Source of the DNA: Cylindrospermum stagnale PCC 7417
GTDB taxonomy: Bacteria > Cyanobacteriota > Cyanobacteriia > Cyanobacteriales > Nostocaceae
Assembly (NCBI RefSeq): GCF_000317535.1
Contig: NC_019757.1
Coordinates: 5,111,501 to 5,175,500 of the forward strand
Direction of reading: 5' to 3'
DNA length: 64,000 bases
Part shown: positions 1 through 64,000 of the stretch, in pieces
Layout of the letters: each line of letters begins with the position of its first letter
Numbering within the stretch: position 1 is the stretch's first letter
Made by a program: the position numbers and the translations under genes
The notes under the pieces: generated by a model
What the model saw: only the letters and a program-made list of their open reading frames with translations
What the model was told of the DNA's origin: nothing
Databases searched by the model: none

Positions 1-732
1 TTCCGGTGAGACTAACTCCCGCACTCTGTCATCCCGGATTTTGTGATAAATTGCCATCCGGTCAGCTTCTGGATATTGGTCTACTTTGTTAAACACAAGG
101 ATGATCGGTTTACCCGCTTCCCGCAACTGTCCAAGGGCCTCGTGTTCTATCTTTGTCATGTCACCAGTAATCACAAACAAAATTAAATCTGCCTGTTTTG
201 CCACCTGTTGGGCTAATGCTGAACGGGTTTCACCATCTACCTCGTCTAATCCAGGAGTGTCAATCAATTCCACCTGCGATTTACCAATGGCTGGTAGGGT
301 GACTCGTAAAGCACGTTCAGTTTTGCCAATCACCTCTTCACTAATACTCCAATTAACTCGTTGTTCAGCGCGGGTGACGCCATGCAAGGGCCCTGTTTCA
401 AACACCGATTGTCCAACTAAGGCATTGAGTAGGGAAGACTTACCACGTCCCACCATGCCAAACGCTGCAATCTGCACCACCATGCATTCTAATTTTCCCA
501 GCATAGATTCTAAATCAGCGATTTCCGCTTCCAAACCGGATTTTTCCTGGGGGGTGAGGTCGAGATTGCTAACCAAATTTCGCAGCGCCGTTTTTGCCTG
601 TTTGTAGTTGAGTTCTGTCTGAATGTCTTCAAAGGTGAAAATGGCGCTATCCAGTTCTTCTTCCCAGCTAAGAGAATCGGCTTCAGTGTTGGGTGAATCG
701 CTCTTATGGGGTTCGGGCAATGTTGAAGGCAT
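1..732 (-). CDS. GTPase of the dynamin/HSR1-like type, N-terminal part (runs off the window)
   Basis: The reading frame is open from an ATG at 732 to the window edge, giving 244 visible residues. The G1/P-loop GMVGRGKSS is at residues 92-100, DTPG at 158-161 and NKVD at 216-219, so this is a Ras-like P-loop GTPase. It follows an acidic, helical N-terminus of about 85 residues. Cyanobacterial proteins of this build often carry a DUF697 or membrane-associated C-terminal half. That part would lie outside the window, so the exact family cannot be settled. It is divergent from the small gene at 1048. Cellular role unknown. Confidence 0.8.
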   Translation of the reverse strand, partial: MPSTLPEPHKSDSPNTEADSLSWEEELDSAIFTFEDIQTELNYKQAKTALRNLVSNLDLTPQEKSGLEAEIADLESMLGKLECMVVQIAAFGMVGRGKSSLLNALVGQSVFETGPLHGVTRAEQRVNWSISEEVIGKTERALRVTLPAIGKSQVELIDTPGLDEVDGETRSALAQQVAKQADLILFVITGDMTKIEHEALGQLREAGKPIILVFNKVDQYPEADRMAIYHKIRDDRVRELVSPE

Positions 733-1047
733 ATCAATTTTGACGAGTAGATTGACCTCGTTTATAATCCTAGTTATTTTTACCAGGGGATTGAGGCGAT
801 GGGGAAAAAACCCACTGACTCATGACTAACATAACAACTTCATGAATGAGGTGATTCGCTAACCGCACGTTACAAGAATGCTCTCTTAACACTCCAAACA
901 TGAAGTTGGATTAATTTTTAGCACTCAGTACTGAAATGAGGTAAAATTTTAAGTGAATATACTTTATCGGGTTTATAGTTAGGTGATTGCACTGCCCAGT
1001 ATTCCGCCTAATCTCTAAGCCACGATTTAGCAAACAGGGTGAACAGC
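733..1047. other. Intergenic region, no gene seen
   Basis: This 315-base AT-rich spacer lies between the divergent GTPase and the small gene at 1048. I see no coding potential, clear promoter box or strong hairpin in it. Confidence 0.5.
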
Positions 1048-1311
1048 ATGACCGACATAGATGAGAGCTACGACATATATAGACCAACTACATCGCCTGA
1101 AGCTAAGATCATAGCAAAGCGGTTCAGTACTGCGATCAATGACTTCCGCTGGAGGTCTGATTATCTTAAGTTCTGTAAAGTTTTAGGCTATGAACCAACT
1201 GAATACACTAAGAAGGAATACAACAAATTTTTGCAGTTAGCTGAATCTTTGCATTACTTCGATCCTAAGTCCCTAGCTAAATTAATTGATGCCGGGGAAG
1301 GGAGGAAATAA
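1048..1311 (+). CDS. Small hypothetical protein, 87 aa
   Basis: No family is recognised. The protein is charged and mostly helical, with no signal peptide or membrane segment. It is rich in Lys, Tyr and acidic residues (for example the stretch EYTKKEYNKFLQLAESL). An in-frame GTG at 1039 would add three residues. I prefer the ATG at 1048 because the purine-rich AGGGTGA at 1036-1042 sits at ribosome-binding distance from it. A second ATG at 1315, preceded by GGGAGGAAATAA, opens only a 16-codon frame that ends at 1365, which could be the stub of a lost downstream partner gene. Confidence 0.5.
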   Translation: MTDIDESYDIYRPTTSPEAKIIAKRFSTAINDFRWRSDYLKFCKVLGYEPTEYTKKEYNKFLQLAESLHYFDPKSLAKLIDAGEGRK

Positions 1312-1419
1312 GCAATGGCGCAAAAATTTGACTGGGTAACTGTATTGTGCAGTATTTGCATCTGAAAGCTACCCATCAGAAGAGCCACGACTTTCACTCA
1401 AAATTAACTCAGGTAAAAA

Positions 1420-1453
1420 GCGATCGCCTCCGGCGGGTGCTCCGCGCCATCGC
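1420..1453 (+). repeat. HIP1-containing palindromic repeat, copy 1
   Basis: A 34-base unit begins GCGATCGC, has CTCCGGCGGG and GCTCCGCGC in the middle, and ends GCCATCGC, so the ends are near-inverted. It differs from copy 2 by a single base (T instead of C) and is of the dispersed GC-rich type found between cyanobacterial genes. Confidence 0.85.
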
Positions 1454-1473
1454 ATTTTCAACACTTCAGAAAA

Positions 1474-1507
1474 GCGATCGCCTCCGGCGGGCGCTCCGCG
1501 CCATCGC
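1474..1507 (+). repeat. HIP1-containing palindromic repeat, copy 2
   Basis: This is a second 34-base copy, 20 bases after the first, with the same GCGATCGC...GCCATCGC ends. It is followed by a T-run (1508-1513), so the pair could end transcription of the small gene upstream. Confidence 0.85.
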
Positions 1508-1561
1508 TTTTTTCCAAACTGAGATGATTTCAAAAGATTTTTAGATCGCTGAAAATCACTT

Positions 1562-2383
1562 ATGAAAGAATTAGATAAACTAAAAAACTTACTTCCTCAA
1601 GACTTAGAACAGAGAAAAAACTGGTATTCAAACGTAGCAGAAGCCTATAATAAAGTCAGACCACGATATCCAAAAGAACTCATTAATCGTGCTGTAGAAG
1701 TAGCCCAAATTCCTGCTGAAGCCGCCATTCTTGAGTTAGGCTGTGGACCCGGTATCGCAACTGTACCATTCGCTCAATTAGGCTTTTCTATCCTCTGTCT
1801 AGAACCCAGCAAAGAAGCTTGTAATTTAGCTAAACAAAATTGTGCAGCATATCCAAAAGTAGAGATTCAGCAAACCACCTTTGAAGAATGGAAATTAGAA
1901 ACAGGAAGATTTAACGCAGTTTTAGCAGCAACCTCCTTTCATTGGATAAATCCTGATATTGGTTGTGCAAAAGCTGCTGATGCTTTACAGGCAAATGGTT
2001 CATTGATTTTGCTGTGGAATATGACACCACAACCTCATTATGAAGTATACGAAAATTTACATGAAGTTTATAAAATTCATGCTCCATCATTAGCGCCATA
2101 TGAAGATATAAAAAAGCAAGCAGAGATAGCCAAATCTTTAGGACAAAAAGCCATTGACTCAGAACGATTTAAAGACTTAGCTTTTGAGCAAATTGCCTGT
2201 CAACTCACTTATAGTGCTGATAATTATTTGCTCCTTTTAAGCACTCTCACACCATACTTAAAAATAGATGCGCTGATTAGGGATGCTTTATTTGCAGATT
2301 TGCGGGAAAAGATTGAGCAAAACTACGGGGGAAGCCTTCAGATAAACTACCTCTCGGCTTTTCAGGTTGCTAAAAAGGTCTAA
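1562..2383 (+). CDS. Class I SAM-dependent methyltransferase
   Basis: At 273 aa the length fits small-molecule methyltransferases of the Methyltransf_11/25 type. Motif I is ILELGCGPG (56-64), followed by an acidic end of strand 2 (CLEPSKEA) and a strand-4 region with FNAVLAATSFHWI. The N-terminal YNKVRPRYP resembles the YDxxRPxYP seen in many of these enzymes. The substrate cannot be read from the sequence. It stands alone after the GCGATCGC repeats and is convergent with the restriction-modification gene. Confidence 0.85.
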   Translation: MKELDKLKNLLPQDLEQRKNWYSNVAEAYNKVRPRYPKELINRAVEVAQIPAEAAILELGCGPGIATVPFAQLGFSILCLEPSKEACNLAKQNCAAYPKVEIQQTTFEEWKLETGRFNAVLAATSFHWINPDIGCAKAADALQANGSLILLWNMTPQPHYEVYENLHEVYKIHAPSLAPYEDIKKQAEIAKSLGQKAIDSERFKDLAFEQIACQLTYSADNYLLLLSTLTPYLKIDALIRDALFADLREKIEQNYGGSLQINYLSAFQVAKKV

Positions 2384-2445
2384 GTAAGTCGATTTTTCAG
2401 TTCTGTGGATAATCGCTGATGGCAATAGGAAAAGATTGGGACAAG

Positions 2446-4971
2446 CTAGTAGGGTCCTAGAAATCTTTCACCATTAAAATGAATCATGTGTGAGGGGTCA
2501 CTAGCTATCCAAACTTCCGTTTCCCATGCTATTTGATGTATAAATTTCAACAAAATACTGCGATCCGGAAAAGATGTCACAAAAACTAGCCCAGCAGTAG
2601 AATTACCAAAAAGAGATTTCAATTCATTTTGACGTTGTACATTGATTGGGCCATTACTAGATACTGCCTCGACAATTACTAACCAATTCTTTGCAGTGTA
2701 GTGAATAATTATATCCGGAATTTTTTGAGCTTGAGTTAGAGTTATTCCTAGCGATAACAATGCATTCGTGTCACAATACCCATATTTAGAACCAGCATCA
2801 CCTAAATACAAAATATCTCCCCCAGGCGTAAATCTAGGACAAAACTCATCAATGACTTTTTTAATTAATATATTTTGTCCACCAGCAGTAATCTTAATAT
2901 CAAGTTTATTAGAGATTTTGATAGGTATCATTTGCATCTCACGATGCTGGGCATAACGAGCCTTAAGTGTTTCAATAGAAACGAGATAATCTCGTAAATT
3001 CGTATTCCACTGCTCAGTTTCATAAGTTTGAAGTAAAGCAAGAATTGCAGATTCAATCTGATAAACTGTCTTCGGACTATTTGGCGGTCTATCTGGTTTG
3101 TCTGGATTCTTGCCTAAAATTCCGGCATTTACAAAAGCAGCTACAGTCTCGTCTCTTATGGTTTCACGAGTGTTAGGTTTATAGATTCGCCCATAATTTT
3201 CAGCAATAAATTTCATTACCGGAGTAATGCCTCGCATAGGAGCCTTTGCATCTGCCCATGAGTCCGCAGTTCTAAGGTCTAAAAAGGACAACAGTACCAG
3301 AGCCGACCGCTCATTATATTGCTCACGAGGTAGACCTAAATCCTTAATGATTGCTAGTGCTTCGTCAATCCGCTTAGTTGTCTTTATAGGATCAAATTCA
3401 GTTGAGTTGATAGGCATACTAAAAAGCTCTTCAATGTAACTATCAATTTTATCTTGACCTATCAGTCCTGACGCACATTTTTCGCCAAGAACCTCTAATT
3501 GAGCACTGTTAGGATACTTTAAACTTCTTAAGTCTGTGCTGTTAACTTGAGTATGTCCATTGAATTGACGAAAATACTTGTCAAACAAGGTAGAATTTAA
3601 AAATGCAGCTAGTCCCCAAGCAAGTTTTTTAGACAAACCAGCACCATTGCAATGATAATAGTTGAGATGATTTTCAAAGCCAATCTTCGGCTGTGGATAC
3701 TGATTTGGGTCAAAAACTGCTGCTAGAATTCTTCTGTGTTCTTCTTTGGCCGTGAATCGCTTTGTCAGAACATAAATACCTGATGGTAACAGTAAATTTT
3801 CTGTTTCTGGACAGGCAACAATAGCGTTTGGCTTTTTATAATTTAGTTTTGGCCAAATAATAGAGCGATTGACTAAATGACCAGGGTAAAGTAGAGGTAC
3901 TGTATCTTTTTCTGGAAAATCTCTGAGAAATTTAGTTGTACGAAAATCAACAACTTTACCAGTAGATACTGTTAAACCAAGATCCTCCAGAGAGCAGGTG
4001 AGTGTCATCATTCGTTTAGCTATCTGCTGATCAAGGCTATTTGTCACAATGCGAATATACAAATTTGGATCATTCGGTTGAACTAACTGAGAATGATTAA
4101 TTCGATGAACAGTTGGAACTTTATCTTCAGGCCCCACGCTGGAGATGATTTCTACCTCTGCGTCATCATTTTTCGCTTTTACAACATGAAATATAATGTT
4201 TTCTTGGAGAACACTGTTATCTTTAAAAGCCTGATTGCGTGATTCAAAAATATGAATTTTTTGAAAGTGCATAGTCTCCAGAAAAGTTTTTCTGAAATTC
4301 CTAAAGTAGGAGCCATTACAAAAACTGCGTGGCGTAATAGCCACTAATTGCCCATTTGGAGCCAGTAACCGACTAGCAAGCCAGATAAATGCAGTGTAGA
4401 GGTTAGATGTTTCTATTTTGATTCGACTCAATATTTTTCGATATTCTGATTTGCTTTGAATTTTTCGATAAGGGGGATTGAGGATTACACAATCAAACTC
4501 CTGCAAAGGAGAGGAGAATAATCCACATTCCAGTATATTTACCCCTACTTCAATGAAATCCTCTTGAAGAACATTTGCGGTAAAATGAATACCAGCCTTT
4601 TTACACTCAGACTCACACATCTTGATAGTGTCACGAAGATACTTTATCAGACTAGAGTCAATTTCGTAGGCAGTAATAGATAAATACTTAGGTTTTTTTT
4701 CTAGCTGGCATACTCGCCACACAAAAGCTGCCGACAGTGAGCCAATTCCAGCACCAGCATCTAAAAGACGTATAGAAGAAAGTGATACATCAAACATTAA
4801 AGCAAGTAAGCAAGCAGTTGGTACAGGAGTCAGAAATTGCCCCATCGTTATCTGCTGTGTAGAATTGAGCCGGCTCGTTGCCTCTACTCGTAATAAATCT
4901 ACACGTTCAATAAGTGATGTCTGAGTATGTTGTGTAAGTTGGTGCGTCTGTTCAAAATCAACTTGTTTCAC
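2446..4971 (-). CDS. Single-chain restriction-modification protein: N6-adenine methyltransferase fused to BsuBI/PstI-type endonuclease
   Basis: The protein has 841 aa. SAM motif I DAGAGIG is at 71-77 and the catalytic motif CVILNPPY is near residue 165, the order of gamma-class adenine-N6 methyltransferases such as M.PstI and Eco57I-type enzymes. A target-recognition region follows. The last ~190 residues match the BsuBI/PstI endonuclease family: WLVIVEAVSSNGPI, then GLVFVTSFPDRS, and the ending IAWETEVWIASDPSHMIHFNGERFLGPY-type block. In the prototypes R and M are separate proteins; here one chain carries both. That family cuts CTGCAG, but the specificity of this protein is inference. No separate subunit gene lies beside it. 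Confidence 0.88.
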   Translation of the reverse strand: MKQVDFEQTHQLTQHTQTSLIERVDLLRVEATSRLNSTQQITMGQFLTPVPTACLLALMFDVSLSSIRLLDAGAGIGSLSAAFVWRVCQLEKKPKYLSITAYEIDSSLIKYLRDTIKMCESECKKAGIHFTANVLQEDFIEVGVNILECGLFSSPLQEFDCVILNPPYRKIQSKSEYRKILSRIKIETSNLYTAFIWLASRLLAPNGQLVAITPRSFCNGSYFRNFRKTFLETMHFQKIHIFESRNQAFKDNSVLQENIIFHVVKAKNDDAEVEIISSVGPEDKVPTVHRINHSQLVQPNDPNLYIRIVTNSLDQQIAKRMMTLTCSLEDLGLTVSTGKVVDFRTTKFLRDFPEKDTVPLLYPGHLVNRSIIWPKLNYKKPNAIVACPETENLLLPSGIYVLTKRFTAKEEHRRILAAVFDPNQYPQPKIGFENHLNYYHCNGAGLSKKLAWGLAAFLNSTLFDKYFRQFNGHTQVNSTDLRSLKYPNSAQLEVLGEKCASGLIGQDKIDSYIEELFSMPINSTEFDPIKTTKRIDEALAIIKDLGLPREQYNERSALVLLSFLDLRTADSWADAKAPMRGITPVMKFIAENYGRIYKPNTRETIRDETVAAFVNAGILGKNPDKPDRPPNSPKTVYQIESAILALLQTYETEQWNTNLRDYLVSIETLKARYAQHREMQMIPIKISNKLDIKITAGGQNILIKKVIDEFCPRFTPGGDILYLGDAGSKYGYCDTNALLSLGITLTQAQKIPDIIIHYTAKNWLVIVEAVSSNGPINVQRQNELKSLFGNSTAGLVFVTSFPDRSILLKFIHQIAWETEVWIASDPSHMIHFNGERFLGPY

Positions 4972-5298
4972 TACTTTACTCCTTTATGAAAAGTGGTACA
5001 TAAACTGCACAGAGAATATTACGCTATCGCATCTGATGTACTCAATTACATTGACCACTTTTCTCAAAGGCATTTCCGGCTTATGCACGCACTAAAACCT
5101 TACGGGTTAGCTTGTTGATCGCACTCAAGAAAAGCGATTTGCACCAAAGGACCATCGCGATCGCCTGACTCAGTCCAGCCAGTGATAACGAGAAGCACCT
5201 CCTCAGCACCCTTTACCCCCTTGATAGACAAGGTGTGACATAAAAAGTAGTACAGTGAAAAATGCATCTAGTAGCGTTAGGACTCGACTAAATCACCT
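4972..5298. other. Intergenic region with a HIP1 site, no gene seen
   Basis: This 327-base spacer separates the divergent restriction-modification gene and tpiA. It holds a GCGATCGC-type site near 5156-5164 and probably both promoters. No convincing ORF or terminator is present. Confidence 0.5.
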
Positions 5299-6024
5299 GT
5301 GCGGAAAATCGTTATTGCCGGTAACTGGAAAATGTTCAAAACCCAGGCAGAATCCGAAGACTTCTTACGCGGATTTTTGCCCCACTTGGAGGATACGCCC
5401 TCAGAGCGAGAAGTGGTACTGTGCCCTCCCTTCACTGACTTAAGCGTAATATCCAAGTATTTGCATGGTAGCCGTATCCAATTAGGGGCGCAAAACGTCC
5501 ACTGGGAAGAATATGGAGCCTACACAGGTGAAATTTCCGCTCCCATGCTGACAGAAGTTGGTGTGCGCTTTGTGATTGTCGGTCATAGCGAACGACGGCA
5601 ATTTTTTGGAGAAACAGACGCCACCGTTAATCTGCGCCTAAAAGCGGCTCAAAAGCATGGACTGACACCGATTCTCTGTGTAGGCGAAACTAAACAACAA
5701 CGAGATGCGGGGGAGACAGAAAAGCTGATTTTCGCCCAATTAGAAAAAGACTTAGTAGACGTTGATCAGTATAACTTGGTCATCGCTTACGAACCAATTT
5801 GGGCGATTGGCACCGGTGACACTTGTGAATCAAAAGAAGCGAATCGGGTAATTGGCTTAATTCGCAGCCAGTTGAATAATCCCAATGTGTCGATTCAATA
5901 CGGTGGCTCAGTCAAGCCAAATAATATTGATGAGATCATGGCTCAACCAGAAATTGATGGTGCCCTAGTGGGAGGAGCGAGTTTAGAACCTGATAGTTTT
6001 GCCAGAATCGTGAATTTTCACTAA
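5299..6024 (+). CDS. tpiA: Triosephosphate isomerase
   Basis: This glycolytic and Calvin-cycle enzyme interconverts dihydroxyacetone phosphate and glyceraldehyde 3-phosphate in the cytosol. The 241-aa protein has the catalytic Lys in GNWKM (residue 11), the His in IVGHSERR and the Glu in [10 protein letters not shown]. The phosphate-binding QYGGSVKP and GALVGGASL segments are near the C-terminus. The start is a GTG, since family members begin [12 protein letters not shown] and no ATG fits. folP follows in the same direction after about 110 bases and may be cotranscribed. Confidence 0.97.
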
Positions 6025-6132
6025 AAAACGATTTACAACCTTTAATCAAGTCGCCCTCCTCGCCGGCGGGGAGGGGTGCTTCAATTGATTAGCAACGCCA
6101 ACCCCCAGTAACAAGTTTTAATCACTTTCTTT

Positions 6133-6993
6133 ATGTCAAACAACTTAATCATTCGGGGACGCTGTTTCCAGTGGGGACAGCGCACCTATTTGATGGGCAT
6201 TTTAAATGTGACGCCCGATAGCTTTAGTGATGGCGGCGATTTTAACACTACCTCTGCGGCTGTAGCACAGGCCCAAGCGATGGTAGAGAGGGGCGCTGAC
6301 ATTATTGATGTCGGTGGTCAATCAACTCGGCCAGGGGCAAAAGAAATAACTATTGAAGAAGAACTTGACCGAGTGCTGTCGGTATTGCATTCGCTACGAC
6401 CAAAAATTTCCGTCCCGATTTCTGTAGATACAACCAGGGCATCTGTAGCCAAGGCAGCTGTAGAAGCTGGGGCGGATATGGTGAATGATATTTCTGGCGG
6501 CACATTTGACTCAGAAATGTTGCCTGTAGTAGCCAAGCTTGGTGTGCCGATCGCATTAATGCATATCCGAGGAAAACCCCAAACAATGCAGCAACATACT
6601 GATTATCAGGATTTGATGGGGGAGATTTATAGTTTTTTGTCCCAGCAAATTACCGCTGCCATTGCTGCGGGCATTGACCAGGAAAAAATTATTATTGACC
6701 CTGGTATTGGCTTTGCGAAGAACTATGAGCAAAATTTAGAAATTTTTCGCCGCTTGTCATTTTTGCGATCGCTAAACTGCCCGATCTTGGTAGGAGCATC
6801 CCGCAAAAGTTTCATAGGCCGCATTTTAAATCAACCAGACCCCAAAGCACGAGTCTGGGGAACAGCAGCGGCCTGTAGTGCGGCCATTTTTAATGGTGCT
6901 GATATCCTCCGAGTTCACGATGTTCAGCAAATGCGCGATGTGTCGCTGGTTGCTGATGCACTATACCGACAACCAGCACCGCCTGACACTTAG
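6133..6993 (+). CDS. folP: Dihydropteroate synthase
   Basis: This folate-pathway enzyme joins 6-hydroxymethyl-dihydropterin diphosphate and p-aminobenzoate. It has 286 aa, with the signature GILNVTPDSFSDGG near residues 23-36, DVGGQSTRPGA next, VNDISGG in the middle, and DPGIGFAKN and GASRKSF later. All the loops expected to bind pterin and pABA are present. It lies just after tpiA. Its stop overlaps by four bases the stop end of the convergent stomatin-like gene. Confidence 0.97.
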   Translation: MSNNLIIRGRCFQWGQRTYLMGILNVTPDSFSDGGDFNTTSAAVAQAQAMVERGADIIDVGGQSTRPGAKEITIEEELDRVLSVLHSLRPKISVPISVDTTRASVAKAAVEAGADMVNDISGGTFDSEMLPVVAKLGVPIALMHIRGKPQTMQQHTDYQDLMGEIYSFLSQQITAAIAAGIDQEKIIIDPGIGFAKNYEQNLEIFRRLSFLRSLNCPILVGASRKSFIGRILNQPDPKARVWGTAAACSAAIFNGADILRVHDVQQMRDVSLVADALYRQPAPPDT

Positions 6994-7832
6994 TTAGCAC
7001 CGTTTTCGGTGTTTTTACTATTACCTTCAGCATTTACAGACTCCGCAATCAGTTCCTGAAACATTTCAGATGAGTTGGCAGGGTCTACAAAGACAATTTT
7101 GGCATTATTGCTCTCACCAAGTTTTTGGCTAGCCTCTACGTAATTTTGAGCAACAAGATACCGCAAAATATCCTTAGTTTCCGGATGCGTTCGTAAAGCT
7201 TCGGCAATTATCTGTACTGAGGTTCTAGTTGATTCTGCTCTCTTAATCGCCGCTATATTATCCCCTTCTGCTTCTGTAATTACTGCCCGTTTTTTAATTA
7301 CAGCAGCTCGCTCCTCTTCCATTGACTTCCGCACACTCTCAGGCGGTGTAATTCTCTGAATATCTAACCGGATAATATGTACTCCCCAATCTGCTGTTGT
7401 GTCATTCAACTGGTCTAAGATGGCTTTGTCCATATCAGATCGGGAGAGATTGGTTTCCTCTACTGTGTTCCGAGCGATGATTTCCCGGAGTGTAGTTGTA
7501 GCTAATTGTGACAGTGCGCCTTGCAGATCGTCAATAGCGTAAAAGCTTTTCTCGATATCTCTGATCCGCCAGAAGAGGACAGCATCAACTTCCAAGTAGA
7601 TATTATCTTTAGTGATCACATTCTGAGGCTTGATGTCAACAAACTGCTCTCGCGTTGTATCCTCCATCACAATCTGATCGACGAAGGGAACAATGAAGTT
7701 CAGTCCAGGTTTAAGTTTGCGATGAAATCGCCCTAAGCGTTCCACTAAGGCTTCATTACCTTGATTAATCAGTTTTGCAGATCCTAATGCATAACCTATC
7801 AGCACTAAGACTATAAAAATGATTGGCTCCAT
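6990..7832 (-). CDS. SPFH/Band 7 (stomatin-like) membrane protein
   Basis: The 280-aa protein has one N-terminal membrane segment (residues 3-18) followed by the band-7 domain, including LVERLGRFHRKLKPGLNFIVPFVD and the helical C-terminal part with SMEEERAAVIKKRAVITEAEG. This matches bacterial stomatin-like proteins (HflC/YbbK group). These form membrane-bound oligomers in bacterial microdomains, often with an NfeD or protease partner. No such partner lies beside it here. It is convergent with folP. Confidence 0.9.
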   Translation of the reverse strand: MEPIIFIVLVLIGYALGSAKLINQGNEALVERLGRFHRKLKPGLNFIVPFVDQIVMEDTTREQFVDIKPQNVITKDNIYLEVDAVLFWRIRDIEKSFYAIDDLQGALSQLATTTLREIIARNTVEETNLSRSDMDKAILDQLNDTTADWGVHIIRLDIQRITPPESVRKSMEEERAAVIKKRAVITEAEGDNIAAIKRAESTRTSVQIIAEALRTHPETKDILRYLVAQNYVEASQKLGESNNAKIVFVDPANSSEMFQELIAESVNAEGNSKNTENGAN

Positions 7833-8303
7833 ATATGCTCCTATTTAGCTTTTGGGAGAATTTAGCATAAAGCACATGGTACTAGCTTGTCCTACCTTTA
7901 AGTCTAATATTTTGAGGAAAGTGATTTTATGAACATCAGCGGCAATGTTTGGTGATCAGCCGTTGCAAGTCTGACACCTATTCTGCAAGCAGAACAATTT
8001 ACCGAAATGCGATCGCGCAAAGCGCACTTGGTGGAGTAGGCGATCGCGCGGAGCGCAGTGCAGTCGGCGATCGCAATTAAAGCACGTTGATCACACGCTG
8101 GCAAGGACTGCTGACGCCAAGGCCAAGTCCAACACCAACCCTAACGAGTGTCGCAGGCATAACCTAACGCCTCAAAATCTTGTATGTGTGGGGTTTTCAA
8201 CCCATATCATACATCTGTTAGCTTTTTTGAGGAAATTTGCCTAAAACCCTGTCAAACATGTCCATAATGTCGACATCAACACAAAAAAACACTCAATGTC
8301 AGG
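7833..8303. other. Intergenic region with clustered HIP1-type repeats
   Basis: This 471-base spacer has three GCGATCGC-type palindromes within about 70 bases (8010-8077). Between them are GCGCAAAGCGCAC and GCGCGGAGCGCAGTG, the kind of imperfect GC-rich arms seen at 1420-1507. No gene is visible. Downstream it meets the remnant transposon gene at 8304. Confidence 0.6.
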
Positions 8304-8606
8304 ATGCATGAGTGTGGTGTTTGTGGATCTGTGCAGGACAGAGATATTGCTGTTGCTGTTCGCCAAACGTGGCGCGAATGCGCCATAGTTATGCTTCTAG
8401 TAGCTAAAGGCACTCTACCAGGGTTGGGAACAAACCGGGATGAAGTCCGGTTTGCTAACGTAGACTTTGATGTTGCTGGCTCTACTTCACACAACCGGAA
8501 AATTGCGGCTAGCACGAAGCCACTAAAACAAATAAAGCTTCAAAAATCCAATCCTACTGCTCTGGTTGTAGAAACCCGGACATCAACCAAAGGTAGGCTT
8601 GGGTAG
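8304..8606 (+). pseudogene. Remnant of a TnpB-type (IS200/IS605, IS891-like) protein, C-terminal end
   Basis: The frame from 8304 encodes CGVCGSVQDRDIAVAV near its start. This resembles the second half of the TnpB zinc ribbon (CxxC) plus the last RuvC motif (DRDxxAA). It is followed by the low-complexity, Lys- and Ser-rich tail typical of these proteins. The remaining ~280 residues, including the other RuvC motifs, are absent, because upstream DNA is noncoding repeat. I therefore call it a 5'-truncated remnant. Identification rests on one short motif and is moderate. Confidence 0.45.
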
Positions 8607-8612
8607 TTCATA

Positions 8613-10085
8613 CTAGAGTCCAAAAACCCTCAAAAGTCCAAAAATCACACCTAAAGGCCCGGCAACAGTGTTGAGACCATCAGTAGCCCTGGCCAAGCCA
8701 GAACGGTTGACCACCACGACATCATTGTTGCGAAGTATAGGATTACGTTCCTCATTAATTCCTTGAGAGAAGTCTACTTTAACTGCACGTTTCGTGACAG
8801 TACCATTAGGGTTGAGACGAATCAAATCTACAGTAGCTGTTTTAGCTCTAGAATCGTTGAATCCGCCAGCAGCAAGCAGTGCTTGATTTAATGAGCTATT
8901 CGGCTGAAGCGCTGTCACCCCTGGTGCTTTGACTTCGCCCACCACACCTACTTGAATTCTTGTAGGAGACAACGTAGTAGTAGCTAATTGAGTAGCTTCT
9001 GCTGAACTAATCTCTGTTGCCGTAGGAATAATAATCGTATCTCCATCTTGCACAACTACGTCTTGATTAATATCGCCACTCTCCAATAGTTGCCAAAGAT
9101 TGATATCTATAGTTTGCTCTGATCCCGTTCTCGTGGGTCGGCGTAACTTAAGATTGCGAATATCAGCTTGTGATGTAATTCCCCCAGCTAGTTGAATTGT
9201 CCGCATCACCGTTGGCAGACCACTGCCAGCTGCGCCACCAGCCCCTCCATCTGTAGCACCTGCGGTGACAAGATAGGAACCGGGGCGGTTAACTTGACCA
9301 ATTATTGCTACCGTGCGGGGTGTGGTTGGGCTGGCAGCAAAGTTAGCTGCAAATAAATTGCGTGCTTCTGCCACGTTGAAGTTAGTTGCAGTTGGCACAA
9401 CTATCGTGTCTCCATCCCGTAAGGTAATATCCTGGGATATCCTGCCTGTTTGGACGAGTTCTTTCAAATTGAGAGTGACGACTTGCTCTGAAGAGCGTCC
9501 TATCTTGCGTCGTAATTCAACTTGAGTCACATCTGCCGACAACGTCACCCCTTGCGCTGTCGTGAGTGCGGCTAACACGGTTGGGTATTGTACCCCTGGA
9601 TTGTTTCCCGCGCCTCCGCTTAAACTCAGAGTGTAAGCCCCTGGTCGTGTCACCTCTCCGGCAACAAAAATATTTATGGGACGAGGTGATAACAGATTGA
9701 CGGAGATCAGAGGACGTTTGAGAAAGCGAGCGTATCTTTTGGCAATTTCGTCAGCAGCCTGTTCGGTTGTTAATCCAAGAACGGGTACACTGCCAATTAA
9801 AGGTAGGTTAATCGAACCACCTGGGGGAATTTGGTATTCACCTGTATATTCTGGTACTTCAAATACATTGACACGTATGAGATCACCGCCGCCTAAAGAG
9901 TAATCTGTAGCTAACGGTGAAGTTGATAATACTGCTTTTGTAGTTGGTGATACTGGTTGTAAAGTTGGTAATCCTGGTTGTCTCTGAGCTAGGCTGGTAG
10001 ACGGCAAAGCGATATTGACAGCCGTGAACAAAGCCGCACCTGCAAATGACTGGGTGAGGAATTTCCGTAAACCTATATTAATCAT
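8613..10085 (-). CDS. Outer-membrane polysaccharide export protein (Wza-like, SLBB domains)
   Basis: The 490-aa protein has an N-terminal signal peptide (hydrophobic to about residue 33, ending SLAQ). The polysaccharide export domain follows (YSLGGGDLIRVNVFEVPEYTGEYQIPPGGSINLPLIG, about 62-140). Next come repeated SLBB-like modules, recognisable from FVAGEVTRPGAYTL, AIIGQVNRPGSYLV and GVVGEVKAPGV, each with an LRDGDTIVVPTAT or VQDGDTIIIPTAT segment. It would form the outer-membrane channel for exopolysaccharide. No tyrosine kinase, polymerase or glycosyltransferase gene is adjacent. Confidence 0.92.
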   Translation of the reverse strand: MINIGLRKFLTQSFAGAALFTAVNIALPSTSLAQRQPGLPTLQPVSPTTKAVLSTSPLATDYSLGGGDLIRVNVFEVPEYTGEYQIPPGGSINLPLIGSVPVLGLTTEQAADEIAKRYARFLKRPLISVNLLSPRPINIFVAGEVTRPGAYTLSLSGGAGNNPGVQYPTVLAALTTAQGVTLSADVTQVELRRKIGRSSEQVVTLNLKELVQTGRISQDITLRDGDTIVVPTATNFNVAEARNLFAANFAASPTTPRTVAIIGQVNRPGSYLVTAGATDGGAGGAAGSGLPTVMRTIQLAGGITSQADIRNLKLRRPTRTGSEQTIDINLWQLLESGDINQDVVVQDGDTIIIPTATEISSAEATQLATTTLSPTRIQVGVVGEVKAPGVTALQPNSSLNQALLAAGGFNDSRAKTATVDLIRLNPNGTVTKRAVKVDFSQGINEERNPILRNNDVVVVNRSGLARATDGLNTVAGPLGVIFGLLRVFGL

Positions 10086-10770
10086 ATTTACCTGAGACTC
10101 TGAGACTACGAGCTGCGAAGTACTGTCTAAACATTTTATTGTTGACTATACTTAAATATTCAAGTTCCCCGACACTCTTATTTTCCAGGAAATGCTTGAC
10201 TTTCCGGAGGTAAATTATTTATTGAACTTGAATTTTTAATGAACTTAATTTAAAGCTAAACCATGTTGAATACAGCAATCATCAATGAATAGCAAACTTA
10301 TCGTGAAAGATGTCAAGAGTCAAGAGGATACAGAAAGAGTGCATTGGCTAAAATCCCTTTGTAGCAACTGCCTTTGGCATAGAGAAAGGCAGTTTTATCT
10401 GGACTGCAATGTCCAAATTTATGCTGGAAATCGGGGCTTTGGTCTACGGGCACGCCGCATAAATTATATACAGGCAAATGATAAATATAGTGATGCTCAT
10501 GATTTGATTCTGAGTAATTTTTGAGTCCAAACAAAGTAGCATAAATAACAATATATTTTATACAAAGCCCAAAAAGATAGGCAGGATAAATAGAAATTTA
10601 AGTAAGATTTTTGATGTTTTGCTACTTCTAAAAAGAGAGCAAATTTGATAACAGTCCGACTCTCTAGGTTGCTGCTATATAGTGGTAAGTAGTAAAACTT
10701 ACCACTGACAATGATAACGAGTGTCTACGTTTATTTATGCCCTGCCTAGTGAATTTAGAAATAATCCTAG
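10086..10770. other. Intergenic region, no convincing gene
   Basis: This 685-base AT-rich stretch lies between the export protein start and the end of the ABC ATPase. A 79-codon frame at 10285-10524 has no ribosome-binding site and no recognisable protein features, so I do not annotate it. A short inverted pair, ACTTACCACT/AGTGGTAAGT, occurs near 10680-10706. Confidence 0.5.
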
Positions 10771-11751
10771 TTAATTTCCTTCCTGTTGTTTTTGGATCTG
10801 TTGGATAAAAAACTCTTCCAGAGATTGACGGGATAAGTTCATCGTCAGGATTTTTCCCCCCATCAGACGGAGACTGGCAAGAAAATCATAGTAATCGTCT
10901 TGTAGTATGCCTTGCCAAGAACCATCAGGCGCAAATTCTAGACTAGGTATCCATTTTTTGATAGTTTCTGAGCTGCCACCTTGACCTTTAACGTGATATG
11001 TGGTTTCGCTGCCTAAAAGTTCATTGAGGGAGCCAGAGCAAATTAATTCCCCTTGAGCGAGGATCGCAATGCGATCGCAAATTTGCTCCACTTCACTGAG
11101 AATATGGCTGTTAAAAAAGATTGTCTTGCCAGCGGCTTTGAGTTCCAGAATAATTTCCCGCATTTGGTAGCGTCCTAGGGGATCAAGACCAGACATCGGT
11201 TCATCTAAAAACACCAAATCTGGCTCGTTAATTAGTGCCTGGGCCATACCAACACGCTGTAGCATTCCTTTGGAGTAGCGGCGAAGGAGCTTTTTGCGGG
11301 CATCAGCTTGGGATAAACCCACTAATTCCAGCAGTTGGGGAATGCGTTGACGTTGCACAGTCTGGGGAATTTGGAACAGCCCGGCGGCTAACTGCAAAAA
11401 TTCCCAGCCTGTGAGATAGTCATACAAATAAGGATTTTCTGGTAGGTAGCCAATACGTTGTTTGACACTGCGCTCACTTAGTGGCTTACCCAACAATAAT
11501 CCCCGACCAGAGGTGGGACGGATAATTCCCAGCAATAGTTTTAACAAGGTGGTTTTACCAGCACCGTTTGGCCCCAGTAATCCAAAGGTTTCTCCTTGAA
11601 AAACTTGTAAAGAACAGCTTTTCAAAGATACGACTTTTTGATTCAGCCAAAAGCCAGTGCGATAGACTTTTCGCAACTCAGAAGTTAGGACTACTGGTTG
11701 ATTGTTTGTAGGATTCGGTTGAGAATCAGATCTGTCTGCAACAGACTTCAT
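10771..11751 (-). CDS. ABC transporter ATP-binding protein (ABC-2 type)
   Basis: From the start chosen at 11751 (MKSVADRS) the protein is 326 aa. In-frame starts up to 11820 exist but add a segment without family likeness. Walker A is GPNGAGKTT, the signature region is RYSKGMLQRVGMAQAL and Walker B is LVFLDEPMSGLDP. The SKGM signature is the variant seen in ABC-2 export ATPases rather than importers. A C-terminal extension of about 90 residues follows, as in NatA/CcmA-type ATPases. No permease lies beside it, so the substrate is unknown. The hisB gene is immediately upstream on the same strand. Confidence 0.9.
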   Translation of the reverse strand: MKSVADRSDSQPNPTNNQPVVLTSELRKVYRTGFWLNQKVVSLKSCSLQVFQGETFGLLGPNGAGKTTLLKLLLGIIRPTSGRGLLLGKPLSERSVKQRIGYLPENPYLYDYLTGWEFLQLAAGLFQIPQTVQRQRIPQLLELVGLSQADARKKLLRRYSKGMLQRVGMAQALINEPDLVFLDEPMSGLDPLGRYQMREIILELKAAGKTIFFNSHILSEVEQICDRIAILAQGELICSGSLNELLGSETTYHVKGQGGSSETIKKWIPSLEFAPDGSWQGILQDDYYDFLASLRLMGGKILTMNLSRQSLEEFFIQQIQKQQEGN

Positions 11752-11822
11752 AAAACTTTTAGAAATTGGGAAACCCCGTGCATTCATACCGGGGAGGAAA
11801 CACGTCACGAAGTATAACAAAT

Positions 11823-12497
11823 TTATAAAACGCCTTTAGAACTGGGAATCAGCCCCCCACGACGGGGATCGATTTCCACCGCCATTCGCATTGCTCTAGC
11901 AAAAGCCTTAAATGTTGCTTCAATGATGTGATGAGAATTAATGCCATCTAGTTGGCGAATATGCAGCGTCATTTGGCTATGGTTCACCACCGCCACAAAA
12001 AATTCGCGCACTAGTTGGGTGTCGTAGGTCCCCACCCGCTGGGTAGGAATTTGCAACCCGTAGCTGATGTAGGGACGTCCGGAAAAGTCTAGGGACACCT
12101 GAATTAAAGCTTCATCCAGAGGTGCGAGAAAATTACCAAAGCGGACAATACCTTTCCTGTCACCTAATGCTTGACTCAAAGCTTGCCCTAAGGTGATTCC
12201 CACATCTTCGTTGGTGTGGTGGTCATCAATTTCTAAGTCTCCCTTGGCTTGAACATCCAGGTCAATCAGCCCGTGGGAGGCAATTTGCTGCAACATGTGA
12301 TCTAAAAACGGAATGCCGGTTGCTGCTTTACAGATTCCTCTACCATCTAAGTTAATCGTAACTTGAACATCAGTTTCGCCTGTGGTGCGGTGAACTGAAG
12401 CCATCCGAGGAGTAAAGCTTGGCTGGTCTTGGTGTGAGGAAGTAATTTGGCGTTGGACAGAGTCCTTACTGAAGGTATCGCTGATTTGCATAGTCAT
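11823..12497 (-). CDS. hisB: Imidazoleglycerol-phosphate dehydratase
   Basis: This enzyme catalyses a middle step of histidine synthesis in the cytosol. It shows the metal-binding repeats [13 protein letters not shown] and [11 protein letters not shown], and later [33 protein letters not shown], with the C-terminal RRGG and PSSKGVL. The frame starts at 12497; a second ATG two codons on (12491) is equally possible. The chain is monofunctional, without the phosphatase half found in enterobacterial HisB. It lies between fabI and the ABC ATPase, all on the minus strand. Confidence 0.96.
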
Positions 12498-12580
12498 TTG
12501 CTAATGGTTAATGTCTAAGGGGTAATGGGGAAGGGCTAATAGTTTGATCCAATTACCTCTTCCCTAATTCCCAAATCTTA

Positions 12581-13357
12581 TTACATACCCATAATTTCAT
12601 ATCCAGCATCTACATACAGGACTTGCCCAGTAATTCCGCTAGACAAATCACTAGACAAGAAAGCCGCAGTATTACCAACTTCTTGCTGAGTTACAGTGCG
12701 CCGGAGGGGGGCCACTTGCTCTACATGATGAATCATATCCAATATCCCACCTACCGCTGAAGATGCCAAAGTGCGGATGGGCCCGGCGGAGATGGCATTC
12801 ACCCGAATATTTTGCGGTCCTAGTTCAGCGGCCAAATAACGCACACTAGCTTCCAATCCTGCTTTGGCTACGCCCATAAGATTATAGTTAGGAATCACCT
12901 TCACGCCGCCTAAATAGGTGAGGGTAATAATACTACCTCCCTCTGTCATCAGCGGTTTAGCCGCACCACTTAACTGCACCAGTGAGTAGGTGCTGATTTC
13001 TAGCGCTGTGTTGAAGCCAGAACGAGAGGTTTGGCTAAAATCTCCACTCAAATCGTCTTTGTTAGCAAAGGCCAGACAATGGATCAGGATGTCTATTCTG
13101 CCCCATTTATCGCGGATAGTCTCAAAGGTAGATTGAATCTGTTCATCGTTTTGGACATTGCAGGGAAGAAATAAGCTAGGGGTCAGGGGTTCTACCAATT
13201 CTGCAACTTTTTTCTCCATCTTGCCTCGTTCATCTGGCAAGTAGGTAATGCCTAGGTTAGCTCCTGCTTTGTGCAATTGTTGGGCGATCCCCCAGGCGAT
13301 CGAGCGGTTATTGGCAATACCTGTAACAAGGGCGTTTTTTCCGGACAGATTAAGCAT
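12581..13357 (-). CDS. fabI: Enoyl-[acyl-carrier-protein] reductase (NADH)
   Basis: This enzyme performs the last reductive step of fatty-acid elongation. From MLNLSGKNALVTGIANNRSIAWG at 13357 the protein has 258 aa, the usual FabI length; an upstream ATG at 13378 adds seven odd residues. It shows the FabI-type glycine-rich nucleotide loop (GIANNRSIAWG) and the catalytic Tyr-x6-Lys in YNLMGVAK, with SAGPIRT and QVLYVDAGYEIMGM near the end. It is divergent from ntcA, with a shared promoter region of about 380 bases. Confidence 0.96.
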   Translation of the reverse strand: MLNLSGKNALVTGIANNRSIAWGIAQQLHKAGANLGITYLPDERGKMEKKVAELVEPLTPSLFLPCNVQNDEQIQSTFETIRDKWGRIDILIHCLAFANKDDLSGDFSQTSRSGFNTALEISTYSLVQLSGAAKPLMTEGGSIITLTYLGGVKVIPNYNLMGVAKAGLEASVRYLAAELGPQNIRVNAISAGPIRTLASSAVGGILDMIHHVEQVAPLRRTVTQQEVGNTAAFLSSDLSSGITGQVLYVDAGYEIMGM

Positions 13358-13738
13358 AAAAATTGTAAATGCGATCAATCATTTAGGAGCATACTAGAAT
13401 CTGAGGCGAGTTTGTCTTTGTTTAGCACAGAATTTGTAAAAATGATGATTGGCAATCTTTGGAAAGCAGCAACAAAACGACCTGTTATTCCTTAAGATAT
13501 TCTCAAGATATTAGGAATTTTTCGGTAAAAATCCTTTTATCTACAGATACAGGAACTGCTGATCAACAATAAATAGCTGAAAAAAACAATAATTATGTAT
13601 CATTATAAACAAATAGCTATGAAGTATTGAGTTTGAGTATAGGAAAGTACAGAAAGGTTGACGGTGTCTTCTTGATTTTTCGGGTGTATTCTTAGGTAAT
13701 CAGTTTTTGTTTTTCCGGCATTGGGTAGGGGAAGGGAG
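13358..13738. other. fabI-ntcA divergent promoter region
   Basis: This 381-base spacer is AT-rich and noncoding. It holds the NtcA-type box annotated separately and a purine-rich GGGGAAGGGAG just before the ntcA ATG. Confidence 0.7.
13637..13650 (+). promoter_or_regulatory. Predicted NtcA-binding site upstream of ntcA
   Basis: The sequence GTATAGGAAAGTAC is a perfect GTA-N8-TAC palindrome, 88 bases before the ntcA ATG. NtcA is known to activate its own promoter in heterocystous cyanobacteria. I could not place a clean TAN3T -10 box exactly 22-23 bases downstream; a candidate TATTCT starts at 13688. Confidence 0.7.
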
Positions 13739-14410
13739 ATGATCGTGACACAAGATAAAGCCCTAGCAAATGTTTTTCGTCAGATGGCGACCGGAGCGTT
13801 TCCGCCGGTTGTGGAAACTTTTGAACGCAATAAAACGATCTTTTTTCCCGGCGATCCTGCCGAACGAGTTTATTTTCTTCTCAAGGGTGCTGTGAAACTT
13901 TCCAGGGTGTACGAGGCAGGAGAAGAAATAACGGTAGCACTGCTGCGGGAAAATAGTGTTTTTGGTGTGTTATCACTGCTGACGGGAAATAAGTCAGATA
14001 GGTTTTACCATGCGGTGGCTTTTACGCCTGTAGAATTGCTGTCAGCGCCAATTGAACAAGTGGAGCAAGCACTCAAGGAAAATCCCGAATTATCAATGTT
14101 AATGCTGCGGGGCCTATCTTCGCGGATTTTACAAACAGAGATGATGATTGAAACCCTTGCTCACCGAGATATGGGTTCCAGATTGGTGAGTTTTCTGTTA
14201 ATTCTCTGTCGGGATTTTGGCGTTCCTTGTGCTGATGGGATCACAATTGACCTAAAGCTATCTCATCAGGCGATCGCCGAAGCAATTGGTTCTACTCGCG
14301 TGACTGTCACCAGGTTACTTGGGGATTTGCGTGAAAAGAAGATGATTTCAATCCACAAAAAGAAGATTACTGTGCATAAACCTGTTACTTTAAGTAGGCA
14401 ATTCACTTAA
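13739..14410 (+). CDS. ntcA: Global nitrogen regulator NtcA
   Basis: NtcA is a CRP-family activator that senses 2-oxoglutarate and controls nitrogen assimilation and heterocyst development. From the ATG at 13739 ([16 protein letters not shown]) it has 223 aa, the usual length; the frame is open six codons further upstream but the ribosome-binding site favours 13739. The effector domain spans about 20-120 and the dimer helix includes [27 protein letters not shown]. The C-terminal helix-turn-helix is [24 protein letters not shown]. The sequence appears almost identical to Nostoc/Anabaena NtcA. Confidence 0.98.
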
Positions 14411-14750
14411 AAACAACCGGGGGTATAGAGGTGGCACGGTGCGATTTTAGATTTTGGATTTTGGATTGAGAATTTATCAGCGGGAATCCAAAACTATCTG
14501 CTAGAACGCCCAGCATCGACGGCAAACAGACACAGAGAACAAGGTATCCTGATTCTCCAGCTACTGGATCAACGGACTCAAAACAATCCAAAATCTAAAA
14601 TTGAGTGACACGGACAGTTGGAGGTAAATCTAAAAATTGAGTAATTTCAGCTTTTGCCAATCTCTACTCCCCAACAGAAAATGGTTGAAAGTAGTAGGCT
14701 GTATCTGGAAGCATTATGCCGACCGCACAATACGTGAACGGTAGCTGAAG
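14411..14750. repeat. Intergenic region carrying a long-range inverted repeat of the ATTTTAGATTTTGGATT type
   Basis: The 17-base arms lie at 14444-14460 (ATTTTAGATTTTGGATT) and 14585-14601 (its exact reverse complement), enclosing about 125 bases. The same words recur near 30128-30172 and 43683-43817. No gene is seen in the spacer. Confidence 0.75.
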
Positions 14751-16241
14751 ATGACCACCGGGTACATCCTCATCGCAGCAATTTTAATTTTGGGAGGCGT
14801 GATCGCCACCGTGGGCGATCGCATTGGCACACGAGTTGGCAAAGCACGCCTCTCACTATTCAAGCTGCGTCCCAAAAACACGGCTGTACTGATAACTATT
14901 TTTACTGGTGGGTTGATTTCTGCATCAACTCTAGCAATTTTATTTACTGCTGACGAAGGATTACGCAAGGGAGTCTTTGAGTTAGAAGATATTCAAAAAG
15001 ACCTGAGGCAGAAGCGGGAACTGCTAAAAACCGCAGAAACCCAGAAAAGCCAGGTAGAAAGTCAACTAAACCAAGCCAGGAAAGAACAAGCTCAGGCACA
15101 GCAAGATTTACAGAAAATTAATCAGTCGTTGCAGGCGGCAAATGCCAAGCAACAAGCAACCGAAGCCCAACTCAACCGCACCATCAGCCGACAAGCTCAA
15201 ACTCAAGCTCAACTCCAACGCACCCAAAGCCATCTGGGTCAAGTGGTAATTCGCTATCAACAAGCGATCGCCGAACTGCAAAGCGTTTACGATCAGCGAA
15301 AGGCACTACAGGCGGCAGTTGAACAACTAAAGACAGAACGCCAACGACTGTACGCCGAAGCAAAAAAAGCGATTGACGAAGCTAAAACAGCGATCGCCAA
15401 ACGCGATCGCGAACTTGCTAACCGTCAAGAAACCATTCAACAACGCGATCGCAAAATTGCTCAACTAGATCAACTAATTCAAAATCGCAATCTAGAAATT
15501 ACAGAACGAGAGCAAGTGATTGCCAAACGGGAATCTCGCCTCAAAGAACTGGAAAAACAACAGGAATCTCTAGAACAGGAAGTGGCAAGGCTGGAAAAAT
15601 ATTACCAGTCTTACCGCGACCTGCGTCTGGGCAAGTTGGCGATAATTCGCGGTCAAGTTCTAGCTGCTGCTGTTGTTCGCGTTGACAAAGCCCCCGCTGC
15701 CCGTCAAGCGGTGATCAAACTTTTACAGGAAGCCGACCGAAATGCCAATCTCGAATTAACTGAACCGGGGACAAATCCCTCAAATGTAGAGATCCTCTAC
15801 GTTACCCAAGATAGAATTGAGCAACTGATCAAGCAAATTGATGATGGTCGAGAATACGTCGTGCGAATTTTCTCCGCAGGCAATTATGTCAGGGGAGAAA
15901 AACAAATCGAATTTTTTGCCGATACAGCAAGAAATCAACGGGTCTTTTCAGCAGGTGAATTACTAGCCACAACCACCGCCGATCCGAAAACGATGACATC
16001 TTATCAGCTGCGGCAGCGACTGGATCTGCTAATTTCCGCTTCGCAATTTCGCGCCCGAAATGCCGGCATTGTCGAAAATGTGCAAATAGAAGGTACTTTC
16101 CTGCGCTTTGTTTCCCAACTGAGGTTGTATGGTCAGCCATTGGAGATCAAAGCGATCGCCGCAGAGGACACCTTTACCGCCGGGCCACTAAGAGTGAGAC
16201 TAATCGCAATCATCAACGGACAAATTATTTTTAGCACCTAA
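14751..16241 (+). CDS. DUF3084 coiled-coil membrane protein
   Basis: The 496-aa protein begins with two N-terminal membrane segments (about 5-20 and 43-65), with the conserved VGDRIGTRVGKARLSLFKLRPKNTAVLITI between them. A long Gln/Lys/Glu-rich coiled coil (about 75-290) is followed by a C-terminal globular part (about 295-496). This architecture is typical of the cyanobacterial DUF3084 family, whose function is not established. Several GCGATCGC palindromes lie inside the coding sequence. The YqgF-like gene follows after 39 bases of heptamer repeat, so cotranscription is likely. Confidence 0.9.
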   Translation: MTTGYILIAAILILGGVIATVGDRIGTRVGKARLSLFKLRPKNTAVLITIFTGGLISASTLAILFTADEGLRKGVFELEDIQKDLRQKRELLKTAETQKSQVESQLNQARKEQAQAQQDLQKINQSLQAANAKQQATEAQLNRTISRQAQTQAQLQRTQSHLGQVVIRYQQAIAELQSVYDQRKALQAAVEQLKTERQRLYAEAKKAIDEAKTAIAKRDRELANRQETIQQRDRKIAQLDQLIQNRNLEITEREQVIAKRESRLKELEKQQESLEQEVARLEKYYQSYRDLRLGKLAIIRGQVLAAAVVRVDKAPAARQAVIKLLQEADRNANLELTEPGTNPSNVEILYVTQDRIEQLIKQIDDGREYVVRIFSAGNYVRGEKQIEFFADTARNQRVFSAGELLATTTADPKTMTSYQLRQRLDLLISASQFRARNAGIVENVQIEGTFLRFVSQLRLYGQPLEIKAIAAEDTFTAGPLRVRLIAIINGQIIFST

Positions 16242-16246
16242 TTAAA

Positions 16247-16280
16247 TTTTGAATTTTGAATTTTGAATTTTGAATTTTTT
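16247..16280 (+). repeat. Tandem heptamer repeat (TTTTGAA)n
   Basis: About 4.5 copies of TTTTGAA fill nearly the whole gap between the DUF3084 stop and the next ATG at 16281. Short tandem heptamers are common in Nostoc-type genomes. Copy number may vary and change the ribosome-binding context of the next gene. Confidence 0.85.
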
Positions 16281-16727
16281 ATGACTTACCGTGAATTTTC
16301 ACCAACACAACCAGTTATTTTAGGCTTTGATCCAGGTAAAGATAAGTGTGGTATTGCGGTGATGGGACTGGATCGGCAGCTATATTATCATGAGGTGGTG
16401 ATGGCATCAGATGCGATCGCCAATATTGAGACACTACGCCAAAAATATCCCATTTCCTTGTTGGTGATGGGTAACCAAACTACAGCCAAGCAGTGGAAAC
16501 AGCAACTGCAACAGCAATTAGCAGAGCCGCTGAATATTATTTTAGTGGATGAACGCTATAGCACCTTAGAAGCACGCGATCGCTATTGGCAGATGTACCC
16601 ACCGCAAGGACTAACAAAGCTATTACCAAAGGGTTTGCGGCAGCCACCAAGGCCGATAGATGACATTGTCGCTATCCTTTTGATCGAAAGATACTTAAAT
16701 CGCCTCACCGAATCAGTTAACAACTAA
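16281..16727 (+). CDS. RNase H-fold nuclease-like protein, YqgF/RuvX family
   Basis: From the ATG at 16281 (MTYREFSPTQP) the protein has 148 aa; a TTG frame extension would be encoded by the heptamer repeat and is unlikely. The conserved acidic positions are visible: GFDPGKDKCGIAVMG (first strand Asp), LVDERYSTLEARDRYW (Glu) and RPIDDIVAILLIERYL (Asp). Relatives process the 5' end of 16S rRNA or act as resolvase-like nucleases. This one is more divergent than the canonical YqgF, so the substrate is uncertain. Confidence 0.75.
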   Translation: MTYREFSPTQPVILGFDPGKDKCGIAVMGLDRQLYYHEVVMASDAIANIETLRQKYPISLLVMGNQTTAKQWKQQLQQQLAEPLNIILVDERYSTLEARDRYWQMYPPQGLTKLLPKGLRQPPRPIDDIVAILLIERYLNRLTESVNN

Positions 16728-16747
16728 CTCATAATTCAGCCCGAATA

Positions 16748-16786
16748 GCTTCCTGTAGGTTGGGTTGAGGAACGAAACCCAACATT
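16748..16786 (+). repeat. 39-base hairpin repeat, copy 1
   Basis: This unit contains GTTGGGTT...AAACCCAAC as inverted arms around GAGGAACG. It is exactly repeated at 16827-16865, and the pair lies between two convergent genes. A further perfect inverted pair, ATTCACTGA/TCAGTGAAT, follows directly (16783-16801). Confidence 0.9.
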
Positions 16787-16826
16787 CACTGAATCAGTGA
16801 ATTAGGCAGGCGTAATTACATACAAG

Positions 16827-16865
16827 GCTTCCTGTAGGTTGGGTTGAGGAACGAAACCCAACATT
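16827..16865 (+). repeat. 39-base hairpin repeat, copy 2
   Basis: This is an identical copy of 16748-16786 with the GTTGGGTT/AACCCAAC stem. It sits a few bases beyond the stop of the minus-strand DUF3146 gene and could act as its terminator hairpin. Confidence 0.9.
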
Positions 16866-16871
16866 TTCAAC

Positions 16872-17135
16872 TTATAACTCAGCCCGAATAGTAAAAGCAT
16901 AATCTCCTCCCGGCTCTAGCTGGTAATCTTGTTGTTCCAAAAAGCGGCCGAGGGGTTCTTTAATTAATGCACGACCTTGGGAAGGCTTCACAGAAAGTTC
17001 TCCCCGACGAAAATGCCACTGGAAATGCCACTCAAAGCTACCCGCGCTCACTTCACCTTCAAGAAAGCCGTGTTGCCAAGATTGGCGAGTAATTCTGACA
17101 TGGGCAATGGTTTCTGGCAGACGCTTGGCACTCAC
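16872..17135 (-). CDS. DUF3146 family protein
   Basis: This small soluble protein (87 aa) is rich in Trp and aromatic residues. The core GSFEWHFQWHFRRGELSVKPSQGRALIKEPLGRFLEQQDYQLEPGGDYAFTIRAEL matches what I know of the cyanobacterial DUF3146 family. No catalytic motif, signal peptide or membrane segment is seen. Function unknown. It is convergent with the YqgF-like gene. Confidence 0.8.
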   Translation of the reverse strand: MSAKRLPETIAHVRITRQSWQHGFLEGEVSAGSFEWHFQWHFRRGELSVKPSQGRALIKEPLGRFLEQQDYQLEPGGDYAFTIRAEL

Positions 17136-17418
17136 GATGCTTTATGTCAAGTATGGGATAAAAGCCAACTATGTAGGCTACTTATTTTATTTAACAAAGA
17201 TATCTTAAATTGACAAACTGACAAAGAAGAGGTGGACGAGTGAACTCACGCACCACTTGCTTCAAGTCGGCTCCGCCGACGGCAGTCGCTTTATACCTCT
17301 TAACCCTAGTCGAGTGCTGCCTCCCCAACACAGTGGCTTGGCTACCAAAACCAAGCCTGACGGGAGAAGGCTTATAAGTGTAAACACTAAAGAATAAAAG
17401 CAGGTTCATCTAGCGCTT

Positions 17419-17568
17419 ATGGCTGCTCTTGCTGGCGTTGGTGTGATGACTGGAGGGGCGGCTGTTGTTGCATTTGGTGCAGGTTTTGCTGCTTGGAAGT
17501 TTATCAAAGGAAATAAGAACGCTCCTAAGCAGATTTTGAAAAAGTTGGAGGCTAAACTTTATTCCTGA
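17419..17568 (+). CDS. Small Gly/Ala-rich membrane-type peptide, 49 aa
   Basis: This ATG frame is too short for routine calling. It encodes an N-terminal hydrophobic Ala/Gly-rich stretch of about 28 residues (starting MAALAGVGVMTGGAAVVAFG), then a basic, Lys-rich tail (KFIKGNKNAPKQILKKLEAKLYS). One membrane helix with a cationic tail is a plausible reading. It could be a small membrane protein, a bacteriocin-like peptide or a type I toxin. Nothing identifies a family. The upstream AGCAGG is only a weak ribosome-binding site. Confidence 0.4.
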   Translation: MAALAGVGVMTGGAAVVAFGAGFAAWKFIKGNKNAPKQILKKLEAKLYS

Positions 17569-18529
17569 TTCAAAATATTAACTCGGAAGCCAAACAACTG
17601 AAGTCGCAGCTACTAGAACAAAGCATGCTTTCGCAGGCTATAATGATAAAAACAAACAGATAAAATTCAAATTAATTAGCCTGAAATTGAGTTTTTTTTC
17701 AGTCTTTTTGTTCAATCAGATCGGCTTCCCAATGTTCCAGTCGAGTCACCCGAAGACTGAAAGTCATTTGTCTGAAGTATTCCCATCAGAGACCTAGATT
17801 AGATACTCTGCAACTATTCCATTTTGATTATAACTACTCAATTGGACATGATATGAGGGGTATTAAATTTGGCGTTGATTTTGGCTCAGTTAATGAAGAT
17901 AGTAGCCTCCGCTTCCAATGGATAACAGGGTGGTAATCTCAATAAATATAAGTGTTCTTTTACAAATCTACAGAATGTAAGCTAAGGTATCTTAACATCT
18001 GAACATTGCTTACTCAGCAGTTATGTTTGTCTGATTCTCATGTACCTAAAGAAGTAAAATATCATCACTTTGGAATGATGTTTTATCTGCACTACCTCCA
18101 TCTAAATCCTGATAATTGTTTTTTATAAAAAGGTGTAGTATCGCTGTTATAAAAATCTCAACAAGGGGTAATTCTAACAAAGAAAGTAATCGAATACTAC
18201 TGGTTGTAGTTCTAAGACTGCAAGCATAGTCAGCATCTAGTTCAAGGATTTAAAGCACTTTTAACTGCTTGGTTAAACCCGAACCTCCCTACATTATAGT
18301 TAGCCCTAGAACGCAGGTTAGCACCAATTATCATAAAGTACTTCACAGTTCTTCCGGTAAGGTTTGTAGTGTCTACTGGTAGCAAGCAAACCCTTGTACC
18401 AGAAAGATCAAAGGATTAGAACAAATTTTAGACATGCTGCCATTGGTACATAATTGGGTTTGACTTCACAGCGGTTTAAGCAAAAACTACACCAAGACCC
18501 ACAATGTCCAAGCTAGAAGGACGTGTCAG
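17569..18529. other. Long intergenic region before the sigma-factor gene
   Basis: About 960 bases of AT-rich DNA show no ORF longer than about 30 codons with a good start. One 27-codon frame (17853-17936) has no ribosome-binding site. I found no strong terminator. The gap is large for this genome and may hold decayed genes or a regulatory leader. Confidence 0.5.
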
Positions 18530-19177
18530 ATGATATCAAGACAGCTATCAGCGTGTTATTACCAGGAAATTCTCCGCGACTCGTACTATTGCCACAAACT
18601 AGAGCAGATTGCTCGTAAATACACTAGGGGCACAAGCTTATCTTGGGAAGATGCTGTTCAGGCAGTTCATTTAAAACTTTTCCAGACTATTCAAGCTGGA
18701 AAATTTCAGTTAAGGGACGTGGAACAGTTTTATCACTGGGCTTTTACAGTCGCTAAATGTGAAGTCATTGATTTTGTTCGCAAAGAAAAACTACGAAACT
18801 GTCAAAGTTTAGATTGCGCTATTCCTGAGACGGATATAGTTCTGCTAGATACGATTCCTGATGAATATAATGCTTTAGACGCAGCAGAGCGTGCAGATTT
18901 AATTATAAAAGCGGTAGAAGCGATTCACCAACTTGATCAAAAATATCCTCATCAAAAATATCTCAAGCTGTGGCAAGGGAAGATTGAAGGAAAAACACAA
19001 ACGCATATTGCAGCTGAACTAGGAGTTAGCCAAAGTAAAGTCTGCAAGCGGTGGCAGGAACTTGTAGAACGAATTGCTGAGGCATTAGGATTACTCGAAT
19101 TTGAAAACGTTAAGCAAAAACAGCAAGCAATTGGCAAGCAGAAAGCAACACAACAGTACTCAAGAAATCAATGGTAA
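18530..19177 (+). CDS. RNA polymerase sigma factor, ECF-like sigma-70 family
   Basis: The 215-aa protein has region 2 in the N-terminal half, with LSWEDAVQAVHLKLFQTI, YHWAFTVAKCEVIDFVRKEK (regions 2.2-2.4). Region 4 is in the C-terminal half, with KTQTHIAAELGVSQSKVCKRWQELVERI as helix-turn-helix. Regions 1 and 3 are missing, as in group 4 (ECF) factors. A charged tail of about 25 residues follows. No anti-sigma factor is recognised next to it. It lies 1.7 kb upstream of the lasso-peptide precursor, and two ECF-style promoter motifs occur in that cluster, so it is a candidate regulator. Confidence 0.85.
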   Translation: MISRQLSACYYQEILRDSYYCHKLEQIARKYTRGTSLSWEDAVQAVHLKLFQTIQAGKFQLRDVEQFYHWAFTVAKCEVIDFVRKEKLRNCQSLDCAIPETDIVLLDTIPDEYNALDAAERADLIIKAVEAIHQLDQKYPHQKYLKLWQGKIEGKTQTHIAAELGVSQSKVCKRWQELVERIAEALGLLEFENVKQKQQAIGKQKATQQYSRNQW

Positions 19178-19285
19178 ATCAATAACTCATAAATTCGTTG
19201 TTGCTCAAATTTGTAAAGATTTAAACGAGTCGTTATAATCGGACGTGCTCGTTCGTTAACGAATATATAAACATAATCACACTTA

Positions 19286-19523
19286 GAGGATGTTTGAAAA
19301 GTTGTTTATGATAAATATAACACTCGTAGATCCCCCTAAATCCACGCCAGTCGCTCATGGGGAGCCACTGCGTTGGGCGGCTCCGCCGACTTGAAGCATG
19401 TGGCGTGGAGACCCCCAAGACCGCGCTGGCTCCCCTTCCGGGCGACTTTAAGAGTTTATTGCCCCCCTTTTTAAGGGGGGTTGGGGGGATCTCGATCAAT
19501 TTTGATACTTTTCAAACATCCTC
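19286..19523. mobile_element. MITE-like element with inverted ends GAGGATGTTTGAAAAGT
   Basis: A 17-base terminal repeat (19286-19302) recurs exactly inverted at 19507-19523. Both ends are bordered by TTA (19283-19285 and 19524-19526), which fits a 3-bp target duplication. The ~240-base interior has no transposase and includes a C-rich/G-rich hairpin (CCCCCCTTTTTAAGGGGGG). It lies between the sigma factor and the next gene. Confidence 0.8.
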
Positions 19524-19605
19524 TTAGAATCCCCGACACTCAGATATCTTCGTTGGGTATTACAAACTTATGCGTATAAATAGGAATAATACACAAAGTA
19601 GTAAC

Positions 19606-20238
19606 ATGTCAATTCCACAGCCTGGAGAAATCTGGGAAGTGAGCCGTGTGGTGCGAAGTCCTCTAGAGTTCTCAAATAAAGAGCAACAAACATTGTACCC
19701 CTCTTCAGTGCAAAGGTTTTTAGCAGGGAACTCACTACCGCGCTATGTGATGATTGTCAAAGAACCTGAATCATCAGTAGAAGAAGAACAGCAGTGGGCA
19801 ATTGTTTTTGTGATGTTGTTATCTGTAAAAACAGAGTTTCTCAATAATGTGGATTTGTTGATTCCTTCAGATGTGTCTGCGGTTGGACAAGATTTACTAG
19901 CTGAGACTTGGCATGTTGTTCCTGCATTAGCTTGTAACTTACTACAACCAGTTGGAAAAAGGCTCTCCCGCAAGATTTATGATTACCTGCTGGCAGTAGG
20001 AGACTATTATCAGGGGTTAGCGGAGGAACTACCAGCAGTGCCAGAAACTTATAGCTTAGGACTAATAAGTGGGAGCTTAGATGCTGCCAAAGACTCAGCA
20101 ATTCAAAAGTTTCATCAGCAAGAGAAAGCTTGGAGTGATGTGTTGACAGTTCCAGTAGCAGCTTACCAGACTTACTGGGAAAGTATAAAATTTACAAATG
20201 CAGTATTAGATGAGACCTTGCACTTAGAACAAGAGTGA
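19606..20238 (+). CDS. Hypothetical protein, 210 aa
   Basis: No family is recognised with confidence. The N-terminus MSIPQPGEIWEVSRVV, with a later VMIVKEPESS...WAIVFVMLLSVKTEFLNNVDLLIPSD, recalls the beta-barrel PemK/SH3-like fold of PGEIW proteins, but this is only a resemblance. The C-terminal half is helical. It is soluble, with no signal peptide. The start at 19606 is preferred over the in-frame ATG at 19570 because the PGEIW motif usually lies close to the N-terminus. It follows the sigma factor in the same direction, separated by the MITE. Confidence 0.75.
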   Translation: MSIPQPGEIWEVSRVVRSPLEFSNKEQQTLYPSSVQRFLAGNSLPRYVMIVKEPESSVEEEQQWAIVFVMLLSVKTEFLNNVDLLIPSDVSAVGQDLLAETWHVVPALACNLLQPVGKRLSRKIYDYLLAVGDYYQGLAEELPAVPETYSLGLISGSLDAAKDSAIQKFHQQEKAWSDVLTVPVAAYQTYWESIKFTNAVLDETLHLEQE

Positions 20239-20909
20239 GCAAAAGTTTCTAGTGCAAAACACCAGTATTGTTGAGTTGGTAAACTGCAAAATATCTTTGA
20301 GCCTGAATATATAGAAATGTAAATAAATATTTTGCACTTGCAGCTTGTATATCCTGGTTGTGATTTTAAGAATGCAAACATCCTAAAGAGCTAGGGTAAG
20401 TCTTCCTTGCTTTAGCGTAGAATAAAGCCTGTAAACTCCCTAAAGCAAGTATTGGTAGCTAAAATTCCTGGATTTTAGAGAACACGTTCAGGGCATAAAA
20501 GATTTATCCCATAAAACCACAGATTTTTTTTTTTGCAAGTCTTGGAATAATTTACCTTTGGTATTCGTTATCAGAAATAAGAACTGCTAATAATGAAGTT
20601 CACAGGTAGAAAAGGAAGTCTGGCTATGAGCAACTATTTTATCTAGACTCTGGCTCATACACTTACGTTTCACTTGTTTTTACAGTTTTTTAAATCTGAG
20701 TGATCCTATGTGTGATGAAGGTTGGAGACACTATTTAGTTGCTTTATGCCTAATCTGTGAAGCCAAAGACCCCGACGCCCTGTGTTGAAGCAGAAATTAA
20801 ACCTCAATATCAGGCTAAGTCAGGCTTTGTATTAGCTTTATGGAGCAGATTAGCTAAGGTTTGATTCCACCCAACTTACTTATTAACTCAATCATTTGGA
20901 GGTTTTCAA
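20239..20909. other. Long leader/promoter region of the lasso-peptide cluster
   Basis: This 671-base AT-rich region contains an ECF-like promoter motif (20544-20569, separate entry), which leaves a transcript leader of about 330 bases. A 26-codon Cys-containing frame at 20708-20788 has no good ribosome-binding site. No other gene is visible. Confidence 0.55.
20544..20569 (+). promoter_or_regulatory. ECF-type promoter motif upstream of the lasso precursor
   Basis: GGAATA (20544-20549), a 16-base spacer and CGTT (20566-20569) resemble the -35/-10 pattern of many ECF promoters. The motif lies in a longer block (about 20526-20590) that is clearly similar to 29606-29670, upstream of the 60-aa secreted peptide. 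In both places it is preceded by TTTTTTGCAAGT-TTGGAATA-type sequence. Confidence 0.55.
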
Positions 20910-21050
20910 ATGACAACGCTAAATCCAACAAAAAAACAGTACTCTCAGCCTGAAATTATTGAGATAGGTGATGCAGTTAGAACAACTTTAGGTCATCATC
21001 GTTGGGGACGTCGAGAACACCACCGCCGTTACTACTACCGTTGGCACTGA
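20910..21050 (+). CDS. Lasso peptide precursor (A), 46 aa
   Basis: A GGAGG at 20898-20902 sits seven bases before the ATG. The leader (residues 1-27) contains Tyr11, Pro14, Ile16, Gly20 and Thr26 spaced exactly as in the lasso leader motif YxxPx[LI]xxxGxxxxxTxG, which the PqqD-like B1 protein binds. Cleavage after Leu27 puts Thr at -2 and gives the core GHHRWGRREHHRRYYYRWH. Gly1 and Glu9 can form a nine-residue macrolactam, leaving a ten-residue tail with bulky Tyr/Arg/Trp plugs. Five His, six Arg and three Tyr make it unusually basic and potentially metal-binding. The cyclase, B1, B2 and exporter genes follow. Activity of the product is unknown. Confidence 0.88.
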   Translation: MTTLNPTKKQYSQPEIIEIGDAVRTTLGHHRWGRREHHRRYYYRWH

Positions 21051-21137
21051 AGTAGAATAACTGCCTCAAAGCCAATTTGCTAATCTTTTGCTCAACTTTA
21101 GCTACTTAAGTAGCTAACTGTCATTCGTAAAAAAATT

Positions 21138-21192
21138 GGGTGAAGAAAATGAAGTAAGTTAGCACTAATTTTCACTTTACTTCACCCTTTTG
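21138..21192 (+). terminator. Hairpin with T-run between lasso precursor and cyclase
   Basis: The arms GGGTGAAG (21138-21145) and CTTCACCC (21180-21187) pair exactly. The interior (AAAATGAAGTAAG with CTTACTTT-like partner bases) can extend the stem with mismatches, and TTTT follows. Placed 90 bases after the precursor stop and 200 before the cyclase, it is probably an attenuator that keeps precursor mRNA in excess. Confidence 0.65.
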
Positions 21193-21392
21193 TAAATTTC
21201 TTAAAATAAAAAATTTACTGACATTACTGCTTCAAGATCATGTTAATAAAGCAGTAATTTTGTATTAGTTTACATTTGTAATTAAGCTAATAGCATTACA
21301 TCTTTATTTTCTAAAGTCGCAATATCTAAGATTTTCCTAAATCAGTAAAACCAAAAAAATGTTAATCAACTATTGAATAAAACTAAAATAAT

Positions 21393-23246
21393 ATGAAACA
21401 TTGGTTTTGTGGTTTTGTAATCCAGGATGATTGTCTTCTAACAAACCTTCCCAAACCATCTAATGGAAAGTTACTTTGGGAAGATACTAATTACTTGTGG
21501 CTCTGTGGAGATTGGAAAAAAAGGCAGGTAATAAAATTTTCTGAATCCTTGGTTAAACTAGCCATAATTGGTAGTTGTCTTGCATCATATGAAACTGTGG
21601 TTAAGTTATTTAAGAAAGCCGTCAGAGAAAGTGAGTATAGCCAACTCATGAGACTGCCAGGCATATATAATTTAATTGTTCAAGATAATGCTGATACATA
21701 TGTATTTGTCGATTCTGCTGGTGTAAAAACTGCATTTTATGCAGTTCATAATTCTGTCATCACTTACTCTTCATTAGCAATAGCCCTACAACAACTGCTG
21801 AAAACTGAAGTAGATCAGTCTTGGCTTGCTACTTTTTTATCAGGTTCGGGGACACTAAGTCTAGTACAAAAACGTACTCCCTTCTGCGGTGTGCAGCCTA
21901 TTCCCCCCGGTCACTATTTACATATTTCATCAGGAAAACTGGCATGTAAGCGCTATTGGTATAAACCGCAGGAATATAAGAGTTTCTCTGATGCGGCTGA
22001 ATATCTGCATGAACAGTTGCTAACTGCTGTCGAGGGAAGAGTCAACTTATACGGCAATATATCTAGCGATTTGAGCGGTGGTTTTGACTCTACGACTCTG
22101 GCTTTAATAGCCTCCAAAGCTTTAGCAAATCAGAGTAAACAATTGGTTACAATAACCGAGAAAACTTTGAGTGCCATTCAATCATCGGACGTCAAATATG
22201 CCCAGCAAGCAGCTAGTCTTTATCCAAATATTAATCCTGTAATGGTTGAGGATTTTAATCTTCCTAGTGAATATAGTGGTTTGGAATCAGTTCCTTTAAT
22301 AGATATACCAGATCCAGTAGTTCTTGATATGGCAAGAATTATTTATAAAATGGAAATTGTCAAATTAAGCGGCTCTCAATTACATATTAATGGAGAAGGT
22401 GGAGATGCAGTACTTTCATCGAGTTGTTCTTATTGCGTGGATCTATTAAAGCAAGCAAAAATTATAGGATTTTTGCAGCACATTTTAGGATGGTCAAGAT
22501 TAGCAACTTGTTCACCACTCCCATTGATAATGAGTTCTATAAACCTAAATTTTAGTTCTTATCAGCAGTGGCTAATGCAGAAAATTAAAAACAAAACTTT
22601 ACTAGTTACAACATCTAATAATCTAACTAATCTTGAGGAAACTATCACTTGGGATTCTCTTCCTAAGTCTACTAGTTGGTATACCAATAAGTTAGTAGAT
22701 TTAGTTTTGGAAGAACTATACAAGTGGGCACTAATAGCGACACCTTTTGCTGATAATCCTGGTGAACATCAAGCTATAGCTATTATTCAAGGGATGGGGT
22801 CTAGTATTAAAGCTGAACAGCAGGTAGCCGATATTTATGATGTCAATTTAGAATCTCCTTTTCTTGATTCTTCGGTAATTGATGCCTGTCTGTCTGCAAA
22901 ACCAGAAGAGCGGACAAGTCCATTTGCCTACAAACCACTTTTAATCAAAGCATTTCAGCAGGATTTACCGCAGAGTATCTTTAAACGTAATACTAAAGGG
23001 GAATATACAGCAGATGAGTTAATTGGTTTTCGAGAAAACCGACATATAATCAAAGAAATTTTAAATACCTCTCTTTTAGCTGATATGGGACTAGTAGACA
23101 TAAAAAAATTACAAACTGCCATGCAATATTTTAGTATACGATTGTCTGATAATATGTCATTTTTCAATACTACACTATCACTTGAAATTTGGTTACGTCG
23201 ATTGGCGCAAAACAATTATAGTTTTTGGTCGAAAGAGGATTTCTAA
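21393..23246 (+). CDS. Lasso peptide macrolactam synthetase (C; asparagine-synthase-like)
   Basis: The 617-aa protein is an AsnB homologue. The N-terminal glutaminase-like half lacks the leading catalytic Cys (it begins MKHWFCGFV). The synthetase half carries the ATP-binding PP-loop SSDLSGGFDSTTLALIA near residue 230 and a downstream INGEGGDAVL segment. In lasso pathways this enzyme adenylates the side-chain carboxylate of the acceptor (here Glu9) and closes the ring with Gly1. Position between precursor and B1 supports this role. The ATG at 21393 lies 342 bases after the precursor stop. Confidence 0.88.
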   Translation: MKHWFCGFVIQDDCLLTNLPKPSNGKLLWEDTNYLWLCGDWKKRQVIKFSESLVKLAIIGSCLASYETVVKLFKKAVRESEYSQLMRLPGIYNLIVQDNADTYVFVDSAGVKTAFYAVHNSVITYSSLAIALQQLLKTEVDQSWLATFLSGSGTLSLVQKRTPFCGVQPIPPGHYLHISSGKLACKRYWYKPQEYKSFSDAAEYLHEQLLTAVEGRVNLYGNISSDLSGGFDSTTLALIASKALANQSKQLVTITEKTLSAIQSSDVKYAQQAASLYPNINPVMVEDFNLPSEYSGLESVPLIDIPDPVVLDMARIIYKMEIVKLSGSQLHINGEGGDAVLSSSCSYCVDLLKQAKIIGFLQHILGWSRLATCSPLPLIMSSINLNFSSYQQWLMQKIKNKTLLVTTSNNLTNLEETITWDSLPKSTSWYTNKLVDLVLEELYKWALIATPFADNPGEHQAIAIIQGMGSSIKAEQQVADIYDVNLESPFLDSSVIDACLSAKPEERTSPFAYKPLLIKAFQQDLPQSIFKRNTKGEYTADELIGFRENRHIIKEILNTSLLADMGLVDIKKLQTAMQYFSIRLSDNMSFFNTTLSLEIWLRRLAQNNYSFWSKEDF

Positions 23247-23384
23247 AAACAGCAAAAGTTGCAGAATTGTCCTGAAATAAAGTTGAATATTAAGGTGGGT
23301 TATTTTTTGCTCTTAACGAAGTCCTTTACTACCATACTAAAACAAGACAAAGTTTTAGCTTTAGTTATTAATAGGAGTAAATTC

Positions 23385-23660
23385 ATGAAAGAAGTTTCTA
23401 TTCCACATCACATTTACACAAGTTTTTTTGAAGAAAGTGCAGTCTTATTAGATGCCAAAAAAAATATTTATTATGCTTTGAATGATAGTGCGGCTGATTT
23501 TTGGAAGTTATTAGTAAAATCTGACTCCGTTGAAGAGACGCTGAAAGAAATTTCAGATTTATATGAATGTTCTTCTACTGTTGTTTTAAAAGATATGGAG
23601 GCTCTAGTAGACCGTCTTCTAAAAGCTGGACTGCTAGAAATAAAAAGAAGTAATCTATGA
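23385..23660 (+). CDS. Lasso peptide leader-binding protein B1 (PqqD-like RRE)
   Basis: From the ATG at 23385, preceded by AGGAG (23374-23378), the protein is 91 aa, the usual size of a stand-alone RiPP recognition element. The open frame reaches back to 23259 but has no ribosome-binding site there. The sequence shows the PqqD pattern: an early VLLDAKKNIYYALNDSAADFWKLL (strands then helix), LKEISDLYECSSTVVLKDMEALVDRLLKAGLLEI (winged-helix end). Its role is to bind the YxxP leader motif of the precursor and present it to B2 and C. Confidence 0.85.
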   Translation: MKEVSIPHHIYTSFFEESAVLLDAKKNIYYALNDSAADFWKLLVKSDSVEETLKEISDLYECSSTVVLKDMEALVDRLLKAGLLEIKRSNL

Positions 23661-23775
23661 AAAAATTAAATTGTTGGTGATGCTTCGATATTTTCTAATT
23701 AAGTCTTTTGATGCGCGAAACCATAATTTTATGTATACCATCAAGCAAAGCTGAATAAAAATATGATGCTATATA

Positions 23776-23867
23776 CAGCACTTTGCGTAATGGTCAGGCA
23801 CAATAATTAGGCAAATAAGTTTAAAAACCAAGATAAACCCTGTACCAATTGGTCGTGCAAAGTGCTG
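23776..23867. mobile_element. Short MITE-like element with CAGCACTTTGC ends
   Basis: The arms ATACAGCACTTTGC (23773-23786) and its exact reverse complement (23857-23870) enclose about 70 bases, with TA on both outer sides. TA target duplication and this type of end fit IS630/Tc1-type non-autonomous elements. It sits in the gap between B1 and B2. Confidence 0.7.
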
Positions 23868-23917
23868 TATTTACAGGAAAAACTCAGTTTTTGATTTTAA
23901 ACAGGGAGAGAGATATT

Positions 23918-24337
23918 ATGGATGATAGAATGTCGTTAACTCCTATTGACATAAATTTAAAATGGAGTGAGCGCTTAACAGGTCTATTTGTTGTCATAGT
24001 TGCATACATAGCTATACGTTGTTTGAGTATTTTTAGAATTAGTAAAATTCTTAGCGTACTCAAGAGATACTGCTTGCGTGAAATCACATATGAGGAGGCA
24101 GAGATTGTATGGGCAGCAGTACGTAAGTCGAATTTTTTGCTATTAGGAAGACTAGCATGTCTAGAATTTTCTTTGGCTTTTGTGCTCTTTGCACTAACTA
24201 AAGGTCTGTCATCAACCTGGTGTGTAGGTGTATCTAATGAACCAGTTCAAGCCCATGCATGGGTAGAAATTAGTGATACACCCTTTCGTGAAGTGGATAA
24301 TTTTGAATATCACTTTAGAAAATTGATTGCCGTTTAA
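23918..24337 (+). CDS. Lasso peptide leader protease B2 (transglutaminase-like)
   Basis: From the ATG at 23918 (MDDRMSLTP, GGGAGAG upstream) the protein has 139 aa, normal for B2. The catalytic Cys lies in GRLACLEFSLAFVLFAL and the His in AHAWVEI, matching the CL..SLAL...HAWVE pattern of lasso B2 proteases. An N-terminal hydrophobic stretch (about 20-40) is usual in the family. The family Arg after the Cys (CLxRS) is Phe here. It removes the leader after Leu27 of the precursor. The MITE at 23776-23867 separates it from B1. Confidence 0.83.
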   Translation: MDDRMSLTPIDINLKWSERLTGLFVVIVAYIAIRCLSIFRISKILSVLKRYCLREITYEEAEIVWAAVRKSNFLLLGRLACLEFSLAFVLFALTKGLSSTWCVGVSNEPVQAHAWVEISDTPFREVDNFEYHFRKLIAV

Positions 24338-24863
24338 AATAAATCCTTCAGTTCGTTTATTTTGCTCCAAGTTGTTAGAATTGATGACGAGAAAATTAAG
24401 GTTATAGCTCATCAAAAGGCTTAGAGGTTGTTTAAAAACTTTTAGGCGAATATAACTCGCTACTACACAAACAAAGCCTGCGCGGAAAGACTGAAAAATC
24501 AAGGGTCTCAAACCCACATAGGTGGGTTTTGTCTGTGTAGTCGCGAATTATATTCGCCCATTTAAGTAATAAATTAGACTTCTCAATCATCCTCTAATAA
24601 CCAGTGAAATTAAGTACAGAGTGGCTTATAAAGCTTGTTTTATATGATTGTCATGGACTGACTAACGGGACGACTAGAGCTAGTCACAAAGTTCCTATTC
24701 TGATTAAGTTAAATTTTTTAAAGGAAATAATTAGTAACTGGTACTTAAAAGCATTAAATCGAGTCAAAAGAGTCAAGGTTACAAGCCAAGCCGCTAAATT
24801 GGAACTTTAGTTTTATCCAAAACTAATTTATCATAAGAAGGCTTATAAAAAAGGATTAAATTA
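24338..24863. other. Gap between B2 and the exporter, largely occupied by a hairpin element
   Basis: The 526-base gap contains the element at 24421-24597 and then AT-rich DNA. A 68-codon GTG frame (24604-24810) lacks a ribosome-binding site and family likeness; I do not call it a gene. Confidence 0.55.
24421..24597. mobile_element. MITE-like hairpin element with TTAGAGG ends
   Basis: The ends read TTAGAGGTTGTTT (24421-24433) and, inverted, TTAGAGGATGATT (24585-24597), two mismatches in 13. Inside, GCGAATATAACTCGC (24445-24459) pairs with GCGAATATAATTCGC inverted (24544-24558), and the pairing extends through CTACACA. The whole element can therefore fold into one long hairpin. The ends resemble those of the element at 19286-19523. 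Confidence 0.7.
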
Positions 24864-26684
24864 ATGATTGGCTTTCAAGAATGGCTTGATTCTCTACGTA
24901 AATCCACAAAAGTTTTATTTCGGGCTTTAACATTATTATGGAAAGCGGCTCCAAGGGAGACCATCTTTCTAGCTGCTGCTATTCTGTTGCAGGGGCTTGT
25001 TCCAGCATTAAGCATTTGGATTAGCAAGTTAGTAGTAGATACAGTAGCAGCAGCTTTGACTCAAGGTGAGAATTTAGGGCAATTATCAATTGGTATTTTA
25101 GTAATAGGATGGGTTGGAGCTTTCCTATTAGATTTCCTTCTAAACCCTTGGGTACAAGCAGTTCAGGGTAATATTAATGATAAGCTAACGGCTCATATTA
25201 GCTTACGTTTAATGCATAAAGCAGATACTTTTGCAGATTTGAGCCGCTTTGAAGACCCTGAGTTTTATAACGAGCTACAAATTCTCCAAAAGGAAGTTAG
25301 CTATCAGCCACTGAATTTACTTCAGAATTTAGCTGGAGGAGGTCAGTCGTTCATTACCTTGGTAGCTATGATAGTTTTACTGGTTCCCTTAGGGTTTTGG
25401 ATTCCTTTGGTGATTGCGATCGCAGCCATACCTCAGATAGTTGTTTCTTTTCAGTATGAGACGAAAATTTGGTTAACTCTGTTTGAAAATAGTCCACAAG
25501 CTCGGCGAATGCAGTATTGCACATCAGTAATGCTTACTGATGCTTATGCTAAAGAAGTGCGGTTGTTTAAGACAGGTTCATTTTTTATTGGTATTTACCT
25601 GCAAGCATTTCAATCTTTACACCGATCTATGCGACATCTGCGGCAAAAGCAAGCTCTATGGACGACTGGCTTGGCCCTGATAAGTACGCTAGGAAATGGT
25701 TTTGCCTTTTTCTGGGTAGTGCAACAGGCTTTTAGAAGACAAGTTAGTCCAGGAAGTGTACTTCTGTTTGTAGAATCGCTGGCTGCCCTCCAGCGAAATC
25801 TTGAAGAATTTGTCAAAGCTAGTTTAGAACTTTATGAAACATTGTTGTATATGCAACAGTTTTTCAACTTCCTAGATACTGAATTATCAATGCCACTGTG
25901 TATTCCAGGAAGACCTGTGCCAGATATGATTCACTCTGGCATTACTTTTGATAAAGTTCACTTTCGCTACCCAGACAATCGCTTGGCTTTAATAGATATT
26001 TCCTTTACTCTTTACCCTCATCAAACAGTAGCCATAGTTGGGGAAAATGGAGCTGGCAAAAGCACGTTAGTAAAGTTACTCACCAGGCTGTATGACCCTA
26101 CAGAAGGAGCGATTTTGATTGATGGTGTAGATCTAAGAGAATTAAATCTAGATGACTGGCGACAGCAGATTGCAGTAGTATTTCAAGACTTTGGTCGCTA
26201 CGCCATTACACTGGGGGAAAATGTTGCTTTGGGAGACCTTAAAGCTTTAGAACATCCAGAGCTTCTTAGACATGCAATTGAAAAAGCTGGTATGCTTGAA
26301 TTAGTCGAAAAGTTTTCGACTCAAGAAAATACTCCTTTAGGTAAGCAGTTCGGTGGTACAGAGCTTTCGGGTGGGGAGTGGCAAAAATTAGCTCTATCGA
26401 GAGCGTTTGTACGGACACAAGCTCAGTTATTGATTCTTGATGAGCCTACTGCGGCGCTTGACCCTCGTAGCGAGTACGAAGTTTATCATCGCTTTGTTGA
26501 GTTAGCTAAGGGCAAGACTACTCTCCTGATCACTCATCGGCTAGCGTCGGTACGTATGGCTGACCGCATCTTAGTTCTCAAGGCTGGTCGTTTAATCGAA
26601 CAGGGCACTCACCAAGAACTTTTACAGCGCGAAGGCGAGTATGCCACGCTTTGGAATATGCAGGCAAAAAATTACAACTTTTAA
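24864..26684 (+). CDS. ABC exporter (fused membrane and ATPase domains), probable lasso exporter D
   Basis: This 606-aa half-transporter has an N-terminal six-helix membrane domain (about 30-330). The ATPase domain carries Walker A GENGAGKSTLVKLL, signature LSGGEWQKLALSRAF, Walker B LLILDEPTAALD and the switch His in LLITHRLAS. It belongs to the MsbA/McjD-like exporter class and has no N-terminal peptidase domain, as expected for a lasso exporter because B2 already cuts the leader. It is downstream of B2 in the same direction and probably gives export and self-immunity. Confidence 0.87.
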   Translation: MIGFQEWLDSLRKSTKVLFRALTLLWKAAPRETIFLAAAILLQGLVPALSIWISKLVVDTVAAALTQGENLGQLSIGILVIGWVGAFLLDFLLNPWVQAVQGNINDKLTAHISLRLMHKADTFADLSRFEDPEFYNELQILQKEVSYQPLNLLQNLAGGGQSFITLVAMIVLLVPLGFWIPLVIAIAAIPQIVVSFQYETKIWLTLFENSPQARRMQYCTSVMLTDAYAKEVRLFKTGSFFIGIYLQAFQSLHRSMRHLRQKQALWTTGLALISTLGNGFAFFWVVQQAFRRQVSPGSVLLFVESLAALQRNLEEFVKASLELYETLLYMQQFFNFLDTELSMPLCIPGRPVPDMIHSGITFDKVHFRYPDNRLALIDISFTLYPHQTVAIVGENGAGKSTLVKLLTRLYDPTEGAILIDGVDLRELNLDDWRQQIAVVFQDFGRYAITLGENVALGDLKALEHPELLRHAIEKAGMLELVEKFSTQENTPLGKQFGGTELSGGEWQKLALSRAFVRTQAQLLILDEPTAALDPRSEYEVYHRFVELAKGKTTLLITHRLASVRMADRILVLKAGRLIEQGTHQELLQREGEYATLWNMQAKNYNF

Positions 26685-26744
26685 ACTGCTGAAGTTGTGA
26701 TTTTTAAACTGTCGTAGAACTTTGCAACTATAAATGGATTTGAA

Positions 26745-28268
26745 ATGTTAGCTACAGAGCAGCAAGGTAAAAGTAAAAATAGATTCAAACCTGGAACTCG
26801 ATGGTTAGCCTGGTCGGGTATTTTAACTTTTCTCAGCTTTAGTGGTTGGTTATTTTACATATCAAATTATGATAAATCTACTGATGCACCTGTAATGCCT
26901 ATTATTACTGTTAATAGGGGCAATGTTGAAATTACAATTAATGAAAGTGGCATCGTAGAGATGGGGAATCAACAAAGCCTAAAATCTCCAGGAGAAGTTG
27001 CAGTAGAGCGTGTACTGGTAAAAGTTGGCGATCGCGTTATGTCTGGTCAGCAGTTGCTGATTCTTCGCAATCCACAGGAACAAACTAGCCTGACTGAGCA
27101 GGATTTACTAATTCATCAACAAGAACTTACCCTATTACGCAATCAGCAGAAAGTTGGCGAAGCAAAAGAAAAGCTGACTGCTGCTTACAAGGAAGCTGAA
27201 GAGCGGAATAAACAACAACAATTGCAGATTGAAAAACAGAGACTTAGCATAGCACGTAGCCGCCAAAAAATTATTGAAGCAAAAGAAAGGCTTGCTACCG
27301 ACCAAAAGAAAGTTGAAAATTCTAAATTTTTAGCAGCAAAAGGTGTTATTTCTCGCAATGCTCTCCAACAAGAGTTAACAGCACTTAATCAGGCTGAGGC
27401 TAATTTGAGAGATGCAGAGTTGGAAGCCAGCACTCAAATAACTGAACTTCAGCGCCTAAGTCTAGAGCAACAACGCTCTTTAGAACAGCAAAATAACATT
27501 TTAACAGCTAGGTCAGAATTGCGAGAAGCTCAGTCAGCAGTTAATACTTCAAACCAAGAAATTCAACGCTTGCAAGTAGAGCGACAAAGGATCAAAAAGC
27601 GACAACAAAATAATATTGTGAATGCACCTATCACAGGAAAAATTCTTGACTTAAAAGTGAAAAATGGCGATGGCATCAAGTTTGGTGATGTTTTACTTAC
27701 ACTAGGCGATACCACAAAAGAAGAGGTGAAACTTCAGCTTGGGACACTTGAAGCTGCTAAAGTTCGAGTTAACCAACTGGCTCGCATCAAAGTTATTGGC
27801 CCCAATGCAAAAACATTCCTTGGAAAAGTGCAGAGTGTCTATCCTCAAGCGATTATTGCTTCTGAAGTATCAGCAGCTAGCCAATCAGCTGGGCAATCAC
27901 CTCAAGCTAGAGTACCAGTAACTGTGCAGCTAAATAAACCAACTAACACTTTAATTCCCGGTAGTCAAGTCAGTGTGGAACTCGTTGTACAGCAACGTCA
28001 GAATGTAGTGACTTTAAAGTTAGAAGCAATTCAACGTTCTGAAGCCCAACCCTACGTTTGGATACAGGATAATCAAGGTAAAGCTCACAAACAGACTGTG
28101 ACTTTAGGCGTAGAGGGGGCAACTACTGTAGAGGTAACATCTGGCTTAAAAGCAGGTGATAAAGTTATACTGCCTGCGCCAGAAATTGAACTGGAACCAG
28201 GAATGCCAATAATAGAAGGTTCATCAAATGACCAGTCCAACAGTCCTGCTTCACCCAACACCGAGTAA
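26745..28268 (+). CDS. HlyD-family membrane-fusion (adaptor) protein
   Basis: The 507-aa protein has one N-terminal membrane helix (about 22-42), then a biotinyl-lipoyl-like half (SGIVEMGNQQSLKSPGEVAVERVLVKVGDRVMSGQQLL). A long Gln/Glu/Lys-rich coiled coil (about 115-285) leads to the second lipoyl half (NAPITGKILDLKVKNGDGIKFGDVLLTLG). A barrel and C-terminal domain follow, with VELVVQQRQNVVTL and GLKAGDKVIL. It bridges an inner-membrane transporter to the outer membrane. It is 60 bases after the exporter and 68 before the permease, so one operon is likely. Confidence 0.88.
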   Translation: MLATEQQGKSKNRFKPGTRWLAWSGILTFLSFSGWLFYISNYDKSTDAPVMPIITVNRGNVEITINESGIVEMGNQQSLKSPGEVAVERVLVKVGDRVMSGQQLLILRNPQEQTSLTEQDLLIHQQELTLLRNQQKVGEAKEKLTAAYKEAEERNKQQQLQIEKQRLSIARSRQKIIEAKERLATDQKKVENSKFLAAKGVISRNALQQELTALNQAEANLRDAELEASTQITELQRLSLEQQRSLEQQNNILTARSELREAQSAVNTSNQEIQRLQVERQRIKKRQQNNIVNAPITGKILDLKVKNGDGIKFGDVLLTLGDTTKEEVKLQLGTLEAAKVRVNQLARIKVIGPNAKTFLGKVQSVYPQAIIASEVSAASQSAGQSPQARVPVTVQLNKPTNTLIPGSQVSVELVVQQRQNVVTLKLEAIQRSEAQPYVWIQDNQGKAHKQTVTLGVEGATTVEVTSGLKAGDKVILPAPEIELEPGMPIIEGSSNDQSNSPASPNTE

Positions 28269-28336
28269 GTTACCTCTCCCTATCTAGAGTCCGTTACCCT
28301 TGTACTCCTAACTCCTTTTTTCTCCTGCTGCCGAAT

Positions 28337-29509
28337 ATGAGTCTTTCTCTCCAAGACCTTGTTGTCCTTACTATTAAATCATTACTCAGTAATCGATTGC
28401 GTTCTGCTTTAACTACTCTTGGCGTATTTATGGGTGTAGCGGCGGTGAATGCAACTTTTCAGGTAAGTAGTATTAGTCGTGCTGTAATTACTAAACAGTT
28501 GGCAGAGCGAGAAGCACCGCAAGCCTCTGTTTATATCTTAGAAGCAAAAGGTAGGCAACCAAAGTTGGAGGATATGGAGTTCCTACAAAAACGGATAAAA
28601 AATATTCAGGTAATTAGTGCTTACAATTATGTAATTTCTGAGCAAGTCGTCTTTCAGGATCGGACAAGTAAAGCTTTGATACTGGCTGTTTCTGAAAATT
28701 ACTTGCTCACTTCTGGTAGAAAAGTGTTAAAAGGTCGTTTTTTTAATCCTACTGATTTCGTTAACTATCGACCAGTAGCAGTGATTGATAAATTCTTGGA
28801 AGAAAAAATTTTCTCCGGTAAAGATCCTATTGGTAAACTCATATTTACTTCAGGGAGATTATTTATGATTGTCGGAGTTATTGAAACTAAATTAAATATT
28901 GGAGAACAACCTCAAGGTAGTTTATTGATGCCCATTTCAACTTACAGTTCCATGACAGGTAGTCAAAGCATTGATGCAATTTCAATGCGTCCCTACAAGC
29001 TCAAAAATCTGAAGAACCTGGAAAAGCAAGCAACGCAATTATTAAAACAACGCCTTGCAGGCTCAGATATCTTTGGAGCAAATAATGTAGAAGATATTAT
29101 TCAGCAGCAAGAAACTTTGGAACTGGCTACGCGGGGACTGATTGCTGTAGCAATGATTTCGCTGCTTATTGCTGGTGTTGGTATTGCTAATATCACAATA
29201 GCTGCTGTGATTGAGCGTACTGCGGAGATCGGTTTGAGACGAGCTATTGGCGCAACTAAGCTGGAGATACTACAGCAGTTCATTTTGGAAGCAGTAGTTC
29301 TAAGCTTAGTGGGAGGAATAGCTGCAATCATCTCAGTGCATGGATTGACGCTAGTAATTGCTGACACATTTAGCTTGCCATATCGATTTGAGAGCCAAAC
29401 AGCCATGTTGTCTTTGGGTTCAGCTTTGCTGGTAGGTATGGGTGCTTGTCTTTTGCCTGCTATACGTGCTAGCCAACTTGATCCGGTTAAAGCTTTGCGT
29501 GAATCATGA
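28337..29509 (+). CDS. MacB/FtsX-type ABC permease
   Basis: The 390-aa protein shows an N-terminal membrane helix with SLLSNRLRSALTTLGVFMGVAAV. A periplasmic MacB-like core (about 45-260) comes next, then three C-terminal membrane helices with IERTAEIGLRRAIGATKLEILQQFILEAVVLSL. This is the standard permease of MacAB/DevBC-type export systems. Those need a separate ATPase, and none follows here. The permease must borrow an ATPase encoded elsewhere or work with the upstream exporter, which would be unusual. Confidence 0.88.
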   Translation: MSLSLQDLVVLTIKSLLSNRLRSALTTLGVFMGVAAVNATFQVSSISRAVITKQLAEREAPQASVYILEAKGRQPKLEDMEFLQKRIKNIQVISAYNYVISEQVVFQDRTSKALILAVSENYLLTSGRKVLKGRFFNPTDFVNYRPVAVIDKFLEEKIFSGKDPIGKLIFTSGRLFMIVGVIETKLNIGEQPQGSLLMPISTYSSMTGSQSIDAISMRPYKLKNLKNLEKQATQLLKQRLAGSDIFGANNVEDIIQQQETLELATRGLIAVAMISLLIAGVGIANITIAAVIERTAEIGLRRAIGATKLEILQQFILEAVVLSLVGGIAAIISVHGLTLVIADTFSLPYRFESQTAMLSLGSALLVGMGACLLPAIRASQLDPVKALRES

Positions 29510-29622
29510 TTCTCAATATGCTCAGGTTGGTGAAATTTATTGGTTGAGGTTAGGAGGGTGAATGCAGGTATTGGAGGAGAAAGACTTCTAGTTTGAACGC
29601 CCTAAAATTTTTTGCAAGTTTT

Positions 29623-29648
29623 GGAATATTTTGCGCTTGGTGATCGTT
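29623..29648 (+). promoter_or_regulatory. ECF-type promoter motif upstream of the secreted peptide
   Basis: GGAATA (29623-29628), a 16-base spacer and CGTT (29645-29648) repeat the arrangement upstream of the lasso precursor at 20544-20569. Similarity extends over about 65 bases, including TTTTTTGCAAGT before the motif and a shared CTGCT after it. Confidence 0.55.
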
Positions 29649-29790
29649 CTAAGTAATAGAAGCTGCTTTGTTAATATCTGAAAGCAGAGCAAGCCGAAAA
29701 TGCGATTAGCTTATGAGTTGTTTGCTTATCCTACATTCTGCGGATGTATGATCGCAAGTTTCGATAATTAACTTATTTAGGAGAATCAAG

Positions 29791-29973
29791 ATGAATACCA
29801 AAGCTATTGCTTTTGCATTTGTATTAGGTATAAGTACATTTTTGAGTACTTGGCAGCAGCCAGCTCAAGGTGCGCGCGGAACTGAGATTACTTCTGGGGA
29901 TAAAAATACCGCTTTCATTAATTTCCAGCATTTGGCACAAAACGATGACGGCGGTGATAACGGCGGTGATTAA
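29791..29973 (+). CDS. Small secreted peptide, 60 aa
   Basis: AGGAG at 29780-29784 precedes the ATG. The product has a clear signal peptide (hydrophobic 4-20, probable cut near QPAQGA) and a short mature part ending NDDGGDNGGD, which is acidic and Gly/Asp-rich. No family is recognised. It follows the HlyD/permease pair, shares the ECF-type promoter block with the lasso precursor and ends at a strong hairpin. A role as second exported peptide, surface protein or companion of the transporter is inference. Confidence 0.65.
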   Translation: MNTKAIAFAFVLGISTFLSTWQQPAQGARGTEITSGDKNTAFINFQHLAQNDDGGDNGGD

Positions 29974-29983
29974 AAAATCAACT

Positions 29984-30026
29984 ACCCCATAACTTATTTT
30001 ACCAGCGGTAAAATAAGTTATGGGGT
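29984..30026. terminator. Strong terminator hairpin ending the secreted-peptide gene
   Basis: An 18-base perfect inverted repeat, ACCCCATAACTTATTTTA (29984-30001) and its complement (30009-30026), encloses the seven-base loop CCAGCGG. It starts ten bases after the stop codon. No long T-run follows, so it may also act as a processing or stability element. Confidence 0.75.
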
Positions 30027-30127
30027 GTCTCGTATTTTACTCGCTTACCTCCCCGGCTTGTAGAAGACCGGGCAATTATGCAAATTAGTTAAAGAATATA
30101 CGGCGATGCCTTGATATTAGGCATCGC

Positions 30128-30172
30128 GGATTTTAGATTTGCGATTCATCCCTAATCCAAAATCTAAAATCC
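30128..30172 (-). terminator. Hairpin just downstream of pnp
   Basis: The arms GGATTTTAGATTT (30128-30140) and its exact reverse complement (30160-30172) end nine bases from the pnp stop on the minus strand. The same ATTTTAGATTT words form inverted pairs at 14444-14601, so it is also a member of a dispersed repeat family. Confidence 0.55.
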
Positions 30173-30181
30173 CCAATCGAT

Positions 30182-32338
30182 TTAACGATTTACTGCTGCT
30201 GCTTCTCGCGCTGCAACCGCTTGGTCTGGGTGGATACCCAAACGTGTCAGATTAATCCGACCCTTATTGTCAATTTCGCGCACCTTGACAATCACCTCAT
30301 CACCGACAGCGACTTCGTCCTCAACTTTGCCAACGCGGTAGTCAGCTAATTGAGAAATGTGAATCATGCCTTCCTTTCCAGGCAAAAATTCCACAAAAGC
30401 ACCAATGGGTATAATCCGGGTTACACGCCCTACATAGACATCCCCTTCGTGCAGCTTGCGAGTCATGCCTTGGATGATGTTACGCGCTCTCTTCGCTTTG
30501 CTTTCATCCACAGCAGAAATCGTTACGGTGCCATCATCTTCGATGTCAATTTTTGCACCAGTTTCTTCGGTAATGCCCTTAATCGTCTTGCCTCCGGGGC
30601 CAATGACCAGACCGATCATGTCTGAATCAATCTTAATCGTCAACAGACGGGGAGCATAAGGTGAGGTTTCAGTCCGTGGGGTTTCGATAGTCTGGAGCAT
30701 TTTCTCCAGAATATGTAACCGGGCTGATTTGGCTTGGTGGATAGCTTGGGAAATAACATCCAAAGACAAACCGGATATTTTCATATCCATTTGCAAGGCA
30801 GTAATTCCGGCATCTGTGCCGGCAACCTTGAAGTCCATGTCGCCCAAAAAGTCTTCAATGCCCTGAATATCGGTCAGGACTCTGACTTCGTCACCTTCCT
30901 TAATCAGACCCATTGCCGCACCACTAACGGGTTTGAGAATTGGGACGCCAGCATCCATTAGAGACAGGGTGGAACCGCACACCGAACCCATCGAGGTGGA
31001 ACCATTGGAAGAAAGCACTTCCGAGACGACGCGGATTACGTAGGGGAATTGCTCTTTCGATGGTAGCACTGGCAGAATCGCTCGCTCTGCTAAGGCACCG
31101 TGACCGATTTCCCGTCTGCCTGGTGCCCGCATCGGCTTGGTTTCTCCCACGGAAAAAGGCGGGAAGTTGTAATGATGCAGGTAACGTTTGGATTGATCTA
31201 GTTGCATGTCGTCGTTGAGGTTTTGGGCATCTCCCGGTGTGCCGAGGGTGCAGGTAGATAAAACCTGGGTTAGTCCCCGGTTAAATAAACCGCTGCCGTG
31301 GACTCGCTTCGGTAAAACGCCAACTTGACAAGAAACAGGACGGACTTCATCCAGTTTGCGACCATCAACGCGAACGTTGTCTTCAACGATTTGACGCCGC
31401 ATAAACTGTTTGGTAATCTCTTTAAAGGTATTACCAAGTGCTTTCTTATCAGCAGTTGCGGAAACGCGAATCGGGTCGTCTTCTGCTAGTTCAGTCAGTC
31501 CAGTAGCGATCGCATCCTTAACTGCATCCAAAGCAATATCTCGCTCAGGTTTGGTTAAATGAAATTGCGCCAGAATTTTCTTAATCTCACTGCTTGCGCG
31601 ATCGCGGATATAGTTTGCCAGTGTCTGGTCTACCTCCGGCGGCGTTGCTTGCACTATTTCCAAACCCAATTCTGCCATTAGGTCTTGCTGCGCCTTGATT
31701 AAGTCCCGCACAGCTTCATAACCAAAATCAATGGCCTCGATAATGTCTCGCTCTGGCAGCTGATTGGCTCCTGCCTCTACCATGATTACACCATGCGGTG
31801 AACCTGCTACGATCAGATCCAAATCTCCGGCTTCAATTTCTGCATAGGTGGGGTTAATAATGAAATCATCTCCCACCAAGCCAACCCGTACTGCCGCCAT
31901 TGGCCCATCAAAGGGAATTTGGGCAATCAGGGTAGCAATTGAAGCGCCAGTAACGGCTAGGACATCGGGTGGTACTTGCTCATCCATTGACATCGTAAAG
32001 GCAATAACTTGCAAGTCATCCCGCAACCATGAAGGGAACAGAGGGCGTAAGGGACGGTCGATCAGACGGCTGGTAAGAATGGTTTTTTCTGGTGGACGAC
32101 CTTCACGCCGCATGATCCCGCCGGGAATCCTACCAGCTGCATATAGTCTTTCTTCGTAATCTACTGTGAGCGGAAGAAAATCAATGCCTTCTCTGGCTTG
32201 CGATCGCGTAGCTGTTACCAAAACAGCTGTATCCCCTGATTGTATCAGAACAGACCCACCAGCTTGGGGCGCTAATAGGCCAACCTTCAGTCGAATATCC
32301 CGTCCATCGAAGGATATTGACTTATCAACTTCTGCCAT
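30182..32338 (-). CDS. pnp: Polyribonucleotide nucleotidyltransferase (PNPase)
   Basis: PNPase degrades RNA 3'-to-5' phosphorolytically and adds tails; in cyanobacteria it is also the main polyadenylating enzyme. The 718-aa protein has two RNase PH domains ([15 protein letters not shown] and [21 protein letters not shown] in the second), a KH domain with [11 protein letters not shown] and an S1 domain with [33 protein letters not shown]. Length and domain order are standard. It is transcribed alone and is divergent from the helicase gene. Confidence 0.97.
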
Positions 32339-32768
32339 TCAGTTTTTTTTCCTTCTCTTTCGCTATTCTCTCTCTGTGGCAATCCTAACATTTATGCACT
32401 ATGGCTGGCTTCTGTTACATACAAAGATCCACAACCATTAACCAGTCTGTTAACACATGCACTAACCACTTATCTGCTGCCTTTGTCGCTGAAGGTTAAT
32501 TAACAGTAGGCAAAAAGCTAACAATTACTACTAATTACTTACATTTACCCCGGGGCGGACAAAGTCATTTTTTCCAGACTATGTTGGCATTTGACTGTAA
32601 AATATGATCATGCTACTAGGATTCAAAACAGAACTCAAAGTCAACAGGCAATTATATTTAAATTTAACCAAAGTTAGATTTTTGACCAAAGAAAAATTGG
32701 GAATTACTAAAAATAAAAAACAAGCAAGTTGAATGCTTTAGTTTGGCGCAAATCTGAGAACTTGAAAA
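32339..32768. other. Intergenic region between pnp and the helicase gene
   Basis: The 430 bases are AT-rich and noncoding. They presumably hold the divergent promoters of pnp and the helicase. I see no repeat, hairpin or recognised regulator site. Confidence 0.5.
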
Positions 32769-35700
32769 ATGGCAATTTTACACAGTAGTTGGTTACTAAA
32801 AAATCAAAATAGTTGTTTATTTGTGTGGGGAGAAACTTGGCGATCTTCTGAGGTAAATTCTGAGTCGATTGCGTCCAGAGATATACCACCACATCCCTTG
32901 GCAATGACGCCAGTTGAATTGAGTGAATGGTTGCACTTACGTCACAATAAACTTGCTAACTTCATCCAACAACCCCAAGTTCCTGTAAGTAGCGGGAGAG
33001 GACGCAAAAGTACAAGTGCTACAGAAAAAACCTTGCCGACACACTCCCAAATAATTGCCCTCCCAACTCATATCCCAGAAAGCTATGAATCCGGGAAAAC
33101 AACAATTTCCCCAGTGCATTCTGTCACCTTAGATGTTGATGCAAAATCCCCACAATACCTTCACCCGTGGCGAGTAGAGGGCTTTTGTCTCAACCCCAGC
33201 GTAGCAATAAAATTTCTCGCTTCTATTCCCCTGAGTGCAGCTGACGGCGAAGACGCCCTTTTGGGAGGAGATTTGCGCTATTGGTCGCAGGTTGCCCGCT
33301 GGAGTTTAGACTTAATTTCACGGTCTAAATTTTTACCAACCATCCAGCCGCAAACAGATGGTTCTCTAGCTGCTAAATGGCAAGTCCTTCTAGACAGTGC
33401 TGTAGACGCTACCCGGTTGGAAAAATTTGCGGCGAAAATGCCATCAGCTTGTCGCACCTATCAAGATAGTCCTGAGTATTTTTCTTCTGACTTAGCAATC
33501 AATTTGCCAATACAACCTCAAGAATTACTTTTGGGCTTTCTCAACAGTACAATAGATGCCCAAGTGCGTGAGATGCAGGGTTTTCAAGCCCCAATCGAAA
33601 CCAAGATAATGGCATCTTTACCATCTGCTGTGCGGCAGTGGTTGCAAGCCTTAACTAGTGAAACTAACACAGTCAAAGCAGATGCAATTGGAGTCGAACG
33701 GCTAGAAGCGGCGCTGAAAGCTTGGACAATGCCACTGCAATATCAACTAGCGGGAAAAACTCTGTTTCGCACCTGTTTTCAACTGCTTTCTCCAGCTTAT
33801 GGGGAAACAAATTGGACATTGGCATATTTCCTCCAAGCGGCAGATGATCCTAATTTTTTAGTGGATGCGGCAACTATTTGGCAAAACCCGGTTGAGCAAC
33901 TTGTTTATCAAAATCGCATAATTGAAGAACCGCAAGAAACGTTTTTGTGGGGTTTGGGGTTAGCTTCTCGATTGTATCCCGCGATATCACACAGTTTAGA
34001 AACCGAATCGCCCCAATCTTTTCACCTCACACCCATCCAAGCTTATGAGTTTATCAAATCAGTTGCTTGGAGGTTTGAAGATAGCGGTTTAGGCGTGATT
34101 TTGCCTCCGAGTCTAGCGAACCGTGAAGGATGGGCAAACCGTTTGGGTTTGAAAATTGCCGTCGAAACACCAAAGCAAAAACAGGGACGCTTAGGATTGC
34201 AAAGTCTGTTGAATTTTCAATGGCAATTGGCAATTGGTGGGCAAACAATTTCTAAAACCGAGTTTGATCGACTTGTAAAGCTGAATAGCCCACTGGTAGA
34301 AATTAACGGCGAATGGGTGGAGTTGCGTCCCCAAGACATCAAAACAGCCCAAGCCTTTTTTGCCTCCCGTAAAGACCAAATGGCACTTTCTTTAGAAGAT
34401 GCCTTACGCATCAGTAACGGCGACACTCAGGTAATTGAAAAATTACCAGTAGTCAGTTTTGAGGCATCCGGGGCATTGCAAGAATTAATTGGGGCGCTAA
34501 CTAATAATCAGTCCATTGAACCTTTACCCACCCCCGCCAGTTTCCAGGGGCAGTTACGACCTTATCAAGAAAGGGGTGCAGCTTGGCTAGCTTTCCTAGA
34601 ACGTTGGGGATTAGGTGCTTGTCTCGCTGACGATATGGGTTTAGGAAAAACCATCCAGTTCATCGCCTTTCTCCTACACCTAAAAGAACAAGAAGCACTG
34701 GAAAACCCAACTTTGTTAGTTTGTCCCACTTCTGTTTTAGGTAACTGGGAAAGGGAAGTAAAGAAATTCGCCCCCACACTCAAAGTTTTACAATATCACG
34801 GTGATAAACGCCCCAAAGGTAAGACGTTTGCAGAAACAGCCAAAAAGTACGATTTAGTAATTACTAGCTACTCACTGATTCACCGGGATATTAAATCATT
34901 ACAGAGCATTACTTGGCAAGCAGTTGTATTAGATGAAGCCCAAAATGTCAAAAATTCAGAAGCGAAGCAGTCCCAGGCAGTCCGACAATTAGAAACTACA
35001 TTTCGCGTAGCATTGACGGGAACACCAGTAGAAAACAGACTACAAGAATTGTGGTCTATTTTAGACTTTATCAATCCCGGATATTTGGGCAATCGGCAGT
35101 TTTTCCAGCGTCGGTTTGCCATGCCAATTGAAAAGTATGGTGATGTGGCTTCTTTAAATCAATTACGTTCCTTAGTTCAGCCGTTTATTCTCCGGCGCCT
35201 GAAAACCGACCGCGCCATCATTCAAGACTTGCCAGAAAAGCAAGAAATGACAGTATTTTGCGGACTCAGTGCCGAACAAGCAACACTTTATCAACAATTG
35301 GTAGAAGAGTCTTTATCCGAGATAGATTCAGCAGCAGGATTGCAGCGCCGGGGGATGATTTTAGCTTTATTAGTCAAGCTAAAACAAATCTGCAATCACC
35401 CGTCCCAATATTTAAAAATAACCACATTAGAACAACATCATTCAGCCAAACTTCAGCGGCTAGAGGAAATGTTAGATGTGGCTTTAGCTGAAGGCGATCG
35501 CGCTTTAATTTTTACCCAATTTGCCGAATGGGGTAAGTTGCTCAAACCCCATTTAGAAAAACAACTAGGCAGAGAAATATTGTTTTTATATGGTAGCACC
35601 AGTAAAAAACAACGTGAGGAAATGATCGACCGTTTCCAACATGACCCCCAAGGGCCACCAATTATGATTTTGTCCCTGAAAGCAGGTGGAGTCGGACTAA

Positions 35701-35996
35701 ATTTAACCAGAGCAAATCATGTATTCCACTTTGATAGATGGTGGAACCCTGCTGTAGAAAATCAAGCCACAGACCGAGTATTTCGCATTGGTCAAACCCG
35801 CAATGTACAAGTGCATAAATTTGTTTGTACTGGCACTTTAGAAGAAAAAATTCATGACATGATTGAAAGTAAAAAACAACTAGCAGAACAAGTTGTTGGT
35901 GCGGGTGAAGATTGGCTGACGGAAATGGACACAGACCAACTCCGTAATTTATTACTACTTGATCGCAGCGCCGTAATTGATGAGGATGCAGAATGA
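32769..35996 (+). CDS. SNF2-family DEAD/DEAH-type helicase
   Basis: This 1075-aa protein has an N-terminal SNF2-associated region of about 600 residues. The helicase core follows: [22 protein letters not shown] (Walker A), [12 protein letters not shown] (motif II DEAQ), [20 protein letters not shown] (motif III). The C-terminal lobe has [13 protein letters not shown] and [43 protein letters not shown]. Bacterial members are ATP-driven DNA translocases of unclear biological role. The stop overlaps by four bases the start of the SWIM gene, so the two are translationally coupled and likely work as a pair. Confidence 0.95.
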   Translation: [1075 protein letters not shown]

Positions 35997-36844
35997 CTAA
36001 TCAAAACCCTTTAGGAACCCTACAAGCAAGTAGAGAATGGTGGTCACAACGCTGGCTAGATTTGTTAGATTCCTATCGTTTTAAAAAGCGTCTAGAACGT
36101 GCAAGAAACTATTCTCGCCAAGGGAACGTTTTGAGCATTGATTTTAAAGGTGCAAAAGTATTAGCTAGGGTGCAAGGTAGTGAAGTGGAACCTTATAAAG
36201 TTTCCCTTTCCCTTAACCCCTTTAGTGATGAAGAGTGGGGTTATGTAATTGAAAGTATGTCGAAAAGGGCAATTTTTGCCGCTAAGTTATTAGCAGGAGA
36301 AATGCCGCAAAATATCGAAGACGTTTTTACAAGTAACGGTCTTTCATTATTTCCTTTTACCCTATCTGATGTTCAGAGTAAATGCTCTTGTCCTGATAAG
36401 GTAAACCCTTGTAAACACGTCGGTGCAGTTTATTATCAGTTAGGCGATCGTTTTAGTGAAGATCCGTTTGTTTTATTTCAATTGCGCGGACGTACCAAAG
36501 AGCAAATTATCAGTGATTTACGTCAATTACGCAATGCTAAAAATGTAGAATCTCCCCAAAAAGAAACACCAACTGTTCAAAAGTCAATTCCTCAAAACCA
36601 ATACTCAATAAAAATTGAATCTTTCTGGCAATATAATGAACCACTAGAGTCTTCTTTGGTAGTAATTGTACCTTCCGGTAGTGAAACGGTATTAGATGTA
36701 TTAGGCACAATTCCCCTAGCTAAAGAAGAGGAAAATGGAGTAAATTCACCATCTAGTGATGTGGTAATGAAGTATTTGAATACAATTTATAAAGATGTCA
36801 GCCAGAAGGCTGTTTTAGCAGCAATGAATATAGGAAGCAGTTAA
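35993..36844 (+). CDS. SWIM zinc-finger protein, partner of the SNF2 helicase
   Basis: The 283-aa protein contains the SWIM motif CSCPDKVNPCKHVGAVYYQLGDRF (CxC...CxH) around residues 131-150. The N-terminal region has LERARNYSRQGNVLSIDFKGAKVLARVQGSEVEPYKV, typical of helicase-associated SWIM proteins. The C-terminal 110 residues are variable. The ATG overlaps the helicase stop (ATGA). SWIM domains bind DNA or proteins; this pairing with SNF2 ATPases is common in bacteria. Confidence 0.92.
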   Translation: MTNQNPLGTLQASREWWSQRWLDLLDSYRFKKRLERARNYSRQGNVLSIDFKGAKVLARVQGSEVEPYKVSLSLNPFSDEEWGYVIESMSKRAIFAAKLLAGEMPQNIEDVFTSNGLSLFPFTLSDVQSKCSCPDKVNPCKHVGAVYYQLGDRFSEDPFVLFQLRGRTKEQIISDLRQLRNAKNVESPQKETPTVQKSIPQNQYSIKIESFWQYNEPLESSLVVIVPSGSETVLDVLGTIPLAKEEENGVNSPSSDVVMKYLNTIYKDVSQKAVLAAMNIGSS

Positions 36845-37218
36845 GTGGTTAGTTTAAAATTAAAAGTTATTAAAGCTGAATCATCCAGTTAAATCAAACA
36901 TGGAATTTAAAACCAGAATTACAGCATAGTGCAGGTAAATGAGGTACAAATATAAATAATAAAACTATTGTAGGGTAGGCATCTTGCCTGCCCTTGTGTA
37001 CCTCATTCAGCGGTTGTCTGTCATTGAATCCCTGACACCAGATCAAGAAACTTGTCAGCGCACTCTTGTAAATGCTAAAATATTCCCTAGACAGGGTATA
37101 CTTTTCAGTAATTAACTTTCACAATTAAAAACTACAGTATAAATAGTCCTGAAAATCACCAGATGTTTAGGTTGTTATTCTACTTGTTGTGTATTTTAGT
37201 AATTGTGAGGTAACACTA
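36845..37218. other. Intergenic region with a short hairpin repeat
   Basis: This 374-base spacer contains GGGTAGGCATCTTGCCTGCCC (near 36974-36994), an imperfect palindrome of a kind often dispersed in cyanobacterial genomes. The remainder shows no gene. Confidence 0.55.
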
Positions 37219-37758
37219 ATGCTTATGGAGACAATTTTCACACCTAACGAAGCAGCCGCATTTGTAGAGTTACCTACAAAAAAGGTTTACAAAGAGTTGG
37301 AATACAAAGTTTTACCTGTTTCTCAACCTTTACAACTTCCGTTTGCTGCATTGATATATCTTTGTGTTCTCAAGGATGTAAACTTTGAGTTTTCAGTTGA
37401 TTCTCGAACACGTTTATATAAGCGTTTAGTAGAAGCTTTGGAACAAAAAGAAGCGACTATTGAAGTAGGAAAATTTTTTATCCTGCAACTCGGATTTATT
37501 ATAAGAGAGTTGTCAGAAATGATTGCACGGTTTAATGCATGGAAAAATCGTTTAATCATTGATCCCAATATAATGGGTGGTGAAACAGTGTTTCCTAATT
37601 CTCGGCTAACTGTTCGCCATATTGGTGCAATACTTGACCGGGGAGAGTCGCCAGAGGTTATCCGCGAAGATTATCCTTACTTATCTGAGGAGGATATCAA
37701 GTTTGCTCAAATCTACATAAAAGCCTATCCCAGTGTTGGACGACCTAGAAAACATTAA
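37219..37758 (+). CDS. DUF433 domain protein
   Basis: From the ATG at 37219, seven bases after GAGGT, the protein has 179 aa; an earlier in-frame start lacks a ribosome-binding site. The C-terminal third is DUF433: LIIDPNIMGGETVFPNSRLTVRHIGAILDRGESPEVIREDYPYLSEEDIKFAQIYIKAYP, a winged-helix fold known from antitoxins. The N-terminal half (YTPNEAAAFVELPTKKVYKELEYK-like) resembles a second helix-turn-helix. The usual PIN-like toxin partner is absent downstream; an unusual nuclease-like gene follows instead. Confidence 0.85.
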   Translation: MLMETIFTPNEAAAFVELPTKKVYKELEYKVLPVSQPLQLPFAALIYLCVLKDVNFEFSVDSRTRLYKRLVEALEQKEATIEVGKFFILQLGFIIRELSEMIARFNAWKNRLIIDPNIMGGETVFPNSRLTVRHIGAILDRGESPEVIREDYPYLSEEDIKFAQIYIKAYPSVGRPRKH

Positions 37759-37900
37759 ACTTCTGATTTCTGTATGGTAAGGTTCAGCCTAACTTTATTA
37801 TAGAGTTAAGCGTAATTACTTAAATTACGCATTATTATTGGCTTTAGGAAACTAAGGGGTATAATAAGTTATATGTGAAGCTCACAGCATTAAAAAAATA

Positions 37901-38821
37901 ATGTTTAATTTTTTTAATTCTTACTTTTATCCCTATATACAGTCTAATTTAAATCCTGATTTAATAAGTTCCCTAGTAGCTAAAAGTATTTATGGTTTAG
38001 ACCAATATATCAGACAAGATATTTGTGATGGTTGTATTGTAAATGAGCGAGATTATGTATCTACGCTTATGAGTTATACAAGATTACTTTTGCGTAATAG
38101 TCTATTGGCGAGAAATTTCATTCATTGTCAATCACAAATTTTATCTGATGATTTAGAAAAAGAGTTCGGATGTGATGCAATTATATTATTTCGTGCTGGC
38201 GATGCTGCGAAAATTTCTATGTTTGAAGCTAAGTATCCAAGATTGCAAAAATCTAGCTATACTTGGGATTATGAGCAAAAGAATCAATCTCATTTTCATG
38301 ATCAGTTAACAAGACAAAGTCATTGGTCAGCATCAGCAGCTATATGGGAATTATTTATAAACGATTATGTACCGGGTCATTCCTTAAAGGGTTTTGATAA
38401 GTATGGTTCGACTTGCGTATGGCATCAAGATGCCTATCAATATAGCGAAAAAAATATTAAACCTTATTGCAATCCTAAAAATAAAAAACCCCACCTTTGG
38501 GATAATAATAATTTAAAAGAATGTGTAGAACAATTACCTTATAACCCTTTAAACTTGGAAGATATTTTAAATTCAATATTAAGTGGTAAGCAAGGAAAAA
38601 CAATCTCAGTTATAGAAGATTCGATTACCATAGAATCTAGTAAAGGGAAAACTATAAAGATACCTGCCAGTGTAAATATGATAAGAGAAAATAAAAATTC
38701 TTTTTTTGAAGAAACGGGAATTAAGCATTTTTTATTTATTGAGATTTCAAATATTGAATTTAAGATAAATCCAGATGTAGATATATATGAAATTATAAAT
38801 GGTAATGATATAGAGTTTTAA
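37901..38821 (+). CDS. Candidate PD-(D/E)XK nuclease-like protein of unknown family
   Basis: The 306-aa protein is strongly AT-biased compared with its neighbours. Near residue 95 it has FGCDAIILFRAGDAAKISMFEAKYPRL, which fits a PD-(D/E)XK core: an Asp on one strand and Glu-Ala-Lys on the next. Conserved-looking aromatic and His residues follow (SHFHDQLTRQSHWSASAAIWELF) and two Cys pairs lie further on. I recognise no named family. It follows the DUF433 gene by 142 bases in the same direction. Base composition and the nuclease-like core suggest a horizontally acquired defence or toxin gene. Confidence 0.6.
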   Translation: MFNFFNSYFYPYIQSNLNPDLISSLVAKSIYGLDQYIRQDICDGCIVNERDYVSTLMSYTRLLLRNSLLARNFIHCQSQILSDDLEKEFGCDAIILFRAGDAAKISMFEAKYPRLQKSSYTWDYEQKNQSHFHDQLTRQSHWSASAAIWELFINDYVPGHSLKGFDKYGSTCVWHQDAYQYSEKNIKPYCNPKNKKPHLWDNNNLKECVEQLPYNPLNLEDILNSILSGKQGKTISVIEDSITIESSKGKTIKIPASVNMIRENKNSFFEETGIKHFLFIEISNIEFKINPDVDIYEIINGNDIEF

Positions 38822-38972
38822 TAAAAAAATTAATCATCCAAGTAGGTAGAGTAAGTTAGGTCGAAGGGTAAGACCCTACAAAAGTTTCTCTTATATCTTA
38901 ATTCAACAAATTACTATAGCAATCCTATTTGAGTTGTGTATCCCTGACGGGAGCCGGAGGCATTACAGGATT

Positions 38973-39020
38973 TTTTTAACGAACCACAGAGACGCAGAGA
39001 GCGCAGAGGCAGAGAACAAA
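38973..39020 (+). repeat. Dispersed repeat with CACAGAGACGCAGAGAGCGC
   Basis: This purine-rich unit (AACCACAGAGACGCAGAG, then AGCGCAGAGG) is preceded by T-rich sequence. I recognise it as a very widespread intergenic repeat in cyanobacterial and other genomes. It lies between convergent genes. Confidence 0.6.
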
Positions 39021-39083
39021 GAGATTTGGTGCCTACGGCACGCTACGCGAACACATCTTAATTTAGGATGGCTATATAAGTAA

Positions 39084-39716
39084 TTAATTTGCACTCTTTA
39101 CCCACTCCCGCACCGCCCGCCGAATTGCTCGTCTACCATTTGCCTGGTTTTGCTCAATTAAATTTGGTAATTCCCGAATTTTTAAACTTGGAAATACTAA
39201 ACTTTTCTCTGACTCCACATATTCCCCATTTTGCAAAAGATAAATCTTCAATTCACCAGAGTCATAACACCAAATTTCCGGTACTCCCAAACGAGCATAA
39301 ATTGAAAACCGATCTAAAGATTTACTAGTAACATCAATTTCTAAAGCTAAATCAGGAGGTGGATCTCGTCGTAAATCTAAATCTAACCTACCCCTAATTA
39401 ATGCTTCATTCTGAAAATAAAAACAATCATCGGGTTCAACCCCTGCCATTTTGCGTTCTTGCTTCCAGGTGGTAGAACCCAAACTTTCATATTCTAAATT
39501 TAATTCTTCAGCGATATCTTCAACCGCAGTACTGATAACTTTTTTATAATATTCGTGTTCTGGTAAAGGTGTCATAATTTCCAAAGTCCCATCATCATAA
39601 GCAACTCTAGCAGCACGACTTTCTCCCAAATCTTGCAGAAGATTTTCAAATTGTTGCCAGCTAATGTTGTAAAGCATGACTCTATCAGCGCGATTTTGAG
39701 CAATTGTCATCTTCAT
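39084..39716 (-). CDS. Uma2 family (DUF820) endonuclease-like protein
   Basis: The 210-aa protein matches the family that is greatly expanded in cyanobacteria. The N-terminal part has VAYDDGTLEIMTPLPEHEYYKKVI, the middle LEYESLGSTTWKQERKMAGVEPDDCFYFQN, and the core PPDLALEIDVTSKSLDRFSIYARLGVPEIWCYDSGELKIYLL with PD-(D/E)XK-like acidic and Lys residues. A second Met two codons on (39710) may be the start. Biological role unknown; such genes often sit in mobile neighbourhoods. Confidence 0.9.
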   Translation of the reverse strand: MKMTIAQNRADRVMLYNISWQQFENLLQDLGESRAARVAYDDGTLEIMTPLPEHEYYKKVISTAVEDIAEELNLEYESLGSTTWKQERKMAGVEPDDCFYFQNEALIRGRLDLDLRRDPPPDLALEIDVTSKSLDRFSIYARLGVPEIWCYDSGELKIYLLQNGEYVESEKSLVFPSLKIRELPNLIEQNQANGRRAIRRAVREWVKSAN

Positions 39717-39783
39717 AACTCCTTCAAAGAATAATCTAGAAAATCACCCTCACACCCATAAGTAAAAATTTTTCATCATTCCC

Positions 39784-39966
39784 CTATTGTCCAAACTCTA
39801 ACCTAGCTTGTTCAACTAATTCGCCTGTCACAATGTCTTGTCCTGCTTGACGTGCTAGTTGCTCAATTCGCGCTTTAGCTTGGGGGCGAACGAAAAAGGG
39901 AATATTCTGCAATTTTGTTTTAGCTTCCGTTGTCCATCGCAAAGCATCAAAATTATAGTTCTGCAT
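39784..39966 (-). CDS. Small PCP-reductase-domain protein
   Basis: The 60-aa protein consists almost entirely of the domain found at the C-terminus of light-independent protochlorophyllide reductase subunit [48 protein letters not shown]. Stand-alone copies are common in cyanobacteria, with unclear function. It lies upstream of the Uma2 gene on the same strand. Confidence 0.85.
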
Positions 39967-40167
39967 GTTAGTTACCTCATCAAGACTCTGTGCCTCACTG
40001 GGCGTCTTTAGCTACCTGGTGCGGTTAAAATTAAAAACTAGGACTTACGCACCGTGGAAATTCATCCTAATTTTGGGCTTTTTTAATGGTGTTCTGATGC
40101 GTCTCTTTACGCATCCTACCTGTAGCGTGCTGCCCAGCACTAAATTCGATTTTCTCACATCCAAAAG

Positions 40168-40199
40168 CAAAAAAAAGCTCTTGCTTTAACACAAGAGCC
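40168..40199 (-). terminator. Rho-independent terminator of psbD-psbC
   Basis: On the minus strand GGCTCTTG, an eight-base loop and CAAGAGC form a stem (40177-40199), followed by a run of about seven T. It is about 45 bases after the psbC stop. Confidence 0.85.
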
Positions 40200-40241
40200 T
40201 CGAAACCATTTAATTGTCAGTGATGAAAGTAACTTTGCAAC

Positions 40242-41630
40242 CTAGTCTAGGTCTGGCATAAACATGGCTGGCTCAGTCTCACGGTTAATACCTTTCTCAA
40301 AACCACCAGCAGCGGCGCGGGCGCGACCAGAGTGCCACAGGTGACCAATGAGGAAGAAGAAGCCTAAGACGAAGTGTGAACAAGCCAACCAAGCGCGAGG
40401 AGACACGTAGTTGAAAGAGTTAATTTCGGTAGCCACACCACCCACAGAGTTCAAAGAACCCAGAGGAGCGTGAGTCATGTATTCAGCGGCGCGACGAGCT
40501 TGCCAAGGCTGAATATCATTCTTGATTTTTTCCAAATCAAGACCGTTGGGGCCGCGTAGAGGCTCCAACCAAGGGCCACGGAAATCCCAGAAGCGCATGG
40601 TTTCTCCACCGAAGATAATTTCACCGGTAGGAGAGCGCATCAAGTATTTACCTAGACCTGTGGGGCCTTGTGCAGAACCGACGTTAGCACCTAGGCGTTG
40701 GTCACGGATGAGGAAGGTCAAAGCTTGCGCTTGAGAAGCTTCGGGACCCGTAGGACCAAAGAATTCGCTGGGGTAAACGGTGTTGTTGTACCAAACCATG
40801 ATGGAGGCAATAAAGCCCATCAAGGATAGTGCACCCAAGCTGTAGGAAAGGTAAGCTTCACCAGACCAGATAAAAGCACGACGTGCCCAAGCAAAAGGCT
40901 TGGTGAAGATGTGCCAGATACCGCCAGAAATACAAATTAAGGCAATCCAGATGTGACCGCCGATGACATCTTCCAGGTTATCGACGCTGACAATCCAGCC
41001 ATCGCCACCGAAGGGAGACTTGATCAAATAACCGAAGATTATTGCTGGGTTGAGTGTTGGATTGGTAATGACGCGAACATCGCCACCACCTGGCGCCCAG
41101 GTGTCATACACACCACCGAAGAACATTGCCTTCAGTACTAACAGCAGTGCACCGACTCCCAAGATAATCAGGTGGAACCCGATGATGTTGGTCATCTTGT
41201 TCTTGTCTTTCCAGTCGTAACCAAAGAAAGAAGAATATTCTTCCAAGGTTTCTGGGCCACGAACGGCATGATAGATACCGCCAAAACCCAGTACGGCTGA
41301 GGAAATTAAGTGAAGTACACCAACAACAAAGTAGGGGAAGGTGTCGAAAATTTCACCACCTGCACCAACACCCCAACCCAAAGTGGCGAGGTGAGGTAGG
41401 AGGATCAAGCCCTGTTCATACATGGGCTTTTCTGGAATGAAGTGAGCGACTTCAAATAAAGTCATCGCTCCAGCCCAGAAAACAATCAAACCAGCATGGG
41501 CTACGTGAGCGCCAAGCAGTTTACCAGATAAATTGATTAGACGGGCGTTTCCAGACCACCAAGCAAAACCGCTTGATTCTTGGTCACGTCCACCGCCCAT
41601 AACAGAAGTTGTGTTAGAGAGCGTTACCAC
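40242..41630 (-). CDS. psbC: Photosystem II CP43 chlorophyll-binding protein
   Basis: CP43 is the six-helix inner antenna of photosystem II in the thylakoid membrane. The 462-aa protein has all the expected chlorophyll His positions and the large lumenal loop with [26 protein letters not shown], whose Arg and Glu help bind the Mn cluster. The start is the GTG at 41630 (MVTLSN): an AGGAGGT lies just upstream inside psbD, and the 17-base overlap with psbD is a conserved feature of this operon. Confidence 0.97.
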
Positions 41631-42672
41631 GAGGCAATACCTCCTCAGGGAATACAAATTGTTCGTGGGGTTGATCTTGAGGAGCCATCCAAGCGCGGAT
41701 ACCCTCGTTCAGCAAAATGTTTTTGGTATAGAAAGTTTCAAACTCTGGGTCTTCGGCTGCCCGCAATTCTTGGGAGACGAAGTCATAAGCCCGCAGGTTG
41801 AGTGCCAAGCCGACGATACCGATGGCGCTCATCCACAAGCCTGTTACTGGCACAAACAACATGAAGAAGTGCAACCAGCGCTTGTTAGAGAAAGCAATCC
41901 CGAAAATCTGTGACCAGAAACGGTTTGCTGTCACCATTGAGTAGGTTTCTTCCGATTGGGTCGGATTGAAGGCGCGGAAGGTGTTAGAACCTTCACCATC
42001 TTCAAACAAGGTATTTTCAACTGTGGCTCCGTGAATGGCGCAAAGTAGCGCACCACCGAGGATACCCGCTACTCCCATCATGTGGAAGGGGTTGAGGGTC
42101 CAGTTGTGGAAGCCTTGTAGGAATAGGAGGAAGCGGAAAATAGCAGCAACGCCAAAGCTAGGTGCGAAGAACCAGCTGGATTGTCCCAAGGGGTAAATCA
42201 AGAAGACGCTGACGAATACGGCGATGGGGCCAGAGAAGGCGAGGGCGTTGTAAGGACGAATCCCTACTAGACGGGCGATTTCAAATTGCCGCAACATGAA
42301 GCCGATTAAACCGAAGGCTCCGTGGAGGGCGACGAATGGCCACAAACCACCTAATTGAATCCAACGGGTGAAGTCGCCTTGAGCTTCTGGTCCCCAGAGT
42401 AACAGTAGGGAGTGTCCCATGCTGTCGGCGGGGGTGGATACTGCCACTGTCAGGAAGTTAGCTCCTTCTAAGTAGGAGGAGGCTAATCCGTGGGTGTACC
42501 AGGATGTGACGAAGGTTGTACCTGTTAGCCAACCACCCAGTGCTAGGAAGGCGCAGGGGAACAGTAGTATCCCTGACCAACCTACGAATACGAAGCGATC
42601 GCGCTTTAACCAGTCGTCTAGAGCGTCAAACCACCCTCTAGAACTGGGGGCGCGTCCTACTGCGATGGTCAT
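41614..42672 (-). CDS. psbD: Photosystem II reaction-centre protein D2
   Basis: D2 (352 aa) pairs with D1 to bind P680, pheophytin, QA and the non-haem iron. It shows five membrane helices, [39 protein letters not shown] with the chlorophyll His, [25 protein letters not shown] and the conserved C-terminus PRGNAL. It overlaps psbC and is the first gene of the operon. Its N-terminus has one residue more (APSSRGW) than most D2 sequences I know. It is divergent from ycf4. Confidence 0.97.
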
Positions 42673-43112
42673 CGAACTAAAATCCTCTTTTTTACTAAAA
42701 TTGCCACGGTTTCCGAGCAGCGCCTTCCTAGAGGTTTTCCTCTATGAACGACTGCCTTGAGGAATTAACGTTTTTTTGACACTCTCAGTCGCTCGCAAGC
42801 TGCTGAGATTATGAGAACTTACCGTCTAGTTTCAGTCGGTATTTCTCAGAGTTATGCTATTACCTGTACTATTGGCTAGTAACCTAGCTTGTAGTAACTT
42901 AATGATTCTTAACTTATCACATTAGTTCAGGTTTGCGTCGCATGTACGCAAGTGAACCGATCAACTATCTACTATGAATATCAGAATTTTTACAATTTGA
43001 CACAAGTTTTCTCAGAAATCTCAAAAGTCCAGCCGATGAACTTGCAAGACATCCTCCTCGAATGGGAGACTAGACTTGATAAGGAGAATATCTCACGGGC
43101 CAAAATAGTTTC
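42673..43112. other. psbD-ycf4 divergent promoter region
   Basis: The 440 bases hold a short inverted pair, TAGAGG...CCTCTA, at about 42729-42745, within 80 bases of the psbD start and probably in its mRNA leader. The rest is AT-rich with no gene. Light-responsive psbD regulation would act here, but I can name no specific box. Confidence 0.5.
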
Positions 43113-43682
43113 ATGACGGCATCAACAACGATTAACAAAGGCGATCGCCTCCTACATCAAAACGTTCTCGGTTCTCGTCGGTTCAGCAACTACTGGTGGG
43201 CAACCATCGTGACGATGGGAGCCACGGGTTTTGTGCTGGCTGGCCTATCCAGTTACCTAAAAGTCAATTTACTCCTGGTTACCGACGCAACGCAACTAAT
43301 CTTCGTGCCTCAAGGATTGGTTATGGGGTTATATGGCATCGCTGGCTTGCTGTTAGCCTCATACCTGTGGTTGGTAATTCTATGGGATGTGGGCGGTGGC
43401 TACAACGAATTTAATCAAGAAACTGGAACATTCAAAATCTTCCGCTGGGGTTTTCCTGGCAAAAACCGCCAAATTCAGATTGACGGACGCATCCAAGAGG
43501 TGCAATCTGTGCGAATCACCCTGAAAGAAGGTCTAAATCCCCAACGCGCACTTTACCTGCGTGTCAAAGGTCGTCGCGATATTCCTTTAACACGGGTAGG
43601 TCAACCGTTATCCTTAACAGAGTTAGAAACTCAAGGCGCTGAGTTAGCTCGATTTTTGGAAGTACCTTTAGAAGGACTGTAA
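43113..43682 (+). CDS. ycf4: Photosystem I assembly protein Ycf4
   Basis: Ycf4 (189 aa) is a thylakoid protein that helps assemble photosystem I. Two N-terminal membrane helices (about 27-47 and 68-92) are followed by a soluble domain with IFRWGFPGKNRQIQIDGRIQEVQSVRITLKEGLNPQRALYLRVKGRRDIPLTRVGQPLSLTELE, as in the family. It is divergent from psbD; this neighbourhood of ycf4 with psbD-psbC is seen in related cyanobacteria. Confidence 0.96.
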   Translation: MTASTTINKGDRLLHQNVLGSRRFSNYWWATIVTMGATGFVLAGLSSYLKVNLLLVTDATQLIFVPQGLVMGLYGIAGLLLASYLWLVILWDVGGGYNEFNQETGTFKIFRWGFPGKNRQIQIDGRIQEVQSVRITLKEGLNPQRALYLRVKGRRDIPLTRVGQPLSLTELETQGAELARFLEVPLEGL

Positions 43683-44002
43683 ATTTTAGATTTTGAATTT
43701 TGGATTTTGGATTTTGGATTGGGGTTAAAAGAAATACTTACATCAGATGATACAAATTGCTTTTAAGTCTATTGTTGAAGCTTCAATCTAAAATCTAATT
43801 TCCAAAATCCAAAATTGATCAGAGGCGATAAAATACTGTGGTTGAGTCAGAAAACATCAACAAAAAAAACTAACTGCGTCTTTGGGCGCTTTTATCCGCC
43901 TTTTATCCCACCCTTAAAAGACGCTAAACAAGGGAAATTGTGTAAATTTTTTGGGTTTAGCGGGTGTGGCTCTCAGGCGTTTTACCCTTTTTGTAATTGG
44001 CA
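43683..44002. repeat. Intergenic region with ATTTTGG heptamers and their complement
   Basis: Tandem ATTTTGG/ATTTTGA heptamers (about 43685-43721) and complementary words (43786-43816) form another member of the ATTTTAGATTTTGGATT-type repeat family. Nothing else is recognised in the 320 bases. Confidence 0.65.
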
Positions 44003-44791
44003 ATGCAGTTAAAATTTCCACAATTTTTGGTTGCTCTTGTAATTGTTGGGGCGTTGATGTTGGGAGGATGCTCAACACAGAAAGATGCTTCTCGCGCTTC
44101 TTCTCCAACCGCAACAGCTACCTCTAAAGCGACCGAAACAAGCAGTAAGACAACCGCTGAAACAACATCAGTATCAGAAACCACTAGTGAGAGTATTCCG
44201 GGAATGAAAGATTTACCACGGCTCGAAGGTAAGGCTACTGTGGTGATCACGGTGAAAGGCTCGCCGATTACCATCGAAGTAGATGGCACTAATGCCCCAA
44301 TTACAGCTGGCAACTTCGTAGATTTAGTGCAAAAGGGTGTGTACGATGGTTTAGTTTTCCATCGAGTTGTCCGCGAACCCCAACCGTTTGTAGTTCAAGG
44401 GGGCGATCCCCAAAGCAAAGACCCGAAAGTTCCGGCAAATAGACTGGGAACAGGTGGTTATATTGACCCGAAAACGGGGACTGAGCGCTATATACCCTTA
44501 GAAATTAAGCCAAAAGGCGAAGAAGGCATAGTTTACAGTCAGACTATTGCTAAACAGCCTGTGTTGCAGCATAAGCAAGGTGCCTTAGCAATGGCGCGAT
44601 CGCAATCGCCTGACTCAGCTTCTTCTCAGTTTTACTTTGCCTTAGCAGATTTGGACTTCCTAGATGGTAACTATGCCGTTTTTGGCAATGTCACCCAGGG
44701 TTTTGATGTAGTTAGCAAAATTCAGCAAGGCGATCGCATTGACTCAGCGAAAGTCACCCAAGGTGCAGAAAACTTGAAAAATAGTCAGTAG
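44003..44791 (+). CDS. Cyclophilin-type peptidyl-prolyl isomerase, lipoprotein
   Basis: This protein speeds cis-trans isomerisation of prolyl bonds in exported proteins. From the ATG at 44003 it has 262 aa. The N-terminal lipoprotein signal ends in LGGC (near residue 23), followed by a Ser/Thr-rich linker (about 25-65). The cyclophilin domain shows [46 protein letters not shown] and [19 protein letters not shown] two codons upstream is also possible but less likely. It probably sits on the periplasmic face of the membrane. Confidence 0.92.
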
Positions 44792-44880
44792 TCATTAGTC
44801 AGTGGTCATCAGTCATTAGCCAATGGCAGATGACTACTGACAATTACCAGAATCCAAATTAATTACAAATTACGAATTAT

Positions 44881-46023
44881 GTGAAGGTTGTTGTCACTGG
44901 TATTGGTCTAGTTTCTGCTTTGGGCAACAGCTTAAAGGATAGCTGGCAAGATTTGCTGGCAGGTAAATCTGGAATTAAATTACATCAACCATTTCCAGAA
45001 CTGGAAGTACTTCCTCTAGGATTAATTGATCAACAACCAGCCGAATTAAATATCCTCACCCATCGGGTGGTTAACGCTGCACTGCTTGATGCCCAGTTGG
45101 TTCCACCTTTGTCTGATTGTGCTGTGATCATTGGATCGAGTCGTAGTCATCAGGCGTCTTGGGAGATGCTCGCACGGCAGTTGAGCCTTAAAGATTCCCG
45201 CCAAACCTCAATAAATTTAGAGAATTGGTTAGATACCTTACCGCACATGAATGCGATCGCCTCAGCACGGCAAATCGGGGCAACGGGGATAGTTTTAGCA
45301 CCAATGGCAGCTTGTGCTACGGGAATTTGGGCGATCGCCCAAGCAGCTTTCCTGATCCAATCTGGACAGTGTCAACGGGCGATCGCTGGAGCAGTGGAAG
45401 CACCAATTACACCCCTGACTTTATCAGGATTTCAGCAAATGGGTGCTTTGGCGAAAACAGGGGCTTATCCTTTTGATTTGTACCGAGAAGGCTTAGTATT
45501 AGGTGAAGGTGCGGCGGTGCTTGTTTTGGAATCAGCAGAGTTAGCACAAGATCGGCAAGCAAAAGTTTATGGTGAAATTCTCGGTTTTGGACTGACAGCC
45601 GATGCATATCATCCTAACCAGCCAGAACCTGAGGCGAAAAGTGCGATCGCCGCAATCAAGCAATGTCTAGAACGCAGTTGCTTAAAACCAAAAGATCTCG
45701 ATTACATTCACGCTCATGGTACTGGCACGCTCCTAAATGACCGAGTAGAGAGCATGATCATCCAACAGATGTTTCCCCAAGGGGTAGCGATTAGTTCCAC
45801 CAAAGGCAGTTCAGGTCATACCCTAGGCGCTTCCGGAGCCTTGGGCGTAGCTTTTTCGCTGATGGCATTGCAAGATAAAATTTTACCGCCTTGTGTGGGA
45901 TTGCAGCAGCCAGAGTTTGATTTAGATTTCGTAACTGTAGCCAAACAAAGTCAAATTCGGCGGGTTCTCTGTTTAAGTTTTGGTTTTGGCGGTCAAAATG
46001 CGGCGATCGCCTTGGGTAACTGA
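44881..46023 (+). CDS. Beta-ketoacyl-ACP synthase (FabF-like)
   Basis: This thiolase-fold condensing enzyme has 380 aa and a GTG start (MKVVVTGIGLVSALGNSL). The catalytic triad is visible as Cys in PMAACATGIWAIAQAA, His in YIHAHGTGTLLNDRVE and His in KGSSGHTLGASGALG. It is about 35 residues shorter than typical FabF and diverges in the loops, so it may be a paralogue with a special role rather than the main FabF. No ACP or other lipid gene is adjacent. Confidence 0.9.
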   Translation: MKVVVTGIGLVSALGNSLKDSWQDLLAGKSGIKLHQPFPELEVLPLGLIDQQPAELNILTHRVVNAALLDAQLVPPLSDCAVIIGSSRSHQASWEMLARQLSLKDSRQTSINLENWLDTLPHMNAIASARQIGATGIVLAPMAACATGIWAIAQAAFLIQSGQCQRAIAGAVEAPITPLTLSGFQQMGALAKTGAYPFDLYREGLVLGEGAAVLVLESAELAQDRQAKVYGEILGFGLTADAYHPNQPEPEAKSAIAAIKQCLERSCLKPKDLDYIHAHGTGTLLNDRVESMIIQQMFPQGVAISSTKGSSGHTLGASGALGVAFSLMALQDKILPPCVGLQQPEFDLDFVTVAKQSQIRRVLCLSFGFGGQNAAIALGN

Positions 46024-46206
46024 GATTTTATTGCTGATTGCGGAATCTGAGCCTACTAGTGTGAATACTTGATGTAGATGGCGCGTTCTCTGGTTGTCGG
46101 TAATTTCAACAGCATATAATGACCTCATTAGCGAAAAATTAATTGTTAGGGTGTATTTATACTTAGGCGTTCCTAGAGAGAAAATTAATCAAGAGGATAT
46201 TTTGAA

Positions 46207-46956
46207 ATGAAATTGATCAAGACGAACCTTTGTTTCCTAGCATTTTCCTTACCTTTGTTTTCTCAAGCGGCACAGGTACAGGCTCAGTCAGTCCCCACAA
46301 CAAAAACTTGGCAAATTAGTCAGGCATTTAAGCCACCACAGCGGGAAGCACCTCCTGCAAGTGCTGGTGGTGCTTCCCGTGGTACTTCTTGCGTAAAAGG
46401 TAATAAGGCATTTACCCCCTTAATACCAGCAAATAAATTAGGGCTGACCTTCTCTGAGCGTCCCACTTTTTTCTGGTATGTGCCGCCATCTCCAGTCAAA
46501 ACTGCCCAGTTGCTTGTTCTTGATGATAGCGGCAAGAACGTATTTTATGAAACTTCTTTGACGCTTCCCGATAAAACTGGCATTATTAGCTACACTCTCC
46601 CTGACAATACACCTGCCCTGGAAGTAGGTAAAACTTACCGTTGGTATCTGACACTTGTTTGTGATGATCAAGACTCCAGCAGCAATCCTCGCGTAGATGG
46701 TTGGGTAAAACGCACCCAACCAGAATTAACCCTGTCGGAGGCGCTCTTAAAATCAAACTTACAACAGTTACCGACTCTCTATGCAGACGCTGGGATTTGG
46801 CATGAAGCGCTGACTAGTCTGGTGCAGTTACGGCGTACTGGGACGAATAAGTTAAAAACTACTCTCAATTGGAGACAATTCTTGAACTCCGTCGGATTAA
46901 ATGCGATCGCCTCTGAGCCATTAATCGATTGCTGCACAGCCAAAAATAATCAGTAA
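46207..46956 (+). CDS. DUF928 family secreted protein
   Basis: The 249-aa protein has a signal peptide (about 1-26, ending AQAQS). The DUF928 core includes GNKAFTPLIPANKLGLTFSERPTFFWYVP, TLPDNTPALEVGKTYRWYLTLVCD and RVDGWVKR. Function is unknown; in cyanobacteria these genes often sit beside CHASE2 proteins, as here. The segment REAPPASAGGASRG (about 46-59) is encoded by a palindromic repeat that reads through in frame. Confidence 0.9.
   Translation: MKLIKTNLCFLAFSLPLFSQAAQVQAQSVPTTKTWQISQAFKPPQREAPPASAGGASRGTSCVKGNKAFTPLIPANKLGLTFSERPTFFWYVPPSPVKTAQLLVLDDSGKNVFYETSLTLPDKTGIISYTLPDNTPALEVGKTYRWYLTLVCDDQDSSSNPRVDGWVKRTQPELTLSEALLKSNLQQLPTLYADAGIWHEALTSLVQLRRTGTNKLKTTLNWRQFLNSVGLNAIASEPLIDCCTAKNNQ
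46346..46380. repeat. Palindromic repeat inside the DUF928 gene
   Basis: GGGAAGCACC (46346-46355) pairs with GGTGCTTCCC (46371-46380) around a 15-base loop. It falls in the Ala/Gly-rich linker between signal peptide and domain and keeps the frame. Confidence 0.7.
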
Positions 46957-47096
46957 AATAGTTCTGTAATTTCAACAGACTCTTACATAATTTCTAATAC
47001 TCCAGGGTTGACAAACTTCCCGGATGTCCTTGTGAACAATTAGAAAGAATTGTCAGTCTGTGCATAGCATTACGAAACTCAGGACTGACTACTGAT

Positions 47097-49349
47097 ATGT
47101 GGGCAAAGCTGAAGCAGCAAATCTGGCAATGGCGGGTTGTGATCATTACAGTTCCCAATGTCACAGCCTTAGTGATTGCCATCCGTTTGACTGGATTGCT
47201 GCAATTGCTGGAATTGACCGCGTGGGATCAGTTTTTTATCCACCGTCCGCGAGAGGCATTTGATAACCGCATAGTTATAGTTGAGATTAATGAAGCAGAT
47301 ATTCGTCAGCAGAGGCAATGGCCGATGTCTGATGCCACCCTTGCCAATTTACTAGAGAAGATAAAGCAGCAGCAACCGAGAGCCATCGGTTTAGACCTCT
47401 ATCGGGACTTAGCCGTAAATCCCGGTCATTCAGACCTTGTTAAAGTATTTGAGTCCACACCCAACTTAATTGGAGTTCAAAAAGTCTCTCAGACTGATGA
47501 TAGTGATCCGGTCAATCCACCAACCGTACTGAAGCAACGCCAACAGGTTGGGGCAAATGACATACCCCTAGATGGAGATGGCAAAATCCGTAGGGGCTTA
47601 CTATACCTGAATTTAAAGAATGGCGATACCTTAACAAGCTTTGGGCTAAAACTGGCATTATTGTACTTGAAAGCTGAGGGCATTACCGATAGCCAGCGTT
47701 CCCCAACAACCAACCCAAATTACTTGGAATTAGGTCGGGGTGTTTTCCCGATTTTTGAAGCCAATGATGGCGGTTACGTGCGGGCGAATGCAGGAAGCTA
47801 TCAAGTACTGTTAAATTACCGAGGACAAATACAGCAGTTTCCTAAAGTATCCCTGACATCCGTATTAGAAAACCGCATCTCACCAGACTTAATGCGGGGA
47901 CGAGTGGTGTTAATTGGTTCAACCGCTGAGAGTTTAAAGGATCTGTTCTATACACCTTACACCAGTAAAGTGTTTGCCGCCCCAGAACGAATGGCGGGTG
48001 TGACAATTCATGCTAATTTGATTAGTCAAATTTTGAGTGCGGCTATAGATGGGCGTCCGCTGATTCAGACTTTACCTGAGCCTTTAGAATGGCTGTGGAT
48101 TTTAGTTTGGTCAATCACGGGTGCTACCTTGTGTTGGCAGCAACGCCACAGCAGCCACCTAGTTGCTACCTGTGTTTTTCTAGCGGCTGGTGGTTTGATT
48201 GGCAGCTGTTTTCTCGGCTTTCTGCTTGGTTGGTGGATTCCTGTGGTACCGCCACTTTTAGCATTAGGCGGTTCGGCGATCGCGATCGCCCAGTATATCG
48301 CCCGTAGCGCTGCCGAAATGCAAAAAACCTTTGGTCGCTATCTGACAGATGAAGTAGTCGCCAATTTGCTAGAAACACCTTCTGGCTTAAAGCTGGGGGG
48401 AGAAAGGAGAAAAGTCACAATTCTCGTATCTGACTTAAGAGGGTTTTCTGCCATTTCAGAACAATTACCACCGGAAAAAGTGGTGAAAATTCTCAATCTT
48501 TACCTGGAAGTGATGACAGATGTCATTAACTATTACCAAGGTACGATTAATGAATTTATTGGCGATGGTATCTTGGTGATGTTTGGTGCGCCTATTAGTC
48601 GCCCGGATGATTCCCAAAGAGCGATCGCCTGTGCTGTTGCTATGCAATTAGCAATGCAAAAAGTGAATGAGCAAAATGAAATCATGAATCTGCCAATTCT
48701 CGAAATGGGAATTGGTATCAATACAGGCGAGGTGGTAGCGGGAAATGTTGGTTCTCAAAAACGCGCCCAGTATACAGTTATCGGCAGTCATGTCAATCTA
48801 GCCGCTCGCGTCGAGACTTATACTGTCGGTGGACAGATTTTAATTTCTGAGTATACCGGGCAAGATGCCAGCATTGAACTCAGAATTAATGACCAATTGC
48901 GAGTAGAACCGAAGGGTATCAAATATCCCATCACCCTTTATGATGTTGGTGGGATTGGTGGCAAATATAAGCTGTTCTTGCCCAAAAAAGCCGAGAATTT
49001 GGTGAAATTGAGTCAGGAAGTGGCTGTTGAGTATGTAGTATTGCAAGGAAAACACGCAGTCGGGACAGTTTTTCAGGGGGAATTAGTCAGTCTCTCAGAA
49101 AACGGGGCAGAATTGCGATTGCCTTCAGCACTGCGCTCCGCGCAATCGCTTCATTCATTGGAAATTTTAAGTAACCTCAAGCTGAAGATATTGACTGAAC
49201 CAGAATTGCTGACAGAGGACGCAGACATCTATGCCAAGGTAATCAAACAATCAACTGTTGATGAGCATCATTGGCTGATTCGGTTTACAGCCGTACCCCC
49301 AAAAGCGATCGCATTTCTCAAGGCACTACGCGATACTAACAGTCATTGA
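47097..49349 (+). CDS. CHASE2-domain adenylate/guanylate cyclase
   Basis: This 750-aa sensor makes cyclic nucleotide in response to an extracytoplasmic signal. An N-terminal membrane helix (about 15-38) is followed by a CHASE2 domain (about 45-315, with FDNRIVIVEINEADI and LIGSTAESLKDLFYTPY). Three membrane helices (about 328-400) lead to a class III cyclase domain (about 435-620). Its metal-binding Asp residues lie in ILVSDLRGFSAIS and GDGILVMFGAP, and the transition-state residues in VNLAARVE. A C-terminal extension of about 120 residues may be PilZ-like. It follows the DUF928 gene in the same direction. Confidence 0.93.
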   Translation: MWAKLKQQIWQWRVVIITVPNVTALVIAIRLTGLLQLLELTAWDQFFIHRPREAFDNRIVIVEINEADIRQQRQWPMSDATLANLLEKIKQQQPRAIGLDLYRDLAVNPGHSDLVKVFESTPNLIGVQKVSQTDDSDPVNPPTVLKQRQQVGANDIPLDGDGKIRRGLLYLNLKNGDTLTSFGLKLALLYLKAEGITDSQRSPTTNPNYLELGRGVFPIFEANDGGYVRANAGSYQVLLNYRGQIQQFPKVSLTSVLENRISPDLMRGRVVLIGSTAESLKDLFYTPYTSKVFAAPERMAGVTIHANLISQILSAAIDGRPLIQTLPEPLEWLWILVWSITGATLCWQQRHSSHLVATCVFLAAGGLIGSCFLGFLLGWWIPVVPPLLALGGSAIAIAQYIARSAAEMQKTFGRYLTDEVVANLLETPSGLKLGGERRKVTILVSDLRGFSAISEQLPPEKVVKILNLYLEVMTDVINYYQGTINEFIGDGILVMFGAPISRPDDSQRAIACAVAMQLAMQKVNEQNEIMNLPILEMGIGINTGEVVAGNVGSQKRAQYTVIGSHVNLAARVETYTVGGQILISEYTGQDASIELRINDQLRVEPKGIKYPITLYDVGGIGGKYKLFLPKKAENLVKLSQEVAVEYVVLQGKHAVGTVFQGELVSLSENGAELRLPSALRSAQSLHSLEILSNLKLKILTEPELLTEDADIYAKVIKQSTVDEHHWLIRFTAVPPKAIAFLKALRDTNSH

Positions 49350-49582
49350 AAAGATTCTCAATTTAAACAATTATTGTGATACTTCTATCTGTGCGTTCAC
49401 CTTAGTGAAGCCGTCATACAGAATTTTTGGGTATCATAAGCGATCGCACTTACAGACCAATAGAGATGGTGCATTCTCATAAGGACGTTTGGTTTGAGAT
49501 GAGAGGTGGTCTGAATGAACGCACCCTACGGGAGAGAAGCGATTGCACTGAGTCTTTCTACAACGGACGCATAACAAAAATG

Positions 49583-49741
49583 AGGTTTAAATCCTATTCG
49601 TCGCTCTCAACAAATGGAATTTAAACTTCTAATTAGGTGACTCGTTTATGAGGATATTTGATGTGAAGCCCTCCAAAAAACAACTCAGGAATTTCATAAC
49701 AGTAGGATATATTTAATAATAACCTTCTAACTCTAGAATCT
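49583..49741 (-). pseudogene. Internally deleted SUKH-3 gene fragment
   Basis: Two blocks match the intact SUKH-3 gene at 50291-50758. Bases 49583-49620 correspond to its 3' end (near 50281-50322), and 49632-49741 correspond to about 50568-50665. The ~245 bases that separate these blocks in the intact gene are missing here. The inner end overlaps the 3' end of the zinc-ribbon gene at 49713, which appears to have acquired its last residues (LELEGYY) from this fragment. Confidence 0.7.
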
Positions 49742-50072
49742 GATCTCCTTGCCAAGGAAATTCTGGGGTGATCTCATAGACAAGTTCAGGCATGGAAAGC
49801 ACCTCCCGAACTCTCACCACTTCTTTTGCATTCCCTCTAAAGACAACAAAAGGCGATCGTTCTTGAAGTAGCTTTCTTGCTGCCAGGAAATTGACATTTG
49901 CTACCTGAGCTACAGTTCTAATATGTTGTTTGTTTTGAGCGTCTCCATTGATAATACTGACTTCGTACAAGGTTTCGTCACGCTGAGTCTCAGGAATATA
50001 GGTTGTCACAATTGACCAATCACAATTGGTGCAAAATAGCCCTTGGGTACTACCCTCTTGTCTGATCTCCAT
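49713..50072 (-). CDS. Small zinc-ribbon protein in the toxin/immunity array
   Basis: From the ATG at 50072 the product has 119 aa, with FCTNCDW and, further on, VNFLAARKLLQERSPFVVFRGNAKEVVRVREVLSMPELVYEITPEFPW. The frame is open upstream to 50117 and encodes PICEKCGSQ just before the ATG. This supplies the first CxxC of a four-Cys zinc ribbon (CEKCG...CTNCD). The natural start may therefore be the ATT at 50111, either a rare initiation codon or a mutated ATG. Role unknown; it lies after the SUKH-3 immunity gene. Confidence 0.65.
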   Translation of the reverse strand: MEIRQEGSTQGLFCTNCDWSIVTTYIPETQRDETLYEVSIINGDAQNKQHIRTVAQVANVNFLAARKLLQERSPFVVFRGNAKEVVRVREVLSMPELVYEITPEFPWQGDQILELEGYY

Positions 50073-50290
50073 CTGACTGCCGCATTTTTCACATATTGGT
50101 ATTTGAGAAATATCTATTATGGCGATTTACCTGGAGTAAATGTTCGGAATGTACCTTATATAAGGCGATCGTTTAACAATCAAGACAGTCGTTACAAAAG
50201 AGGATATCTGCTTGCAGCAGCGCTTCGCTATCGCACTATATTTGCTAGTTCCAAAATTAATTTCGGAACGTATATAGACAGGTTTCAATC

Positions 50291-50758
50291 CTATCCGTCG
50301 CTCTCAATAAATGGGATTTCTACTAAGTCTCGTCCACTACATAAAGCCTCAATTGCATCGACACCTGAATCCCCAACAAAGACCATAAACTCATCATAAC
50401 CTGCATAAACTTTGCCTTCTGGAGCCATCATCAAAACCATGTGGACTCGATTAGATTCACCAATAATACAAAGTGGGACACCAACTCGGTCACTATAATC
50501 TTTGACCCTCTCAGGATAAATATTTGCTACTGCTTCTGGAACATTGAAGTGAAAATCATCCTCTAATCGGGGGACTCGTTTATGAGGATATTTGACGTGA
50601 AGCCCCCCAAAACTACTCAGGAAGTTCATAACAGTAGGATATATTGAATAACCTTCTGATTCTAAAACCTCCTTGTATTCAGTTGTATCTATATTCCATG
50701 ATTCGTGCCATTCGGCATGATAAAGTAATGTAGTTGTTTCTTCGGAAAAAACTGCCAT
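50291..50758 (-). CDS. SUKH-3 family immunity protein
   Basis: The 155-aa soluble protein has the SUKH-3 layout: an N-terminal helical HAEWHESWNIDTTEYKEVLESEGYSIYPTVMNFLSSFGGLHVKYP, then a beta-rich part with LCIIGESNRVHMVLMMAPEGKVYAGYDEFMVFVGDSGVDAIEALCSGRDLVEI. SUKH proteins are known immunity proteins of polymorphic toxins, many of them nucleases. It is the second gene after the DUF4157 toxin at 51048 on the same strand. A broken copy is at 49583-49741. Confidence 0.8.
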   Translation of the reverse strand: MAVFSEETTTLLYHAEWHESWNIDTTEYKEVLESEGYSIYPTVMNFLSSFGGLHVKYPHKRVPRLEDDFHFNVPEAVANIYPERVKDYSDRVGVPLCIIGESNRVHMVLMMAPEGKVYAGYDEFMVFVGDSGVDAIEALCSGRDLVEIPFIESDG

Positions 50759-50836
50759 ATTTATTTTTTGCTTCGTTGTTTCTGATCACCAGACGAGTAT
50801 TGCCGTGAAGCGATCGCACTGCACTCACGATTCCAC

Positions 50837-51079
50837 TTACTCTTCTCTCGCAAATCGCCCCCTAACACATTCATATTCATCCTCAAGAAGCCAAAACTTT
50901 ACATCCTCATAAGATTGTGAAGAGAACAAAACCTTATATCCTTCGATAGGATCAAGAATATACCACCAACCATTACTATTATTGATAAGCATTAGGATGT
51001 AAGGGGGAAAACCAGTTGGATCTACCCAAATTTCTAAAAATTTCCAATCACTTAGCAGATTTTGTTCTTGGGACAGCAT
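50837..51079 (-). CDS. Small acidic protein overlapping the toxin stop, candidate immunity protein
   Basis: The 80-aa soluble protein is rich in Trp and acidic residues (WKFLEIWVDPTGFPPYILMLINNSNGWWYILDPIEGYKVLFSS). No family is recognised. Its ATG at 51079 lies inside the 3' end of the toxin gene (32-base overlap), a layout that couples translation, as with cognate immunity genes. It is followed by the SUKH-3 gene. Confidence 0.65.
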   Translation of the reverse strand: MLSQEQNLLSDWKFLEIWVDPTGFPPYILMLINNSNGWWYILDPIEGYKVLFSSQSYEDVKFWLLEDEYECVRGRFAREE

Positions 51080-53318
51080 GATACTTTCCTCCTTTTAATT
51101 TAAGTTCACCAAAAGTTAATGGAATTTTTGATCCATCTTTGGCAATTCGTTCACCAATAGGTTTGTCAAATGACAGCCCCCATCGATCATGTCCACGAAC
51201 TGTGCCAAGATAATCTCCGCGATTAATTATCTCTTGAGTCACTCTGTCCATTGTAGCTCTATCTTTAAATACATGGGCTGACCCTTCTTTCCTAATTAAT
51301 TTATTCGACTCGGCAGTATTGGGAAGATGTTTATTTACTTGACTTTCATCCAGAGTCGATTTTCTTAGTGCCTGCCGTTTTGCCCCTATCTCTAGGGTAT
51401 CTTTTAGTGTTTGCCTTGATGTCTTCAACTGTTGACGTTCTTTCAACCACTGCATTAAAGGTGTTTCGCCAACGGTCTGAGCAAATTTGGTTTTACTAAA
51501 AGCATCTGCTCCTTTCTTAGCAAGATATGCCACCAATGCCAGTAAAATCGCATCTACTAAGCTTCCTAAAGCTTCTGCTAAACTCTTAGCTGCCTCCTCA
51601 AGTTTTTTCCGATCACCATTAGCAGTCCAGACAAGTTTAATAAATTGACCTAACTGTGATAATAGATTACCAGCAATGCCAAAAACGGCTTCTACAAGCA
51701 TCTTTAAACCATAAATCTCAAGAATTAGAAGCCCAATTTCAAATCCTATTTCTGCTCCGGGTATCGCTCCTACGCCACCAAACATCGAACCAATTAAAGC
51801 TCCAACAGTAGTGCTTGTTGCTAAGATTATTGCCGCCTCTTTCGCAAACTTTATTAATCCCTCTAATAATCCTTTGCTAGCGTTAGCAGCGTGCCTGGCA
51901 ATAGCGCCAGGAATAAACTGACCTGAAAGTTGACAGGCTAACTTAAAATCTTGAAGTTTTTGGTCTATTTTTTTAAGGTTTCGGGATACTTCACCTGTTA
52001 CAGTTCCACTCCCCACATCCATTTTTGCTGCTACGCCAAAACTAGGAATCCATAAATCTACGCCTCCAATCAGTTCGGTATTTGAGGCATCTCTTCCAGG
52101 AATAACTGAATTACTAAAACTGCCTGTCTTTACTTTAAATGCCTCTGGTTTATTAAAAGCTCGAATCGCATTGATAAAATGATTAATATTTTGATCCGGT
52201 GTGCTTTCATTTCCTTTAATACCATACATTTTTTTAACTAGATCCCAAAAATTTTCACCCGATTGCACTTTGATGAGACTCAACGCAGGATCTTGTTGAA
52301 TAAGCTTATCAGGCGGCTGATGTATTCTTGGAGCAAAAGCATAACCTGTTTTTCCTAAGACAGCGACCTTCTGCCAACCTGATTGAGGAGCAGAATCTTC
52401 TAAGATGTAAACCCTTTGACCAAATTTTAATTGAGCTAGAGATGCAGATTTTTGATCAGGTTTCTGGCGTAAATTTAGACCTTCTTCACGAACAAATGCT
52501 ACCTTATTATTAATATTGTAAGAATTTTTGGGTTTTGAATTACTTCTGGCTAGTTGCAGGGGTGTATTTTGACGCTGAATAGTTCCAGTTTGCTGCACCA
52601 CATGAGTCAATTCATGTGCTGTCAAATCATTATTCCCTGGCGCTTTTCCTTCCCCATAGTAAACATCACTTCCATGAGTAAATGCCTGTGCCCCTAACTC
52701 TCGACTCATCTGCACTGCTTCACTGCCTGTATGCACCCGCACTGAGCTAAAATCAGCACCAAAGCGGGGTTCCATGAAACCTCGCACATCAAGAGGTAAT
52801 GGTCTACCACCACCTTTACTGCTATTCAACCGGCTCTCAATATTACCATGAGCCTGTGAAGTTCTACCCATTTCTGGTCTTGCTGCTCGTTGCACAATTG
52901 GGGTGAAAGCATTTGCCGGCTTGGTTTGTACTTCTACTGATGCCCGTTGTACAGCATTATCAGGCATAGACATAACGCGACTAGCCATCATGTCTGCTTC
53001 TTGCTCGTATTTATCCCCAGGCTCCCCCACTGTTAACTTTGTCTGAATTGATTCTATCTGTGGTTCAGTGCCAGCATTCTCCTCTAGCTGTTGTCTCTGA
53101 AGTTGCGCTTTTCTAGTTTCTATCGCTTTGAGGAAGATATTATCTTGTAGCCATTCGGCTGTTGTCGGTGGTTTGACAGTATTTATCGGCTGTTCTGAGG
53201 CTTTGGCGTTTCTCTGTTGATAAGGGTTTGTCCAAGAGCTTGCTTGGTTCAAGGAACTGCTTTTCTTGGGAGCCGCATTGTTCCCAAAAGATGACTTTTG
53301 TACTTTATGGCGAGACAT
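51048..53318 (-). CDS. DUF4157 (eCIS-core) protein with pore-like region and C-terminal toxin domain
   Basis: From MSRHKVQKSSFG at 53318 the protein has 756 aa. Residues 1-165 form a leader almost identical to that of the gene at 55770. DUF4157 follows, with FGADFSSVRVHTGSEAVQMSRELGAQAFTHGSDVYYG and the metalloprotease-like HELTH near 235. Next are an SH3-like domain (LNLRQKPDQKSASLAQLKFGQRVYIL), a LysM-like segment and a hydrophobic Gly-rich region (about 480-560). The C-terminal module of about 90 residues, with DRATMDRVTQEIINRG and GHDRWGLSFDKPIGERI, is unrecognised, perhaps an RNase. Known DUF4157 proteins are cargo of contractile injection systems. Confidence 0.85.
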   Translation of the reverse strand: MSRHKVQKSSFGNNAAPKKSSSLNQASSWTNPYQQRNAKASEQPINTVKPPTTAEWLQDNIFLKAIETRKAQLQRQQLEENAGTEPQIESIQTKLTVGEPGDKYEQEADMMASRVMSMPDNAVQRASVEVQTKPANAFTPIVQRAARPEMGRTSQAHGNIESRLNSSKGGGRPLPLDVRGFMEPRFGADFSSVRVHTGSEAVQMSRELGAQAFTHGSDVYYGEGKAPGNNDLTAHELTHVVQQTGTIQRQNTPLQLARSNSKPKNSYNINNKVAFVREEGLNLRQKPDQKSASLAQLKFGQRVYILEDSAPQSGWQKVAVLGKTGYAFAPRIHQPPDKLIQQDPALSLIKVQSGENFWDLVKKMYGIKGNESTPDQNINHFINAIRAFNKPEAFKVKTGSFSNSVIPGRDASNTELIGGVDLWIPSFGVAAKMDVGSGTVTGEVSRNLKKIDQKLQDFKLACQLSGQFIPGAIARHAANASKGLLEGLIKFAKEAAIILATSTTVGALIGSMFGGVGAIPGAEIGFEIGLLILEIYGLKMLVEAVFGIAGNLLSQLGQFIKLVWTANGDRKKLEEAAKSLAEALGSLVDAILLALVAYLAKKGADAFSKTKFAQTVGETPLMQWLKERQQLKTSRQTLKDTLEIGAKRQALRKSTLDESQVNKHLPNTAESNKLIRKEGSAHVFKDRATMDRVTQEIINRGDYLGTVRGHDRWGLSFDKPIGERIAKDGSKIPLTFGELKLKGGKYHAVPRTKSAK

Positions 53319-53342
53319 ACACAAGTTATTGTAATAATGTTA

Positions 53343-53495
53343 TTAACCTGATTGTAACCAATTTAACCTTTTGACTGAGTTTTGCCAAGCACGTAGAAAA
53401 ATCTTTACTAAACCGGCTCTTAATTGAGGTAAATAATCAGGAACTGAGTTTTGCAGAACTGCTTTAACTTCTGGATATAAGGATTTTAGCGACAT
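53343..53495 (-). pseudogene. Truncated prenyl-synthase-like ORF in front of the toxin gene
   Basis: This 50-codon frame begins MSLKSLYPEVKAVLQNSVPDY, close to the N-terminus of the prenyl synthase at 59185 (MDSLKSLYPEIRAVLQNSIPNY). It then switches to LRAGLVKIFLRAWQN, which is also encoded by the fragment at 61541, and stops 25 bases before the toxin start. It is a mosaic of two gene pieces rather than a working enzyme. A short leader-peptide role cannot be excluded. Confidence 0.65.
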
Positions 53496-53588
53496 CAATT
53501 CAATTTACTCCAACTCTCAAATCAAAGAAAGCAAGTTGCAAAAATCGTGGCACAATTAACCAATTCCTGATGTCCTCTAACTTTAGGT

Positions 53589-54755
53589 TTACTCAAACAG
53601 ATTCCAGACAAACTTTCCTGTCTTATCGATATAACCCCAGTCACTGTAGGTATCATCATCTTTAGATTTTATTATCTTGACTTCTGCCAAGCCACCCCGG
53701 AATGAAGAAGGCTCATCAAATTTAGGCTGAATAACAATAGTTCCCCGCGAATCTATATAACCATAACTCAACTTGTTATTTTTATTATCGACTACTCCAA
53801 CAACAGCCAACCCTTCTGAGAAAAGCCAAGCCTCATAAAACATTGGTTTAATGACCATTTGACCTGTTTTATTGATATAGCCCCATCCTTCATTAACTTC
53901 TACAGCAGCTAGACCTTCTGAAAAGACATTAGCCTTATTAAACTGCGGCTTAATCACCATTTTTCCAGATGCGTCGATATATCCACTCGCTCCAAACGTA
54001 TTTACAGCAGCCAGTCCTTCTGAAAAGCGCGAAGCGTAAAAAAAAGTGGTTTTAATAGCCAACTTTCCAGAGGAATCAATGAAGCCATATCTGCTGTCAT
54101 CAAGTTCCCCTATATTATCATTACAGTCAATTTTAGTGATGGCATCAGAACATCTAATTCTGGCAACTGCCAAACCTTCTGAGAAGCTATCAGCATTTTC
54201 AAAGTGTAACGGTATGACTATCTTGCCAATCTTATCAATATAACCCCAATTTTCACCTATCTTGACAGCCGCTAGTCCTTGAGAGAATGCCTGAACTTCA
54301 TCGAATTGAGGTTTAATTACTATCTCCCCCTGCTGATTGATATAGCCCCACTTGTCATTTATTTGTACAGCAGCCATACCTTCAAAAAATGGTTCGGCTC
54401 CATCAAACTGAGGTGGAATAATCAATGTGCCTGTTTTGTCGATATAACCATCTTTTCCTTCCAAGCTGACGACAGCCATCCCATCTTTAAATGGATCAGC
54501 CAAATTAAACTGAGGTTTAATTACTATCTTTCCTGTTCGATCAATATAGCCACGGTCTTGGTTCCAATTTCCTTCCGATGTAGTTTTACCTTTGCTTAAA
54601 ATTGGGAACAACATATTTGAATCCTGTTGTTGTGCTAAGTCTTTTTTCTGAATTGATAGCTGTTGGGAAGGTTGGGCTAAGAGAGTTTGATTGAAAAAAT
54701 TACAAGATGTCAAAACCAAAAGAGTAAGGCAAATCAAATTATTGTCTGACTTCAT
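53589..54755 (-). CDS. WG-repeat lipoprotein 1
   Basis: The 388-aa protein starts with a lipoprotein-type signal (LTLLVLTSC, Cys near residue 18). About eight WG (KWG) repeats of ~45 residues follow, each of the form GYIDKTGKIVIKPQF, then FSEGLAAV. WG proteins form beta-propeller-like or solenoid surfaces and are presumed to bind proteins or glycans; none has a general function. It lies downstream of the secreted protein at 55032 on the same strand and is paralogous to the gene at 60208. Confidence 0.88.
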   Translation of the reverse strand: MKSDNNLICLTLLVLTSCNFFNQTLLAQPSQQLSIQKKDLAQQQDSNMLFPILSKGKTTSEGNWNQDRGYIDRTGKIVIKPQFNLADPFKDGMAVVSLEGKDGYIDKTGTLIIPPQFDGAEPFFEGMAAVQINDKWGYINQQGEIVIKPQFDEVQAFSQGLAAVKIGENWGYIDKIGKIVIPLHFENADSFSEGLAVARIRCSDAITKIDCNDNIGELDDSRYGFIDSSGKLAIKTTFFYASRFSEGLAAVNTFGASGYIDASGKMVIKPQFNKANVFSEGLAAVEVNEGWGYINKTGQMVIKPMFYEAWLFSEGLAVVGVVDNKNNKLSYGYIDSRGTIVIQPKFDEPSSFRGGLAEVKIIKSKDDDTYSDWGYIDKTGKFVWNLFE

Positions 54756-55031
54756 ATTTGAGCTTCATTGGTTTAAGAGGATTTGAAATCTAAGTTTTCT
54801 GAGGAATTTCTACTTTTTCTACCGCAATTTCAAAAAAAAGCAACAAGTGATCGCACTTGATTGCTGGTTTGAGCAATAAGTATTCCTAGTGGCTATATCT
54901 AAGAAGCTTTTACCCAAGTCTGAGCTTGCATTTTATAGGGTGGATTTGGTTATGTATAGCTCGTTTTTGAAAGCGAGCTTGACTTTAAAGAAGTGCTAGG
55001 CATGGAGAGATAAATTCTAATGAAAATCGTT

Positions 55032-55664
55032 CTAAGAACACCACTTAGGTTTGATTGCACCTATATCTCTCAAGTACTGGACATCATCTTTTGCTTTCCC
55101 TGTAAGCATATTTTCCCTAATACTTTTTTTCCTATCCTCACTTACTGCTTTAGATTCAAGTATTTCTGATAAAATCTTTTGAACTTCAGCCGATGAACTG
55201 TAATCTACCCATCTAGTACTCCATTCATAACCTGGGAAAATAGCATTCTCAAAAACACTGTTTGTAAGCTTACCTTCTTCGAGCAAAGATAGCACTTTTC
55301 TAGAAAAACTGATAGATGCTTCCATTTTCAAATTCTGCATTGACAAAGTAATAATTTTCTTTTGCTGCTCAGTAAATTCTTTGCTACTCAAAGCTGCCAG
55401 AGCTTCATCTATGTAAATATTGGGGTTGTTATATATACTTTGAAATTCCTGGTATGTTCTCAATTCTAATGGATTAGTCAAGTCAACAATTTTTTTTTCA
55501 CTGGCTAGTATTAAAGATTTGAAGTCTAACACTGAATTTCCTGTCCTGACTTTTGGTTGATAGTTTTCTTGGCTTTGGGAGCAGTATGCTTGAACACCAA
55601 AGATGCTCAACAATGATAATGAAGTTATGAACACAGTTATCAGAAGTAAAAGTTTAAGTGTCAT
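55032..55664 (-). CDS. Secreted helical protein, candidate immunity protein for the amidase-like effector
   Basis: From MTLKLLLLITV at 55664 (210 aa) the protein has an N-terminal signal peptide (about 1-28, CSQ after it). A helical, charged mature domain follows with no recognised family (LELRTYQEFQSIYNNPNIYIDEALAALSS, GYEWSTRWVDYSSSAEVQKILSEILES). It is the next gene after the DUF4157 amidase-like effector on the same strand, about 105 bases away. A periplasmic protein after a peptidoglycan hydrolase is the expected layout of an immunity gene, but that role is inference. Confidence 0.65.
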   Translation of the reverse strand: MTLKLLLLITVFITSLSLLSIFGVQAYCSQSQENYQPKVRTGNSVLDFKSLILASEKKIVDLTNPLELRTYQEFQSIYNNPNIYIDEALAALSSKEFTEQQKKIITLSMQNLKMEASISFSRKVLSLLEEGKLTNSVFENAIFPGYEWSTRWVDYSSSAEVQKILSEILESKAVSEDRKKSIRENMLTGKAKDDVQYLRDIGAIKPKWCS

Positions 55665-55769
55665 TGTAATTTCCCCAACCAATTCATCTACCTTGTGTTT
55701 TTTCTCATATACTTGAGGACATTAAACTCTTGAACAAGTAAATATTTTAATGTCCCTTCTACCAATTTA

Positions 55770-57011
55770 CTATCCGTATCTTTTAAAGACTGGTTTCTGA
55801 CCTCCTCTGAAGCCCCAGTCGTTCTCAACCACATTGGTTTCGTTGGCAGATATTGTTGTTTTAGGACTAGACACAAAGCCCACATGTCCAGAATAAGCAG
55901 CTACATCACCGGGCTGGGGTATACTTACAGTACTCCACCCTGAAATGCTTGACTTCTCCCAGTCTGTGGCCAAAGGGGGATATTGAACGTTACTGAACTT
56001 AGTCCAACTGAATCTTGTGTTTAGAGGAATTGATGCACCAGCTTTAGTAGCGATTTCATATACAAATATGTTGCATTTCCAAGCTTGTGGTGGACCATAT
56101 GGTGCTCTATTGGCAGCACGCGCCCAAACTGTACTACCAACTTCTCCCCGTGCAAGGTCAACTATTTTTTGTGCTGTAGCACTAATCTTGCTTTTTGCCT
56201 TAATGTTGCTTTTTGCCTCAGCTTGGTCAGGTACAGTGCCAGCTTTTTCTTGAGATGATTTTGCCTGCATGGTATTACCAACCTGCTGCACTACGTGAGT
56301 CAACTCATGGGCAGTCAACTCATTATTACCAGGCGCTTTCCCTTCCCCATAGTAAACATCACTCCCATGAGTAAATGCCTGTGCGCCTAACTCCCGACTC
56401 ATCTGCACTGCGGTACTATCTGTATGCACCCGCACTTGGCTGAAATCTGCACCAAAGCGGGGTTCCATGAACCCTCGCACATCATTTGGTAAAGGTCTAC
56501 CACCACCTTTACTACTATTCAACCGACCTACCAAATTACCACTAGCCTGTGAAGTTCCACCCATTTCTGGTCTTGCTGCTCGTTGCACAATTGGGGTGAA
56601 AGCATTTGCAGACTTGGTTTGTACTTCTGCTGATGCCCGTTGCACAGCATTATCAGGCATAGACATAACTCGACTAGCCATCATGTCTGCTTCCTGTTCG
56701 TATTTATCCCCAGGCTTCCCCACTGTTAACTTTGCCTGAACTGGTTCTAGCTGTGGTTCAGTGCCAGGATTCTCCTCTAGCTGTTGTCTTTGGAGTTGAG
56801 CTTGTCTTGTTTCTATGGCTCTGAGCATGATGTTATCTTTGAGCCATTCCTCTGCTGTCGGTGGCTTGACAGTATTTATCGGCTGTTCTGAGGCTTTGGC
56901 ATTTCTCTGTTGATAAGGGTTTGTCCAAGAGCTTGCTTGGTTCAAAGAACTGCTTTTCTTGGGAGCCGCATTGTTCCCAAAAGATGACTTTTGTACTTTA
57001 TGACGAGACAT
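55770..57011 (-). CDS. DUF4157 (eCIS-core) protein with NlpC/CHAP-like amidase domain
   Basis: From MSRHKVQKSSFG at 57011 the protein has 413 aa. The leader and DUF4157 domain (to about 250, HELTH near 235) are nearly the same as in the gene at 51048. The C-terminal ~140 residues look like a cysteine peptidase/amidase of the NlpC/P60-CHAP type: the Cys in AWKCNIFVYEIATKAG (about 311), the PGDVAAYSGHVGFVSS His (about 376) and a following NVVENDWGF. The likely target is peptidoglycan. The next gene downstream encodes a secreted protein that may protect against it. Confidence 0.82.
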   Translation of the reverse strand: MSRHKVQKSSFGNNAAPKKSSSLNQASSWTNPYQQRNAKASEQPINTVKPPTAEEWLKDNIMLRAIETRQAQLQRQQLEENPGTEPQLEPVQAKLTVGKPGDKYEQEADMMASRVMSMPDNAVQRASAEVQTKSANAFTPIVQRAARPEMGGTSQASGNLVGRLNSSKGGGRPLPNDVRGFMEPRFGADFSQVRVHTDSTAVQMSRELGAQAFTHGSDVYYGEGKAPGNNELTAHELTHVVQQVGNTMQAKSSQEKAGTVPDQAEAKSNIKAKSKISATAQKIVDLARGEVGSTVWARAANRAPYGPPQAWKCNIFVYEIATKAGASIPLNTRFSWTKFSNVQYPPLATDWEKSSISGWSTVSIPQPGDVAAYSGHVGFVSSPKTTISANETNVVENDWGFRGGQKPVFKRYG

Positions 57012-57130
57012 ACGCAAGTTATTGTAATAATGTTATTAACAGCTTTGTAACTAATTTAACCTTTTGACTGAGTTTTGCCAAGCACGTAGGTGAATATTTA
57101 CTAAATTAGCTGAAAATCAAGGAACTAATT

Positions 57131-59104
57131 ATGAATATGACTTTGAACAACGACTGGTACACCGCTAATTATCAATATTTGCTAAGGGCAATATTTTTAG
57201 TACACAAAACTCTAGAAAATACAATTGAAAGCCAAGAACATCAACCACTCAAAGATATTCCGCTATCTATCAACCTTGGGATGTCTGCACCTTCAGCTTT
57301 AGAGCAGCTTTGTACCATTTTTCAACTCACAGAATTTGAGCGCAATGTATTGTTGCTATGCGCTGCTGCTGAATTGGATTCTTCCTTGGGTTCTCTGTGC
57401 GGTCAGGTGTTAGGAGATATGCAATTGGCTTATCCCTCGATAAGTTTGGCAATGAAAGTTTTACCCGCAACAGACTGGAGTGCTTGGACTGTTGATGCTC
57501 CTTTACGTCATTGGCAATTAATCCAAATTCAAGGTGGTATAACTCATACCCAAAATCCGTTACGAATTGATGAGCGCATATTTCACTATCTTCTTGGTTT
57601 ACAATCTCAAGATGAACGTCTTAAAGGCATAATTTCACCGATTACCCCAGTTGAATTTTTAGTTCCTTCTCACGAGCAAATAGCCCAACAAGTGGCAGCA
57701 ACTTGGAATGAGGTTAAACCAGGGCAAAAATTACCGATTGTGCAGTTATATGGCGATGATTTTAGCAGTATGCAAGCTATTGCTATTTCTGCCAGTGCTA
57801 TGTTAGGACTACCAATTTCCACTATATCTGCAATACATCTGCCCAAGGATATTAATGAGCTAAATCACATTCTCCTGCTTTGGGAAAGAGAAGCAATATT
57901 GACTAATTCCATATTATTACTCGATATTGAAATTGATGAATTAGACATGGCTCAACAAAATACTATTGCCCAAATTATTGATAAAATTAATAGCTTACTA
58001 ATTATCACTAGCCGCGAGAGAATGGCAAAAAGGCGGCGTCCTTTAATCTGCCTGGAAGTTCATCATCCAACCAGAAATGAGCAAAGCGCACTCTGGGAAA
58101 TTGCTTTGGGAGAATTAGCAGATAATAACAATGAAGATATCAATAATATTCTAGTAAATCAGTTTAATCTAAACGCACCGACAATTGAGGCTGTGTGTAC
58201 TGAAGTTCGGGGAAGGTTGGCAGAAGCTAGGGGAGAAATTGGTGATCTTCAAAATCTTTTATGGGATACTTGCCGCGCTCAAGCACGTCTGGGCTTAGAT
58301 GATCTAGCCCAACAGATTCCTGCTAAAGCAACTTGGGATGATTTAGTTTTTACTAAGACGCAAAAACAAATTTTGCAAAGTATTGCTGGACATGTTCGTC
58401 AACGTATCCAAGTTTATGAAAAGTGGGGATTTGCTGGTGCTTCTCGACGGGGTTTAGGTATTAGTGCTTTGTTTGCAGGGGCTAGCGGCACTGGGAAAAC
58501 TACATCTGCGGAAGTGTTAGCTAATGAACTCCGCCTAGATTTATACCGGATTGACCTCAGTGCTGTTGCTAGTAAGTATATCGGTGAGACGGAAAAGAAC
58601 CTGCGACGGATTTTTGATGCGGCAGATGCCGGGGCGGCGATTTTGCTGTTTGATGAGGCTGATGCTTTGTTTGGTAAGCGTTCTGAGGTTAAGGATGCAC
58701 GCGATCGCTATGCTAATATGGAGGTCAGCTATTTGCTCCAGCGGATGGAAGAATACCAAGGTTTAGCTATCCTCACGACTAATTTAAAGGATGCGATTGA
58801 TACCGCATTCATGAGGCGGATCAGGTTTATTGTCAAGTTTGATTTCCCCGATGCCAAGCAAAGAGAAGAGATTTGGCAGCGGATTTTCCCTAAAAATACC
58901 CCTACTAAGGAACTAAATTATACTAATTTAGGGCGGTTAAATGTCGCGGGTGGGAATATCCGTAATATTGCTTTGAATGCTGCTTTTATTGCTGCTGATG
59001 CTGGGGAATCGGTGATGATGAAGCATATTAAGCAATCTGCACAGATTGAATATCTGAAGCTGGGAATGATGCTCACTGATGTCGAAACTAGGGGTTGGGT
59101 GTGA
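57131..59104 (+). CDS. AAA-family ATPase of the eCIS-associated type
   Basis: The 657-aa protein has a long N-terminal region (about 1-400) with a helical start (LEQLCTIFQLTEFERNVLLLCAAAELD) and a degenerate ATPase-like part. The complete AAA domain has Walker A FAGASGTGKTT, Walker B ILLFDEADALFG, sensor TTNLKDAID and arginine finger FMRRIRFIVKFDFPD. ATPases with this two-part layout occur in contractile injection system loci (Afp15-like) beside DUF4157 proteins. It is divergent from the DUF4157 amidase gene, 119 bases away. Confidence 0.85.
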   Translation: MNMTLNNDWYTANYQYLLRAIFLVHKTLENTIESQEHQPLKDIPLSINLGMSAPSALEQLCTIFQLTEFERNVLLLCAAAELDSSLGSLCGQVLGDMQLAYPSISLAMKVLPATDWSAWTVDAPLRHWQLIQIQGGITHTQNPLRIDERIFHYLLGLQSQDERLKGIISPITPVEFLVPSHEQIAQQVAATWNEVKPGQKLPIVQLYGDDFSSMQAIAISASAMLGLPISTISAIHLPKDINELNHILLLWEREAILTNSILLLDIEIDELDMAQQNTIAQIIDKINSLLIITSRERMAKRRRPLICLEVHHPTRNEQSALWEIALGELADNNNEDINNILVNQFNLNAPTIEAVCTEVRGRLAEARGEIGDLQNLLWDTCRAQARLGLDDLAQQIPAKATWDDLVFTKTQKQILQSIAGHVRQRIQVYEKWGFAGASRRGLGISALFAGASGTGKTTSAEVLANELRLDLYRIDLSAVASKYIGETEKNLRRIFDAADAGAAILLFDEADALFGKRSEVKDARDRYANMEVSYLLQRMEEYQGLAILTTNLKDAIDTAFMRRIRFIVKFDFPDAKQREEIWQRIFPKNTPTKELNYTNLGRLNVAGGNIRNIALNAAFIAADAGESVMMKHIKQSAQIEYLKLGMMLTDVETRGWV

Positions 59105-59184
59105 TGCTTTGATGGAGTTACTTGACTAAAGAGCGATCGCTTGAAAGAGATCCATTAATAAATAACTGGTATGCCAAAGAGAGT

Positions 59185-60141
59185 TTAAGCCTTGTCAACT
59201 TCTGGCTGTTGCAATAATAAATCGATGTCTCCGAACATCCCCGTTATGTAAGATTCCAGAACTTCTCTACCTTCGGTATTAGGACAAATTTTGATAGCTT
59301 CTAGGGCTTGTTTCCGTTCTTCTAAAGCCGCCCAAATCAAGAAGCTTTTTGTGTGAATTTTATCTAATATTTCCTTAATTCTTTCAGCATGGATGGCGAT
59401 TTCATTAGCTGTCACTAGGGATAGAAGTTCGTCGCGTTCAGGGTGATCAAATTGTAAACCATAGAGTAAAGGAAGTGTAATTTTTCCCTGTTTTAAGTCG
59501 GTTATTCCATCAGGTTGCCAAATTGATTCCATATCGTTCAAGATTTGTAGAGCTAGCCCTAGATGATGACCAAAAACACCACAAGCTTGAATCAGTTCTG
59601 GGTTTTCTGTGCCAACCATCGCACCAGTTGCACAAGCTGTGGCAAGAAAGCCAGCACTTTTCATTTCTACTGTTAACCAATAGTCTTCAACTGTGCGAGT
59701 AGTTCCGGCTAAATCTCTATCTTGACCTACTGATATGCGGAAAAAAGCATCAATATAGCATTGATTAATTTTGTGAAATATTTGGGGTTCAAGAGGTGCT
59801 TTGCTCAGTATCTCAAAGGAAAGAACGTGAATAGCCGAGGCATAATTCCAAGCCCTTGCAGAGCCAACTTCCTTCCATAGCTGTCCATCTCGATCTTGGT
59901 CTTCTAAATCGTCTAAAATGCGTAAACATACACCGAAGGCTAGGAGTGCAGCACAAACATGAATAGCATCTTTTGCTTCTCCATTAACAGCTTGGCAGGA
60001 CGCCAGTGGTAATATCGCCTCTGGAATCATCGGTTCTTCAAACAATTTTCCCAGTAACAACTTCAATTCTGGCCAATAATTGGGAATTGAGTTTTGAAGA
60101 ACTGCTCTTATTTCTGGATATAACGATTTTAGGGAATCCAT
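59185..60141 (-). CDS. Prenyl-synthase-like protein (isoprenoid synthase fold)
   Basis: The 318-aa protein has the all-helical isoprenoid synthase fold. The first Asp-rich motif DDLEDQD is near residue 76. The second is NDMES (about 201-205) instead of DDxxD, in LALQILNDMESIWQPDGITDLKQGKITLPLLYGL, where KQGKITLP matches the KxGKxTLP of prenyl synthases. It could be a prenyl diphosphate synthase with altered metal binding or a terpene-cyclase-like enzyme. A 5' fragment of a homologue lies at 53343-53495. Confidence 0.82.
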   Translation of the reverse strand: MDSLKSLYPEIRAVLQNSIPNYWPELKLLLGKLFEEPMIPEAILPLASCQAVNGEAKDAIHVCAALLAFGVCLRILDDLEDQDRDGQLWKEVGSARAWNYASAIHVLSFEILSKAPLEPQIFHKINQCYIDAFFRISVGQDRDLAGTTRTVEDYWLTVEMKSAGFLATACATGAMVGTENPELIQACGVFGHHLGLALQILNDMESIWQPDGITDLKQGKITLPLLYGLQFDHPERDELLSLVTANEIAIHAERIKEILDKIHTKSFLIWAALEERKQALEAIKICPNTEGREVLESYITGMFGDIDLLLQQPEVDKA

Positions 60142-60207
60142 ATCAAATTAATCAAAATTTACAACCAACTGAGGCTTGCAAGGAACAATAAACTATTACC
60201 AAACTCC

Positions 60208-61416
60208 TCAGTTTTTGGGATTCCAGATATACTTCCCTGTCTTGTCAATATAACCTTGCTTTTCACCAACCATTACCCATCCTAGCCCTTCGGTGAAGAC
60301 ACTAGCCCAATCAAACTGGGGTGCTATAACCATCTGCCCAGTTTTGTCGATATAGCCCCACTTTTCTCCAACCCTCACTGCTGCCAGCCCTTCGGAAAAG
60401 TCAACAGGTCGCCCTTTAAACTGAGGTTCAATAACCATTTGTCCAGTTTTGTCAATATAGCCCCATTTGACATTGCTCATGTCTGGTGGTTGGCTGTCAG
60501 CAGAGATAACACCAGTTGCTACTACTGCTAGCCCTTCAGAAAAGTCATAACCTTCATCAAACTGGGGTTCAATAACCATCCGACCAGTTGTGTCAATGTA
60601 ACCTACTTTGTCTGCAATTCTAACAGCAGCTAACCCTTCGGAGAATTTCCTAACCAAGTTTGAAGGTGGCTTAATGAGTACCTGTCCGGTTTTGTTGATA
60701 TAGCTCGCTCGTTCATCTATTGTGACCAATGCCAGCCCTTTAGAAAAGTCCCTAGCCTCATTAAACTGAGGCAAGATGGCCATCTTGCCGTTCTTATCAA
60801 TATAGCCCCATTGATCCAATTTAATTCTGACTGCTGCTAACCCTTCAGAGAACCTATAAGTTAACTCAAACTGTGGACGAATAACTAATTTACCTGTCTT
60901 ATTGACATAGCCCATCTTGCCACCAATATCTACAGCAGCCAGTCCTTCGGAAAAGTCATAGGCAGAATCAAAATTTGGTTTAATCAAGATTTGTCCAGCT
61001 TTGTTGATATAACCCGACTTATTGGCAATCTTGACGGCTGCTAATCCTTCGGAGAACCACCCAGTTTCATCAAACTGTGGCTTGATAATAATCTGCCCCG
61101 TCGAATTAATATAACCCCACTTACCATTCTGAACAATAGGAAACAGTTGACTTGATTCCTGTTTCTGGATCTGTGAGGCATTGGATACCTGCACCTGTTC
61201 TAAAGAATTACTTAAAGTCACTGTCGGCTTCTGGGTAGTACAGGATTGCAAACCCAAAATAGCCGGAAAGAGAAGTAAAAAAAGGGCTATGTTGACCTTC
61301 TTTACTTCATGGGAATGCTGGATATTCAAAGTAGGGTTTGAAGTACACTTATGATTATTGTACCCCTTGCTTGTTTTTACTGAAGTAAGCCACAGTTTGA
61401 TGGATTTTTCAATCAT
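60208..61416 (-). CDS. WG-repeat lipoprotein 2
   Basis: The 402-aa frame begins at 61416. The hydrophobic signal (VNIALFLLLFPAILGLQSC, lipobox Cys near 59) comes after an unusual 38-residue extension. No ATG, GTG or TTG is in frame just before that signal, so the start is uncertain. About nine WG repeats follow, each like GYINKAGQILIKPNF plus FSEGLAAV. It is paralogous to the gene at 53589. Surface or periplasmic binding role inferred. Confidence 0.85.
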   Translation of the reverse strand: MIEKSIKLWLTSVKTSKGYNNHKCTSNPTLNIQHSHEVKKVNIALFLLLFPAILGLQSCTTQKPTVTLSNSLEQVQVSNASQIQKQESSQLFPIVQNGKWGYINSTGQIIIKPQFDETGWFSEGLAAVKIANKSGYINKAGQILIKPNFDSAYDFSEGLAAVDIGGKMGYVNKTGKLVIRPQFELTYRFSEGLAAVRIKLDQWGYIDKNGKMAILPQFNEARDFSKGLALVTIDERASYINKTGQVLIKPPSNLVRKFSEGLAAVRIADKVGYIDTTGRMVIEPQFDEGYDFSEGLAVVATGVISADSQPPDMSNVKWGYIDKTGQMVIEPQFKGRPVDFSEGLAAVRVGEKWGYIDKTGQMVIAPQFDWASVFTEGLGWVMVGEKQGYIDKTGKYIWNPKN

Positions 61417-62064
61417 ATATATTCAAGCACAAAACTTTGGGGTGGATTGAGTGGATAATAATTATCCCGGTAGAGTGAGGCTCTGTTCCATATCCAAATT
61501 CTAACCCCATTCAAGCACTTTAGATTTAGATAAAGTATTCTTACTGTTTTATTCTTGTAATTGTTCCTATGTGTTGGTTTCCACTCCGTTTATTAATCAG
61601 ATGTTTATAGATAGATGGCCAATTGTTATCTTTGACACTGACACATCCCCAAGAAACGTTTCCACGGTGTAAATATTCATCGTTTTGCCAAGCACGTAGA
61701 AAAATATTGACTAAACCGGCTCTTAATCAACGACCTAGTTTATCAGTATTTGCTTTTGGTGATGGTGCTTTGCACCATCGCCTCCGACGGGCGTTTCGCC
61801 ATCGCACTCTTTCCCAAAAAACCAGATCACATTTTGAGCAAAAAAACAGCGATCGCCCTCCACCCATTTCATCAAAAAGCGATCGCCCTTCTTATCCGAA
61901 ATACCAAAGAGTGATCGCATTCCACCCAAAACACCAAAGATCGATTGCATTCTACCCAAAACATCAAGTGCGATCGCTCAGAGCAGTAAGGTGGGCATTA
62001 CCGTCAGGCTTGTTAGCAATGCTCATCCTACAAGATTGGCGCTCGTAATTCGATAAACCATATT
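61417..62064. other. Noncoding region with repeats and a gene fragment
   Basis: This region holds the fragment at 61541-61726, then about 250 bases of HIP1-type repeats (61755-61980) with GATGGTGC...GCACCATC and several near-copies of CGAT(C/T)GCATTCTACCCAAAA. No intact gene is present. Confidence 0.6.
61541..61726 (-). pseudogene. C-terminal gene fragment, L,D-transpeptidase-like
   Basis: The frame is open for 61 codons with no usable start: LRAGLVNIFLRAWQN, then RGNVSWGCVSVKDNNWPSIYKHLINK. The SWGCVSV segment resembles the catalytic Ser-x-Gly-Cys region of YkuD-type L,D-transpeptidases, but this rests on a few residues. The first part is shared with the mosaic ORF at 53343. It is probably the broken end of a former effector or cell-wall enzyme gene. 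Confidence 0.45.
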
Positions 62065-62403
62065 TCAGCCAGTGTAGAACGGCAGAACTTGTATGAAACG
62101 ATAACTACAGAGAACTAAAGCCCCAATCGAAGGAACCAAACCCTTCAAACTTTGTAATCGTGATTTTATGCTAATGCTGCGGTAAGACACAATTGACGCT
62201 AAACCAGCACAAAATAAGCCTAAACCAGACAAACACAAGATAACTAGAGATGAATCTGAATCCACTTGCTCGGCTAGGCTGGGTTCATCAGACCATTCAT
62301 AGGGATACAAGGGAATAAAATAGCTCAGAATGCCCAAGGCATAAGCAGAAAAGTTGCTGAGAAATATTCCGACACATTTTAAATTAGAACCTTGCTTAAT
62401 CAT
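62065..62403 (-). CDS. Small membrane protein, candidate immunity protein for the lysozyme-like effector
   Basis: The 112-aa protein has three hydrophobic segments (about 10-28, 51-72 and 88-105), with an acidic loop YPYEWSDEPSLAEQVDSDS between the first two. No family is recognised. Its ATG overlaps the end of the DUF4157 lysozyme-like gene by eight bases, so the two are coupled. A membrane protein with a periplasmic loop directly after a cell-wall-active effector fits an immunity role by position only. Confidence 0.65.
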   Translation of the reverse strand: MIKQGSNLKCVGIFLSNFSAYALGILSYFIPLYPYEWSDEPSLAEQVDSDSSLVILCLSGLGLFCAGLASIVSYRSISIKSRLQSLKGLVPSIGALVLCSYRFIQVLPFYTG

Positions 62404-64000
62404 TGAGTAACGCTATCAACTGTTGGTACTTATTGATAATAGCTTCGCCATAGATCAAGTTCCGCTTGATTTGTTCGATACTTAAATGTGATCCACGATT
62501 GTAACGGGTTGCTGTTACTTTGATGTCATCTAAGGTCATTTGTGCTGCGCCTTTACCAGGAAAATCGATATCTCTCAGTTCAGCCAAATGACCGACCGCA
62601 ATAAAAATTCCCTGTTTAGGGTCTTTGAGGGAATCAATAATCATTCTCTCTTGTTCATTACTTAATTTTTCCGGCTCATATCCCAATGTTTCAGCTGCTC
62701 GGCGAACTTGGGTACTAAGATTACCAAAGGAGGTTAGTTCAGGCTTCTTGTTAATGGTTAACGGCTCTAGCAGTGGGTCAGCTGAATGATCAAAGGTACG
62801 AATTGCATGGGCAATATCATCAATCCACAGAGGGTCGCCACCTACTTCGTTGTACGCAACTCCCCCAACAAGAACTTCAGGGAGATTAAACTGTGTGGCA
62901 GCGGACTTGATCACCTGTCGATATCCTCTAACCCATTGCTTCTTAAAATCATGGATGTAGTTAGGCTCGCCTAGTTTTGGAAACTTCCATTTAATGAGGT
63001 CTAAAGTTGTCCATTCTTTGACATCTTTATCCACATTTGCTTGATTAGCTGCTTGCATAAGATTTTTATGTAAAAGGCTGCGTCCATCGTCCGTAACGGT
63101 CTGTTGAAAAACTAGGTTCGAGACGGGTCTATCATTAAACAGGACTTTCCCTTTGATGCGATGCGTCCCAGGAAAAGCTGCTCTCAGACTCCATTTTTGA
63201 GCATCGATTGGACTTTCTAGAGTTTGACGAAGTCCTGGATTGGTTTTCACATAAGTCGCGTAGGTATTATGATCATTCTCTATCGACCACTGGTAATGAT
63301 AAGAACTACCACTGGCAATGGGGGTGGGATTGGTTGGTACGATGGAATAGGTTATTTGAGTTCCTACCTTGACCGTAGAACCAGCTGTAGACCTGATGGC
63401 AAATGTCCCATCTTTAGAAGCTGACTGTTGAGGAACTCTGCGTTGAATTGTCCATCTGATCATCATCGCTTGCAGCACAAGCGTCTTTGGTTCAGTAACA
63501 GGCTTCTGCTGTAGTGTTTTTGCTCCTGTCTGCTGCACCACATGAGTCAACTCATGCGCCGTCAACTCATTATTACCAGGAGCCTTGGACGCACCAAAGT
63601 AAATATTACTGCCATGAGCAAACGCCTGTGCGCCCAACTCCCGGTTCATCTGCACCGCTTCAGAACCCGTATGCACCCTCACCTGACTGAAATCAGCCCC
63701 AAAGCGGGGTTCCATGAAGCCTCGCACATCAGCCGATAATGGACTACCACCACCTTTAGTGCTATTCAGCCGAGTTTCAATATTACCATTAGCCTGTGAA
63801 CTGCCATCGCTTACTGGCATTGCTGCCCGTTGCACAAGTGGGGTAATAGCATTTGCTAGAGGCTTGGTTTGTATTTCCTGTTCTGTCTGTTCCTCTGGTT
63901 TCAGGAGCCGTTGCACAGCATTATCAGGCATAGACATAACTCGACTAGCCATCATGTCTGCTTCTTGCTCGTATTTATCCCCAGGCTCCCCCACTGTTAA
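62396..64000 (-). CDS. DUF4157 (eCIS-core) protein with lysozyme-like domain (5' part outside window)
   Basis: The frame continues past the window edge and already matches the LTVGEPGDKYEQEADMMASRVMSMPDNAVQR leader of the other two. DUF4157 follows, with FGADFSQVRVHTGSEAVQMNRELGAQAFAHGSNIYFG and NELTAHELTHVVQQTG. A middle Ig-like beta-rich part (YHYQWSIENDHNTYATYV) precedes a C-terminal helical domain with VIKSAATQFNLPEVLVGGVAYNEVGGDPLWIDD. There the Glu of YNEVGG sits as in lysozyme/transglycosylase-type muramidases. The visible part is 534 residues. The target is probably peptidoglycan. Confidence 0.8.
   Translation of the reverse strand, partial: LTVGEPGDKYEQEADMMASRVMSMPDNAVQRLLKPEEQTEQEIQTKPLANAITPLVQRAAMPVSDGSSQANGNIETRLNSTKGGGSPLSADVRGFMEPRFGADFSQVRVHTGSEAVQMNRELGAQAFAHGSNIYFGASKAPGNNELTAHELTHVVQQTGAKTLQQKPVTEPKTLVLQAMMIRWTIQRRVPQQSASKDGTFAIRSTAGSTVKVGTQITYSIVPTNPTPIASGSSYHYQWSIENDHNTYATYVKTNPGLRQTLESPIDAQKWSLRAAFPGTHRIKGKVLFNDRPVSNLVFQQTVTDDGRSLLHKNLMQAANQANVDKDVKEWTTLDLIKWKFPKLGEPNYIHDFKKQWVRGYRQVIKSAATQFNLPEVLVGGVAYNEVGGDPLWIDDIAHAIRTFDHSADPLLEPLTINKKPELTSFGNLSTQVRRAAETLGYEPEKLSNEQERMIIDSLKDPKQGIFIAVGHLAELRDIDFPGKGAAQMTLDDIKVTATRYNRGSHLSIEQIKRNLIYGEAIINKYQQLIALLND

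Follow-up and report, generated by a model that had tools for sequence, protein, structure and literature searches.

An intact-looking lasso peptide cluster of Cylindrospermum stagnale PCC 7417, probably of a distinct cationic cyanobacterial subfamily

Introduction

Lasso peptides of the albusnodin type are known from actinobacteria, where the precursor is described by the NF033525 model and the cyclase by NF033561, and acetylation of Lys10 appears to be essential in albusnodin according to excerpted text of one review (PMC9266682). Lariocidin is a cationic lasso peptide and a ribosome-targeting antibiotic, as stated in an excerpt of its description (PMC11451635). The common cyanobacterial lasso type is represented by cyclases of the NF033535 model. 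Among the matches listed in the literature on lasso peptides, including lariocidin and triculamin, nothing was recognised as a cationic Arg-Asp/Glu family.

In this study, a lasso locus was analysed in a 64,000-nucleotide stretch of the Cylindrospermum stagnale PCC 7417 genome (NC_019757.1, positions 5,111,501 to 5,175,500), which is called the window throughout. The sequence comparisons make it very probable that the window holds an intact-looking lasso cluster belonging to a cationic cyanobacterial subfamily of its own.

Loci compared

The family set comprised 16 loci, namely, the window, 13 named loci with cyclase relatives, G132 and L011, which is a broken second locus of G091. The control set of the common cyanobacterial type comprised 31 loci with short flanks, that is, 30 NF033535 loci (of 37 matches) and L023; 17 of them yielded 23 parsed cores, and this count leaves out a handful of precursor-like leaders with unparsed cores (e.g. 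L070, L078, L080, L090 and L096). His was not counted in net charges.

Extent and integrity of the cluster

Seven genes lie on one strand in the order precursor, cyclase, B1, B2, ABC exporter, MacA and MacB, and this order is identical in all four members of the closest clade (the window and its three nearest relatives, L043, L044 and L055). The features are as follows:

20528..29515, + strand, lasso cluster block common to the three nearest relatives (blastn)
20529..20588, + strand, 60-nt imperfect direct repeat, left copy, 78% identical to 29608-29667
20683..20906, + strand, conserved 5' region with ribosome-binding site TTTGGAGG and a short degraded TnpB-type remnant (four-locus alignment)
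20910..21050, + strand, lasso precursor A, 46 aa, leader 1-27 and core 28-46 GHHRWGRREHHRRYYYRWH (open reading frame, leader motif)
21138..21191, + strand, hairpin and T-run between precursor and cyclase, GGGTGAAG..CTTCACCC-TTTT
21393..23246, + strand, lasso cyclase C, 617 aa, asparagine-synthetase-like (NF033561, 320.4 bits, cut-off 300)
23385..23660, + strand, PqqD-like leader-binding protein B1, 91 aa (PF05402, 51.5 bits, gathering score 23.4)
23773..23873, no strand, inverted-repeat element between B1 and B2 (inverted repeats 23770-23786/23857-23873)
23918..24337, + strand, leader protease B2, 139 aa (NF033537, 69.8 bits, cut-off 33)
24418..24597, no strand, MITE-like repeat element between B2 and the ABC exporter (inverted repeats 24445-24478/24525-24558)
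24864..26684, + strand, ABC exporter, 606 aa (best NCBIfam match MsbA, 279.7 bits, under the cut-off of 602)
26745..28268, + strand, MacA/HlyD-type periplasmic adaptor (TIGR01730, 104.8 bits, cut-off 94.9)
28337..29509, + strand, MacB-type permease without an ATPase domain of its own (PF12704 and PF02687 over gathering scores)
29608..29667, + strand, 60-nt direct repeat, right copy, just beyond the cluster, pairing with 20529..20588

The preliminary description had reported a complete lasso cluster, and the cyclase, B1, B2 and exporter were indeed found in the order that it gave, with family scores over the cut-offs for the first three. The end that it set at 26684 was too early: MacA and MacB follow at 26745-29509 and belong to the shared block, which blastn delimited, with internal gaps, at 20528-29515 against L043 and L044 and at 20542-29509 against L055. 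Beyond 20528-29515, the sole further match to these three loci was at 29604-29667, where 60-64 nt align with the left-end repeat; the L044 sequence continues just 160 bases farther left of the block. The direct repeat has two copies only in its own genome.

The 5' region has a mean column identity of 76% over four loci. A known riboswitch was considered for it and gained no support, as Rfam gave no match. Part of it is the TnpB-type remnant, of which 65 nt are 82% identical to a genome site encoding a fragment with the TNB domain PF07282. The hairpin recurs with small changes in L055, L043 and L044 and is possibly an attenuator; a consensus terminator scan did not call it.

Two repeat elements lie within the gene series. 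The one between B1 and B2 has two other genome matches at 76% identity, and the whole B2-ABC gap (24338-24863), used as a query, gave 43 genome matches including itself, all others falling inside 24418..24597. The elements could weaken the operon, and no gene is broken by them. A cluster that is decaying or silent in this strain, its operon split by mobile repeats, would account for both elements and for the wider gaps (B1-B2, 257 nt, compared with 92-107 nt in the three nearest relatives; B2-ABC, 526 nt, compared with 300-347 nt). We consider such decay unlikely, since all seven window genes are full-length open frames, the six besides the precursor retain 67-86% identity to the nearest relatives, and the upstream region and hairpin are conserved.

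Precursor and biosynthetic enzymes

The open reading frame at 20910-21050 bears out the earlier report of a 46-aa precursor with an exact leader motif: the string Y-SQ-P-E-I-IEI-G-DAVRT-T-L-G fits YxxPx[LI]xxxGxxxxxTxG exactly. The YxxPx leader with Thr at -2 expected of a lasso precursor is present, and Gly1 and Glu9 occupy the places of the Gly (or other small residue) at position 1 and the Asp/Glu at positions 7-9, in agreement with the nine-residue ring predicted previously. The frame is not a chance one, because like leaders adjoin the cyclase relatives of other genomes, and the window leader has 85-89% identity to those of its three nearest relatives. Among these relatives, the core varies more than the leader does. 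This does not hold everywhere, as comparison with Microseira gave 69% identity for the core and 59% for the leader.

The core GHHRWGRREHHRRYYYRWH contains six Arg, five His and three Tyr, as first counted, together with two Trp that had been left unmentioned; Glu9 is its single acid, residue 10 is His, Lys is absent and the net charge is +5. The precursor scored below the cut-offs of both NF033525 (17.5 bits against 30) and NF033521 (15.6 bits against 19), and of the precursors of five relatives scanned against NF033525, four reached 13.5-20.6 bits and one had no match.

The lasso enzyme set, namely, an asparagine-synthetase-like cyclase, a PqqD-like B1 and a transglutaminase-like B2, is present. 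Five of the six positions of the cyclase SGGFDS motif are invariant over 15 rows, and the Phe is nearly so. For the predicted cyclase model (mean pLDDT 62.9), beta-lactam synthetase was the best structural match (Foldseek E 6.7e-16, TM-score 0.43), and the nearest structures were beta-lactam and carbapenam synthetases and AsnB, with TM-scores to the best chains of about 0.43-0.51; such a model supports the overall fold only. Among solved structures, sequence search with the cyclase returned AsnB and a hydroxyamidotransferase only, and B1 weakly matched TfuB1 (E 0.0031) and TbiB1 (E 0.095). Cys81 and His113 of B2 are invariant in 11 aligned proteins, and the B2 model has pLDDT under 50 at 103-123, the region of the catalytic His. 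A second B2 in the genome (L012) was rejected as a second lasso cluster: no cyclase was recognised in its 19-kb neighbourhood (ORFs of 80 aa or more), and the leader pattern gave no precursor.

The product might be a branched macrolactam that is not threaded. Threading is not readable from sequence, and the cores of the three nearest relatives carry long tails of 22-29 residues with Gly/His repeats. The dedicated lasso B2 and cyclase families, the PqqD-like B1 and the bulky Tyr/Trp after the ring acid nevertheless make an unthreaded product very improbable.

An ordinary albusnodin-family peptide that has drifted to a basic composition would explain why the cyclase exceeds the NF033561 cut-off, and acid9-x-R-R-x-Y is common to GGGLADTRDQRRFYW, GRYRQGHRDHRRYYYR and the core GLGMGHSEDKRRAYN of Amycolatopsis AA4. 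Nor does the cyclase model go with a single kind of core: Streptomyces WZ-12, whose cyclase carries the albusnodin/ikarugamycin family annotation, has the acidic core GTNNFDHADDTEYKNA. We regard the drift as improbable, given the low NF033525 score of the precursor, the absence of Lys from the core, where albusnodin appears to need acetylated Lys10, and the lack of a GNAT acetyltransferase among nine proteins scanned by profile in and beside the cluster. In the tree, moreover, the cyanobacterial cyclases branch apart from the actinobacterial ones, which were represented by two outgroup rows only.

Cationic cores of the related loci

A precursor of this leader type was recognisable at 14 of the 16 family loci, giving 15 distinct cores; the other two were L011 and L047, the latter on a contig that stops 586 nt past B2. 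In every one of the 15 cores, Arg stands at -1 of the ring acid, an Asp or Glu at position 8 or 9. The rule amounts to fewer than 15 independent observations, because the cores are related and three genomes give two loci each; for eight representatives, taken as independent, log10 P is about -4.5. Only one of the 23 control cores has Arg before the ring acid. Net charge is positive throughout the family (+1 to +9, with L052 and G132 the weakly cationic members at +1 each), against a control median of -2 and maximum of 0 (n=23), that is, none positive. The window core is thus as unusually basic as had been claimed, although this is a family trait and not a single oddity. Plasmids held distant cyclase relatives only (79 records, none with a best place that reaches 60% identity; 33 of them cover at least 80% of the query), and none was found by tblastn in 41 candidate stretches of viral contigs.

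Arg and aromatic residues occur in cores family-wide, whereas His richness, on which the metal idea was based, is not shared in this way, since 8 of the 15 cores lack His. The preliminary description had suggested that the core may bind metal, membrane or nucleic acid. A secreted metal-binding peptide, acting through a His-rich tail as a metallophore or metal buffer, would suit the five His of the window core, the seven in both Komarekiella cores with their HGG repeats and the two of HT-58-2, and the MacA-type adaptor has a match to the metal efflux adaptor model TIGR00999, albeit below its cut-off (65.3 bits against 319.3). Profile search of the scanned genes of the block, however, found no metal-uptake or metal-sensing family over cut-off, and a cationic cluster with export only suits an effector more than a scavenger; with the cores that lack His, these observations leave the metal function with little probability.

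Export genes

The ABC exporter is 83% identical to those of L055, L043 and L044. The adaptor keeps its position in the same three loci at 71-73% identity, and the permease is 85-86% identical. A TolC-type gene comes next in L043 (profile scan) and L044 (BLAST grouping); the block of the window showed no gene for an outer-membrane channel. The MacA/MacB pair is not specific to lasso loci, as 72 of the 290 other genomes searched within the order have MacB-type homologues, with identities of 62% or lower.

Discussion

By analogy with established lasso biosynthesis, B1 would bind the YxxPxI leader, B2 would cut after Thr-Leu, and the ATP-dependent cyclase would link Gly1 with the side chain of Glu9 as the tail is threaded. 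The predicted product is a 19-residue lasso with an expected monoisotopic mass of 2726.335, in which Tyr and Trp are likely steric plugs. The ABC exporter would carry it over the inner membrane, from where it would leave the cell through MacA-MacB and a TolC-type channel, a route that may also protect the producer. Outside, the Arg/aromatic surface might bind a polyanion of a competitor, the candidate targets being the ribosome (ribosomal RNA), as for lariocidin, or lipopolysaccharide and the outer membrane. Judged from sequence, the product is most likely a secreted peptide that would act on such a polyanion (ribosomal RNA or outer membrane), and an anionic target is favoured over metal because Arg and aromatics are family-wide and His is missing from more than half of the cores.

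A broader proposal is tentative and more doubtful than the cluster assignment: these loci may form a separate cyanobacterial lasso class in which Arg beside the ring-closing Asp/Glu is obligatory, either as a cyclase substrate rule or as an Arg clasp round the isopeptide bond. The tail of this class would be cationic and aromatic, in the nearest relatives longer (22-29 residues, with Gly/His repeats) than a threaded loop requires, and the peptides would have a dedicated MacA-MacB-TolC exit and an anionic target, for instance the ribosome or lipopolysaccharide.

The 15 distinct natural cores behind related leaders are a ready-made variant series, which could probe the cyclase requirement for the invariant Arg before the acid and the role of the cationic tail. 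The closest relatives, with their long Gly/His tails, raise the question of maximum lasso tail length. The finding that the cationic lariocidin is a ribosome-targeting antibiotic, as excerpted from PMC11451635, gives the family wider relevance.

Compared with the common cyanobacterial lasso type, the window cluster is alike in its cyanobacterial host, YxxPx leader and asparagine-synthetase-like cyclase, whereas the parsed cores of the common type have a neutral or negative net charge and rarely an Arg before the acid, and the window cyclase falls below the NF033535 cut-off (90.2 bits against 525). With the albusnodin type, it shares a cyclase over the NF033561 cut-off, the Gly1-acid9 ring and, in some members such as Amycolatopsis AA4, acid-x-R-R-x-Y after the ring; it differs in the missing Lys10, the absence of an acetyltransferase from the proteins scanned, the precursor below the NF033525 cut-off, the Arg that invariably precedes the acid, a much larger number of Arg and aromatics, and an exporter with MacA/MacB. 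Lariocidin resembles it in a short core dense in positive charge and a secretion gene in the cluster, and differs in its Ser1-Asp8 ring as against Gly1-Glu9, as far as the excerpted description goes (PMC11451635). In both lariocidin and triculamin, according to excerpted sources, Lys acetylation confers self-resistance, whereas Lys is missing from the window core and the proteins scanned include no acetyltransferase; the Gram-negative export genes of the window cluster likewise set it apart from their descriptions. On these sequence features, we file the window cluster as a cationic "Arg-Asp/Glu" lasso subfamily, apparently a variant not earlier recognised.

Lasso biosynthetic genes and predicted core

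The window cluster is a genuine lasso cluster. The gene positions proposed in the preliminary description for the precursor, cyclase, B1, B2 and ABC exporter were borne out by profile scores, and the window leader matched the lasso leader motif claimed for the precursor. Against NF033561 (cut-off 300 bits) the cyclase reached 320.4 bits; its score against NF033535, the model of the common cyanobacterial type, was only 90.2 bits, where 525 are required. In an alignment of 15 rows, five of the six positions of its SGGFDS motif were invariant and the Phe was nearly so. The predicted cyclase structure (mean pLDDT 62.9) was nearest to beta-lactam synthetase, carbapenam synthetase and AsnB (TM-scores about 0.43–0.51), which is in line with a lasso cyclase that forms an amide bond. 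B1 had a PqqD match and a weak match to the solved TfuB1. B2 was over the NF033537 cut-off, with Cys81 and His113 invariant across 11 aligned rows; its best start is the ATG at 23918, giving 139 aa, the same length as B2 in most relatives.

The window core, GHHRWGRREHHRRYYYRWH, contains six Arg, five His, three Tyr, two Trp and a single acid, Glu9; the predicted Gly1–Glu9 ring leaves a tail of ten residues. The chemistry of the peptide is predicted well and its function is not.

Around a second B2 of the same genome (L012, 3702–13138), PqqD-like (by eye), glycosyltransferase, HPr-kinase-like, B2-like transglutaminase, ABC-exporter-like (by eye) and NTP_transf_5 genes are grouped; no lasso cyclase or precursor was recognised there.

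Relatives and family set

Cyclase relatives at E ≤ 1e-40 were found in 4 of 388 genomes of the order, including the window's own, which was also the only one of 388 class genomes (a separate draw) to exceed the NF033561 cut-off. Weak matches to this model (E ≤ 0.001) occurred in 241/388 class genomes and are uninformative, because 11 of 14 control genomes match too. Among named genomes, 13 loci with cyclase relatives came up, all cyanobacterial by title (Komarekiella, Microseira, Nostoc, Scytonema, Scytonematopsis, Tychonema, Spirirestis and HT-58-2). Microseira and Tychonema share their precursors with G091 and G109 of the order search and are apparently the same genomes. These, the window, a further locus (G132) and a second, broken locus in G091 formed a family set of 16 loci, 14 of which held a recognisable precursor; 15 distinct cores were obtained. 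The leader patterns behind all precursors but one inspect only the first core residue; the exception, from locus L050, was chosen by eye out of a looser listing.

In the broken lasso-like locus (L011, G091 contig 303), a stop codon interrupts the cyclase and no precursor was recognised. The Scytonematopsis locus L049 carries two cyclases (3293–5176 and 8001–9860) and, on the opposite strand to them, two precursors with identical cores.

Arginine before the ring acid and core charge

Arg immediately precedes the ring acid in all 15 family cores, and no other core position equals this constancy. The acid lies at position 9 in 12 cores and at position 8 in three. The chance of Arg there, given Arg content and with rows taken as independent, was log10 P −8.8 (15 rows) or −4.5 (eight representatives), values that serve as guides only because the rows are related. 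The common cyanobacterial lasso type, over the NF033535 cut-off in 34/291 class genomes, was used as control; 17 of 31 scanned loci yielded 23 parsed cores, among which Arg preceded the acid once, in a locus outside the NF033535 set (L023).

Net charge, computed from Arg and Lys together with the free C-terminus and a second acid where present but without His, ranged from +1 to +9 in the 15 family cores; the 23 control cores had a median of −2 and a maximum of 0. The basic core is therefore a clade property, the opposite of the usual cyanobacterial lasso. The unusual basicity noted earlier for the window core holds against common cyanobacterial cores but is shared by the clade rather than confined to the window. 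The window cluster belongs to a cationic, Arg-before-acid cyanobacterial lasso subfamily and represents a new lasso variant.

Other features vary. His is absent from 8/15 cores, and the first ring residue is Gly, Ala, Ser or Leu. The nearest relatives, HT-58-2 and two Komarekiella, have long cores (30–38 residues) with HGG or GGYGG repeats; the window shares 85–89% leader identity and 42–53% core identity with them. Against Microseira, core identity (69%) exceeds leader identity (59%), and the two Komarekiella are 96–97% alike in both leader and core; core diversification therefore holds for the nearest clade, not for every pair.

Cluster extent, expression signals and export

Nucleotide homology covers 20528–29515 against two of the three nearest relatives (L043 and L044) and 20542–29509 against the third (L055). 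Features of the cluster and its flanks were as follows:

20529–20588 and 29608–29667: 60-nt imperfect direct repeat (78% identity) flanking the cluster
20787–20851: short TnpB-type remnant (Cas12f1-like TNB domain) in the precursor 5′ region, a region kept in three relatives

An own-genome search found only these two copies of the direct repeat. The right copy sits upstream of a 60-aa ORF (29791–29973) with a signal-peptide-like start by eye. The ribosome-binding site and 5′ region, part of which derives from the TnpB-type remnant, are conserved across the four closest-clade loci. All four also have a hairpin and T-run 3′ of the precursor, a possible way to yield more precursor than enzyme, though the consensus terminator scan did not flag this hairpin. 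Two repeat elements, one between B1 and B2 and one between B2 and the exporter, interrupt none of the cluster genes and could lower cluster expression.

Within the homologous block lie an adaptor of MacA type and a permease of MacB type that has no ATPase domain, in an order kept in 4/4 closest-clade members. The next gene in L043 encodes a TolC-type outer-membrane protein, with a counterpart in L044 by BLAST grouping. MacB homologues (identity ≤ 62%) occurred in 72 of 290 other genomes searched within the order; on that count, MacA and MacB seem to be a general exporter that the cluster has borrowed. Export would likely proceed through the ABC exporter first and then MacA-MacB-TolC.

A separate group of proteins in the window looks like contractile injection system cargo:

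51048–53324 and 55770–57017, minus strand: two proteins with an eCIS core domain
57131–59104: AAA ATPase
62396–64000, minus strand: protein with a HELTHVVQQ string common to both eCIS-domain proteins

One of the two eCIS-domain proteins matches DUF6861/DUF6972 and the other a CHAP domain.

Comparison with known lasso peptides

Genome mining has reported lasso clusters in cyanobacteria (PMC9332814, PMC11392904). In albusnodin, Lys10 and its acetyltransferase are apparently required, according to a review (PMC9266682). The window cluster was not classed as albusnodin, because its core lacks Lys, no GNAT was present among the scanned window genes, and its precursor scores under the albusnodin precursor cut-off. 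An albusnodin-type Amycolatopsis cluster, with the core GLGMGHSEDKRRAYN and a GNAT gene, has acid-x-R-R-x-Y in common with some cyanobacterial family cores. In Streptomyces, a cluster whose cyclase is annotated in the same way encodes an acidic core; the cyclase model alone therefore leaves the core type unfixed. Lariocidin is described as a cationic, ribosome-binding lasso peptide (PMC11451635), and self-resistance to triculamin and lariocidin is attributed to Lys acetylation (PMC13352647). The window peptide, which is not assigned to their family, may act like lariocidin and triculamin.
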